Shown in pieces: positions 1 through 46,331 of a stretch of 46,331 bases of DNA. Each line of letters opens with the position of its first letter. Position 1 is the stretch's first letter. The DNA comes from Richelia sp. SL_2_1 (GTDB lineage Bacteria > Cyanobacteriota > Cyanobacteriia > Cyanobacteriales > Nostocaceae), in the NCBI GenBank assembly GCA_012033205.1, contig JAAUSO010000037.1:1-46331 (forward strand), read 5' to 3'. The translations under genes and the position numbers were made by a program. The notes under the pieces were generated by a model. That model was not told the DNA's origin and did not search any database. It worked only from the letters and a program-made list of their open reading frames with translations.

Positions 1-1439
1 TACTATATGTATTTTTATTAACTTAGTGGCTATAATTACACAACATTATTTTTCAATTTGATGTGGTGAATAGAAAAAACTAAATTTGTCAATCTTCCGG
101 AAGACATAAAGTGAAAGATGAACAGAATATCCAGCACAGCGGCTTTATAGTTTTTTTAACTGTCTGGCTAATCGCGAGATTTTGAGTATATATTACTGAG
201 TTAAAATTCCTATAGAAGTAAAATATAGTTCTCAGGGAATGATCAAAACCAAATTGTAAAGTATACTGCAATCTACTACGAGGTGCTGAGTTATAAATTT
301 TGCATTTATTTGATGCAATAAAGGTGTTGATTTATTGAATTTCGAGACTTTTAAATGTCAAACTTGAATTGTAATTGATTAAAATATGTATGTATCAACC
401 ATCAAAATTTGTCAAGTTTCTTAAGGCTGAAATTTCAATGGTGCGCTAAGGTGTATTTATAAATGAATTGGTTTAATCAACTGATTCCTAAGTTACAAAG
501 AGTCTGATTACAGCTTATCTGTAATTTCAGCGAAAAAATGTCTGTTCAAAGGTAAAATTTTCGTTAAGTAAGATTTTGTCTTGCCCAAGGCTGTTTCGAG
601 ATCAAGGTACTAAAGTATTTGTAATAAATGTTTCGTCCCTTAGCAAAAGAATATTTTTCTGCTCGATACATCTGTCTTGATTTGATCTTTGTCAAAATTA
701 TTTGTCGGTGAAGAGAAAATTCTCACCAATTGCGTATCATCCTCATCACTTAAATGCGACCCGAATTATAAAATAGAAGGTAATTGCAGGTGAATTAGGT
801 TGTACGTAACACCTTCAATAAAAGAGATATAAGTGTGTAGCCGGTGTATATGAGTGCTTTTGACTTCATCAAGGATTGGTGTAATTTCAAAACTTTGGAA
901 AAAAATACACAATAAGCCTACAGTCTTTAATGTGTTTTTGCTAAAACAGACAATGAATCACTTTATTACTTTATGAACACCACGGTCAGGCATAGTACAA
1001 TTTCTGTGAAACAGGCTACAATCGGAACAGTCTTTCTGGAAAATCTTACTCAAGACATATTACTTTATATGTACTAGTTGATTCATAACCAGAAAGTTGA
1101 TTTTTATTTCATAGGAATCGAAAGTTTAAGTAACGACATTAATCATGGTGTTTACTTTTCACAACCTCAGAAGTGACCCACATCAAATCAAAAGGACTTT
1201 ATTTACTCAAGGCAGTTTTCCCCTAAAAGGATAAATAGCTTGCTGTCTAATTGTGATGACTGGGGGCATTAGTTGAAACAGGAAACTGCTACCAATGCCA
1301 AAAATTCTGACCGGCGGTTGAAGAGTGGGCGATCGCCCTTTGATTTATTGTAAACGTTTAAGCTGCATAAAAAACAGCTTTCAGCATGGAAGACACCACC
1401 CGGAGTAATTGATTCTGCAAGGAGCATGAGGAACGCGGC
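1..1439. other. Long AT-rich non-coding stretch upstream of sigA
   Basis: No convincing gene is seen on either strand. The only longer frame is a 60-codon minus-strand one (89-271) of low-complexity character with no recognisable domain. No tRNA-like T-arm or rRNA segment was spotted. The last 120 bases hold a HIP1 octamer (1329-1336) and a small hairpin, AAGCTG/CAGCTT, at 1360-1380. The region probably contains the sigA promoter(s) and possibly a long 5' leader; no single promoter could be chosen with confidence. Confidence 0.5.
1428..1433 (+). promoter_or_regulatory. Ribosome binding site of sigA
   Basis: GAGGAA lies 6 bases before the ATG at 1440 and supports that start. A second purine run (AAGGAG, 1419-1424) precedes an upstream ATG at 1426. 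That ATG opens a five-codon frame whose TGA overlaps the sigA ATG (ATGA at 1440-1443). Confidence 0.55.
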
Positions 1440-2618
1440 ATGAACCAGGCTAACAACGTACTCGAAAATATTTATCAACCTAACCTAGGAGTGATAAATC
1501 AGCCCGAGATGGAGTTAGAACTCTTAATCGAAGAAGAAGAAGAAGAAGAAGAAGATTTACTTATCAATGAAGGCGAATTAGAGGAAGAATTTAGCGAAAC
1601 TCAGTCTGCTGACGTAGCCAAGGCTGGAAAAGCTGCTAAAGGTCGTCGTCGGACGCAAGCGAAGAAAAAGCACTACACCGAAGATTCTATTCGCCTGTAT
1701 TTACAGGAAATTGGTAGAATTCGCCTTCTACGAGCAGATGAAGAAATTGAATTGGCACGTAAAATTGCTGATTTGCTCGAATTAGAAAGAGTGCGCGAAA
1801 GACTCTTGCAGCAGCTCGAACGCGAACCTAGAGACATCGAATGGGCAGAAGCCGTACAGCTACCTTTGCCGCAATTTCGCTATCGCCTTCATATAGGACG
1901 TAGGGCGAAAGATAAAATGGTTCAATCTAACCTGCGCCTTGTAGTTTCGATTGCTAAGAAATACATGAATCGTGGATTGTCTTTCCAAGATTTGATTCAG
2001 GAAGGTAGTCTCGGTTTGATTCGTGCTGCTGAAAAGTTCGACCATGAAAAAGGTTATAAGTTTTCTACCTACGCTACATGGTGGATTCGTCAGGCTATTA
2101 CTCGGGCCATCGCCGATCAATCTCGGACGATTCGTCTACCAGTTCACCTGTATGAAACCATCTCTCGCATTAAGAAAACTACCAAGTTACTTTCTCAAGA
2201 AATGGGACGCAAACCCACTGAGGAAGAAATCGCTACTCGCATGGAGATGACTATTGAAAAGCTGAGATTTATCGCTAAATCTGCTCAGCTACCAATATCT
2301 TTAGAAACTCCCATCGGTAAAGAAGAAGATTCCCGTTTGGGTGATTTTATTGAGTCAGATGGTGAAACACCTGAAGACCAAGTTTCCAAGAGTTTACTAC
2401 GGGAAGACCTCGAAAAAGTCTTAGATAGTTTGAGCCCTCGCGAACGCGATGTTCTCAGACTGCGCTATGGTTTAGATGATGGTCGGATGAAAACTCTTGA
2501 AGAAATTGGACAAATTTTTAACGTTACTCGCGAACGTATTCGTCAAATTGAGGCAAAAGCACTTCGTAAGTTGCGTCACCCCAATCGTAATAGCGTTCTG
2601 AAAGAATATATTCGTTAG
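1440..2618 (+). CDS. sigA: Principal RNA polymerase sigma factor SigA (RpoD family, group 1)
   Basis: Housekeeping sigma-70 factor that directs core RNA polymerase to most promoters. The 392-residue product is typical of cyanobacterial SigA. It has a short acidic N-terminus with eight consecutive Glu (residues 31-38), a basic stretch ([11 protein letters not shown]), then sigma region 1.2 starting at [13 protein letters not shown]. Region 2 follows, with [38 protein letters not shown] and the -10 recognition segment [19 protein letters not shown]. Region 3 comes next. Region 4 contains [17 protein letters not shown] and the helix-turn-helix [20 protein letters not shown]. These near-invariant region 2 and 4 motifs separate it from the alternative sigma factors. 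The gene stands alone, and a strong hairpin terminator follows the stop. Confidence 0.97.
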
Positions 2619-2673
2619 TGAATTATTTGCATTCAGTAGTTTGTCATTAGTAACTTTTGGCAAATCATCATAA

Positions 2674-2715
2674 AAAGACCTGGGATTACTAAGTATTTCC
2701 CAGGTCTTTATTTTT
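2674..2715 (+). terminator. Rho-independent terminator of sigA
   Basis: A perfect 12-bp inverted repeat (AAAGACCTGGGA with TCCCAGGTCTTT) has a 12-base loop and is followed by ATTTTTAA. It starts 56 bases after the sigA stop. The A-rich 5' side could also terminate the convergent hli transcript. Confidence 0.85.
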
Positions 2716-2765
2716 AATTAGGTTAAATTTAAAGCTTAAAATTTCGATAAAATGGCTCTTAAAAT

Positions 2766-2945
2766 TTACAGAATACCCCAGAAATGCAAAAAGCCTTTAC
2801 CGGAAAAAAGTTCAATTAAAGCAGCAGCGACAAAGCCAATCATCGCTAAACGACCGTTCCAAATTTCCGCTTGAGGAGTAAAACCCCAACGCCAAGCATT
2901 ACGGTCTTCAGTTGTTCCAACAGGTACTTTAGTTGAGTTTGCCAT
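2766..2945 (-). CDS. hli: High-light-inducible protein (Hlip, one-helix chlorophyll-binding protein)
   Basis: The 59-residue product begins [20 protein letters not shown] and contains the chlorophyll a/b-binding helix signature [20 protein letters not shown] (about residues 26-45). The conserved Glu, Asn and Arg that bind chlorophyll and bridge helices are present. Hlips are single-helix thylakoid proteins that bind chlorophyll and carotenoid. They photoprotect photosystem II assembly intermediates and chlorophyll synthesis and are induced by high light and other stress. The end, [11 protein letters not shown], is typical of the family. It is convergent with sigA and shares the intervening terminator region. 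The gene is short but the family match is clear. Confidence 0.95.
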
Positions 2946-3103
2946 AATTACTACTCCGAGCTGAATTCCTAATGGTTTGTAACCTTTTGTAACTTAATAA
3001 TAGCAAATATTTTAACATTTGCAACATTTTCCAACAAAATTGTTATAAAGCTAGACTTTAACAATGTTTGATGATAGACAAATCAACTCTTGTAGTGGGG
3101 TTG

Positions 3104-3168
3104 AGAAGTCGGGTTTTTCGGATAATTGTCTTTGAGAGCGAGATATTTGAGCGAAAAACCCGACTTCT
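3104..3168. repeat. 65-bp dispersed hairpin repeat, copy 1
   Basis: Inverted repeat AGAAGTCGGGTTTTTCG / CGAAAAACCCGACTTCT (17 bp each arm) around a 31-base spacer that contains AATTGTCT and AGATATTT. Copies with the same arms and spacer words occur at 10922 (degenerate), 30175 and 43115. It lies between the hli start and the 3' end of the topoisomerase gene and could form a strong stem in transcripts. Confidence 0.9.
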
Positions 3169-3221
3169 GATTTTGTAGTACTAGTAGTAGTCTATTTGAT
3201 TAAATTTAATCAAATGAACCA

Positions 3222-5749
3222 TTAAGAATTATTTTCAATTGCCACTTCGTTAACAGTGACAATTGTTTCATCGCGGTTGAGTTCTACAACCTTTTTGCCC
3301 GGGTCATTTTTATTCAGTACAGGAACACTTTCCCCATTCAGACGTATTACTCGTTGATTGCTGGTGACGAGGGCGATTTCAGTTTCCGGTTTAGCTAAAG
3401 CAATACCCGCAAGATTGTCAGTTGGAACCGCAAATTTAACAACTTGAGCGCCTAAATCACCGCGATTGGCTAATTTTAATTTACTTACATCAAGTTGTTT
3501 AGCATATCCTTCTTGAGTAACTAGCAATAGATGAGAGTTTTTACTCAAAGTCACACAGCCAACCATTTGATGTTGTTTACCTACACGCAGCGCTTGTAAA
3601 CCGACAGCAGTGCGTCCCATACAAGGAAGTTGTGCGTCATTGACTTCAAAATAAACTATTCTTCCACCAGAACTGGCTAAAACTAAACGTTCGCCGCTGT
3701 TGACAAAGTGAGTTGATAACAGTTCGTCATCATCTTTGAGTTTGAGAATAGTAACTCCACGACGGCTGACATTAGTTAATTCTTCTATAGACAAACGCTT
3801 GATACGTCCTTGTTTGGTTAAAAGAACTACATCTGTATTAGTTGAATTTTCTGAAATTACAAGACGACCAACAATAGATTCAGCTTGGCTTTGAGCGGTG
3901 GATGTCAGCAAAGTTATCAGTGGTGTTCCTCGCGCTCCCCGTCCAGGAGTTGTGGCAGGAATCTCTCCTACTTGTAACGGGTACATTTTACCGCCGCTAG
4001 TTACAACTAATAAGTCTTTCTGAGTGTTAGTTTCCGAAGCTTGAATAATAAAATCATAATCTGGAATTCCGCTATCAGACTTTGATCTTTTAGAAGATGA
4101 ACTAATTCGTCGCACGTAGCCGCGCTGAGAAAATTCTAATACTACATCTTCAACTGGTACTTGTATTGATGGACTCTGACTTTTAGATTTAGTACTTTGC
4201 TCTGTTTCGTTAGTTTTATTTTTCTGTTTGGCAAATGCTTTATTATCCGGTTTTTCTATAAATTTACTGCGTCGTTCATCGTTATAAGAGCGTTTTAAAC
4301 TGCGTAAATCTTTTTTTAAACTTTTAAGTAATTCTTTCCTATCGTTGAGTAACTTACGTAACGTATTAATTTTTTCTTCAAGTTCCTCAAACTCTTGCTG
4401 TAATTTTTGTCGCTCCATACCAGTGAGTCGTCGCATTGGCATTGCTAAAATTTCATCTGCCTGTATCTCACTCAACCCCAAGGTAGTTACAAGAGCAACT
4501 TTAGCTGTGGAACCATCGGCAGCTTGTCGCAAAATCTCAATAACTTGATCGACTTGCGAAAGTGCTGCAAGCAAACCGGATACTATGTGCAGCCGACTTT
4601 CTGCTTTACCTAATTCATAAGAGTAGCGACGATTAAGAGTTTGCTCGCGAAAGTCCAAAAACTCTTGCAACAATTGACGCAAACTTAATTGACGCGGTTG
4701 TCCGTCAATTATCCCTAAAAGAATAGCCCCAAAAGTAGTTTGTAGAGCCGTTTGATGATACAAATGGTACAGGAGTTCTGCTGGAACTGCATCGCGCTTC
4801 AACTCGATTACTACCCGCATACCATCGCGATCGCTTTCATCGCGAATATCACTAATTCCGTTGATTCGCCCTTGATTAACTAAATCAGCGACTTTTTCAA
4901 CCAACCCGCCTTATTCACTTGATAAGGCAATTCTGTGATCACAATCGCGGTGCGTCGTTTGTTTCCTCGTGCTGTGGGAACTTCCTCGATGTTGGCAACC
5001 CCACGCAGTAAAATACCACCTTTACCAGTGGTATATGCTTCGTGAATACCATCTTTGCCAACAATTTCTCCACCAGTTGGAAAGTCAGGTCCCGGTATAA
5101 TTTTAAATAACTTTTCGTCAGAAAGTTCCGGGTTGTCAATCAAAGCAATCAACCCATCCACCACTTCCCCTAAATTATGGGGCGGAATATTGGTAGCCAT
5201 TCCCACAGCAATTCCGGCACAACCATTGAGTAACAAAAACGGTAACTGTGCGGGTAAAACTGTTGGTTCCTGCTGAGAATTATCAAAATTACCGATGAAT
5301 TCTACTGTTTCTTCGCCGATTTCAGCGAGCATTCCCTCATGGCTAATCGGTGCTAAACGTGTTTCAGTGTAGCGCATTGCCGCCGGTGGGTCGTTATCTA
5401 CGCTACCAAAGTTACCGTGTCCCCCCAACAACGGATAGCGGCAAGAAAAGGACTGTACCAAACGCACTAAAGCATCATAAACCGATTGGTCTCCGTGGGG
5501 GTGATATTTACCCAACACATCACCTACTACACGAGCGCATTTTCGGTAAGGTCGATCGGGAGTTAATCCGAGTTCGTGCATAGCGTACAAAATCCTCCGA
5601 TGCACGGGCTTTAAGCCATCACGTACATCCGGTAGCGCCCGCCCCACAATTACACTCATGGCATATTCGAGATAAGACCTTTGCATTTCCGTATGCAAGG
5701 CTGTGGTGATTACCTGTCCCGTGGAGAGAAGGTTTAACTGTTTTGCCAT
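3222..5749 (-). pseudogene. gyrA: Type IIA DNA topoisomerase subunit A (GyrA/ParC family), split by a one-base frameshift
   Basis: Together the two frames make a full-length A subunit of about 840 residues that cleaves and rejoins DNA with a GyrB/ParE partner. The N-terminal frame (from ATG 5749, [10 protein letters not shown]) has [30 protein letters not shown], shown here only as a motif region at residues 29-56. The catalytic tyrosine is Y127 in AAMRYTETR, and the quinolone-pocket segment is [14 protein letters not shown]. The C-terminal frame holds the coiled-coil gate and six beta-propeller blades with a GyrA-box-like GRGARGTP. The reading frame breaks at 4901-4902: one G is missing after [13 protein letters not shown], and the other frame resumes with [10 protein letters not shown]. 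Gln in place of Ser/Thr at the quinolone position suggests the second cyanobacterial GyrA-like paralogue, often labelled ParC. The break may be a sequencing error. If it is real, the product is truncated and inactive. Confidence 0.85.
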
Positions 5750-5989
5750 GAGTTTTTTCCCTGAACTTGAACTACACAAATATTGCCGTAACGTCGGAGA
5801 GCAGTAATCTTACTTATAACGGATGAAATGCTCTTGGTCATAAAATTTTGATATTTATGTCTTGCTGCTTCGGTAGTATTATCCTTGTTGACAAGGATAC
5901 AATTTGATTTTTTGAATGTAGAGACGGCGTAAATCGTGCTATCTTCAATCGTCTATCCCCTTGACATATTAAGAGTCCGATCAATCCTC

Positions 5990-6400
5990 ATGAAAACTGT
6001 TTTGATTGTCGAAGACGATCTTGTTAATGCTCGCGTGTTTTCCAAAATTTTAACCAAACGCGGAGGTTTAGATGTTAAACACACTGAAAATGTAGACGAA
6101 GTAATCAAAATTGCTCAAGCCAAAGAAGCAGACATTATTTTAATGGATGTTTCTCTTTCTAGAAGCGTTTACCAAGGTAAATCTGTGGATGGGATCAAAA
6201 TTACACAAATGTTAAAATCTGACCCTCAAACAGCAACATTACCGATTATTTTGGTGACTGCTCACGCGATGGAAGGCGATCGCGAAAGCTTTTTGCGGCA
6301 AAGTGGTGCAGATGGTTATATTTCCAAACCCGTGGTGGATCATCAACTGTTTGTTGACCAAATCATCGCCCTACTACCCAAAGACAATAACGCTTCTTAA
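5990..6400 (+). CDS. Single-domain CheY-like response regulator
   Basis: The 136-residue protein is only a receiver domain. The acidic pocket is in VEDD (residues 8-10). The phospho-acceptor is D53 in ADIILMDVSLS, the Thr switch is in ILVTAHAME, and the conserved Lys is in YISKPV. A loop after D53 (SRSVYQGKSVDG) is longer than in CheY and is common among cyanobacterial stand-alone receivers. I chose ATG 5990 (MKTVLIVEDD) over an upstream in-frame start at 5936, because the extra 18 residues do not belong to the fold. There is no output domain, so it should act by protein-protein contact or as a phosphorelay carrier. No kinase is adjacent, so its partner is unknown. It is divergent from the topoisomerase gene. 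Confidence 0.9.
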   Translation: MKTVLIVEDDLVNARVFSKILTKRGGLDVKHTENVDEVIKIAQAKEADIILMDVSLSRSVYQGKSVDGIKITQMLKSDPQTATLPIILVTAHAMEGDRESFLRQSGADGYISKPVVDHQLFVDQIIALLPKDNNAS

Positions 6401-6582
6401 AAACAACTCTACAAGGTAACAGTCGCCCATCAATTAAGCTGGGCTACTGCTTCCATTGATAATATAGGTGTACTATATAGGTGTACTTTTAAGCAATAGT
6501 CTGGGGAAAGATTAATAGCAAGCCAGCCCGTTACAGATAAAAATAATACCTTGCTCGCTATTAATATGATCCAAGGAAAAAA

Positions 6583-7605
6583 CTATTGTCCGGCTGGTTG
6601 GGAGAGAGATTGTCCGTTCAATGCAGCTTGGATACTCGGTAATTCTAAGAATTTTTTGGTATCGGATAATAAACGATTACCCCAAAGATTTTCTTTAAGG
6701 AAATCTAAATTAGCATAGCGTTCATCGAGTTTGAGTGCAGCTTCTCCCATTGCTAAACCCCTTTGGCGATCGCTTTTGTCGCCTCTAGTATATAAGGCAA
6801 CGGCTAATGCTAGTTGAGGCTCGGCGGCTGGTTGTTTGGCGCTGTTGGCTTTAGTAATAGCTTGTTGCCATTGATTTATCGCACCGCTAATATCGCCTTG
6901 TTCATAAAAAATTAATCCAATATTGTTAGTCGCAGGCCAAAAATCTTGCTTGTTAGCAATAGATTTTTTGTACTCTACAATCGCTTGGGGTAATTGACCC
7001 AGCATATAGTAAGCGTTGCCTAAATCAAATAACCCTTCTGGATCATTGGGTTTGATTTTTAAGCCTGCTTGATATTGAACAATTGCTGATTGATATTTTT
7101 CCTGTTGAAAATAAGCAGAACCTAAAGCAAAATAAGTCTCAGCATTTTTAGGATTAAGACTTTGTGCCTTTTGTAAAGAAGTAATTGCTTGATCAAGCTC
7201 TTTGGATTGTAAATATAATCCCCCCAAAAGAAACCATACTTTGTCATTGTTGGGAGCTAGTTGAGTCGCTAGCCTTGCGCGGGGCATTGCCAAGTCGAAC
7301 TGCTGAAATTGTGCAAGTTGTGCAGCTTCCTGGGCTAAAAGCAAACCTTGTTGTTCTAACTTGGCGGCATCAAGTTGCACGGTATGAGGTAATAATGCTT
7401 GAGCGTTAACTCTTTGAGGAGAGACGCTCAAAAAGCTACAGAAAAATAGAACAGAAATTAATCCAACTCGTTTAGGCACACTACCGCCTTTTTGGCACAA
7501 ATTAAGGAATCTTTCAGATAGCTTAAACCATCTGGGCTGTTGATGACAGCTAAATGTTTCAGTGATTTGTCTTTCTATAGGGGTCATTTGTTCCGCATCC
7601 CACAT
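6583..7605 (-). CDS. Tetratricopeptide-repeat protein with an N-terminal hydrophobic segment
   Basis: The 340-residue protein has a charged N-terminus of about 45 residues, then a hydrophobic stretch (VGLISVLFFCSFLSVS, about 47-62) ending near NAQA, which may be a signal peptide or anchor. TPR units then run from about residue 75 to 260. Clear repeats include AWFLLGG-like VWFLLGGLYLQSKELDQAI, YFALGSAYFQQEKYQSAI and LFDLGNAYYMLGQLPQAI. TPR proteins are assembly scaffolds; the partner cannot be named from sequence. A shorter start at MTPIERQ (codon 7) is possible. It is convergent with the response regulator and divergent from the exporter operon. Sequence and length fit the general cyanobacterial TPR family, but its specific role is unknown. 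Confidence 0.8.
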   Translation of the reverse strand: MWDAEQMTPIERQITETFSCHQQPRWFKLSERFLNLCQKGGSVPKRVGLISVLFFCSFLSVSPQRVNAQALLPHTVQLDAAKLEQQGLLLAQEAAQLAQFQQFDLAMPRARLATQLAPNNDKVWFLLGGLYLQSKELDQAITSLQKAQSLNPKNAETYFALGSAYFQQEKYQSAIVQYQAGLKIKPNDPEGLFDLGNAYYMLGQLPQAIVEYKKSIANKQDFWPATNNIGLIFYEQGDISGAINQWQQAITKANSAKQPAAEPQLALAVALYTRGDKSDRQRGLAMGEAALKLDERYANLDFLKENLWGNRLLSDTKKFLELPSIQAALNGQSLSQPAGQ

Positions 7606-7898
7606 TTTGGTTACTTATACAATAAAGCTAACTAATCATGACTAAAGTCACCCCAAAAGGTAAAGTCATATGCAAGTTGAAAAGGCTACTATTAAAAAAG
7701 TTAAACAAATACAAGACAACTGATTTTTAACTTTTTAATTTGGTATAAAACCCCTTGCGCGAAGGTAGATTGTTGGATATTGCTATACACCCTTTAAACA
7801 AAACATCTTAACGGTCAAGTCCTGTCTGCTATAGGTTCCCTATTGCACGTTCCACTCTACCTTACCCAATCTATGAGACAATTTTTGTCACTGCTGTT

Positions 7899-9362
7899 AT
7901 GGCTACACCCATAGAAATTCCCCTAATCGGCAAAGTGAAAGGATTACCTCGCTGGCTTGTTGCTCTGTTGGCAGCGGGAATTGTAGTTGTAGGCACAACT
8001 ACTACCTATATTTTTATTGATCGAGCAAAAAACAAACAAGACATCACTCAACTTACTACCTTAGTCGAAGAAAAAAATATCACTCTACTTCTGAATGCTA
8101 GTGGCAAAATTGTGCCAGTTCAAAACGTGAACATTAGCCCAAAAAACCCCGGCACAGTAACCCAATTATATGTAGAACAAGGCGACACCGTAAAAATCGG
8201 GCAAATTCTCGCCACAATGGATAGTGCAGATATTCAGGCAAGAATTCTACAAGCTCGCGCTAACTTAACACAAGCTCAAGCAAAATTAGATCAACAAAAA
8301 GCCGGTTCTCGTCCCCAAGAAATTAGTCAAGCTAAAGCCCGTTTAGCACAAGCTCAAGCCCAATTAGCCGCAGCAACTTCTGGAAATCGTCCCCAAGAAA
8401 TTGCCGCTTCCCAAGCACAGGTAGATGCTGCTATTGCCAGAGTTGATTTGACTAATGAAAGAGTTAGACGTTACCGCAGCTTGTACAGTCAAGGAGCAAT
8501 CAAAAAAGACGATTTAGACCAATTTATCAGCGAAGATAAAACCGCTCAAGCAAACTTACTCGAAGCCCAAAAAAGATTAGCTTTACTCAAAAGTGGTAGT
8601 CGGGCTGAAGAAATCACCCGACTCCAAGCAGCTGTTGCAGAAGCACGCGCTCAATTACAATTGTTAGAAAGTGGTTCACGTCCCGAAGAAATTGCTCAAG
8701 CAGCGGCAGGTGTTAGCGCAGCACAAGCACAACTCAAAAGCGAGCAAGTAAATTTAGATAATACAATTATTCGCGCTCCTTTTTCAGGTATTATCACGCA
8801 AAAGTTTGCCAACGTCGGGGCATTTGTTACACCTACAACTTCTGCCTCTACCAGCGCATCAGCCACATCAAGTTCCGTAGTTGCCTTAGCGCGGGGATTA
8901 GAAGTATTAGCAAATGTTCCGGAAGCGGACATCGGCAAAATCAAAGTAGGGCAACAAGTAGACATCGTAGCCGATGCTTATCCCGACCAAGTTTTTAAAG
9001 GAGAAGTGCGTTTGATCGCTCCGGAAGCTGTCAACGAACAAGGTGTAACATTGTTTCAAGTACGAGTTGCAATTAACACAGGAAAAGACAAACTGCTTTC
9101 CGGTTTAAACGTAAACTTGACTTTTTTAGGCGATGATGTACAAGCCTTATGGGTGCCAACGGTTACTATCGTCACAGAAAAAGGTGAAACAGGCGTTTTA
9201 GCACCCGATAAAAATAACAAAGCACAATTTCGTAAAGTCACAATCGGCTCCCAAGTCGGAAATGAAACTCAGGTATTAGAAGGATTACAGATTGGCGATC
9301 GCATTTTTACCAGCCCTCCCAATGACTATAAAATTCAGAAAAAGTTAGAGGAAAGTAGGTAA
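7899..9362 (+). CDS. HlyD/MacA-like periplasmic adaptor of an ABC efflux system
   Basis: Membrane-fusion protein linking an inner-membrane ABC transporter to an outer-membrane TolC-type channel. The 487 residues contain a transmembrane anchor (about 19-40, LVALLAAGIVVVG), a biotinyl-lipoyl half-motif (VSPKNPGTVTQLYVEQGDTVK-type region near 85-105) and a long alpha-helical hairpin. That hairpin carries four GSRPQEI/GNRPQEI/GSRAEEI/GSRPEEI repeats. The second lipoyl half (IIRAPFSGIIT) and beta-barrel follow. A low-complexity Ser/Thr/Ala insert (TSASTSASATSSS) sits after the second lipoyl half. Permease and ATPase genes follow in the same direction, so the three should form one exporter. The stop codon TAA is the first unit of a TAATGGG repeat array. 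The substrate is unknown. Confidence 0.9.
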   Translation: MATPIEIPLIGKVKGLPRWLVALLAAGIVVVGTTTTYIFIDRAKNKQDITQLTTLVEEKNITLLLNASGKIVPVQNVNISPKNPGTVTQLYVEQGDTVKIGQILATMDSADIQARILQARANLTQAQAKLDQQKAGSRPQEISQAKARLAQAQAQLAAATSGNRPQEIAASQAQVDAAIARVDLTNERVRRYRSLYSQGAIKKDDLDQFISEDKTAQANLLEAQKRLALLKSGSRAEEITRLQAAVAEARAQLQLLESGSRPEEIAQAAAGVSAAQAQLKSEQVNLDNTIIRAPFSGIITQKFANVGAFVTPTTSASTSASATSSSVVALARGLEVLANVPEADIGKIKVGQQVDIVADAYPDQVFKGEVRLIAPEAVNEQGVTLFQVRVAINTGKDKLLSGLNVNLTFLGDDVQALWVPTVTIVTEKGETGVLAPDKNNKAQFRKVTIGSQVGNETQVLEGLQIGDRIFTSPPNDYKIQKKLEESR

Positions 9363-9391
9363 TGGGTAATGGGTAATGGGTAATGGGTAAC
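9360..9391. repeat. Heptanucleotide array (TAATGGG), about four units
   Basis: The array runs directly from the adaptor stop codon. It is a short tandemly repeated repetitive (STRR) sequence of the type common in heterocystous cyanobacteria. Confidence 0.9.
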
Positions 9392-9490
9392 CGCGAACAA
9401 TAAATTTATAACTCCTGACTTCTTACTTCGACAACTCTTTCCCTATTCTGATCACGGATTAAAAAGGATTACACTGATTACACGGATTTT

Positions 9491-9573
9491 AATTACCTAT
9501 TACCAATTACCTATTCCCTATTCCCTATTCCCTATTACCAATTACCTATTCCCTATTCCCTATTCCCTATTCT
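9491..9573. repeat. Heptanucleotide array (ATTCCCT / ATTACCT variants)
   Basis: About twelve imperfect 7-base units, mainly CTATTCC and TACCAAT/TTACCTA variants, fill the space immediately before the permease ATG at 9581. The array leaves only TCTTAAATAA for ribosome binding. Confidence 0.9.
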
Positions 9574-9580
9574 TAAATAA

Positions 9581-10801
9581 ATGAATTTCTTAGAAAGTGT
9601 ACAAATGGCGGGTACAACCCTGCTATCAAATAAATTACGTAGCGCTCTTACTATGTTAGGCATTGTTATCGGTAATGCCTCGGTAATTGCGATGATTGGG
9701 ATTGGTGAAGGAGGACAAAAATTTGTTAATAAACAGTTGGAATCTCTCGGACCAAATGTACTATTTGTAATTCCTGGCAATCAAGAAACTCAACGGATTA
9801 CCTTTGAGATTCCTAAAACTTTGGTATTGGAAGATGCTCAAGCTATTGCAACTCAAGTTCCAACAATTGGGGGAGTTGCACCAGAGTTAAATCGTAGATA
9901 TGTGGTGACTTATGGCAATAGAAATACCGATGTAAATATCATTGGCACTACTCCGGGTTTTCCGGTGGTACGGGATTTTGAAATAGCCAAAGGACGCTTT
10001 TTTAATGAAATCGATATCAAACGTAGCAATCAAGTAGTTGTATTGGGTGCGGATTTAGCAGAAAAACTTTTCGGTAGTGCTAATCCTTTAGGAAAACAAT
10101 TGCGAATTAAAAATACCAGCTTTCAAATTATTGGAACATTGGAAGGAAAAGGTTCGGGATTGGGTGGTGCTAACTATGATGAGGCTGCATTAATCCCAAT
10201 CACAACTTCAGCAAACCGACTTGTAGGAAAAAATTCTCCCTACGGTATTGCCTTAGATTATCTTGTAGTCTCTGCAATTAATAACGATAGTGTAGACGCA
10301 GCGGAGTTTCAAATGAAAAATTTATTGCGTCTACGGCATAAAATAACTGGTGAAGATGATTTTACCGTGCGCTCTCAAAAAGATGCTCAAGCTACAGTCG
10401 GACAAATAACCGGCGCATTGACAATTATGCTTGCTGCAATTGCAGGTATTTCTTTATTTGTCGGTGGCATTGGTATCATGAATATTATGCTGGTTTCTGT
10501 CACCGAACGCACTCAAGAAATCGGATTGCGAAAGGCAATTGGTGCAACTCAACAAGATATTTTATTACAGTTCATCATTGAAGCAGTAATTGTTTCGGCG
10601 GCTGGTGGTTTAATTGGTACTGCGGTTGGTGTTAGTGGCATTTTTTTAGTCGCAGCTGTTACCCCCTTAGAAGCCGGAATCTCAACTGTTGCCATCCTTT
10701 CGGCTGTTGGAGTTTCTGGGACAATCGGTTTATTTTTCGGGGTAATTCCCGCACGTCGAGCCGCAAAACTCGATCCAATTGTTGCTTTGAGAAGCGCTTG
10801 A
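9581..10801 (+). CDS. MacB-like ABC transporter permease (FtsX/MacB_PCD family)
   Basis: Inner-membrane subunit of the exporter. The 406 residues give the MacB topology: first transmembrane helix near residues 18-40 (LRSALTMLGIVIGNASVIAM), a large periplasmic domain (about 45-270, including LGPNVLFVIPG and NPLGKQLRI), then three C-terminal helices. The FtsX signature region is GGIGIMNIMLVSVTERTQEI (about 296-315), followed by GLRKAIGATQQDI. No ATPase domain is fused, so it must use the separate ATPase encoded 264 bases downstream. The gene lies between two repeat arrays in an operon with the adaptor gene. Such systems move substrates from the periplasm or inner membrane outward by a mechanotransmission cycle. 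The substrate cannot be told. Confidence 0.92.
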   Translation: MNFLESVQMAGTTLLSNKLRSALTMLGIVIGNASVIAMIGIGEGGQKFVNKQLESLGPNVLFVIPGNQETQRITFEIPKTLVLEDAQAIATQVPTIGGVAPELNRRYVVTYGNRNTDVNIIGTTPGFPVVRDFEIAKGRFFNEIDIKRSNQVVVLGADLAEKLFGSANPLGKQLRIKNTSFQIIGTLEGKGSGLGGANYDEAALIPITTSANRLVGKNSPYGIALDYLVVSAINNDSVDAAEFQMKNLLRLRHKITGEDDFTVRSQKDAQATVGQITGALTIMLAAIAGISLFVGGIGIMNIMLVSVTERTQEIGLRKAIGATQQDILLQFIIEAVIVSAAGGLIGTAVGVSGIFLVAAVTPLEAGISTVAILSAVGVSGTIGLFFGVIPARRAAKLDPIVALRSA

Positions 10802-10803
10802 AT

Positions 10804-10845
10804 GAGTTAGGAGTTAGGAGTTAGGAGTTAGGAGTTAGGAGTTAT
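10804..10845. repeat. Heptanucleotide array (AGGAGTT), about six units
   Basis: GTTAGGA units start three bases after the permease stop. The same unit recurs at 18031-18050 and at the right edge of the window (46262-46331). Confidence 0.9.
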
Positions 10846-10921
10846 TTTAGTTTTGTTCCTAGTCTCCGATTGAGAATATATATTTCCCTGTTGCTTTGCC
10901 TCTAGTTATAAGGTGTGTTTC

Positions 10922-10985
10922 AGAAGTCAAGTTTTTACGAAAATTGTCTTGCTTGACAGATATTTAACATCAAAATCCGATTTCT
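10922..10985. repeat. Dispersed hairpin repeat, copy 2 (degenerate)
   Basis: AGAAGTCAAGTTTTTACG and TCAAAATCCGATTTCT flank a spacer with AAATTGTCTTG and GACAGATATTTA. These match the arms and spacer of the copies at 3104, 30175 and 43115, with several substitutions in the arms. Confidence 0.75.
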
Positions 10986-11032
10986 CACACCACGAAAAAC
11001 AACTGTTCATAACATAAATTTCCTTTGTCAAT

Positions 11033-11062
11033 CCAAAATCTAAAATCTAAAATCTAAAATTG
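11033..11062. repeat. Short tandem repeat (AATCTAA), four units
   Basis: Units of AAAATCT end directly at the ATG of the ATPase gene (11065). Related AAATCCAAAATC wording recurs near 19461 and 24500. Confidence 0.8.
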
Positions 11063-11064
11063 AA

Positions 11065-11775
11065 ATGGTTAATATAATTCGCTTAGAAGATATTTTTAAA
11101 ATTTATGGTACTGGAGAAACGGAAGTCAAAGCGCTATGGAATGTCAATTTAATTATAGAAGAAGGCGAATATTGTTCGATCATGGGACCAAGTGGTTCTG
11201 GTAAGTCTACAGCAATGAATATTATTGGTTGTTTAGATCGTCCCACATCAGGAAAGTATTATTTAGATAATGTAGATGTGGCACAAATGGATGATACCCA
11301 ATTGGCACATATTCGCAATAAAAAACTCGGTTTTGTCTTTCAACAATTCCACTTGTTACAACAACTCACAGCCCTAGAAAACGTTATGCTACCGATGCTT
11401 TATGCTAATGTAGCCAATACTGAAAGACGAGATAGGGGAATTGAAGCTTTAAAACGAGTTGGTTTAGAAAATCGTTTAAATAATAAACCCAATCAACTAT
11501 CGGGGGGACAACAGCAACGTGTGGCGATCGCTCGTGCTATAGTTAATCGTCCGGTTGTACTTTTAGCTGACGAACCTACGGGCGCTCTTGACTCGCGCAC
11601 AACTCAAGAAGTATTAGATATTTTTACTGAACTTAATAGTACGGGAATCACAGTGGTAATGGTAACTCATGAACCTGAAGTTGCACGTCAAACAAGGCGG
11701 ATTGTTTGGTTTCGCGATGGTGAAGTTATTCACTCAAATTTAACTGCTGATGATTTGAGTGTTGTTAGTGGTTAG
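11065..11775 (+). CDS. MacB/LolD-type ABC transporter ATP-binding protein
   Basis: The 236-residue nucleotide-binding subunit should power the permease at 9581. All motifs are present: Walker [10 protein letters not shown] (about 43-51), Q-loop [13 protein letters not shown] signature LSGGQQQR, Walker [14 protein letters not shown], and the switch histidine in VMVTHEPEV. The sequence between Walker A and signature ([20 protein letters not shown]) is typical of the LolD/MacB group. With the adaptor and permease upstream it completes a tripartite exporter except for the outer-membrane channel, which is not in the window. All three genes point the same way, but gaps of 218 and 264 bases filled with repeats may weaken co-transcription. 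Confidence 0.95.
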
Positions 11776-11800
11776 TTGTTAAGTTAAAGTTAAAGGCATA

Positions 11801-11884
11801 ATTGGATTTTAGATTTTAGATTTTGCGGAAAGTTTGGGGTGTAGATTCTCGAACCCCAAAACTTTCCAAGACGGATTTTGGATT
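11801..11884. repeat. Dispersed ~80-bp repeat, copy A (hairpin-forming)
   Basis: The core contains GGAAAGTTTGGGG (11827-11839) facing CCCCAAAACTTTCC (11854-11867) around TGTAGATTCTCGAA, so it folds as a stem with one bulge. It may terminate the exporter transcript. An inverted copy sits at 19396-19475. Confidence 0.85.
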
Positions 11885-12042
11885 GTATTCAATACATCAC
11901 ATTAAGTACCTAGACAGAATTAATTTAACATTTTATTTAGGCACTAATAAGTAATTAGTAATGAATTAAAACTTCTTACTTGTTACTTAGACAAGGACAG
12001 CAAATGTAGAAATTATTTTGTCAATTTACTTATAATAATTAT

Positions 12043-13464
12043 TCAAGTTAGTGCTTTCAATAATGCTTGTAATTTAAGTTGGATTTCTGCAAATTCTTTT
12101 TCGGGGTCGGAACCTGGTACAATACCGGCACCCGCATATAGAAGAGATGATTTTGTGTTGCTGTCAATCAATGCCGAACGAATTCCCACGACAAATTCAC
12201 AATTACCTTGAGAATCAATCCAACCCAAGGGTGCAGCATATAAACCCCTCTCGAAGCTTTCATAACGGCGAATTTCCATACAGGCAATATCGGGTGCAAC
12301 TCCGGCTACTGCTGGTGTCGGATGCAGTTTAGCGACTATTTGTAAAGGATGCACATTGGGGGGAACTTTGGCGATAATTGGTGTCCACAAATGCTGAATA
12401 TTTGACAATTGTCGCAATCTAGGCGCTAAAACCTGGGGCAATAAACCTAGACTGAATAACCTTTGAGTAATAAAATCAATTACTAGGGAATGCTCGTGTC
12501 TTTCTTTTTCGCTGTTGAGTAGACGATCGGCATTTTTCGCGTCTTCTTGGGGTGTTTTACCTCTGGCAGCACTTCCAGCTAAAGCATCTGCGATTAACTT
12601 TTGATTGCGAATGGCAATTAATGTTTCTGGAGAAGCACCGATAAAGTTTTGTCCTTTACCGTTACTTGTGGAAAAAATACAGCAGTTGGGATGTAATTGT
12701 CGGAGATTATTTAATGATTTGAATAAGTCGAATGGAGTACTTGATCTAATATTTAAAGCATCCGCTAAAACAATTTTACTATAGTGACCTTTCTGAATAC
12801 TATCTAAAGCTGATAATACTGATTGTTTGAATTTGATTGGTTTAGTAATCGACTTTTTCGTAAATTCGGTTCTGGAATCATCTACATTAATAAAATCGGA
12901 TTTTAATTTGTTGATAGCTATAACTTTCTGCCACAAATATTCTAAAGTTTTTTCTATATTTAAATCCGCATTCACTAAAATATTTGCTACTAATATACAG
13001 CGGTCATTTTTACGAGTAATTTGCCATTTTGGTAAAAAAATTGTAGCCGCAGAAAAAGGATAATCTTGCTGAAAACAGGTTTCAAAAAAACTAAAGCTAC
13101 AAAAAAATAAGGGTTTGCTTAAAGAATGGTTTTCATTGCAAAAAATGACTATTTTACTCAAACAATCTTTGATAAAGTTTTCAGCTTGAGAAAAACGTTC
13201 TTTGCCTGCAAATTGAAATTTTGTTACCGCTTCAAAAACCGCAATCGCCTCTTTTTTGCTGGGGTTTTCCCAGTAAAAATTAAGCTGATTAGATTTGGAT
13301 AGTTTCTGGAAAATAACCAAAGGATCTACCGAGTCAATCTCTAAGGCAATGCTAGCTATTTGCGCGTAACTATTCTTAATGCAAGATGCTCGATTATTTT
13401 TCAGAAATTGGTATAGTTCATTATTATATACAGAAAACTCGGCAGAACATGGTGAAACTGTCAT
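12043..13464 (-). CDS. menF: Isochorismate synthase (MenF)
   Basis: Converts chorismate to isochorismate, the entry step of phylloquinone (vitamin K1) and menaquinone synthesis. The 473-residue protein has a variable N-terminal half and the conserved chorismate-binding domain from about residue 210. Visible motifs are KIVLADAL with the probable general-base Lys, PETLIAI, the block GSAARGKTPQEDAKNA, then EKERHEHSLVIDFI. HPTPAVAGVAP, FERGLYAAPLGWID and YAGAGIVPGSDPEKEF follow. The last carries the Mg-binding Glu of the family. It is divergently placed from menA-menC-menE, which supports menF over the related anthranilate or salicylate synthases. The shared 477-base gap should hold the promoters of both sides. 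Confidence 0.95.
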   Translation of the reverse strand: MTVSPCSAEFSVYNNELYQFLKNNRASCIKNSYAQIASIALEIDSVDPLVIFQKLSKSNQLNFYWENPSKKEAIAVFEAVTKFQFAGKERFSQAENFIKDCLSKIVIFCNENHSLSKPLFFCSFSFFETCFQQDYPFSAATIFLPKWQITRKNDRCILVANILVNADLNIEKTLEYLWQKVIAINKLKSDFINVDDSRTEFTKKSITKPIKFKQSVLSALDSIQKGHYSKIVLADALNIRSSTPFDLFKSLNNLRQLHPNCCIFSTSNGKGQNFIGASPETLIAIRNQKLIADALAGSAARGKTPQEDAKNADRLLNSEKERHEHSLVIDFITQRLFSLGLLPQVLAPRLRQLSNIQHLWTPIIAKVPPNVHPLQIVAKLHPTPAVAGVAPDIACMEIRRYESFERGLYAAPLGWIDSQGNCEFVVGIRSALIDSNTKSSLLYAGAGIVPGSDPEKEFAEIQLKLQALLKALT

Positions 13465-13941
13465 ATTTCTAAAAATAGTAAATTTTTTTGAAGTTCTCTT
13501 CCTAAAGCATCATGAATCGTGGTCGTATTTCTACAGGTAGCATATTCAGATGCAGTTTTACTAGCTAGCTGAGGAGACATATCAACGGTGATGTAAAAAA
13601 CCTCCTTAACTTTGAGCGTTTGTAGATTTTACAGTAGCTCTGGCTCTAAATACAGCCCTGTTAAATCAGTGAACAGTGTTAGCTTTACTCGTGACGCGGT
13701 AGCGTCATACAGTAAACACGGGCGTATGGTGTTCTATTAAAACCCCCCACCAACGCGCTCCCACCTTAATACGGTGGGGAAATTAAACTTTTACTGTATA
13801 AACGTGACTGATAACTGATAACTGATAACTGTTAAACAAGGGATGTAGGAAAGAGAGATAACTGGTAAAACAGAGGCTATCATGAATAGGCTTGCTACTT
13901 TGTATTAGTAGAAAATTTGGCAATTTTATTGATTGCGAGTG
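13465..13941. other. menF-menA divergent intergenic region
   Basis: No gene is seen. It contains a GTGACGCGGTAGCGTCA hairpin (about 13689-13705), a CCCCACC/GGTGGGG inverted repeat (about 13744-13780) and a short TGATAAC tandem repeat near 13808. The ends flank the menF and menA starts, so promoters for both are expected here. None is clear enough to mark. Confidence 0.4.
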
Positions 13942-14847
13942 ATGACTACAAAGCTGATTTTATATCCCAATAAAAAGTTATGGATGGCGGCGATTAAACC
14001 GCCAATGTATAGCGTTGCGATTATGCCCATTTGGGTAGGAACTGCTGTTGCTTTTGCGGAAACAAAAGTGCTTCATGGAGCGGTTTTTTGCACGTTTTTA
14101 GCTGCGGCAATTTTGATTCTTGTCTGGGAAAATTTGAGTAATGATGTTTTTGATTCCGATACAGGAATTGATATTAATAAATCTCATTCTTTAGTGAGTT
14201 TAACAGGCAATAAAAAATTGATATTTTGGCTAGGAAATTGTTTTCTCAGTCTGGGATTATTAGGAATATTAGCAATTAGTTGGTGGCAAAAAGACCTGAC
14301 TGTAATTGGTATTATTTTGGTCTGTTGCTTTTTAGGATATCTTTACCAAGGACCTCCTTTTCGTTTGGGATACAAAGGTTTAGGGGAAATACTTTGTTTT
14401 TTTGCTTTTGGTCCTTTGGCAGTAGAAGCAGCATATTATAGTCAAACTCAAAGTTGGTCTTTAATGAGTTTAGCTGCTTCGTTAATAGTTGGTATTTCCA
14501 CAACTTTAGTATTGTTTTGTTCTCACTTTCATCAAGTTAAAGAAGACTTAGCAGCAGGTAAACTTTCACCTATTGTTCGTTTGGGAACTCAAACAGGTTC
14601 TCAAGTTTTAAATTGCTTAACCAGCAGTATTTATGTGTCGATATTGATATTTGTATTTTGCGGATTTTTTCCCTTATGGACGCTTTTAAGTTTGTTTAGT
14701 TTACCTTTCGCTTTACAGTTATGCAATCATGTCGGACAATATCACAATCAACCCTCCAAAGTTAGTAATTCTAAATTCATCGCGATCGCAGTACAATTTT
14801 GGTGTTGTTTGTTATTAGGATTGGGTTTTGTTTTGTCAAATTGGTAA
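13942..14847 (+). CDS. menA: 1,4-dihydroxy-2-naphthoate prenyl/phytyltransferase (MenA, UbiA family)
   Basis: Membrane enzyme that attaches the phytyl (or polyprenyl) tail to 1,4-dihydroxy-2-naphthoate, making the phylloquinone precursor for photosystem I. The 301 residues form about eight to nine transmembrane helices. The first Asp-rich prenyl-diphosphate motif is NDVFDSDTG (about residues 71-79). The second conserved region is in HFHQVKEDLAAGKLSPIVRLG. The N-terminus (LWMAAIKPPMYSVAIMPIWVG) is typical of MenA. I chose ATG 13942 over a TTG three codons upstream. The last two codons and stop (AAT TGG TAA) are the first unit of the repeat array that follows. menC and menE lie downstream. Confidence 0.95.
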   Translation: MTTKLILYPNKKLWMAAIKPPMYSVAIMPIWVGTAVAFAETKVLHGAVFCTFLAAAILILVWENLSNDVFDSDTGIDINKSHSLVSLTGNKKLIFWLGNCFLSLGLLGILAISWWQKDLTVIGIILVCCFLGYLYQGPPFRLGYKGLGEILCFFAFGPLAVEAAYYSQTQSWSLMSLAASLIVGISTTLVLFCSHFHQVKEDLAAGKLSPIVRLGTQTGSQVLNCLTSSIYVSILIFVFCGFFPLWTLLSLFSLPFALQLCNHVGQYHNQPSKVSNSKFIAIAVQFWCCLLLGLGFVLSNW

Positions 14848-14934
14848 TTGGTAATTGGTAATTGGTAATTGGTAATTGGTAATGGGTAATTGGTAATGGG
14901 TAACTGTCAACTGTCAACTGTCAACTATCAACTA
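14840..14934. repeat. Compound heptanucleotide array between menA and menC
   Basis: About five TAATTGG units change to TAATGGG/TAATTGG, then to about four CAACTGT/CAACTAT units. The menA stop lies in the first unit, and the only upstream ATG in frame with menC (14896) lies in a TAATGGG unit. Confidence 0.9.
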
Positions 14935-15894
14935 TTTTACAAATTTGAATTTCATGTTTATCGTCGAAAATTCGTTACTCCTTTAAATACGGCTCATGGT
15001 ATTTGGGAATATCGCGATGGTATTATTATTTGTTTGAGTGATGAAACGGGAAAAGTTGGTTGGGGAGAAATTTCTCCTATTAGCTGGTTTGGTTCAGAAA
15101 CTTTGGAAGAAGCGGTTTCTTTCTGCAAACAATTACCTAAAAAAATTACTCAAGAAGAAATTTTTTCGATTCCCGAAAAATTACCCGCTTGTCAATTTGG
15201 ATTTGAATCAGCACAAGAAATGATAATACAAAATAATTCTACTTCTGTGTTTTCTCAAAATTTAACCTATAGCGGATTATTAGCTGCTGGAAAAGCTGCT
15301 TTAAATCAATGGCAAGAACTATGGAAAAATGGTACAAATACTTTTAAATGGAAAATCGGTGTTTATTCCATTGCTGAGGAATTATCTATTTTTGAGTTAC
15401 TTATTCGAGAATTACCAGCTTTTACTAAACTGCGATTGGATGCGAATGGAGGTTTGAATTATGACGATGCTCAGATTTGGCTACAAAAATGCGATGATAT
15501 TGATTTAGAAATCGAATTCATTGAACAGCCACTTTCTGTAAATATGTTTTCAGAAATGTTGGAATTGAGTCGTCGTTACAGCACAAAAATAGCTTTAGAT
15601 GAATCTGTCGCGACAATTAAACAACTTGAAAACTGTTATCAAAAAGGTTGGCGAGAAATTTTTGTGATCAAAGCGGGTATAATTGGTTCTCCATCACGTT
15701 TACGCCAATTTTGTTTAAGTCATCAAATTGATACTGTATTTTCATCAGTTTTTGAAACTTCTATTGGAAGAGAAGCCGCATTATCATTAGCTGTAGAATT
15801 ATCGCATCAAAAAAGGGCGGTAGGCTTTGGTGTTAATCATTATTTTGCTGAAGATGAGGAAGTTTCTTTGGAACAGTTATGGAAGAAAAGTTGA
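14896..15894 (+). CDS. menC: o-Succinylbenzoate synthase (MenC, enolase superfamily)
   Basis: Dehydrates SHCHC to o-succinylbenzoate in the phylloquinone/menaquinone pathway. From YKFEFHVYRRKFVTPL on, the protein matches the cyanobacterial MenC type. The catalytic barrel shows KWKIGVYS with the catalytic Lys, the metal ligands in RLDANGG, EFIEQPL and ALDESVA, then FVIKAGIIGSP with the second Lys. TSIGREAALSLAVEL closes the barrel. The start is doubtful. The expected start of the fold has no ATG/GTG next to it, and the nearest in-frame ATG (14896) lies in the repeat array, adding about 15 repeat-coded residues (MGNCQLSTVNYQLF). The 3' end overlaps menE by 16 bases, so the two are translationally coupled. 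Confidence 0.93.
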   Translation: MGNCQLSTVNYQLFYKFEFHVYRRKFVTPLNTAHGIWEYRDGIIICLSDETGKVGWGEISPISWFGSETLEEAVSFCKQLPKKITQEEIFSIPEKLPACQFGFESAQEMIIQNNSTSVFSQNLTYSGLLAAGKAALNQWQELWKNGTNTFKWKIGVYSIAEELSIFELLIRELPAFTKLRLDANGGLNYDDAQIWLQKCDDIDLEIEFIEQPLSVNMFSEMLELSRRYSTKIALDESVATIKQLENCYQKGWREIFVIKAGIIGSPSRLRQFCLSHQIDTVFSSVFETSIGREAALSLAVELSHQKRAVGFGVNHYFAEDEEVSLEQLWKKS

Positions 15895-17540
15895 AATATT
15901 TTGTAAATAATGACTGTTTAATTTGCGAAGATAGTCATTTATTTTCCCAATTAATCAACACATTTTATGTAGATATAATCCAGTTTAAACAAGCATATTC
16001 TTTTTTACCAAAAATTATTTTAAATGAACGTGAACCAGTACGTTTTTTAGCTGGTTTCTTAGCTGCTTGTAGAGCAAATTGTCAGGTATTTCTGTGCAAT
16101 CCTGATTGGGGAAAACAAGAATGGCAGCAAGTATTTGATTTAATTAAACCTGATATTATTTGGGGAGTAGTGGGAGCATCTTGCTCCCTAGAAAATAATT
16201 CTTACTCCCTAGAAAAATCTTACTCCCTAGAAAATAATTCTTACTCTCTAGAAAAATCTTACTCCCTAGAAAATTTTACTAATAAAAAAGCGGGCAAGAT
16301 GCCCGCACTACAAATTGATAATCCTAACACCAATTCGCCATTACCCATTACCCATTCCCCATTACCCATTCCCCATTACCAATTTTCACATATAATGATA
16401 CCCACGGGTGGTTCTGGAGGTAAAATAAAATTTGCCGTACATACCTGGGATACTTTGAAAGCTTCGGTAAAAGGATTTCAAGAGTATTTTCAAGTAGATA
16501 AAATCAATGCTTTTTGTGTATTGCCGCTATATCATGTTAGTGGTTTAATGCAATTTATGCGCTGTTTTATCACTGGTGGGAAGTTAGTTATTTTAGCTTT
16601 TAAAACTCTTGAAAATAGTAAAAAATTCGATATTACTTCCTTGCTGCTAGAAGATTACGGAAATAAAAACCCCAGAGACACTCTTAACACAGAGGAAAGA
16701 GGTAAAGAGAGATTAATAATTGTAGACTGGGATAGGAGTAATAATCTAATTAATAAATTGAATTTTTTTATATCTTTAGTTCCTACTCAGTTAGAACGTT
16801 TACTACAAAAATCGGATTTAACTCAATGGCTGAGTAAATTTAAAACTGTGCTTTTAGGAGGTGCGCCAGCTTGGAATGAGTTATTAGAAAAAGCTCGATT
16901 TCATGATATTAGATTAGCCCCTACCTATGGAATGACGGAAACCGCTTCCCAAATTGCTACTTTAAAACCAGATGATTTTCTCAAAGGTAAAGTTGGCTGC
17001 GGTAAAGTTCTTCCCCACGCAAAAATACAAATTATTGGGGAGAAAGGAGAGTTTTTAAAAACTAATCAAGTTGGTAAAATCAATATTCAAGCCGAGTCTT
17101 TAGCTCTTGGTTACTATCCTTTGAATGGTGAAATACAAAGTTATTTGCAAATAAATGATTTGGGTTTTTTAGACGAAAAAGAGTATTTAAATATTGTCGG
17201 AAGAAATAGCGACAAGATAATTACTGGTGGAGAAAAAGTTTATCCCGCAGAAGTTGAAGCAGCAATTAGAGCTACTGGAATGGTGGCTGATGTGTGTGTA
17301 ATTGGTTTGTTCGATACACATTGGGGACAAGTCGTAACGGCTATTTATGTGCCAAATAATTCCACCATTTTAAATGTTCATATTAAAGCTTTAATCCAGG
17401 AAAAACTTACTAATTATAAAATTCCTAAATTTTGGATTTCTGTTGATTCATTACCTCGTAATTTTCAAGGTAAAATCAATCGTCAAAAGCTTTATGAAAT
17501 TGCTGTTTTTACGGAATTATCAATGCAAACTAAAATATAG
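15879..17540 (+). CDS. menE: o-Succinylbenzoate-CoA ligase (MenE) with repeat-derived internal insert
   Basis: ANL-family enzyme that activates o-succinylbenzoate with ATP and CoA. Its 553 residues exceed the usual MenE by roughly 70 or more. Signature motifs are MIPTGGSGGKIKFAVHTW (P-loop, about residues 172-189), LPLYHVSGLMQFMRC, LGGAPAW, APTYGMTETASQIATLK and GRNSDKIITGGEKVYPAEVE. The catalytic Lys region near the end is RNFQGKINRQ. Between residues about 98 and 170 the protein has an odd stretch with SYSLEN/SYSLEK repeats and SPLPITHSPLPIPHY. In DNA these are intergenic repeat elements (16172-16386), read through in frame. They lie in the loop before the P-loop, and the rest of the fold looks intact, so activity is plausible. 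The gene overlaps menC. Confidence 0.93.
   Translation: MEEKLKYFVNNDCLICEDSHLFSQLINTFYVDIIQFKQAYSFLPKIILNEREPVRFLAGFLAACRANCQVFLCNPDWGKQEWQQVFDLIKPDIIWGVVGASCSLENNSYSLEKSYSLENNSYSLEKSYSLENFTNKKAGKMPALQIDNPNTNSPLPITHSPLPIPHYQFSHIMIPTGGSGGKIKFAVHTWDTLKASVKGFQEYFQVDKINAFCVLPLYHVSGLMQFMRCFITGGKLVILAFKTLENSKKFDITSLLLEDYGNKNPRDTLNTEERGKERLIIVDWDRSNNLINKLNFFISLVPTQLERLLQKSDLTQWLSKFKTVLLGGAPAWNELLEKARFHDIRLAPTYGMTETASQIATLKPDDFLKGKVGCGKVLPHAKIQIIGEKGEFLKTNQVGKINIQAESLALGYYPLNGEIQSYLQINDLGFLDEKEYLNIVGRNSDKIITGGEKVYPAEVEAAIRATGMVADVCVIGLFDTHWGQVVTAIYVPNNSTILNVHIKALIQEKLTNYKIPKFWISVDSLPRNFQGKINRQKLYEIAVFTELSMQTKI
16172..16386. repeat. Cluster of three repeat types inside menE
   Basis: The stretch holds a GGGAGCATCTTGCTCCC hairpin (about 16172-16187), then five units of ACTCCCTAGAAAA(TAATTCTT) in two alternating lengths. 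A GCGGGCAAGATGCCCGC hairpin (about 16290-16306) and an ATTACCC/ATTCCCC heptamer array (16338-16382) follow. The whole stretch is open in the menE frame. Confidence 0.88.
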
Positions 17541-17593
17541 GGAGACAAAGACGTAGCAGTGCTACGTCTCTACATTATTAATGTGTGTTGCTA

Positions 17594-17994
17594 TTAACGT
17601 AATTTTTCTAAACATTTGACGATTTCTGCTGATAATCCTTCTTTTGTCTGTTTGTTGCATCAATACAAACATGACGAGTGATTGCTTTCGCAACTAGTTT
17701 ATCATTTATATAAATTTGATAATCAATTTCAAACTGTTCAACACGAATTTTTGAAGGAGTTAAGCTAACAACTAATTTATCACCGCAATACATCGGACTC
17801 ATGAAATCAACATTAGCATGAACGATAGGAAAAGCAGTAGATGGATTTGTAAAAAATTGCTTAATATCAATTCCTAATGATTCTAAAGCTGCTTCGTAAG
17901 CTTCGTGACATATACTCAAAACATTCGCAAAGTAGACAACCCCAGCAGCATCGGTATCTTGAAAGCGAATTGTGCGATTATAAATAAAAGACAT
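17594..17994 (-). CDS. menI: 1,4-dihydroxy-2-naphthoyl-CoA thioesterase (hotdog 4HBT family), 3' end frameshifted
   Basis: Releases DHNA from DHNA-CoA before prenylation by MenA. The hotdog fold starts [24 protein letters not shown]. It has the catalytic Asp in [12 protein letters not shown], then [31 protein letters not shown] and AITRHVCID. As read, the frame ends at 17608 with a poor tail ([12 protein letters not shown]). One extra A in the AAAA run at 17642-17645 would restore a family-like end, [16 protein letters not shown], stopping at 17594. The coordinates given include that restored end. The lesion lies beyond the catalytic core, so even the frameshifted protein could fold. Its position beside menA, menC and menE supports the DHNA-CoA role over other thioesterases. 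It is convergent with menE. Confidence 0.85.
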
Positions 17995-18000
17995 TGAAAA

Positions 18001-18050
18001 AGGTTAAAGGTTAAAGGTTAAAGGTTAAAAGTTAGGAGTTAGGAGTTAGT
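18001..18050. repeat. Heptanucleotide array (AAAGGTT then AGGAGTT)
   Basis: Four to five AAAGGTT units pass into three AGGAGTT units, six bases upstream of the menI ATG. The array therefore occupies the 5' leader of menI. Confidence 0.9.
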
Positions 18051-18090
18051 ACCACCGGAGTTTGGAATTATAAATATAACATTATTCTCT

Positions 18091-18155
18091 ATTACCCATT
18101 ATCCATTACCAATTACCCATTACCCATTACCCATTACCGATTACCGATTACCAAT
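18091..18155. repeat. Heptanucleotide array (TTACCCA / TTACCGA)
   Basis: About nine units. Read on the minus strand it is TAATGGG/TAATCGG, and its first unit gives the last codons and stop (AAT TGG TAA) of the HopA1-family gene. Confidence 0.9.
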
Positions 18156-19236
18156 TATAAATATCATCAGAATTTGGATTAAGATAAGGACGTTCTAAAT
18201 CAACTAATTTACAAGCAAAATTCTGATGAATGATGTCTACTTTTTCTGATGGTGAATCAATACCTTTTTCCCATGCTGTAAATAAAGCGTTAGCGAGAAT
18301 TTGACAACGATTTACACCGAAACTCTGCTTGTTAAGGGGTTTTTCTAGTGGTTGCTCGGCTAAACTTAATCCTGGTGCTAAAAATTTAGTAAATAAAGGT
18401 ATTTCTGATTGAAAATAAGATTGATGTTCTGTGTAAATGTTTTTAATTAACTTTTGTATAATCGAATAGTCTTGACGCTGAAAATTAAGTATCCCCGAAT
18501 CATAACGATTGCAACCTAAAGGATGATGGGGAACTTGAAAACTAAAGGGTATTTCCTTAATGTTTAATTGCTGTGTTATGCTGTCCATTAAAGCAATGGC
18601 ACCTTGGGGATTTAAGTTGAAAAATATACTAGTAGTTTCATAATTGCTCAAGTTATTTGATAAATCATTTTGGTATTTTTGACTTGAGTTACTAACTGCT
18701 AAATAGAAGCCGTTATTTAAACGGTTTTTTGGTAATCGGATAGCAATTAAATCATCAATTCTATTGATAGAAGTGTTTGATTCTAAATGGTTTTCTTCGA
18801 CGTGTAACGTCAAACCACCTTTAGTTACAGCCAAACTGCCATCGGGTTCAATTCGTAATATCTGCCAATCACCATCGTAATAACCTTTACCCCGATTATG
18901 TTCGTGTAACAAATTATAAAATTGCCAATCGATTTCAAATACACAATTGTTTTCTAAATCTTGATGTAATAACAAATTGGGATTACTAATATTTGCTGCT
19001 AATACACTTTGTAAGGAGTTATTGTAATAAATGCCGTAGAGAAAGTTTCGCAGTAATAAAGTCAGGTATTTGTTTTGTAATACTTTGGAACTTGTTTCTA
19101 GTGTTTCTACCATTAAAGCAGGCAAAACAAAAGGTTGATAATCGGGATGAATAATGCAAAAATTAGGTTCTATTTTTATTTTACTAACAATATCAAAGAA
19201 GGTATTTAATAAAGAATTTTTGTTATAAGTTATCAT
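18148..19236 (-). CDS. HopA1-family protein (candidate phospho-Ser/Thr lyase of a RiPP pathway)
   Basis: The 362-residue protein resembles the HopA1 family, first named from a Pseudomonas type III effector. Motif-level signs are KYLTLLLRNFLYGIYYNNSL (about residues 57-75) and HEHNRGKGYYDGDW (111-124) followed by VTKGGLTLHVEENH. The C-terminal block PLFTKFLAPGLSLAEQP is also characteristic. In actinobacterial class V lanthipeptide and thioamitide pathways, a HopA1 protein works as the elimination enzyme with an APH-like kinase to dehydrate Ser/Thr in a precursor peptide. Here the kinase gene lies 246 bases upstream on the same strand. No signal peptide or secretion motif is seen, so an effector role is unlikely. 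The family call is by eye and the function is inferred. The C-terminal NW-stop comes from a repeat unit. Confidence 0.7.
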   Translation of the reverse strand: MITYNKNSLLNTFFDIVSKIKIEPNFCIIHPDYQPFVLPALMVETLETSSKVLQNKYLTLLLRNFLYGIYYNNSLQSVLAANISNPNLLLHQDLENNCVFEIDWQFYNLLHEHNRGKGYYDGDWQILRIEPDGSLAVTKGGLTLHVEENHLESNTSINRIDDLIAIRLPKNRLNNGFYLAVSNSSQKYQNDLSNNLSNYETTSIFFNLNPQGAIALMDSITQQLNIKEIPFSFQVPHHPLGCNRYDSGILNFQRQDYSIIQKLIKNIYTEHQSYFQSEIPLFTKFLAPGLSLAEQPLEKPLNKQSFGVNRCQILANALFTAWEKGIDSPSEKVDIIHQNFACKLVDLERPYLNPNSDDIYNW

Positions 19237-19395
19237 GATGATTTTATTTTGATTATGTATGAATAGTAAACGATGAAAAATAAATGCAACCCTTCAGAGA
19301 AACAAAAGTTAACAGCAACCATTTTTGATAGATTACTGTTAACTATAAAATTTCAACTAACCAACCTCGGATTAAATTCTAAATTTTAGAATGAT

Positions 19396-19475
19396 AATCC
19401 AAAATCCGTCTTGGAAAATTTTGCGGGAAGAGAATCTACACCCCAAACTTTCCGCCAAATCTAAAATCCAAAATT
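19396..19475. repeat. Dispersed ~80-bp repeat, copy B (inverted relative to 11801)
   Basis: It reads AATCCAAAATCCGTCTTGG, then GAGAATCTACACCCCAAACT and TTCCGC, the reverse complement of the 11801-11884 copy with a few changes. One stem arm is mutated here (ATTTTGCGGG instead of GTTTTGGGG). It fills the kinase-HopA1 gap. Confidence 0.85.
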
Positions 19476-19482
19476 GATTTGA

Positions 19483-20724
19483 TTAACATCCACGCAAGCG
19501 GGTTTTTTCGTAATAAAGGGGAATTAAATTGTTTTCCCTTTCAGCCGCATTAATTTTGGCAGATTGTAGAAAAGGTTTAAGAATTTGAAATTCGGATTTA
19601 CCAAAAATATCCATTACATATTCGGGGGTTCTGATTAAGATATTTTTGGCGAATTCCAAAGTCACTAAACTAGTATGATGTAAGTTTTGCTGGCTCTTAA
19701 TCTGGCTCTGAATTTGATTTATCAGCGCTAAACCGGCAAACTTGACAATCGACTGGATGAAATCTTTACGGTACTCTAAAATCATTGGGAAAGCTTTCAG
19801 ATAAGCTTCAGTTAAAGCCAACATCGAAGGTTGAAGAATCTCCAGCGGAATAGCCGCTAATTCCCAAGATTCCTCTAACTCCAAAGTCGAATCTACAACT
19901 AAACTCGATAACCAAATTTTCAAGTAACCCGCTAGCAGAATTCCTAAATCGTAGGCAGCATCTCCCCAAGCACAGGCTTCCCAATCAATCAACTTAACTT
20001 CTGGATTATCCAACTGCTGCCAACGAGAATGTACTAAAATGTTTTCTAGTTTTAAATCGTTGTGAGTTAAACAACAAGGATTAAATGAAGACGCTAAATC
20101 GGCGATCGCGGATTCTAAAATGTCATCATGCTGATAACTAGAGTAAAACGCCAGCCCCGTACTGCTGACTTTACCAAAAATCTCAGGTTCAAGGAAATCT
20201 ATGCCCTGTGCCGGATTAAAATACTGATAGCGAATCTGCCCAGCTGGAGCAGTAGCCATAAAATCACGGTACTTTTGACGTTTAAAAGTCGCACGATGCA
20301 GTGCTGCTAAGGTATCGCCAATCGAACTTGCTAACTCTGGAGGAAAGTATAAGTTCTGTCTGTAATAGCTTTCCAGCCCTCGGTATTCCCAAAGGTAGTT
20401 ACGCACGAGAATTGAATTTTCCTCGTCGTAATGTACTAATTGTGGAGATAACGCACTTGTATTGCCGAGAACTGGAAAAGATTCAAGCAATTGGTGAAAC
20501 AGCCATTCATTAAAGAATTCATGGGGGATACCATTGACATCTTGGGCTAGTTCTTGTTTAACCAAAAGCTTGCGATTTGAACCCAAAGTAACCAGTATAT
20601 TTAAATTCTTACGGCTACTACTGTGTGGCAAATCTGCATCGGCGGTTGCGCCATCTTCTGAGCTACTCAGATCCGCTTCTTGCAGATACTGGATAACGTT
20701 TTGAGAAGATAGTGAAAATTTCAT
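19483..20724 (-). CDS. Aminoglycoside-phosphotransferase-like kinase, partner of the HopA1 protein
   Basis: The 413-residue protein has a protein-kinase-like (APH) fold. Visible are the ATP-binding Lys (K56 in KLLVKQEL), the catalytic loop CLTHNDLKLENIL (H221, D223, N228) and the metal-binding Asp in KLIDWEACAWGDAAYDL (D247). All catalytic residues are intact, so it should be an active phosphotransferase. The start at 20724 is supported by AAGGAAG upstream. A Ser/Asp-rich loop (residues 19-38) interrupts the N-lobe. Antibiotic resistance is possible by family. However, pairing with a HopA1 gene is the hallmark of class V lanthipeptide and thioviridamide-type dehydratases, where the kinase phosphorylates Ser/Thr of a peptide. 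No precursor was found next to it. Confidence 0.75.
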   Translation of the reverse strand: MKFSLSSQNVIQYLQEADLSSSEDGATADADLPHSSSRKNLNILVTLGSNRKLLVKQELAQDVNGIPHEFFNEWLFHQLLESFPVLGNTSALSPQLVHYDEENSILVRNYLWEYRGLESYYRQNLYFPPELASSIGDTLAALHRATFKRQKYRDFMATAPAGQIRYQYFNPAQGIDFLEPEIFGKVSSTGLAFYSSYQHDDILESAIADLASSFNPCCLTHNDLKLENILVHSRWQQLDNPEVKLIDWEACAWGDAAYDLGILLAGYLKIWLSSLVVDSTLELEESWELAAIPLEILQPSMLALTEAYLKAFPMILEYRKDFIQSIVKFAGLALINQIQSQIKSQQNLHHTSLVTLEFAKNILIRTPEYVMDIFGKSEFQILKPFLQSAKINAAERENNLIPLYYEKTRLRGC

Positions 20725-21497
20725 TTATGTCTTACTTCCTTAGATTCCTTTAAAATCAGCTTTTTTTGGTTTTGGCTGGAATAATGACAGCATTCCCCAA
20801 CGAAGCCCGTTTTTTAGAGAATCTCAAAAAAATTAGGATGAGTACTCTCTATTCATATCGGATTTTACTGAGAAAAACTTGCCAAAATGCCAATTAGTTC
20901 TTTACTATTGCTTCAAACTTCACTTTCATTACACGGTGAAATCTTTAATATTAATTCAAATTATTACTTCCGCGAATATAGATATTTGTGCTTTAACCTT
21001 TTAATGGCTGTTCTTTTCCCAAGATTCCTTTTTTGAACAGTCAGCAGATTCACAAACATGAATATAATTATCTCTTACAACAGCTAACACTCACACAGTA
21101 CAACAGCTTTTATCTAAATTCCGGAAGAATACAATTATTTTTCTTTACTCGTAGTCTAATAATTACTTTGTCAAACTATCAACAATCCTAATCAACCCAA
21201 AATCTACGTAAAACCCTTAGCTTTCTGAGAGAACATTTAACGAAATATTTAAATTTTTTTCTGTTACGCAACATTTCTACACAATATTTCCGTAGTGAAT
21301 TCCTTGAGGCTTTAAACTGTTATCTTTTATATTTATAGAAATAATTCTTAATATTAAAGGTCAAAGGTCAAAGGTTAGAGGTCAAAGGTCAAAGGTCAAA
21401 GGTCAAAGGTTAGAGGTCAAAGGTTAGAGGTCAAAGGTCAAAGGTTAGAGGTCAAAGGTTAGAGGTTAGAAGTCAACTGTCCACTGTCAACTAACTC
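20725..21497. other. Divergent gap between kinase and AAA ATPase genes
   Basis: I searched both strands for a small precursor-like gene. Only weak frames appear: 37 codons at 20784-20897 (+), 31 codons at 20964-21059 (-) and 17 codons ending near 20741 (-). None has the Ser/Thr/Cys-rich core expected of a lanthipeptide. The right end (21355-21480) is a heptamer array. Confidence 0.5.
21355..21480. repeat. Heptanucleotide array (AAAGGTC / AGAGGTC / AAAGGTT), about 18 units
   Basis: This is the longest array in the window, with mixed units. It ends in GTCAACTGTCCACTGTCAACT just before the DUF815 ATPase ATG at 21498. Confidence 0.92.
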
Positions 21498-22814
21498 ATG
21501 AATAATCAAACAATTATTGCCCAGGTTCAATTTCTCCAGCGTCAAGCAGCTTCTCTGTTACTTTACCAATCTGTATTTGAAGGGGAAGTAGGTAAAGCAT
21601 TTCTTGATTTATTGCAAACAATACGTTATCCCAATGCTGAAGGGCGGGATTGTCTTCAAGCTTACGGCTATTTCTTCAAAACTTTGGCACTTCAAAATCA
21701 AAATTGGGAAGAATATTTGATTTGTCAAATTTTAGTAAATGATAATCCTTTTAGCACTCAAGCCCAATTAGCATTAGAAAGTTTACCTCCGGCTTTAATT
21801 GCAGCAGCGAAACACGATTTACAGGCTTTGCAAAGCTTCCATGAATGCAGTGTTGCTTGTCTAAGTGAATGGGTGCAGTCTATAGCCCGTCTACCCATAT
21901 TGCCGATTGTATGGTACACAGAACAGCAGAAAACAGAAGCAAACGAACAACTACCAATAATAGAGAAATTGAGAATTTTACCTGATTGGCGTGATGCTGT
22001 GGAAGACTTAACAGCATTTTATCGAAATTACGGTATGGGTATTTTTGCTGAGTATAAAGCTTTTCGCTGGCAACAGGGTGAGTTTATTGGTATCCGCCAT
22101 CCCGATCCAGTAAAATTAAATGAATTAGTTGGTTATGAATCTCAAAAACAAACTTTAGTCAAAAACACAGAATTTTTATTATCAGGACAACTGGCGCTGC
22201 ACGTTTTACTTTACGGTAGTCGCGGTAGTGGAAAATCTTCCTTAGTAAAAGCTTTATTAAATGAATACGCTCACCTGAATTTACGCTTGATAGAAGTTGC
22301 CAAATCTGAATTAAAAGACTTACCACAAATTGTCGAGCTTTTATGGAATAAACCACAAAAATTTATCATCTTTGTTGATGACTTATCCTTTGAAGATTCC
22401 GACGACACTTTCAAAGCATTCAAAGTCGTCTTAGAAGGAAGTTTAACAGCGCGATCCCAAAATGTGGTGGTTTACGCAACTTCAAATCGCCGTCACTTAA
22501 TTCGGGAGTTTTTCGCAGACAGACCCCGCCCCAAAGATTCCGATGAAGTCAATGCTTGGGATAGCGTACAGGAAAAGCTTTCATTTAGCGATCGCTTTGG
22601 CTTGACATTAACTTTTGAACCTGCTTCCCAAAATGCTTATTTACAAATTGTTCAACATCTGGTAAAACTATCTAACATCGAAATTAGTACAGAAGAACTA
22701 AAGCATCAAGCTTTGCAATGGGCAACTCGTCATAATGGACGTTCCGGAAGAACTGCAAGACAATTTGTAGATTTTTTAAAAGCGGAAAAAACAATTGCTC
22801 AACATGAAAACTAA
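21498..22814 (+). CDS. DUF815-type AAA ATPase
   Basis: The 438-residue protein has an N-terminal helical region (about 1-200) and a C-terminal AAA module. Walker A is LYGSRGSGKSSLVKALL (about 235-251), Walker B is KFIIFVDDLSFED, sensor-1 is VVVYATSNRRHLI, and an arginine-rich segment (HNGRSGRTARQFVDFL) lies near the end. The features GYESQKQTLVKNTEFL before Walker A and VLEGSLTARSQNVVVYATSN after Walker B match the DUF815 group, whose cellular role is not established. It is followed in the same direction by a TerB-C-like membrane protein and a BrxD-like ATPase, with gaps of 194 and 217 bases. The start lies just after a repeat array. Confidence 0.85.
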   Translation: MNNQTIIAQVQFLQRQAASLLLYQSVFEGEVGKAFLDLLQTIRYPNAEGRDCLQAYGYFFKTLALQNQNWEEYLICQILVNDNPFSTQAQLALESLPPALIAAAKHDLQALQSFHECSVACLSEWVQSIARLPILPIVWYTEQQKTEANEQLPIIEKLRILPDWRDAVEDLTAFYRNYGMGIFAEYKAFRWQQGEFIGIRHPDPVKLNELVGYESQKQTLVKNTEFLLSGQLALHVLLYGSRGSGKSSLVKALLNEYAHLNLRLIEVAKSELKDLPQIVELLWNKPQKFIIFVDDLSFEDSDDTFKAFKVVLEGSLTARSQNVVVYATSNRRHLIREFFADRPRPKDSDEVNAWDSVQEKLSFSDRFGLTLTFEPASQNAYLQIVQHLVKLSNIEISTEELKHQALQWATRHNGRSGRTARQFVDFLKAEKTIAQHEN

Positions 22815-23008
22815 AAATAACAGGTAGCTTAGCTTCCCGAACCAACTAATCCCGATTTTTTTAATAATCTTTTTAAGTAGATATATTGACTTATTAGTTA
22901 ATTTTTTATACTCATATTTAAGTTGTATTAGCAAAACAATTACATCAGGGTTCTTAAAATCCGGATGTGAACTGTGATACACCGGCAACATATTTTGATA
23001 AATGAATT

Positions 23009-24319
23009 ATGCTAAAAACAAGCAATATGCACGACTCTATGGTCAGCAATCGATTTATTATAGGTATAGTTGCCTTTGGGGTGAGTTTTGGGTTAACTTT
23101 AGTGTTCACCTGGAATTTTTATAGTGCGATTTTTACGGGCATCATAACTATACTTGCTACATATACGGCGACATTTATCGTAGATAAACGACGTAGAAAT
23201 TATGAATTATTAGTTTTAGATTCTTTTGTAAAACGAATCAAAGAACTGGAAAATATCCAACATGGTATGACAGTAGAAGTTTCTCAGCTAGAAAGCCATC
23301 GTCGGAATTTAGTTACTGAGTCAAATCAATTACAAAACCAAATTGGCGATCGCCGTAATCAAAGAGATTCGGTAAATCGGGAATTAAGCACTTTTGCGCT
23401 TCAGAAAAAACAATTAGAATCGGAAGTCATCTATCTACAGAATGAAATCAAAAATATCGAAAAATTGAAAGAAGAAGCAAATAACTCTTTTGCGAATATT
23501 TCAGCAGAAAAACGGCGTTTGGATTTAAATTGCAATGTATCGAAAGCTGAAATCACCCAATTGCACGGTACAATTGGCGAACTTCTTCAAGAAAAGGAAG
23601 AATTAGAAAATAATTTAACTTTACTGTCGAGACTCAAACCGCAGTTAGAAGAAAAATTATATGAGTTGCGAGTGCAGCTTCAAGAATTAGAAAGTGAAGA
23701 GAAAAAGCAAAAAGAAGTATTATTTAGTAATAACGAGCAACAACAAAGATTAGAGAATCAATTAAAGTTATTAAAAAGCCAAAAAGCAGAAGCAAAAAAA
23801 ATTTTAGAACAATTACAAGGACAAACTTCATTACTTCAAGAAGAAAGGGACTTATTACAAAATCAAGTTTGGGAATTACTGCAACAATTAGAAAACTTGA
23901 ATCAGCAGCCATCCATTATTCAAGTAGGGGACTCAGAAACAGAAGAGTTTCCTTTTGCTGATTTAGTCGAAACGATTTCCATTGAGCCAGAAGAGACAGT
24001 AAAGAATATATCATCACAATTAGCCGAAGAATGGACGGATTTACTAAACAACTTACCAGTACATGAAATTCAGGTATTAAAAGCAGTATTAGAACAAAAT
24101 AATCCTAATCCTGTGATTAAAAAGATAGCCGAAGAAAATATTACCATGCCAAACTTATTAATTGATGCTATCAACGAACGTGCGAAAGATGCCATTGGTG
24201 AACTAATAATTGCAACTGCTGATGATATCCCTCAAATTTATCAAGAATATCAGCAGAATATTCAAGAATTGATTGCAATATCCGAACAAATAAAAAATAA
24301 ACACGCTTCATCTAATTAA
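23009..24319 (+). CDS. Membrane-anchored coiled-coil protein with probable TerB-C C-terminal domain
   Basis: The 436 residues divide into three parts. Two adjacent transmembrane helices come first (about 14-36 and 38-57, VAFGVSFGLTLVFTW and FTGIITILATYTATF), ending in KRRR. A long heptad-rich coiled coil follows (about 70-305), dominated by Leu, Glu, Gln and Lys. The C-terminal domain (about 335-425) contains EEWTDLLNNLPVHEIQVLKA, KKIAEENITMPNLLIDAIN and KDAIGELIIATADDIPQIY. This domain resembles TerB-C, found in Ter-related stress systems together with BrxC/D-type ATPases and helicases. A BrxD-like ATPase follows directly here, which supports that reading. It would sit on the inner side of the membrane and display TerB-C in the cytoplasm. 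The function is not known. Confidence 0.65.
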   Translation: MLKTSNMHDSMVSNRFIIGIVAFGVSFGLTLVFTWNFYSAIFTGIITILATYTATFIVDKRRRNYELLVLDSFVKRIKELENIQHGMTVEVSQLESHRRNLVTESNQLQNQIGDRRNQRDSVNRELSTFALQKKQLESEVIYLQNEIKNIEKLKEEANNSFANISAEKRRLDLNCNVSKAEITQLHGTIGELLQEKEELENNLTLLSRLKPQLEEKLYELRVQLQELESEEKKQKEVLFSNNEQQQRLENQLKLLKSQKAEAKKILEQLQGQTSLLQEERDLLQNQVWELLQQLENLNQQPSIIQVGDSETEEFPFADLVETISIEPEETVKNISSQLAEEWTDLLNNLPVHEIQVLKAVLEQNNPNPVIKKIAEENITMPNLLIDAINERAKDAIGELIIATADDIPQIYQEYQQNIQELIAISEQIKNKHASSN

Positions 24320-24536
24320 GATTGCTGAAATTATTTTAATTATTATAAATCATTTTTTAATTCATCCGGTTTTAGATTAATCTTGAAACAGATAAATCAT
24401 GTAGAGAGCGAGTGTATTGCGACATTTCCAATATTTTGAATTTACTACTAGCGATATGCTATATAGTAGCTAGCAGCATAAAATTATGGGAATAATTCAA
24501 AATTCCCAAAACCCAAAATCAAAAATCCAAAATCGA

Positions 24537-25865
24537 ATGACAAAGCCAAAAATATCTAAAAAAGTATCTACAGCTTTGATAAACTCTTTAGGTGCAGGGG
24601 TAGTACCCAGAGTTGGATTAGAACATATCGCAGTAGGTAGAGAAAAAGAATTAAATAGCCTGTTACAAAACATCGAAGATGTTGCAGAAGGAGTTGCAGC
24701 ATTTCGATTTGTAATTGGTAATTATGGTTCCGGTAAAAGTTTTATACTGCAACTTATTCGTAATCGAGCCATGGAATTGGGTTTTGTTGTTACTGATGCC
24801 GATTTATCTGATAAAAGACGATTAGCAGGAACTAATAATGAAGGTTTGGCTACTTATCGAGAATTAATGAGTCGTCTAGCAACAAAAACTCGTCCCGATG
24901 GTGGTGCTTTGGTTTCTATTTTGGAAGGATGGATTAATAAAATCCAGCAGGAAGTAGTTAAAGAAACTGAGATGCGTCCAAATGATCAAGGTTTTGACGA
25001 TACAGTAGAAACCAAAATTAGAGAAGTAATTCAATATATCGAAGATTTAGTCCACGGATTTGATTTTGGTAGCGTAATTGTTGCTTATTGGAGAGGATAT
25101 CGTTTGGATGACGATGATTTGAAAAATGCAGCATTGCGGTGGTTGAGAGGAGAATTTAATACTAAAACTGAAGCCAGAACGGCTTTAGGAGTACGAGTAA
25201 TTATTGATGATGAAAGTTGGTATGACTACCTAAAATTATGGGCGAAATTTGTTGCTGAAATTGGCTATAAAGGACTTTTAGTGTTATTAGATGAAGCGGT
25301 GCATTTATATCAAATTTCACCTACAGTCAGTCGCGAGAAAAACTACAACAGACTGTTAGGAATTTTCAACGATACAATGCAGTGTAAAGCCGAACATTTA
25401 GGGGTATTTATTGGCGGAACTGTGAAGTTTTTAGAAGACCCAAATCGTGGTTTATTTTCTGATTCAGCTTGGCGAAGACGTACTAAAGAAAGTCGTTTTG
25501 TCGCCAAAGCAGGAGTACAAGAATTTAACGGTCCTGTAATGAAATTGAATCCTTTAAGTGAATCAGAAGTTTTAAAATTATTAGAGAATTTAGCTGATAT
25601 TCACGCTCTTAACTACAATTATAAAAAAGCTTTGACTAACAAAGATTTAAACGAATTTGTCCAAGAGATTATTAACCGTTTAGGGGCTGAAGCTTTACTT
25701 ACTCCCGGCGAAATTGTCCGCGACTTTATCAGTATATTGAATATTTTGCATCAAAATCCCCAGATTACTTTAGGCAAGATAATTCATGATTCAGAATTTC
25801 AACCGAGTAAATTAGGCGCAAATACAGAAGTTGATGAAGATAATGTTGCTGAATTTACTTTGTAA
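24537..25865 (+). CDS. BrxD-like (DUF2791) P-loop ATPase
   Basis: The 442-residue protein starts MTKPKISKKVSTALINSL. I chose ATG 24537; an upstream ATG at 24486 would add 17 residues coded by an AT-rich repeat. Walker A is VIGNYGSGKSFILQ (about 59-72) and Walker B is GLLVLLDEAVHLYQ (about 248-261). The pattern GVVPRVGLEHIAVGREKEL before Walker A and the sensor region GVFIGGTVKFLEDPNRGLF are characteristic of the BREX BrxC/BrxD and DUF2791 ATPases. In BREX and TerB-associated loci such ATPases act with helicases or nucleic-acid enzymes. No BREX methylase, phosphatase or helicase is present here, so it is not a BREX locus. It is co-directional with the TerB-C-like gene upstream. Confidence 0.8.
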   Translation: MTKPKISKKVSTALINSLGAGVVPRVGLEHIAVGREKELNSLLQNIEDVAEGVAAFRFVIGNYGSGKSFILQLIRNRAMELGFVVTDADLSDKRRLAGTNNEGLATYRELMSRLATKTRPDGGALVSILEGWINKIQQEVVKETEMRPNDQGFDDTVETKIREVIQYIEDLVHGFDFGSVIVAYWRGYRLDDDDLKNAALRWLRGEFNTKTEARTALGVRVIIDDESWYDYLKLWAKFVAEIGYKGLLVLLDEAVHLYQISPTVSREKNYNRLLGIFNDTMQCKAEHLGVFIGGTVKFLEDPNRGLFSDSAWRRRTKESRFVAKAGVQEFNGPVMKLNPLSESEVLKLLENLADIHALNYNYKKALTNKDLNEFVQEIINRLGAEALLTPGEIVRDFISILNILHQNPQITLGKIIHDSEFQPSKLGANTEVDEDNVAEFTL

Positions 25866-26136
25866 ATAGTGCATAAGGCATTAAAAAGTATTTTATCCCA
25901 CAAAAATATCAAATAAATTGGTTTGCTATAAACTTTATTTATTTTTATAGCGAAATAGCATTTTATTGTATAACTTAATAGATTGAAATCAAATAATTCA
26001 AATATTTTTTATTAAATAAGAGAGTGAAATTAAACCAATGCGCCTGTAAGCTTTAATTTGGGAAAAGGTTAAATACTTCAGACTCATACCTATTCCCAAA
26101 GCCCCATTCCCATATATTTTATAACTCGTAATCTCT

Positions 26137-27819
26137 ATGCAACTTGTTCACGGCTTACATTTTAGGAACCTGCGCGGGGATTTATTTGGTGGTTTGACTG
26201 CTGCAATTGTTGCTTTACCATTAGCTTTAGCGTTTGGGGTTTCAGTATCACCGGATGATGGAGCAATTATGGGGCTGTACGGTGCTGTTTTTATTGGTTT
26301 TTTTGCAGCATTGTTCGGTGGAACTCCAGCGCAAATTTCCGGTCCCACAGGTCCGATGACGGTAGTAATGGCGACAGTGTTTAGTACCCTCGTGAATAAA
26401 AATCCAGAGACGGGTTTAGGGATGGCTTTTACAGTGGTGATGTTGGGAGGAATATTTCAAATTATTTTTGGAGTGTTGCGTTTAGGGAAATATATCACCT
26501 TAATGCCTTACACCGTCATTTCCGGTTTTATGTCGGGGATTGGATTTATTATTTTATTTCTCCAAATCGGACCATTTTTTGGACATCCAGGTTCTGCAAA
26601 TGTAATTCAATCGCTGCAAAATCTTTCCAAGTTTGTAAATAATCCCAATCCGGTAGCAACAGGTTTGGGTGCTTTAACGCTAATTATAGTATTTGGTTCT
26701 CCTGCAAAATTAAATCGGATTATTCCCGCACCTTTATTAGCCTTGGTTGTTTGTACGCTGATTTCCGTTTTTGTATTTCCCGATAGCGGTATCCCAATCA
26801 TCGGCAAGATTCCCACAGGTTTACCCAAGCTGCGATTACCGTTATTTGATCTAGATCAAATCCGGAACATGGTAGGTTATGGTTTCATGTTGGCAACTTT
26901 AGGCTCTATAGACTCGCTGTTAACCTCCTTAGTGGCGGACAATATTACCCGTACAACTCATGATTCCGATAAAGAATTAATCGGACAAGGAATCGGTAAC
27001 TTATTCGCCGGTTTATTCGGAGGATTACCGGGTGCAGGTGCAACAATGCGAACCGTTGTCAACGTCCGTGCTGGGGGGAAAACTCCGATTTCGGGGATGG
27101 TTCACGCTTTAGTGCTGTTAGTAATTGTTCTCGGTGCAGGGAAATTAACCGAAAATATTCCGAATTCAGTCTTAGCGGGTATTTTAATCAAAGTTGGTAT
27201 CGATATTATCGATTGGAGTTTTCTGAAACGCGCCCATATGATATCAATGCGGGCAACTTGGTTAATGTATGGGGTATTATTTCTCACAGTTTTTGTCGAT
27301 TTAATTACTGCTGTCGCGGTGGGAGTATTTTGTGCTAATTTATTAACTCTCAAGCGTTTATCCGATTTACAAGCCAAAGAAGTTCAAGCAGTCACAATTC
27401 CTAATCAGAATAATCACAAATTGCGTTTGAGTAGTAGAGAAGAAGAGATTTTAAAGCAAGCCAGAGGTCGGATTTTATTATTTCATCTTAGTGGTCCGAT
27501 GAGTTTTGGTGCAGCAAAAGCCATCTCGCAGCAAATGTCAATTGTAGAAGATTATGATATTTTAATTTTGGAATTAAGCGAAGTACCTTATGTTGGTGTA
27601 ACTGCTAGTTTAGCTATAGAAAACATGGTTAAAGAAGCCTACGAAAATCGACGAACAGTATATCTTGTCGGGGCTAGCGGTATAGTAGAAGATAGATTGT
27701 TACGCTTGAAAATCTTGCGACGAGTACTAGAACAAAATCCAGTAGCTACACGTTTAGAAGCTTTAGAAAAAGGGATAGTTCTTGTTAGTCAGCATCAGGG
27801 AAATTCGAGTAATGGTTAG
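26137..27819 (+). CDS. SulP-family anion transporter with STAS domain (BicA-like)
   Basis: The 560 residues form about 12-14 transmembrane helices in the SLC26/SulP fold, followed by a cytoplasmic STAS domain (about 440-550, ILLFHLSGPMSFGAAKAI to VGVTASLAIENMV). It opens HFRNLRGDLFGGLTAAIVAL and carries SGPTGPMTVVMATVFSTLV, the segment lining the anion site. GSIDSLLTSLVADNITRTTH is also present. These segments resemble BicA, the sodium-dependent bicarbonate importer of cyanobacteria. Sulfate or other anion transport cannot be excluded from sequence. If it is BicA-like, it feeds the carbon-concentrating mechanism at the plasma membrane. It stands alone, with a 271-base AT-rich gap upstream that shows no gene. 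Confidence 0.88.
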   Translation: MQLVHGLHFRNLRGDLFGGLTAAIVALPLALAFGVSVSPDDGAIMGLYGAVFIGFFAALFGGTPAQISGPTGPMTVVMATVFSTLVNKNPETGLGMAFTVVMLGGIFQIIFGVLRLGKYITLMPYTVISGFMSGIGFIILFLQIGPFFGHPGSANVIQSLQNLSKFVNNPNPVATGLGALTLIIVFGSPAKLNRIIPAPLLALVVCTLISVFVFPDSGIPIIGKIPTGLPKLRLPLFDLDQIRNMVGYGFMLATLGSIDSLLTSLVADNITRTTHDSDKELIGQGIGNLFAGLFGGLPGAGATMRTVVNVRAGGKTPISGMVHALVLLVIVLGAGKLTENIPNSVLAGILIKVGIDIIDWSFLKRAHMISMRATWLMYGVLFLTVFVDLITAVAVGVFCANLLTLKRLSDLQAKEVQAVTIPNQNNHKLRLSSREEEILKQARGRILLFHLSGPMSFGAAKAISQQMSIVEDYDILILELSEVPYVGVTASLAIENMVKEAYENRRTVYLVGASGIVEDRLLRLKILRRVLEQNPVATRLEALEKGIVLVSQHQGNSSNG

Positions 27820-27823
27820 TTAT

Positions 27824-27946
27824 AGGACTTACGCAACTGGCATATTTTATTGTAGGGTGCTGTGACACTTATAGAAATTCTGAACGTAGTAATAATGCTT
27901 GTAGTGTCACGCACCAACTACCGATTGTGACACTTGCGTAAGTCCT
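27824..27946. mobile_element. MITE-like element (123 bp) with AGGACTTACGCAA terminal inverted repeats
   Basis: The terminal arms AGGACTTACGCAA and TTGCGTAAGTCCT are perfect over 13 bp and 15/16 when extended. An internal near-palindrome (GTGCTGTGACACT / AGTGTCACGCAC) adds further stem. AGTTAT occurs at 27818-27823 and 27948-27953, almost flush with the ends, a possible target duplication. There is no coding capacity, so mobility would need a transposase elsewhere. Confidence 0.75.
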
Positions 27947-28121
27947 GAGTTATTTGAACCTAGTTTAATCAAGTTTAATTCCGTTGTAATCCTTGAATCG
28001 TTCACCGCGATATCAAACCCAGAAATATTTTACTCACAAACCGTTCCGGCAATAGCATTTTAACGTCGGGTAATTCCTGTAGTCAAATCCAATTAATTTT
28101 CGATTTGAGATTTTGCATTAA

Positions 28122-28823
28122 TTACCCAACTTTGGCAACAACATCGGGATTATTTGCCAAACGTCCATCTTCCATGTATATAATTCTATCAGCGATATCA
28201 AGAATGCGGTTATCGTGGGTAACTAGTAAAATCGTACAACCTTTCTCTTTCGCGAGGCTCTGCATCAATTCCACCACATCACGACCGGATTTTTTATCTA
28301 ATGCCGCTGTCGGCTCGTCAGCAAGAACTATTTTCGGTTCTGCCACTAAAGCTCTTGCGATCGCAACTCTTTGTTTTTGTCCTCCCGATAGGTCATCGGG
28401 GTAATAATTTACACGGTCTCCCAATCCTACCGCTTCCAGCATTTCAATAGAATGTTTTTTCATTTGGGCTGGGGAAATACCTTTGTGTACTTCCAAACCC
28501 ATTCTTACATTTTGCAAAGCTGTTAAACTACCGTGTAAGTTGTGCGCTTGAAAGATATAACCGTTACTGCGTCTTGCTTGCGTTAACTTAAATGCACTAG
28601 CACCGCATAACTCTTGTCCCAAAACCTTTAAACTACCAGATTGAGCAGAGCGCAAACCTCCCGCTAAGGTTAACAGTGTAGTTTTACCAGAACCAGAAGG
28701 TCCCGTCATAATGATGATTTCACCAGCATTGATTTCTAAATTGATATCAAATAATACCTGCTTGCGGAGTTTTCCCTTACCGAAAAAATGGTCAAGATTT
28801 TCAATAGAAATTACAGAAGACAT
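28122..28823 (-). CDS. devA: DevA-family ABC exporter ATP-binding protein
   Basis: The 233-residue ATPase subunit belongs to a DevBCA exporter. Motifs are Walker A GPSGSGKTT (about 41-49), Q-loop YIFQAHNLHGSL, signature [16 protein letters not shown], Walker B KIVLADEPTAALD and switch VTHD. The start IENLDHFFGKGKLRKQVLFD and the QAHNLHGSLTALQNV segment are typical of DevA. In Nostoc, DevBCA with the outer-membrane HgdD exports heterocyst glycolipids. Several paralogues exist, and their substrates differ or are unknown. It lies downstream of devC and devB on the same strand, next to a divergent TetR regulator, which suggests an inducible efflux role rather than heterocyst development. Confidence 0.93.
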   Translation of the reverse strand: MSSVISIENLDHFFGKGKLRKQVLFDINLEINAGEIIIMTGPSGSGKTTLLTLAGGLRSAQSGSLKVLGQELCGASAFKLTQARRSNGYIFQAHNLHGSLTALQNVRMGLEVHKGISPAQMKKHSIEMLEAVGLGDRVNYYPDDLSGGQKQRVAIARALVAEPKIVLADEPTAALDKKSGRDVVELMQSLAKEKGCTILLVTHDNRILDIADRIIYMEDGRLANNPDVVAKVG

Positions 28824-28828
28824 GGGAA

Positions 28829-28885
28829 TAGGTTAAAGGTTAAAGGTTAAAGGTTAAAGGTTAAAGGTTAAAGGTTAAAGGTTGA
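28829..28885. repeat. Heptanucleotide array (AAAGGTT), about seven units
   Basis: It starts six bases upstream of the devA ATG, in the devC-devA gap. Confidence 0.9.
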
Positions 28886-28963
28886 CAGTGGTTAGTTGAT
28901 GGTTGACAGTTAATTTCTCACATCCCCCCCCATCACCCCATCAGTCCCAACGATAAATTTAAA

Positions 28964-30144
28964 TTAGAACATATCAGCAGGATCTGCTGACTGGACTTTA
29001 CGAGTTGCGATCGCGCCGGAGATGGCACACATAATTACGGTTAAGATAAATACGGTGGTTGCTCTTGCTATGGTCATGGCGATCGGTAAGTTGGTGGCTT
29101 TTTTTGTTAGTTGATAAAGTCCCAAAGGTAGCAGGGAACCTGGGATAAAACCTAACAGTGCTAAAATCAATGCTTCTTCAAATACTACACCCAATAAGTA
29201 AAAATTGCGATATCCCATTGCTTTGAATGTAGCGTATTCTTTCATATGAGCATTGACATCGGTAGAAAGAACTTGATAAACAATAATTACGCCGACTATA
29301 AATCCCATTGCCGTACCCAAACCAAAGATAAAACCGATGGGAGATTCTGTTGACCAAAAGTTATTTTCAAATTGAATAAATTCTTTATGGGTAAGAACTT
29401 TAATATCGTCAAAATCTCGGAACCGATATTTTAAATCTTGAGCAATTTTTTCAGAATCATAGCCTTCTTCTACATTAATTAAAGCAAGATTAATACTGCT
29501 GGCTTTTCGTTTGGGAAATAATCTTAAAAAATTATCCCCGCTAGTAATTAAATTACCATCCGCACCAAAGGAAGTTCCTAAAAAAACAGTCCTCTCAGGT
29601 TTACACTCCGTCCTTCAATTTCTGTATTTGCAGTTTTTCCTTGTTCAATTTGAGCTATAACTTCTGTATATTTTCCTTTGGTTCCTCTATCAAATAAGTA
29701 AGTATCTGGTAGCTTGATTAATGGCAATTGTTGCTTTAATTCTGGTAAATCTAAAGCCGGTTCATCTGGCTGGATTCCTAATACTTGAATTGAAGTTTCT
29801 TTGCGAGTTTGGGGATTTTTCCATTTTACAACATTCACATACATGGGTTCTGCTGATTTCACCCCCTTTATATCTTTTGCTTGATATAATCTTCGTCGCG
29901 AAAATGTCGATAAACTCTGCATATTTTTAGCTTTAGGACTAATCAATACAATATCTGTATTTAAAGACCTATTCAGTCGAGTATTACTATCAAATAATGC
30001 TCCTTGGAAACCAAGCTGCATGAACATCAAAACATCGGCAAATGCAATACCGGAAATTGCTACTAATAATCTACCTTTTTCATGATTTAATTGCAGCCAT
30101 CCTAAAGGAGTGCGTCGCCGTAATTGTTGAATAAATCCAATCAT
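28964..30144 (-). pseudogene. devC: DevC-family ABC exporter permease, split by a one-base frameshift
   Basis: The inner-membrane permease of the DevBCA exporter is about 393 residues when joined. The N-terminal part (188 codons from 30144) opens with RRRTPLGWLQLNHEKGRLLV, typical of DevC, and carries the first helix and part of the periplasmic domain. It stops at a TAG right after GLFF. The second frame then continues LGTSFGADGNLITSGDNFLR through TESPIGFIFGLGTAMGFIVG and the C-terminal FtsX helices to QSADPADMF. The break is in a run of seven A (29580-29586, plus strand); eight would keep one frame. Every part of the gene is otherwise conserved, so this is a very recent lesion, a slippage site or a base-calling error. 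Confidence 0.88.
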
Positions 30145-30174
30145 AATTAATTTTAGATTTTAGATGTTTTACAC

Positions 30175-30238
30175 AGAAGTCGGGTTTTTATTACAATTGT
30201 CTACTGTGACAGATATTTATCCTAAAAACCCGACTTCT
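30175..30238. repeat. Dispersed hairpin repeat, copy 3
   Basis: AGAAGTCGGGTTTTTA and CTAAAAACCCGACTTCT arms surround a spacer with ACAATTGTCTACTGTGACAG and ATATTTA. It occupies most of the 115-base devB-devC gap. Confidence 0.9.
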
Positions 30239-30259
30239 CAACTCACCAGCTATTACTGT

Positions 30260-31567
30260 TTATTGCTCAATTCTTACTTCAACTTGCAAATTAGTAAACT
30301 TGCTTGCTATCTCCTTATATTTATCATTCAAACTCACACGAACTTCTACAACTTTTGCATCAATATTCTCGCTGGGGTCGGTATTTATAACACTTTGACG
30401 ACGTATTTTGGAACCAATCCAATCCACCGTTCCTTGTAATTCAGTTGGTAAAGAATTACTAGTAATTGTCACTTTTTGTCCGATTTTAACTTTACTAATA
30501 TCTGTTTGATAAACTTCCGCATTCGCATACATCTGAGAGGTTTGTCCAATCTCGACAATCCCGTTATTTGAAACAACTTCCCCCCCACGAGTATGTATTT
30601 CCAACACTTCACCAGCTTGGGGACTCCTGACGTATACTTGTTTGAGCTTCTCTTTAGCTTGATTTACAGCCGCTACAGCATCGTTAACCTCAGCGGATGC
30701 TGCTTGTACGTCTACTGAACGCACTTCCGAAACACTGTTTAATGTCGCTTCCGCTTCGCTAATTTGCTTGCTTCCGGTACTGTTTATCCGTTTTAAAGCA
30801 GTTTCGGCTTCGCTAATTTGTTTGGTTCCTGTCGCTTCAATTCTTGTTAAAATAGCTTTTGCTTCACTAAGTTGTTTCTGGGTTGTTTCCATCCCTAGAC
30901 GCTTGCTATCAAAAACCGAGCGAGATATAGCACCATCGTTATATAGTTTTTCATAGCGTTGATATTCGGCTTGTGCGTTTCTCACTTCCGCTTCAATTCT
31001 CTCAATTGTTGCTTGTTGAGCCGCAATATCCCCTTCTAACTGAGCCTTTAAGCGGATAACTACATCAGCTTGACTCGCTCTGTCACCCTCTAATTGTGCT
31101 TCTAAACGAGCAATTGTCGCTTTTTGAGCCGCAATATCACCGCTTTTTGCTCCCGCTCTCACTTTCGCTAAGTTAGCTTGAGCAATTTTTACCTGTTGTT
31201 CGGCTTTAACAACATCTGCTTGCAGTCTAGCTTTGTTATCGAGAACTGCAATTATTTGTCCAGACTCAATTTTGTCTCCCTCCTTCACCAAAAGTTGTTC
31301 GACTCGATTTTCTTGACTAGATGTCGGTGCGGAAACTTTAACAATCTCTCCATTAGGTTCTAAACTTCCTAAAGCCGTAATGACAGTAATTTCAGGTATC
31401 CTAACTTCAGCTTCTTTTGCTGCATTAATTTCCGCTGTCTGAAATTGCCTGTAAGTCGTGACACCACCAACAGCAATTGTTGCGGTAATTAACACCATCA
31501 ACAGCTGCCGAGAACTCGGTTTGAACGAGAAACTATTATTACTATTCGCTGCTGTATCGCGCACCAT
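30260..31567 (-). CDS. devB: DevB-family (HlyD-type) membrane fusion protein
   Basis: The 435-residue periplasmic adaptor belongs to the DevBCA exporter. A transmembrane anchor lies at about residues 20-40 (LLMVLITATIAVGGVTTY). The first lipoyl half follows (ALGSLEPNGEIVKVSAP, then LLVKEGDKIESGQIIAVLDN). A long coiled-coil hairpin (about 115-300) carries internal duplications AQKATIARLEAQLEGD / AQQATIERIEAEV and RINSTGSKQISEAEATL / RIEATGTKQISEAETAL. The second lipoyl half is VRSPQAGEVLEIHTRGGEVV, and the beta-barrel runs to the end. The GSLEPNGEI motif is characteristic of the DevB family. It is first in a devB-devC-devA transcript and divergent from the TetR regulator. Confidence 0.93.
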   Translation of the reverse strand: MVRDTAANSNNSFSFKPSSRQLLMVLITATIAVGGVTTYRQFQTAEINAAKEAEVRIPEITVITALGSLEPNGEIVKVSAPTSSQENRVEQLLVKEGDKIESGQIIAVLDNKARLQADVVKAEQQVKIAQANLAKVRAGAKSGDIAAQKATIARLEAQLEGDRASQADVVIRLKAQLEGDIAAQQATIERIEAEVRNAQAEYQRYEKLYNDGAISRSVFDSKRLGMETTQKQLSEAKAILTRIEATGTKQISEAETALKRINSTGSKQISEAEATLNSVSEVRSVDVQAASAEVNDAVAAVNQAKEKLKQVYVRSPQAGEVLEIHTRGGEVVSNNGIVEIGQTSQMYANAEVYQTDISKVKIGQKVTITSNSLPTELQGTVDWIGSKIRRQSVINTDPSENIDAKVVEVRVSLNDKYKEIASKFTNLQVEVRIEQ

Positions 31568-31625
31568 TGGGTGCCTCCTGGATACGATAATAAAAATGGA
31601 CTAATCGGTTTAGCTATACTTATAA

Positions 31626-31640
31626 ACTAAACTGTATAGT
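31626..31640. promoter_or_regulatory. Candidate TetR operator overlapping the devB promoter
   Basis: ACTAAACTGTATAGT is a 15-base near-palindrome (6 of 7 half-site positions) in the 122-base gap between devB and the TetR gene. On the minus strand a TTGACA (31648-31653) lies just upstream of it, so the operator covers the spacer and -10 zone of the likely devB promoter. This fits repression by the neighbouring regulator; it is an inference from position and symmetry. Confidence 0.5.
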
Positions 31641-31689
31641 ACAATAATGTCAAGGGGTATTTAACTAAATTCCCCCAACCCTACTCCCT

Positions 31690-32505
31690 ATGAAAGAATC
31701 ACAACTATCCGAAAAAGCCGAAGTTATTTTAAAAGGAGCAATACAAGAATTTTTAGTCCATGGCTTTGCAGCTACAACCATGGATGGAGTCGCAGCGACA
31801 GCTAAAGTATCTAAAACAACGGTGTATAGCTATTTTCAGGATAAGGAAAGTTTATTTTTAGCTTTAATTGAGCGATTAATACAAAAGAAATACCAAGCAG
31901 TATTTAATCCTCAAAAAGCTCAATCAATTCATATAGAAGCAAGCATTCTTCTGCATCGTTTAGCAAACAGTATGTTAGAAGCGATGATGGGCGACCAAGA
32001 AGCGCTAGGATTATTAAGAATAATTATCGGTGAATCAGGACGTTTCCCCCAATTAGCCCAAGCTTTTCTGCGTAACTTTCAAAAATCGGTTTTAAAAGAT
32101 TTAACCCAATTATTCGAGTCTCGTACCGAGCTAAATTTACCCGATGCAGAAGTAGCAGCCAGAATATTCATGGGGACATTTATGCACTTCGTGATGACAA
32201 GTGAAGTGTTACACGGTAAAGATATTATGCCAATCGAACGAGACAGGCTAATTAACAACTTAATTTATTTATTAACGAGCAATCAAACCATTACAGCTAC
32301 AAAACATAAGTCTAATAGATGTAACCGTAGCGATTCAGGTAAATTCCAGCCAGATTACAAATCCGAGCCAAAACGTTTACGTTCCATGAGACTTACTGAT
32401 ACAGCTTGGGAAAAATTAGACTTAATCGCAAAAGAAAATCAACTCAGCCGCAGTGAAGTTATTGAAATGTTTGCTCGTGGTGAAGGATTGGAGGTTAAGG
32501 AATAA
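31690..32505 (+). CDS. TetR/AcrR-family transcriptional regulator with C-terminal RHH-like tail
   Basis: The 271-residue protein has an N-terminal TetR helix-turn-helix. Its recognition part is GFAATTMDGVAATAKVSKTT followed by VYSYFQDKESLFLALIERL (about residues 25-65). The helical ligand-binding domain runs to about 200 and contains a TetR_C-like region (IFMGTFMHFVMTSEVLHG). An additional segment (about 228-271) reads LRSMRLTDTAWEKLDLIAKE then LSRSEVIEMFARGEG, which looks like a ribbon-helix-helix (CopG-type) DNA-binding unit. It is divergent from devBCA and shares the short promoter gap with it, so it very likely controls that exporter. The inducing ligand is unknown. Confidence 0.9.
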   Translation: MKESQLSEKAEVILKGAIQEFLVHGFAATTMDGVAATAKVSKTTVYSYFQDKESLFLALIERLIQKKYQAVFNPQKAQSIHIEASILLHRLANSMLEAMMGDQEALGLLRIIIGESGRFPQLAQAFLRNFQKSVLKDLTQLFESRTELNLPDAEVAARIFMGTFMHFVMTSEVLHGKDIMPIERDRLINNLIYLLTSNQTITATKHKSNRCNRSDSGKFQPDYKSEPKRLRSMRLTDTAWEKLDLIAKENQLSRSEVIEMFARGEGLEVKE

Positions 32506-32506
32506 C

Positions 32507-32567
32507 TTTTGTATATACATGGAGAGCGCTCCAATTTCAGCATTGACTTGTTTTGTATATACACGGA
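32507..32567. repeat. Direct repeat pair TTTTGTATATACAYGGA
   Basis: Two 17-base copies (32507-32523 and 32551-32567, 16/17 identical) start 44 bases apart just after the TetR stop. Each contains the palindrome GTATATAC. They could be operator-like sites or a remnant repeat; no gene is placed to use them except the convergent SDR. Confidence 0.6.
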
Positions 32568-32665
32568 ATAGTTGACAGTTGTTATTTTCCACTATCTACT
32601 AACCACTAACCACTACCCATCCATAGGTTATAACCAACATAACAAGGGTTAATGTCCACTGTCCC

Positions 32666-33426
32666 CTACCACGGTAAACGGCTACCATCCCAAGAGAAAA
32701 ATTCGCCGCTATCTTCTGGTTTCAAGTTAGCTATGACACTGAGTAATTGCTCAACGGTGCGTTTGACGGGGAATAATTTTTCTGGGGGTACGTTGCGTTG
32801 AAATGGCTGGGAAAGGTTGGTATCTGTTGTACCGGGATGCAAAGTTACAACAATGGTTTTGGGGCATCTTCTACTATATTCTATTGCGGTGGTTCGCATA
32901 AACATATTTAATGCTGCTTTCGATGCTCGATATCCATACCATCCACCTAAATTGTTATCACCGATACTACCTACCTTGGCAGAAATACAGGCAAAAATAT
33001 TTTTTTCATCATGCTTAAATAAAGGTTGTAGGTGTTTAGCTAATAAAATTCCTCCCATACTATTTACTTGAAAATAACGGATTAAATTTTCTGGATTAAT
33101 TTGTCGCAGGCTTTTTTCTGGTTGCATTTCATTTTCATGTAAAATTCCTACGCAGTTAATTACTAGATGCAATTTATCTATTTCTGCTGTGATTTTTTCC
33201 ACAACTGCTGATATTTGTGACTCTTGGGTAATATCCATTGAGAAACAAACTAATTTATCGGAATATTCTCTGTGCAGAGTCATTAATTCAGCCGCAGTAT
33301 CAGCATTACGATAGGTAGCGAAAATTCTCGCAATATTATTATCTAGCAATAAAGTTTTGACAAACCCAAGCCAATACCTTGGCTAGCACCGACAATTAAA
33401 GCGTTTGCATTGCGAATTTCTTTCAT
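32666..33426 (-). pseudogene. Short-chain dehydrogenase/reductase (CsgA/C-factor-like), frameshifted near its 5' end
   Basis: The original start is most likely ATG 33426 (MKEIRNANALIVGASQGIG), which holds the cofactor-binding glycine motif GASQGIG. One base is missing from the run at 33362-33364. The frame therefore stops after SKLYC, while the rest continues in another frame from LLLDNNIARIFATYRN. With the base restored, GIGLGFVKTLLLDNN reads smoothly. The remaining frame has the second half of the NAD(P) site (INCVGILHE) and the active-site YRASKAAL (Tyr-x-x-x-Lys). The substrate tail ends FSWDGSRLPW, as in C-factor-type SDRs. Without the repair the protein lacks its cofactor loop and would be inactive. 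The substrate is unknown. It is divergent from the arsenic genes. Confidence 0.85.
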
Positions 33427-33573
33427 TACTGCTAGGACTTATAAGTTATGAGTGTTAGTAATTCGTAGTGGCAGCGTCTCGCTCCCTGTTAGTGCGATAG
33501 CAACGAGTGAAACCCAACCTCTAGCTTGCTCCCTATTTTGCCCAAAAACCATGTATTTAACCACACTACATAT

Positions 33574-33622
33574 ATCAACTTTTTTTGAAATAATAGTATG
33601 ATATTCATCAAGAAAAGTTGAT
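33574..33622. promoter_or_regulatory. Two ArsR-type operator sites upstream of the GAPDH-arsJ operon
   Basis: ATCAA-N6-TTGAA (33574-33589) and ATCAA-N6-TTGAT (33607-33622) start 33 bases apart, about three helical turns. They match the ATCAA-N6-TTGAT form that I recall being reported for the Synechocystis ArsR repressor. They sit 32 bases before the GAPDH ATG, so a bound repressor would block that promoter. The arsR gene itself is not in the window. Confidence 0.7.
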
Positions 33623-33653
33623 TGGTATTTTACAACAAGGAAAATAAAACTAA

Positions 33654-34661
33654 ATGACGATAAAAGTTGCCATTAACGGATTTGGTAGAATTGGTCGGTT
33701 GGATTTGAGAGCGGGGTGGGGTTGCTCGGAAATGGAGTTTGTCCACATCAATGAAATCAACGGAGGAGTGCAGACTTCTGCTCATTTGCTCAAATATGAC
33801 TCGGTTCACGGACGCTGGGACAAGGAAATAACAGCAAAAGATGACCAAATTTTGATTGAAGGTAAGTCTATCAGTTTTAGCGAGTATAGCAAACCGGGGG
33901 ATGTAGACTGGGCTGATTTGGGAGTAGATATCGTCCTGGAATGCTCAGGTAAATTTAAAACCTTTGAAGACTTAGCTCCCTATTTTGAAAAAGGTGTAAA
34001 AAAGGTCATAGTTGCGGCTCCCGTGAAGAAAGAAGCCTTGAATATTGTTATGGGAGTCAATGACCACTTATATGAACCAGAAAAACATCACTTACTCACA
34101 GCAGCATCTTGTACTACCAACTGTTTAGCTCCCATCGTAAAAGTGATTCATGAAGGGTTAGGTATTAAACATGGCTTAATTACCACGATTCATGACCATA
34201 CAAATACGCAGACAATAGTGGATGCTCCCCATAAAGACCTACGACGGGCTAGAGCCACTGGAATGTCTTTAATACCCACGACAACAGGTTCAGCTACAGC
34301 CATTGGACTCATTTATCCTGAATTGAATGGAAAACTCAACGGCTTGGCAGTGCGAGTACCTTTATTGAATGCATCCTTAACAGATTGTGTATTTGAAGTT
34401 ACTAGACCTACAACAGTAGAAGAAGTCAACAGTTTACTCAAAACAGCAGCATCCGGGGAACTTAAAGGAATTTTGGGTTACGAAGAACTACCACTAGTCT
34501 CCATCGACTACAAAGATGATCCTCGTTCATCGATTATTGATGCTCTTTCCACAATGGTGGTGAACCAAACCCAAGTCAAGATTCTCTCTTGGTATGACAA
34601 CGAATGGGGTTATTCCAATCGCATGGTTGAACTAGCTCGAAAAGTCGCTACCACAATTTAG
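33654..34661 (+). CDS. gap: ArsJ-associated glyceraldehyde-3-phosphate dehydrogenase
   Basis: The 335-residue GAPDH has the Rossmann start [12 protein letters not shown], the catalytic Cys in SCTTNCLAP (C153) and the catalytic His in [10 protein letters not shown] (H180). The C-terminal [12 protein letters not shown] is also present. In arsenic operons GAPDH uses arsenate in place of phosphate and makes 1-arseno-3-phosphoglycerate, which ArsJ expels. It differs from housekeeping cyanobacterial Gap1/Gap2 in its N-terminal region ([20 protein letters not shown]), a hallmark of the ArsJ-linked type. arsJ follows after 35 bases, so they form an operon. RBS AAGGAAA precedes the ATG. Expression is probably arsenic-induced through the two upstream operator sites. 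Confidence 0.93.
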
Positions 34662-34696
34662 CTGTCCAATTCCAAATCCTCTCACCCAAAATTCCC

Positions 34697-35956
34697 ATGA
34701 CTTCCACTGCATCAAGCGCCAACTTGAGGAATTACGTCTTAGTCACCCTTGCTTATTGGGGCTTCACCATTACCGATGGAGCGCTACGGATGTTGGTGTT
34801 ACTATACTTCAATCAAATTGGTTACACCCCGATTCAAATCGCTTCTTTATTTTTGTTCTATGAAATATTTGGTGTCGTCACCAACTTTTTTGGTGGCTGG
34901 ATTGGCTCTAAATTTGGTTTAAAGTTAACTTTGTACTTGGGCATTGGTTTACAAGTATTTTCGATGGTAATGCTATCCGGGCTTAATCAGAGTTGGGAGC
35001 AATGGTTTGCAGTATTATTTGTAATGGTTGCCCAGGCTTTCTCTGGAATAGCTAAAGACCTAACTAAGATGAGTTCCAAGAGTGCAATTCGTTTGGTTGT
35101 ACCCCAGGATGCTCAATCTGCCTTGTTTAAGTGGGTGGCAATCCTTACAGGTTCAAAAAATGCTCTCAAAGGATTTGGCTTTTTCCTTGGTGCTGCACTG
35201 CTCTCCTGGTTTGGTTTTGTACCAACCTTGTGGATTATGTCAGCAGGTTTATTCCTGTTGATGTTTAGCGGCTTAATGCTACCGAATGGCATGGGCAAAA
35301 TCAAGAAGAAAATCCAATTTAGTCAATTGTTCTCCAAAAGTCCGGAAATTAATATTCTTTCGGCTGCTAGATTCTTTCTCTTCGGTTCGCGAGATGTATG
35401 GTTTGTCGTCGGATTGCCCGTATTTTTACGGGAGGTACTTGGCTGGTCATTTTGGCAAGTCGGGGGATTCCTCGCAGTTTGGGTAATTGGTTATGGTATT
35501 GTCCAATCTACCGCACCCATAATTTTACAACGATTTGGTTCCGGTAAACCTCCTCAAGCCAAAACTATTCAATTTTGGACATTTACCTTAACAGCAGTTC
35601 CAGCCCTAATTGCGATCGCGCTGCAAGTTGGTATTGAACCGAACACTGTAATTATCAGTGGCTTATTGTTATTTGGTTTGATATTTGCCTTTAATTCCGC
35701 AGTCCATTCCTATTTAGTGCTTGCTTTTACTGATGATGATCAGGTGGCTTTGAATGTAGGCTTTTACTACATGGCAAATTCAGCCGGAAGATTAGCAGGA
35801 ACAGTATTATCTGGTTTAGTTTACCAACAGTTTGGTTTAGTTGGTTGTCTGTGGACTTCCATGGTATGTGTATTAGCAGCAGGATTAGTTTCCATCAAAT
35901 TACCTGATCCCCAGCCCAGCAAGGAAATCGCTTGGAAAGCCGGTGGGGGTGATTAA
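34697..35956 (+). CDS. arsJ: Organoarsenical efflux MFS transporter ArsJ
   Basis: The 419-residue integral membrane protein is of the major facilitator type, with about 11-12 helices. The opening YVLVTLAYWGFTITDGALRM, the loop SGIAKDLTKMSSKSAIR and the segment FFLFGSRDVWFVVGLPVFLR are characteristic of ArsJ. It exports 1-arseno-3-phosphoglycerate made by the adjacent GAPDH. The compound breaks down outside to arsenate, so together the two genes pump out arsenate without reduction. The two-gene order is the usual one for this system. It lies at the plasma membrane. No arsenate reductase, ArsB/Acr3 or arsR gene is visible nearby. Confidence 0.93.
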   Translation: MTSTASSANLRNYVLVTLAYWGFTITDGALRMLVLLYFNQIGYTPIQIASLFLFYEIFGVVTNFFGGWIGSKFGLKLTLYLGIGLQVFSMVMLSGLNQSWEQWFAVLFVMVAQAFSGIAKDLTKMSSKSAIRLVVPQDAQSALFKWVAILTGSKNALKGFGFFLGAALLSWFGFVPTLWIMSAGLFLLMFSGLMLPNGMGKIKKKIQFSQLFSKSPEINILSAARFFLFGSRDVWFVVGLPVFLREVLGWSFWQVGGFLAVWVIGYGIVQSTAPIILQRFGSGKPPQAKTIQFWTFTLTAVPALIAIALQVGIEPNTVIISGLLLFGLIFAFNSAVHSYLVLAFTDDDQVALNVGFYYMANSAGRLAGTVLSGLVYQQFGLVGCLWTSMVCVLAAGLVSIKLPDPQPSKEIAWKAGGGD

Positions 35957-36068
35957 TAATGAGGTACAGCATTATATTATAAAGCAATGCGTGGGATGGG
36001 CATCCCTGCCCGTCCGAATCTGCCTGATAAAGATTAAATATGCTGTATTTGATATTTTTAGTTTATAA

Positions 36069-36851
36069 CTAGTCGATAATTTGGTAACTTATCCAAGCTT
36101 GCCAAAAAATGTATATTGACAATATTCCTAAAAATATACGTAAGACAAGACTTACAGTAGAATCGGGCAACTTTGGCAATGTACGGGTACTAATCTGCGC
36201 TCCTAAAATACCGCCACATCCTAAAACTATACCTGGAATAAACAAGATATTTCCTTTTAAAGTGTGTCCGATGCAAGCGACTAAAGCTGTAATCACGATA
36301 ACACCAAGACTTGTCTGAATAGCAACTTTAATTTCTTCTTTTAAAAGTAACATTTGCATCGGTACCATAATTGTACCGCCGCCCAAACCAAATAAACCCG
36401 CTAAAACTCCCGCCGAGCCTCCCGTACCAATTCTAGATATGATTGGATTAAATGTTACTTTTGTACTTTCTATTTCCACAGCAGCTAATTTTTTGCGTAA
36501 ATCTATTAGATAAATGTTAGCGAGTAGGATAATACCGAAAGTAAAAAGGATGATATGGGGTGGAATTCGGTTAGCAAAATATACTCCAATACCAGTTGTT
36601 AAAAAAGCCGGGATTCCTAAATAAATAATTTTTTCCCAATTCAAATAACCCATTAACCAATTTTGTACACTTCCAGAAATTGCTGCGATCGCAATAAACA
36701 AACTACTGGTAGCAATAGCTTCAACAGGTGTATAACCCAACGTTACCATCAACGGAATAGTCACAATACCACCACCAATTCCCAGCAGTCCCGATATCAT
36801 GCCGCTGATTAAACCACCAACTGCCAATATTAACCACACAAAATCAATCAT
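36069..36851 (-). CDS. TauE/SafE-family sulfite/organosulfur exporter
   Basis: The 260-residue membrane protein has about eight helices. The family signature occurs twice: GLISGMISGLLGIGGGIVTIP near the start and GVLAGLFGLGGGTIMVPMQM in the middle (about residue 150), reflecting the internal duplication of TauE/SafE. I used ATG 36851; an upstream TTG would add six residues. Members export sulfite, sulfoacetate or related C2 compounds, or take part in sulfur and metal handling. Here it follows a sulfite oxidase gene on the same strand, across 190 bases mostly of repeat array. This makes sulfite export or detoxification a reasonable inference. No soluble partner domain is fused. Confidence 0.85.
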   Translation of the reverse strand: MIDFVWLILAVGGLISGMISGLLGIGGGIVTIPLMVTLGYTPVEAIATSSLFIAIAAISGSVQNWLMGYLNWEKIIYLGIPAFLTTGIGVYFANRIPPHIILFTFGIILLANIYLIDLRKKLAAVEIESTKVTFNPIISRIGTGGSAGVLAGLFGLGGGTIMVPMQMLLLKEEIKVAIQTSLGVIVITALVACIGHTLKGNILFIPGIVLGCGGILGAQISTRTLPKLPDSTVSLVLRIFLGILSIYIFWQAWISYQIID

Positions 36852-36976
36852 ATTTAAGTATTTATTCAAAAATAGGGATTAGGGAACAGAGAATAGGGAA
36901 TAGGGAGTAGTACAACTCAGCAGAATTGACACTACCATTCAAAATCACTGAGAAGCTCCTAACATAAGCTTTTTTC

Positions 36977-37048
36977 CTCTAACCTTTAACCTCTAACCTC
37001 TAACCTTTAACCTTTAACCTTTAACCTTTAACCTCTAACCTTTAACCT
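36977..37048. repeat. Heptanucleotide array (CTAACCT / TTAACCT), about ten units
   Basis: On the minus strand it is AAAGGTTAGAGGTT. The sulfite oxidase stop (CAA GGT TAA) is formed by its first unit. Confidence 0.92.
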
Positions 37049-38322
37049 TGTACTATTACCGGATGACTAACAACAGCTCCATAAAGCAATCCTTTATCGT
37101 TCCAAGGAACCGTTAAAGGCTGAGTATTACCCAAGTTATCTGTAGCGCGAGCTTGCAGAAAATATTTACCTGGAACTGGATTCCAATCAACGTCCCACCG
37201 TACCCATGCAAAGGGAAAATTCGGTTCTCGCAATCGTGCCAATTGCCAAGTTTTACCGCCATCTAAACTAACTTCTACCCGGACAATTTTTCCTTTACCA
37301 GACCACGAACGTCCTCGCAACAGGTAAGGTTTAGCCTTGAGCGTCGCTGACCAACCTAATTCAAAAGCGCTCTTAACATTTTGAGAGGTAATTAATTTAC
37401 CTTGTGGTGGATACTCCGAACCAACGAGAACTGCTTGCTTAGCAATCCACTCGCTGTATATAGGCTCAGAAGAAACTTCAATACGCTCAATCCATTTCAC
37501 ATTAGCGTTTCCAGCCCAACCAGGAAATATTGCCCGACATGGGCTACCGTGATCTAAAGGTAGAGGTTCCCCATTCATTGCATAGACTATCAGCGAATTA
37601 TCCATTTTGGCTTTGGCAATTGGTACTACAAAACTGTAGTTAGATTGCTTCGCTTTTACAGAATCGAGGGGATCGATATCTTTACCTTGAATTAGCACAT
37701 CCACGGCATTCGATTTCAATCCAGCACGCTCTAATAATAAGCCAAGGGGGACTCCAGTCCATTCAGCGACACCAATTGCACCTAATCTCCACCGCGCTCC
37801 AGAAAAGGGTTTATTGTATACTTCCTCAAAGAAAATTCGTCCGTTCGCAGCACATTCAATAGCGCTAGTAACGGAGATTGAGGGCATACCGATAATATCA
37901 TCGTAGGTAAATTCGCAGGGTTGATTGATACCAGTACCCCCAAGTTGCAAGCGCCAGGTAGAGGGATCGAAAGTCGGAGGTTTACTACGATTATGGACGT
38001 AGAACCAATCGTTGGGGACTAGATAACCACGTCCATACATCGCTTCCCAGTTCATCTCCAAAGTGCCACTACTATGAGAAATATATCCTGGTGGTAATGG
38101 CTTAATTATTTTACTTTCCTTGCTTTTAAAGGATTTCGAGCCAATTTGCTGACCTTGAGCGGACGCGGGTACAGCCAACCCCCCCATAGCTGTTGCTCCA
38201 GCAATACTCCCTAATATTCGCAGAAAACGCTGACGAGATAAACCCAAATATCGACTTTTTTGCCAGATATACTGGTCAACTCGTGCTTGTAGATAATCCT
38301 CTTGATCGAAGTCATTGCTCAA
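37042..38322 (-). CDS. Molybdopterin-dependent sulfite oxidase-type enzyme, exported
   Basis: The 426-residue protein oxidises sulfite to sulfate, or is a close oxidoreductase relative. The N-terminus contains LSRQRFLRIL followed by a hydrophobic stretch and ASAQG (about residues 28-57). This is a Tat-like signal in which the usual Arg-Arg is Arg-Gln-Arg. The Mo-cofactor domain shows the catalytic cysteine in SAIECAANGRIFF, the substrate/cofactor-binding HGSPCRAIFPGWAGNANVKW, and the C-terminal dimerisation domain (from about 310, GKIVRVEVSLDGGKTWQ). The sulfite oxidase family is clear. YedY-type and nitrate reductases lack this domain pairing or have other signatures. It lies upstream of a TauE/SafE exporter and downstream of a class V aminotransferase gene. 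Confidence 0.88.
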   Translation of the reverse strand: MSNDFDQEDYLQARVDQYIWQKSRYLGLSRQRFLRILGSIAGATAMGGLAVPASAQGQQIGSKSFKSKESKIIKPLPPGYISHSSGTLEMNWEAMYGRGYLVPNDWFYVHNRSKPPTFDPSTWRLQLGGTGINQPCEFTYDDIIGMPSISVTSAIECAANGRIFFEEVYNKPFSGARWRLGAIGVAEWTGVPLGLLLERAGLKSNAVDVLIQGKDIDPLDSVKAKQSNYSFVVPIAKAKMDNSLIVYAMNGEPLPLDHGSPCRAIFPGWAGNANVKWIERIEVSSEPIYSEWIAKQAVLVGSEYPPQGKLITSQNVKSAFELGWSATLKAKPYLLRGRSWSGKGKIVRVEVSLDGGKTWQLARLREPNFPFAWVRWDVDWNPVPGKYFLQARATDNLGNTQPLTVPWNDKGLLYGAVVSHPVIVQG

Positions 38323-38393
38323 ACTATTACCTCTTTTGTAGGGAATGGGGGATGGGGGAACAAGGGGATGGGGGGAAATAAATACGAACTGTC

Positions 38394-38444
38394 AACTGTC
38401 AACTAACTCCTCACTCCTCACTCCTCACTCCTCACTCTTAACTC
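38394..38444. repeat. Heptanucleotide array (CTCACTC), about five units
   Basis: CCTCACT units between the aminotransferase stop and the sulfite oxidase start, preceded by GTCAACT units. The aminotransferase stop (AGT TAA) falls at its edge. Confidence 0.9.
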
Positions 38445-39889
38445 TCTTTCACCGTCCAAACACCTGTCGCTTCATCTTGTTTGTAAGAGGATAAATAATG
38501 TTCAACTTTGTTGCGAGCTATCTGTGAAATTGCATCTAAAAAGCGATCGCAATCTGTAAAGGTATTGTACACGGCGAAGCTGGCTCGAATAATGGTAGGA
38601 ATGTTGCGGGTAATTCCGTTTTCTACTTCGGCAGCAATTTCTAAATCTCGTTGATCGGAAATATTTTTCAGTTTGCGGATGTATTCGTAGGTGCAGAAAG
38701 CTCCGGCTCGGACTCCAATTCCGTATTCTTGAGCAAGAATTTCTGCTACTAAACGTCCATCAAACCCATCAATATCAAAAGGAATAACATGGGCTATATC
38801 CTCTCCGGTAATATGTACTCTGACACCTGGAATCTGCCGCAGTCGTGAGAATGTGTAATCAACCAAAGAATGCTCGTACTCTGCAATTCGTTTGCGTCCG
38901 ATTGATTCGATAATTTCAATCGCTTTGGCAATGGCGATCGCACCCATGGCGTTGGGTGTTCCGGGATCGTGCGCTCGTTCGGTATAAAAACGCTTAATTT
39001 CTAGATTTCTAGTAATGTAAGGTAAGTTACCACCACCAATTTGATAAGGATAGCAATCATCAAAAAATTCTTTTGGTCCTAATAAAACTCCGGTACCGTA
39101 AGGAGCATACATCTTATGTCCAGAAAAAGCTACAAAATCCAAATGACTTGGGTCATCATCTGGACGCATATCTACTCGTTCATGCTGAATTAATTGACAC
39201 ACATCAGCAAACATTTTTACTCCGTAGCGATGTGCTAAAGCTGCTAACTCGTAAATCGGTGGTCTATATCCGGTAATTGTAGAAGCTCCCGTCATGGTCA
39301 GCAACTTAATTCGCTCAGTTTGCGATCGCGATTGGTGTGCTTGCAGAATATTTTCAATTTCAGCTAAATCAACACTTCCATCCGGTCGGGTTCTGTATTG
39401 AACTACCTCATCTCTAGTTACCCAAGGCAGCAAGTTTGAAGAATGCTCTATATCCGAAACTAATATTTTACCTGGTCTTTTCGCCCAGAGTGTAGCTGCT
39501 CCATTAATCGCTTCAGTGGTATTTTTGGAAAAAATTACATAATTATTTGCACTGGAACCAACAAAATCCCGAATAACGTCTCGACTAGAATCGTATTCTT
39601 GGGTCGTAATAATAGACTTTTGTCCGGAGCCTCGATGTACGCTACCGTAAGAATCTAGCTTTTCATTGACATACTGCTTGAGTTGTGCAAAGGGATTGGT
39701 TGTAGCACCATTATCTAAATTAACGTAGTTAACATAGTTTCCATCTAAGGTCTTAACCCTAAAAAACAAAGTCTCTAAATTAAATAACGGTCTAATCTCC
39801 CTTTCCCAAAAGTTGTCAACATCATTCCGCAATGGCAAACCAACGACTTCTTGCAATACTTTCTCATTCAATGCAAGGACTTCTGCCAT
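38438..39889 (-). CDS. Class V aminotransferase, cysteine-desulfurase-like (SufS/CsdA type)
   Basis: The 483-residue PLP enzyme has the internal aldimine Lys in FVAFSGHKMYAPYGTGVL (about residue 256) and the cofactor pocket motifs DIEHSSNLLPW and FADVCQLIQH. A conserved cysteine in GVRAGAFCTYEY (about residue 400) sits where SufS-type desulfurases carry the catalytic Cys. The N-terminal VNYVNLDNGATTNPF is a family mark. It is longer than SufS (about 420) by an N-terminal lead and a C-terminal tail. It may take sulfur from cysteine, or act on another sulfur or selenium amino acid. Co-direction with sulfite oxidase and TauE/SafE suggests sulfur metabolism. The exact substrate is open. Confidence 0.82.
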   Translation of the reverse strand: MAEVLALNEKVLQEVVGLPLRNDVDNFWEREIRPLFNLETLFFRVKTLDGNYVNYVNLDNGATTNPFAQLKQYVNEKLDSYGSVHRGSGQKSIITTQEYDSSRDVIRDFVGSSANNYVIFSKNTTEAINGAATLWAKRPGKILVSDIEHSSNLLPWVTRDEVVQYRTRPDGSVDLAEIENILQAHQSRSQTERIKLLTMTGASTITGYRPPIYELAALAHRYGVKMFADVCQLIQHERVDMRPDDDPSHLDFVAFSGHKMYAPYGTGVLLGPKEFFDDCYPYQIGGGNLPYITRNLEIKRFYTERAHDPGTPNAMGAIAIAKAIEIIESIGRKRIAEYEHSLVDYTFSRLRQIPGVRVHITGEDIAHVIPFDIDGFDGRLVAEILAQEYGIGVRAGAFCTYEYIRKLKNISDQRDLEIAAEVENGITRNIPTIIRASFAVYNTFTDCDRFLDAISQIARNKVEHYLSSYKQDEATGVWTVKES

Positions 39890-41008
39890 TTTTATTACCC
39901 CATTAATGACTGTTTATGACGACATTTACTCTTATTAGCCTTGTTAACAATGACCAAGGTATTTAAAAGTACTTTGTCGTTAATTTAACTATTTGAATCT
40001 GCAATGATTCTTTAATAAAAAATTAATATTTTGAACAGTAATCATACTCAAATTATATCAAATTAACAAATTAACTTATACAATGTATCTAAAAAGACAA
40101 GTTTTAAATTAAGTTTTTTATCAGGTTGAAATTAGCTAATTAAAAAAAATGACTATAAATCAACTAATTTTTATTGATTACAAATAGTTTATAGAGAAAT
40201 TTTTTCTTTTTAATTAATTATATAACTTTATAGTCAGAAATCAAAAAATTACTTATTTTTACTTAATAGGCTTGAGGATTAACCGTTAAATTTAAGCATT
40301 GTTTACTAAGCTATTTCACGTAAATATATTTATTCCTTAACTTTTTAGTATGATATAAACACAGTTTTATCTGTTAAATAACAACAGCAAAAACCTGAAA
40401 GCTTCTCAAAATAAATGATTTTATAAATCCTAATACGAATCAAACATCAAGTATTAAATAAAACATTAGATTTGTGTCAACATAGATTTTTTCTAAATGT
40501 ATCTTAAGGAGGATGCAATTGTATATTTTTTTATTTTGTATTTTTTGTTTTTTATTTTTTGCGTAAAAACCGATGTGAATTTAGATTTCTATTCCCCTCC
40601 CACTGTATAACTACTTATCTTTCCTCCATCTCTTTCCTCGGCGCTAACAGAGTCTAGTAAAGTTTTTCTTCGGTAGTCTTTAAAGAAGCAGGCTTCCTAA
40701 TCATAGAAAAAATAAATTTTCTTCTTCCAGAGTGTGAGTTGAGGGGGAAAATTGGGAATCATTGAATAATCATTAAAAATCATGTACTGGAATGCTTCCC
40801 CAAACTATGTATTATTGAGATTTAATCAATTTACAAAACTTATAATACAAATGTTATTCTCAAAACATTTTTGGGAATTATAAAACCAAATAAGTTTAAA
40901 AAGTATTGTCATTACGGAAAAACGTAATTATTGAGGGAATTTTTCGATTTTTCTTAATGATATTAATTACGTGGTTTGTTGTTTAGAAACAAGAAAATAC
41001 AAGCAATT
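39890..41008. other. Long AT-rich divergent intergenic region
   Basis: About 1.1 kb with no credible gene, tRNA or heptamer array. It separates the minus-strand aminotransferase from the plus-strand MetOD1 gene and should hold both promoters. One 17-codon hydrophobic frame (40513-40566) begins directly on an AAGGAGG and is considered chance. T-runs at 40524-40560 make it look terminator-like, but no clear stem was found. Confidence 0.45.
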
Positions 41009-41545
41009 ATGAATCAATCTACAGTTACAGAAACCTCAATAGATGCTTTAGAGCTTCCATTAGAACGTGAAGGATTTTTCGGTACCTTAATTCGAGAATT
41101 ATCTGGTACGTTACAGGATTTAGTTGGATTGGAAGAAGCTTCTGGATTTATTAGCGTAGTCGGGCAAACAATGAGTAGAGAAATTGAAAAAGAATATAAA
41201 TCTGCTCTCAAAGTATCTAATCTTTCCCGCAAGCAAGTTGCTGAAGTTTTAGTTGATTTAAAAAAACGGATTAAAGGTGATTTTTATATCATCGAAGAGA
41301 GCGATAAAAAAATTGTTTTTGGCAACCGTGTTTGTCCCTTTGGTGAAAAAGTAATTGGTCGTCCTTCAATGTGTATGATGACTTCTAATGTGTTTGGTTC
41401 CATAGCTGCTGATAATCTTGGTTATGCAAAAGTCGAATTACAAGAAACCATTGCTAATGGTGATTCTGGATGCAGAGTTATAGTTTATTTAGAACATACT
41501 GAAGAAGCAGAAGAAGCTGTTGGGAGAGAGTATTTTAAAGGATAA
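41009..41545 (+). CDS. Stand-alone MetOD1 (methanogen output domain 1)-like protein
   Basis: The 178-residue soluble protein contains three well-placed cysteines: C109 in [10 protein letters not shown]122 in [13 protein letters not shown] and C155 in [11 protein letters not shown]. The pattern [20 protein letters not shown] then [20 protein letters not shown] matches the MetOD1/V4R-related small domains found at the end of archaeal histidine kinases and alone in cyanobacteria. The cysteines could bind a metal or act in redox sensing. I chose ATG 41009 over 40976 because the fold begins shortly after MNQSTV. A PAS histidine kinase gene follows after 207 bases in the same direction, so the two may work together in one sensory pathway. 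Confidence 0.7.
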
Positions 41546-41560
41546 AAAAATGCCTTAATC

Positions 41561-41602
41561 AGGAACAAGGAACAGGGAACAGGGAACAGGGAACAGGGAA
41601 GA
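41561..41602. repeat. Heptanucleotide array (AGGGAAC), about five units
   Basis: CAGGGAA units just after the MetOD1-like gene. Confidence 0.9.
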
Positions 41603-41752
41603 ATAAATACTAGTAAAGGGTAGTAAAAATTAAACTTTTTCATCAACTTAAATTAATTAGCTTGATGAAAATATCGCATTGCGTTTTTAACTTATTTTGA
41701 TTTTCGCGATGCAATCTATTTTAAAAACCTCCTGAACACTAGATAATAATAA

Positions 41753-43075
41753 ATGTTAAAAGAACACTCTTTAATCACTAGCGATAATTTTATTGCGATT
41801 GCCAATGTTTTACCCGAACCGATGTTGCTTGTTGATAGTGAAGGGGAAATTGTAGCTATTAATAAAGCCGTAACAAAAATGCTGGGTATAGCTAGCAAAA
41901 ACCTACAAAATGCAAAACTTTTTGATTTAGTCTCCGAGTCATTTGATACAGTTATTCAATATTTGAAAGCTTGTTCGAGAAGTCGGCAAATGGTTCTTGG
42001 TTGTTTAACTTTTGATCAGCATGATAGAAAAACTTTAATTTGTCGTAGTGAAGGTGCGCTGATTCAACCATCTTCTTCCTCTGTTAAGGCTCTGATTATT
42101 TTACGTTTAAAAAATCGCTCTTTAGCAAATAATAATTTTGTTTTACTTAATCAAAAAATAGAGGAGTCGATGGCAGAAATTGCCTTACGACAATCGGAAG
42201 CTTTATTAAAACAAAAAGCAAAAGATTTGGAAGTAACTCTTGATGAACTTCGATGCACTCAATCAAAACTAATCCAAAGCGAAAAAATGTCTGCTCTCGG
42301 TAAAATGGTGGCAGGTATAGCTCATGAAATCAATAATCCTGTGAGTTTTATTTACGGTAATATAATTCCTGCCACTATTTACGCTCAAGATTTAGTTAGA
42401 ATCATCGAACTTTATCAAAAACACTATCCTTATCCAGTTAAGGAAATAGAAACAGAAATCGAAACCGTTGAACTAGAGTTCTTAAAAGAAGACTTTGTTA
42501 AATTACTTAGTTCCATGCAAAATGGAACTCAAAGAATTAAGGAAATCGTTTTATCACTACGGAATTTTTCTCGGCTCGATGAATCAGAATTTAAAAAAGT
42601 AGATATCCATCAAGGAATTGATAGTACTTTACTGATATTACACAATCGCTTGAAATTGAAACCGAATCATCTTGAAATTGAAGTAATTAAGGAATATTCT
42701 TCTTTGCCTAAAGTTGATTGTTATCCGGGACAATTAAATCAAGTATTTATGAATATTCTCGCTAATGCTATTGATGCTTTAGAAGATGAAGTCAAGAAAA
42801 ATCAGGATTTTATTCCCCAAATTCGTATTTCTACAGAATTATCTGGTAATAATAATATTGCCATTCGTATCGCTGATAATGGTTCGGGAATTCCATCATC
42901 AATTCATTCTAAAATATTCGACCCTTTCTTTACAACTAAAGATGTTGGAAGAGGAACAGGATTGGGTTTATCTATCAGCTATCAAATTATAGTAGATAAA
43001 CATCATGGTAAGTTATTCTGTAATTCTTCATCAACTGAAGGTACAGAGTTTATTATTGAAATTCCGATTAATTGA
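41753..43075 (+). CDS. Cytoplasmic PAS-domain sensor histidine kinase
   Basis: The 440-residue kinase has no transmembrane helix. A PAS domain (about 12-120, LPEPMLLVDSEGEIVAINKA) is followed by a coiled coil (about 135-180). The phospho-acceptor H191 lies in MVAGIAHEINNPVSF. The ATPase domain has the N-box (QVFMNILANAIDAL), G1 (IADNGSGIP), the F-box (KIFDPFFTTK) and G2 (GTGLGLSIS). All catalytic motifs are present. The HEINNPV form belongs to the large cyanobacterial HisKA subgroup. The partner response regulator is not adjacent. The upstream MetOD1-like gene may give the signal or act as an output. A cysteine pair in the PAS domain (near residues 74 and 84) may be relevant to a redox cue, but this is speculative. 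Confidence 0.92.
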   Translation: MLKEHSLITSDNFIAIANVLPEPMLLVDSEGEIVAINKAVTKMLGIASKNLQNAKLFDLVSESFDTVIQYLKACSRSRQMVLGCLTFDQHDRKTLICRSEGALIQPSSSSVKALIILRLKNRSLANNNFVLLNQKIEESMAEIALRQSEALLKQKAKDLEVTLDELRCTQSKLIQSEKMSALGKMVAGIAHEINNPVSFIYGNIIPATIYAQDLVRIIELYQKHYPYPVKEIETEIETVELEFLKEDFVKLLSSMQNGTQRIKEIVLSLRNFSRLDESEFKKVDIHQGIDSTLLILHNRLKLKPNHLEIEVIKEYSSLPKVDCYPGQLNQVFMNILANAIDALEDEVKKNQDFIPQIRISTELSGNNNIAIRIADNGSGIPSSIHSKIFDPFFTTKDVGRGTGLGLSISYQIIVDKHHGKLFCNSSSTEGTEFIIEIPIN

Positions 43076-43114
43076 GGCTGCTGGAAATCAATTATCAGTT
43101 ATCAGTTTAGGTTT

Positions 43115-43176
43115 AGAAGTCGGGTTTTTATAGATATCCATAACAGCCTTAACATATTTGTAAAAACCCGACTTCT
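43115..43176. repeat. Dispersed hairpin repeat, copy 4
   Basis: AGAAGTCGGGTTTTTATA and TGTAAAAACCCGACTTCT arms around a shorter, diverged spacer. It lies between the convergent kinase and iscS genes and could end both transcripts. Confidence 0.9.
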
Positions 43177-43191
43177 CAGCGAAATAAACAT

Positions 43192-44358
43192 CTAAACCAT
43201 CAAAGTTTGTTTCCGCAAACTTTCAACTGTGGAAATAAAATGTTCTGCAACTCGGTTGATTTCCTCAAATGTATTGAATCTTCCTATCCCAAATCGCACC
43301 GAAGCATGAGCTAGTTTTTCGGAATGACCTAATGCTGTTAAAACGTGGGAAGGTGCGGTACTTATTGACGAACAAGCTGAACCAGAAGAAACTGCCATTA
43401 CTTGCTGTAATCCTAATAGTAATGCTGAACCGTCTATTCCCTCAAAACTAACATTCAGGTTCCCTGCTAATCTTCGGGTAGGATGTCCGTTGAGATGAAT
43501 TCCTTCTAATTGGGAAAGCTGTTCCCATAAGCTTTGTCTGAGTTGAGTAAGATGTGCGTTTTCTGTAGCTTGGGTTTCTAGTGCGATTTCTATCGCTTTA
43601 CCGAATCCAACTATTTGTGGTGTATACAATGTACCCGAACGTATACCCCGTTCTTGTCCTCCACCGTGTTGCTGGGAAGCTATGCTAACTCTGGGATTTC
43701 GACGACGTACATATAAAGCGCCAATGCCTTTCGGACCGTAGACTTTATGTGCTGTTAATGACATTAAATCAATATTCATTTCTTGCACATCCAAAGGAAT
43801 TTTCCCAATTGCTTGAGCGCTATCTGAATGAAAAATAATATCATGTTCGCGACACATTGCACCAATTTCTGTTAGCGGTTGTAAAACGCCAATTTCATTA
43901 TTAGCTGCCATGATTGAGACTAAAATAGTATCATCTCGAAAGGCTTTTTTTAAATCTTTGAGATTAATAATTCCATCTTTTTGTACAGGAAGAAAGGTAA
44001 TTTCAAAGCCAAGAGTTTTTAAATAATTACAAGGATCAATAACTGCATTATGTTCCGTTTGTACAGTAATAATATGTTGACCTTTGGAAAAATAAGCTTC
44101 TGCAACACCTTTAATAACTAAATTATTTGCTTCCGTTGCACCACTTGTAAAAATGATTTCTTCGGGAGTTGCATTAATAGTTTGTGCAATAATTTGCCGC
44201 GCTTTTCTAACAGCAGCTTCCGCTTCCCAACCGTAAATATGACCGATACTTGAAGGATTACCAAAATGTTCGGTGAAGTAAGGTAGCATTGCAGTTACTA
44301 CTCTTTGGTCTACGGGTGTTGTAGAGTGACAATCAAGGTAGATGGGACGTTCAGACAT
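43192..44358 (-). CDS. iscS: Cysteine desulfurase (IscS/NifS family)
   Basis: PLP enzyme that takes sulfur from cysteine for Fe-S cluster and cofactor assembly. From ATG 44358 (MSERPIYLDCHSTTPVD) the product has 388 residues, the usual length. An upstream frame start at 44421 was rejected because the extra 21 residues precede the conserved YLDCHSTTPVD. Motifs are TSGATEANNLVIKG, the PLP Lys in DLMSLTAHKVYGPKGIG, and the catalytic Cys in SSGSACSSISTAPSHVL. The terminal RFGIGRFNTFEEI is also conserved. It stands alone, without iscR, iscU or nif neighbours. It is distinct from the class V aminotransferase at 38438. Confidence 0.94.
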   Translation of the reverse strand: MSERPIYLDCHSTTPVDQRVVTAMLPYFTEHFGNPSSIGHIYGWEAEAAVRKARQIIAQTINATPEEIIFTSGATEANNLVIKGVAEAYFSKGQHIITVQTEHNAVIDPCNYLKTLGFEITFLPVQKDGIINLKDLKKAFRDDTILVSIMAANNEIGVLQPLTEIGAMCREHDIIFHSDSAQAIGKIPLDVQEMNIDLMSLTAHKVYGPKGIGALYVRRRNPRVSIASQQHGGGQERGIRSGTLYTPQIVGFGKAIEIALETQATENAHLTQLRQSLWEQLSQLEGIHLNGHPTRRLAGNLNVSFEGIDGSALLLGLQQVMAVSSGSACSSISTAPSHVLTALGHSEKLAHASVRFGIGRFNTFEEINRVAEHFISTVESLRKQTLMV

Positions 44359-44668
44359 GATTAATATGTGGTAAGGGGATGGGGGGATATAGATAGCGGT
44401 TTTCACTTGGGTGCAATACAAATTTTACCTCAAGCATAAGGAAATTGTGAAGAGGATAGGAATAAGGAGGCAATTCTTAGACTTGAAACTGTACCCAAAC
44501 CATAGTTTTTTTTTACACTTTAATCTAAAATAAAAAAGTCTATGCTAAAGAATGATGCCATTATTTATCAATGCTTTTAAGATATATCAAGTTATTATTA
44601 CCTGTAAATATTGTTACACAATAAGTTGTATTGTTCCCTACTTTTTTATTTAAATAGCATCAGTAAAT

Positions 44669-46261
44669 ATGAAAAATCAGCCGAAATTACGTAGTTATAA
44701 ATATCTGAAAGCAGTAAAAGCAGCAATAATAATCTTGATGCTTGTATTTAGCTTACAGCTTACACAAGCCTTAGCACAGTCTGATCAACTTGCTCCTGTA
44801 GACATCGATGGTAGACAAGTTTTTCAAGTTAGTAGTACTAAAGAAAACTCAGCTAAACAAAGGGCTGAAATTATTAACAAAATCCTTCAAGATGCAGTTA
44901 ACTCTGAAAATCTACCCGAAATAAGGGTGAAGGAAGGCAATAACATAGCAGAAGTAAAAATTGGTGAAAATGCTCAATTTACCGTTATTGAAAAAGATGT
45001 AGTTTCTGGGAAAAGTCCTAATGAACAAGCTTATATTTGGGTAGAATTAATTAAAAGAAAAATTAATCAAGCTAGAGAAGAAAGAAGTGCAGAGTTTATT
45101 CGTAATACATTAATATTAAGTTTGATACTTGTTGTACTAACAATTGCACTTCATTGGTTTTTAGGTAAAGTATGGGATATATTACAGCATCATATTTCCC
45201 CATTAGTAACTTCGGAAAATGCTCCCGATCAAAATCAACAGCAAAAGAGTTTAAATATACTGTTGAAAGCAACTTTAATCTTAACGAGAACAGCACTTTG
45301 GATAAGTGTAACTCTTTATATTACTAATCTATTTCCCTTAACGCGGCAATGGAGTTTTGATATTGCTAGTAGTATACGATTGAGCCTGACTTCACAAATT
45401 TTTAAAGACTTTGCAATCACCGATATTTTAGTTTTAATCGGCTTATTTCTGGGATTAATTATACTTTCGGGTGCAGTAACGAACATATTACGATCGCGAA
45501 TTTTGCAAGTACTGCGAATTAGTCGGGGAGCGCAGGAAGTAATCGCGATTATTTTTAAATATACGTTAATTGGGATCGGTTCGGTTGTTCTTCTACAAAT
45601 TTTCGGAATTGATTTAAGTTCTTTAGCAATTTTAGCGAGTGCTTTGGGTGTTGGTATTGGTTTTGGTTTCCAAGATATCGCGAAAAACTTTGGTAGCGGA
45701 CTGGTATTATTATTTGAAAGACCAATTCAAGTAGGTGATTTTATTGAAGTAGGAAAATATATGGGAACTGTGGAGCATATTGGCGCTCGTAGTGTAGTGA
45801 TTCGGACTTTAGATAGAGTTTCAATAATAGTACCAAACTCCCGTTTTTTGGAAAACGAAGTAATTAATTGGAGTCACCGTAATCCGATTTCTCGGATTCA
45901 TATACCAGTAGGAGTTTCTTATAATTCTGATGTAAATCTTGTCAAAGAAGTACTTTTAGAAACAGCAAAAAAACATTCAGAAGTACTTTCAATTCCTCAA
46001 TCTCAAGTATTTTTTACTGGCTTGGGTGATAGTTCTTTAGACTTTGAACTATTAGTATGGATAGACGCACCCAGCCATCAAATATCGATTAGAAGTGATT
46101 TGTATTTCCTAATTGAAGCAACTCTGAAAAAACATCATATTGAAATTCCATTCCCTCAAAGAGATTTACATCTACGTAGTGGTGATTTACCTCTCAAACT
46201 TTCACCCGAATTAGAGCAAACTTTACTACGAAATTCACAACAACAAAATGGGAAAGGTTAA
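44669..46261 (+). CDS. MscS-family mechanosensitive ion channel
   Basis: The 530-residue protein has a signal peptide (about residues 1-37, ending LTQALAQ), a periplasmic segment to about 145, and five or more transmembrane helices. The pore-lining helix is ILASALGVGIGFGFQDIAKN (about 323-342). It is followed by the MscS beta-domain (FGSGLVLLFERPIQVGDFIEV, then VPNSRFLENEVINWSHRN) and the alpha/beta C-terminal domain. MscS channels open under membrane tension and release solutes on osmotic downshock. It is longer than E. coli MscS (286) because of the N-terminal extension, as in several cyanobacterial homologues. The stop codon overlaps the heptamer array that follows. Some such proteins are thought to respond to ligands instead; this cannot be told. 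Confidence 0.92.
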   Translation: MKNQPKLRSYKYLKAVKAAIIILMLVFSLQLTQALAQSDQLAPVDIDGRQVFQVSSTKENSAKQRAEIINKILQDAVNSENLPEIRVKEGNNIAEVKIGENAQFTVIEKDVVSGKSPNEQAYIWVELIKRKINQAREERSAEFIRNTLILSLILVVLTIALHWFLGKVWDILQHHISPLVTSENAPDQNQQQKSLNILLKATLILTRTALWISVTLYITNLFPLTRQWSFDIASSIRLSLTSQIFKDFAITDILVLIGLFLGLIILSGAVTNILRSRILQVLRISRGAQEVIAIIFKYTLIGIGSVVLLQIFGIDLSSLAILASALGVGIGFGFQDIAKNFGSGLVLLFERPIQVGDFIEVGKYMGTVEHIGARSVVIRTLDRVSIIVPNSRFLENEVINWSHRNPISRIHIPVGVSYNSDVNLVKEVLLETAKKHSEVLSIPQSQVFFTGLGDSSLDFELLVWIDAPSHQISIRSDLYFLIEATLKKHHIEIPFPQRDLHLRSGDLPLKLSPELEQTLLRNSQQQNGKG

Positions 46262-46331
46262 GAGTTAGGAGTTAGGAGTTAGGAGTTAGGAGTTAGGAGT
46301 TAGGAGTTAGGAGTTAGGACGTTAGGAGTTA
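46262..46331. repeat. Heptanucleotide array (AGGAGTT) running off the window
   Basis: Nine or more AGTTAGG units with one variant (GGACGTTAGG near 46317). The array continues beyond the edge. Confidence 0.9.

What the first reader, a model, noticed from the sequence alone, without database searches (positions are those of the whole stretch)
18148..20724. HopA1/APH-kinase pair: candidate peptide-dehydrating (class V lanthipeptide-like) module without a visible precursor
Seen: a kinase with intact APH motifs (K56, HNDLKLEN, IDWE) and a HopA1-family gene lie together on one strand. Known: in class V lanthipeptides (lexapeptide, pristinin), kintamdin and thioamitides, this same pair dehydrates Ser/Thr of a ribosomal peptide. 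Inference: this cyanobacterium may use it on an unlinked peptide or protein. There is no cyclase, protease, exporter or LanD-like gene beside it, so it may be a stripped-down or orphan modification system, possibly new for cyanobacteria.
Basis: partly seen in the sequence, partly recalled or inferred. Interest (0 to 1): 0.72.

Follow-up and report, generated by a model that had tools for sequence, protein, structure and literature searches.

The report
Retired peptide-modifying enzyme pair, still conserved
A kinase and a lyase that in other bacteria dehydrate small peptides together have, in one large family of cyanobacteria, apparently lost the lyase's key catalytic residue yet been kept in nearly every genome looked at, so the pair probably does a new, still unknown job.

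Summary
Both genes are real: a kinase like LxmK (19483-20724, minus) followed by a HopA1-family protein (18148-19236, minus). The pairing is not new for cyanobacteria; published RiPP clusters use it. But this copy belongs to a separate clade that I met only in the window's own family, where a kinase match of clade strength occurs in 212 of 217 genomes. In that clade the HopA1 protein has lost its catalytic lysine (Gln/Glu/His in 84 of 84; Lys in 65 of 69 others). Replacing that lysine in the class V lyase CaoY leaves phosphorylated, undehydrated peptide. The window copy also lacks the catalytic arginine. Most of these kinases keep their catalytic residues; all 84 full-length ones end in an added tail, LRGC (83) or LKGC (1), and 67 of 81 have the palindrome TGCCA-N3-TGGCA upstream (the window has a one-base variant). 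One genome keeps the kinase without a clade lyase. No precursor peptide was found beside the pair. Best reading: a RiPP dehydratase domesticated into a kinase with a pseudolyase partner, which phosphorylates an unidentified target and does not dehydrate. Structure models failed; target and function are unproven.

The parts
19483..20724 (-). APH/LxmK-like kinase, 413 aa (clade A)
   Evidence: PF01636 E 3e-15; NF038156 E 5.6e-23; a match with best E under 1e-110 in 212 of 217 same-family genomes (my reading of its table)
20041..20064 (-). catalytic loop HNDLKLEN (H221-N228)
   Evidence: H221, D223, N228 in 81 of 81 clade A kinases; of 3 further full-length ones G535 has D223G; coordinates
19486..19527 (-). 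C-terminal tail LIPLYYEKTRLRGC, seen only in clade A
   Evidence: LRGC-stop in 81 of 81 and 2 of 3 more (G535 ends LKGC); in none of the 67 clade B kinases
18148..19236 (-). HopA1-family protein, 362 aa, predicted pseudolyase
   Evidence: PF17914 E 1.3e-49; catalytic positions H30, S203, Q234, R244, N251
18535..18537 (-). codon of Q234, in the place of the catalytic lysine
   Evidence: aligned to LxmY Lys221
18628..18630 (-). codon of S203, in the place of the catalytic arginine (CaoY Arg187)
   Evidence: Arg in 63 of 80 clade A, 64 of 69 clade B
20850..20892 (-). promoter-like element: TGGCATTTTGGCA (20880-20892, one-base variant of the palindrome) plus GATATGAATA, upstream of the kinase
   Evidence: in 21 genomes, one hit in each of 12 of 13 family genomes, all upstream of the kinase, 0 in the 8 others, 0 in the reversed-pattern control; TGCCAN3TGGCA in 67 of 81 clade A upstream regions (window not among them) against 0 of 67 clade B
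17608..17994 (-). 4HBT thioesterase, neighbour conserved in synteny (DHNA-CoA hydrolase by inference from the men genes); not claimed as a part
   Evidence: PF13279 E 3.2e-18, no NCBIfam model over its cut-off; directly after HopA1 in 27 of 44 clade A loci

Best explanation
The pair is a domesticated descendant of a class V-type (LanK/LanY) RiPP dehydratase. On the branch leading to the clade the HopA1 lyase lost its catalytic lysine while the kinase gained a conserved C-terminal tail ending LRGC and a promoter element of its own. Proposed working: the kinase phosphorylates Ser/Thr of a protein or peptide; the pseudolyase still binds the kinase and can hold the phosphorylated residue (phosphate-contact residues H30 and R244 are kept) but cannot eliminate phosphate, so the product is a phosphorylated and not a dehydrated target. 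Shown here by sequence: families, clade, loss of the lysine, tail, upstream element, wide conservation, purifying selection. Inferred: complex formation, kinase activity, target class, role of the tail, that the element is a promoter.
For: Lysine absent in 80 of 80 clade A HopA1 (Q74, E5, H1) and in 4 more, present in 65 of 69 others. The position aligns to LxmY Lys221 (9dk1_B) in the profiles of both clades, and R189/K221/R231/Y238 (numbers counted by me on the printout) have the spacing of CaoY R187/K219/R229/Y236. Published mutants: CaoY-K219A phosphorylates only, R187A nearly dead. The other catalytic positions are looser in clade A (R203 63 of 80, Y251 46 of 80) than in clade B (64 and 64 of 69), while H30 (80 of 80), R244 (79 of 80) and D246 (80 of 80) stay. 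Clade A is one group, SH-aLRT 99; next to it (SH-aLRT 93) stands L095, which has the lysine, no tail and a GG-leader-like ORF next door. dN/dS is 0.06-0.27 for both genes in 12 pairs of my choice. G149 keeps the kinase with intact motifs and tail, 4HBT follows it 89 bp on, and both HopA1 hits of that genome carry the lysine.
Against: No biochemistry. Glu or His at 234 (6 of 80) could in principle act as a base. On the tree the looser positions amount to few changes (R203: 6 in 44 clade A rows, 4 in 69 clade B; Y251: 7 and 4). Four of 69 clade B rows also lack the Lys. Kinase positions drift too: K225 is Lys in 49 of 81, E249 Glu in 72, D247 lost in 3, D223 lost in G535, so some copies may be dead kinases and phosphorylation may not be the function. 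AlphaFold models failed (mean pLDDT 37.8 and 45.7), so active-site geometry is unchecked.
Confidence: 0.6

Rival explanations
1. It is an active class V-like dehydratase acting on an unlinked peptide, such as the double-glycine peptides on contig C143 of the same genome.
For: Pair organisation and families match. C143 carries short GG-leader peptides beside a peptidase-type ABC transporter and HlyD-like gene (gene names from my reading), with weak matches to a Family 1A-type peptide profile (E 8.8e-4, 0.05 and 0.98). Their cores do hold Ser/Thr, and one Cys among three peptides.
Against: Catalytic Lys and Arg are missing in the window copy; the genome has no other HopA1; in G149 the kinase persists without a clade A lyase.
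Confidence: 0.1
2. The kinase is a small-molecule phosphotransferase linked to the phylloquinone genes next door, and HopA1 is a stabilising subunit.
For: Synteny with the 4HBT thioesterase (in the stretch in 32 of 44 loci) and menE/menC/menA/menF (28-29 of 44); weak matches to choline, thiamine and methylthioribose kinase models.
Against: The pair stays together where no men gene is in the fetched stretch (L076, L080, L088, L106, L112); the model matched by 16 of 16 sampled clade A kinases, and by far best, is LxmK; menE, menC, menA are on the opposite strand.
Confidence: 0.15
3. Both proteins are pseudoenzymes kept for a structural or regulatory binding role.
For: Lyase lysine lost throughout; kinase D247 or D223 lost in 4 genomes (L106, L112, L129, G535); the tail is more constant than the catalytic-loop Lys.
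Against: K56, H221, D223 and N228 are invariant in 81 of 81, D247 in 78 of 81.
Confidence: 0.15

Closest known systems
LxmK/LxmY and CaoK/CaoY, class V lanthipeptide dehydratases (PDB 9dk1 for LxmKY)
   Same: APH-fold kinase plus HopA1-fold partner encoded together; equivalents of CaoY His57 and Arg229 kept
   Different: catalytic Lys (and here Arg) missing, extra kinase tail LRGC, no precursor, LanD or exporter found beside it, near family-wide distribution
Cyanobacterial Family 1A / type-B HopA1-phosphotransferase RiPP clusters (PMC8153245, PMC9486802; most of clade B here)
   Same: nearest homologues, often in the same genomes, same gene order
   Different: they keep the Lys (65 of 69), a GG-leader peptide family sits in 48 of 68 loci, and none has the tail (0 of 67) or the upstream palindrome (0 of 67)
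Pseudomonas syringae HopA1 (4rsx, 4rsw)
   Same: Pfam PF17914 fold family; printed alignment
   Different: injected effector; keeps the Lys in the printed alignment; kinase partner not examined here

Membership tests
Class V lanthipeptide dehydratase (LanKY) | HopA1 (PF17914) protein | tested here: met
   E 1.3e-49
Class V lanthipeptide dehydratase (LanKY) | partner APH-fold kinase with catalytic motifs | tested here: met
   but under the LxmK equivalog cut-off (81.6 of 315 bits), as are two clade B/sister kinases scanned (76.7 and 76.5)
Class V lanthipeptide dehydratase (LanKY) | lyase catalytic Lys (CaoY Lys219 / LxmY Lys221) | tested here: not met
   Q234
Class V lanthipeptide dehydratase (LanKY) | lyase catalytic Arg (CaoY Arg187) | tested here: not met
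   S203 in the window; Arg in 63 of 80 clade A
Class V lanthipeptide dehydratase (LanKY) | phosphate-contact residues (CaoY His57, Arg229) | tested here: met
   R244 aligns to LxmY Arg231; H30 equated with His57 by conservation and order only
Class V lanthipeptide dehydratase (LanKY) | precursor peptide gene beside the pair | tested here: not met
   a crude scan of 12000-27000 for ORFs of 25-120 aa with an acidic-then-GG/GA motif gave 4 hits, none convincing (two are pieces of the BrxC/D and isochorismate synthase ORFs); of the small ORFs next to the pair only a 31-aa one is shared by all 8 near relatives, not beyond
Class V lanthipeptide dehydratase (LanKY) | LanD, cyclase or peptidase exporter in the cluster | tested here: not met
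   Pfam scan of all 34 window ORFs of 100 aa or more; the rest of the genome was not scanned for these
Class V lanthipeptide dehydratase (LanKY) | dehydration of Ser/Thr | not testable with these tools
   needs biochemistry
Family 1A cyanobacterial HopA1 RiPP cluster | HopA1/phosphotransferase pair with multicopy GG-leader peptides | tested here: not met
   peptide family found in 48 of 68 clade B loci; not among the families listed for clade A (the listing stops at families in 3 or more loci), none in the window

The most novel reading that the evidence does not exclude
The substrate is built in: the kinase's own C-terminal tail, ...K-T-x4-C-stop (T-R-L-R-G-C), took the place of the lost precursor peptide. 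It would be phosphorylated in cis on its Thr, or would occupy the pseudolyase pocket as a pseudosubstrate, turning a peptide-tailoring enzyme into a self-regulated signalling switch of these cyanobacteria. The T-x4-C spacing equals that of AviMeCys-forming core C-termini (recalled, not from a call).
Probability: 0.12. Interest if true: 0.85.

Novelty: new variant of a known kind. Interest (0 to 1): 0.62.

Why it matters
HopA1 plus APH is used as a genome-mining handle for class V RiPPs; in this cyanobacterial family the most widespread copy is probably a false positive, recognisable by Q/E/H at the catalytic lysine and a kinase ending LRGC. If right, it shows a natural-product dehydratase turned into a near-universal gene pair of a family, and gives a simple knockout target in laboratory Anabaena for a kinase of unknown role.

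Tried and rejected
Upstream ORF family 18 (20 of 44 loci) as a precursor: rejected, the member scanned is Tmemb_14. A 31-aa ORF upstream of the kinase: conserved only in the window's near relatives. Link to nitrogen fixation: in G051, G532 and G533, where the clade A kinase was not found, nifH is over the cut-off, so absence does not follow nifH. NtcA sites: 26 of 81 against a shuffled mean of 14.2, maximum 24: weak. Rfam: 0 hits in the window at gathering scores. AlphaFold2 with 5-row alignments: too poor to use, so no fold search was run. Tail pattern in 21 genomes: 14 hits, 12 at the kinases and 2 taken as chance (G402 reads TSFSGC; in G539 no listed ORF ends there); the reversed control gave 4. 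Papers: 'HopA1' with 'cyanobacteria' (8 papers), with 'class V lanthipeptide' (8), with 'Nostoc' (0) and 'T3SS effector HopA1' (1) showed me nothing on a lyase-dead clade; most were seen as listings only and subscription papers and preprints are not held, so this is no proof that it is unpublished.
Full report
OBSERVATION. Both genes are at the stated places. 18148-19236(-) is HopA1 (PF17914 E 1.3e-49) and 19483-20724(-) an APH-fold kinase (PF01636 E 3e-15) whose best specific model is the class V lanthipeptide kinase LxmK, at 81.6 bits against a cut-off of 315. The kinase precedes HopA1 on one strand, 246 bp apart. Downstream lie a 4HBT thioesterase (same strand) and menE, menC, menA (opposite strand); upstream, on the opposite strand, DUF815, TerB-C and BrxC/D-type genes. 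By Pfam none of the 34 ORFs of 100 aa or more is a LanD, LanC or peptidase exporter. The window's genome (G000) gives one HopA1 hit.

HOW COMMON. In an even draw of 386 genomes of the phylum, 56 have PF17914: 43 of the window's own family f1 and 13 others (my count; no f1 genome appears in the part of the no-match list that is shown, which starts with 'same order'). The call lists 111 hits. I fetched stretches for 109 of them in 108 regions; the other two are the window itself and a 66-aa fragment in G070 (E 5.3e-5), left out. Adding the window and three of the four named loci (L032 has the contig length of L036 and was not counted twice) makes 112 loci with 113 HopA1.

TWO GROUPS. By kinase score to the window kinase (over 400 bits or not) the loci split into 44 'clade A' and 68 others, called 'clade B' here although it also holds a few far relatives. 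The split was made on kinase scores; the HopA1 tree then gave clade A as one side of one branch, SH-aLRT 99 (quick method, no bootstrap, warnings about long branches among clade B rows). Clade B loci look like the published cyanobacterial RiPP clusters: a peptide family of about 79 aa, often in several copies, in 48 of 68, a protein of about 1000 aa in 32 and one of about 515 aa in 30. Clade A loci share another neighbourhood: kinase and HopA1 adjacent in 44 of 44, 4HBT directly next in 27 and somewhere in the stretch in 32, DUF815 in 35, men genes in 28-29. Some stretches end at contig edges, so these are lower bounds. The HopA1 that branches next to clade A (SH-aLRT 93), L095 from another family of the order, has the catalytic lysine and no tail, and a 107-aa ORF with a GG-leader-like start (...EETFLNDLDQQDTMIQGG...) beside its kinase; that ORF matches no Pfam or NCBIfam model.

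PRESENCE IN THE FAMILY. The window kinase was sought in 217 genomes of f1: 214 match at E 1e-60 or better. Reading the table, 212 have a best E under 1e-110 (clade A strength), G532 and G051 only clade B strength, and G448 (54% complete), G533 and G536 none. All 56 genera have at least one genome under 1e-110. G532 does have a HopA1 of clade A score (387 bits) with Gln at 234, on a 5.9-kb contig, so its missing kinase may be an assembly gap. That f1 is GTDB Nostocaceae, the heterocyst-formers, is my inference. In the 343 sampled genomes outside f1 no clade A member was seen.

THE LYASE IS PREDICTED DEAD. One switch stands out between the clades: window position 234 is Lys in 65 of 69 clade B HopA1 and never in 44 clade A (Q38, E5, H1). 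I then checked 37 further f1 genomes that I picked from the list for genus spread (40 fetched, 3 dropped as duplicates of L033-L035); 36 gave a HopA1 and all 36 have Gln; L206 had none near its contig end, and that genome's HopA1 was found on another contig (L263), with Gln. Together 80 of 80 lack Lys; four more (G393, G532, G535, G547) also have Gln. The position is that of the catalytic base: the profile of 26 clade B proteins aligns to LxmY (9dk1_B, E 8.9e-20; PMC12141560, passages, names 9DK1 as LxmKY) with Lys221 in that column, and the clade A profile (27 proteins, E 7.5e-7) aligns the same way with Gln. LxmY R189/K221/R231/Y238, as I count them on the printout, have the spacing of CaoY R187/K219/R229/Y236. 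In CaoY, K219A abolished elimination and left phosphorylated peptide, R187A nearly did, R229Q was inefficient and His57 to Asn gave partial dehydration (PMC9486802, passages). Clade A keeps the residues that I equate with H57 (80 of 80; by order and conservation, this part is outside the LxmY alignment) and R229 (79 of 80), while R187 (63 of 80) and Y236 (46 of 80) drift; the window has Ser and Asn at those two. Against: 4 of 69 clade B sequences also lack the Lys (L054 second copy, L139, L140, L143), so lysine loss is not confined to clade A; counted as changes on the tree, the drift is modest (R203 6 in A and 4 in B, Y251 7 and 4); Glu or His at the site in 6 of 80 clade A might serve as a base.

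THE KINASE. K56, H221, D223 and N228 are invariant in 81 of 81 clade A kinases; D247 is kept in 78, E249 in 72, the catalytic-loop Lys225 in only 49 (in clade B 64 of 67). G535, a 3.2-Mb genome, has D223G, and its HopA1 has lost R244 and D246, so that copy looks decayed. Clade A kinases end with a variable linker and then a fixed tail: LRGC-stop in 81 of 81, TRLRGC in 77; of three more full-length kinases two end TRLRGC and one AKLKGC. None of the 67 clade B kinases has it. In G149 the clade A kinase is intact, the thioesterase follows 89 bp on, and the two HopA1 hits of that genome lie elsewhere and carry the lysine (L062, L085/L265).

SELECTION AND UPSTREAM ELEMENT. In 12 pairs of my choice dN/dS (own script, Nei-Gojobori) is 0.06-0.27 for kinase and HopA1, in the range of DUF815 and below most values for 4HBT and menC. 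Upstream of the kinase (median 162 nt, range 124-289) lies a palindrome: TGCCAN3TGGCA in 67 of 81 clade A upstream regions (mean 0.0 in letter shuffles), exact TGCCATTTTGGCA in 54, and 0 of 67 clade B; in most it is followed by GATATTA-like letters. The window has the variant TGGCATTTTGGCA (20880-20892) and is not among the 67. Palindrome (either form) plus second box occurs once in each of 12 of 13 f1 genomes, every time upstream of the kinase, and in 0 of 8 others, control 0. The palindrome alone (TTGCCATTTTGGCA) is not specific: 34 hits in 21 genomes, control 2. That the element is a promoter or operator is inference.

MECHANISM. Shown: a HopA1/LxmK-type pair, one clade, lysine lost, tail gained, under purifying selection, nearly family-wide. 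Inferred: the proteins still bind each other (CaoK/CaoY and LxmK/LxmY do); the kinase phosphorylates a protein or peptide; the pseudolyase holds or gates the phosphorylated residue. The tail could be a docking element, a regulator or a built-in substrate; its Thr is replaced in 2 of 81 (Asn, Pro), which speaks against a strict need for Thr. AlphaFold models were unusable.

NOVELTY. The pair in cyanobacteria is published (PMC8153245, PMC9486802; passages). I saw no report of a lysine-less clade, of the LRGC tail or of the family-wide distribution in the searches, which cover open-licence papers only and were mostly read as listings. I rate it a new variant of a known kind.

Noticed in passing
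G000 contig C305: 16313-16462, 18176-18379, 34188-34328, 41955-42323 (+): nifH of the window's genome appears in at least four ordered pieces over about 26 kb (model positions 1-50, 41-107, 86-133, 127-249), as if cut by several interruption elements of the kind excised in heterocysts.
   Followed up: no
L223, L225, L230, L238, L243, L246, L247, L248, L251: The palindrome TTGCCATTTTGGCA also recurs beyond the 3' end of HetP-family genes (9 of the 30 palindrome loci examined; about 65 to 610 nt away where I could place the 3' end; HetP by NF037966 E 2.6e-35 for L246 only), and 7 of 30 lie near a 238-aa protein without a Pfam or NCBIfam match: a possible shared regulator or small RNA.
   Followed up: partly
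L168 (G000:C143), 5706-15544: Nif11-like and GG-leader peptides, a radical SAM-like gene, an HlyD-like gene and a peptidase-type ABC transporter: a separate RiPP-like cluster, no HopA1 in the genome but the window's (gene names from my reading).
   Followed up: partly
window 3222-5779 (-): A DNA gyrase/topoisomerase IV subunit A gene is split over two ORFs that overlap by 25 bp in different frames: frameshift or assembly error.
   Followed up: no
window 28964-30144 (-): A MacB/FtsX-type permease seems fragmented: a 118-aa FtsX C-terminus plus a 188-aa ORF without a Pfam match.
   Followed up: no
L138 and L140 (G296, G011): HopA1 ORFs of 829 and 819 aa; in L140 kinase and HopA1 match one ORF, apparently a natural fusion, with Gly at the catalytic lysine position.
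   Followed up: no
window 20964-21059 (-): 31-aa basic ORF upstream of the kinase, 78-100% identical in 8 loci of the window's near relatives (the L034 copy reads Ile at the start position), not found convincingly beyond them.
   Followed up: partly
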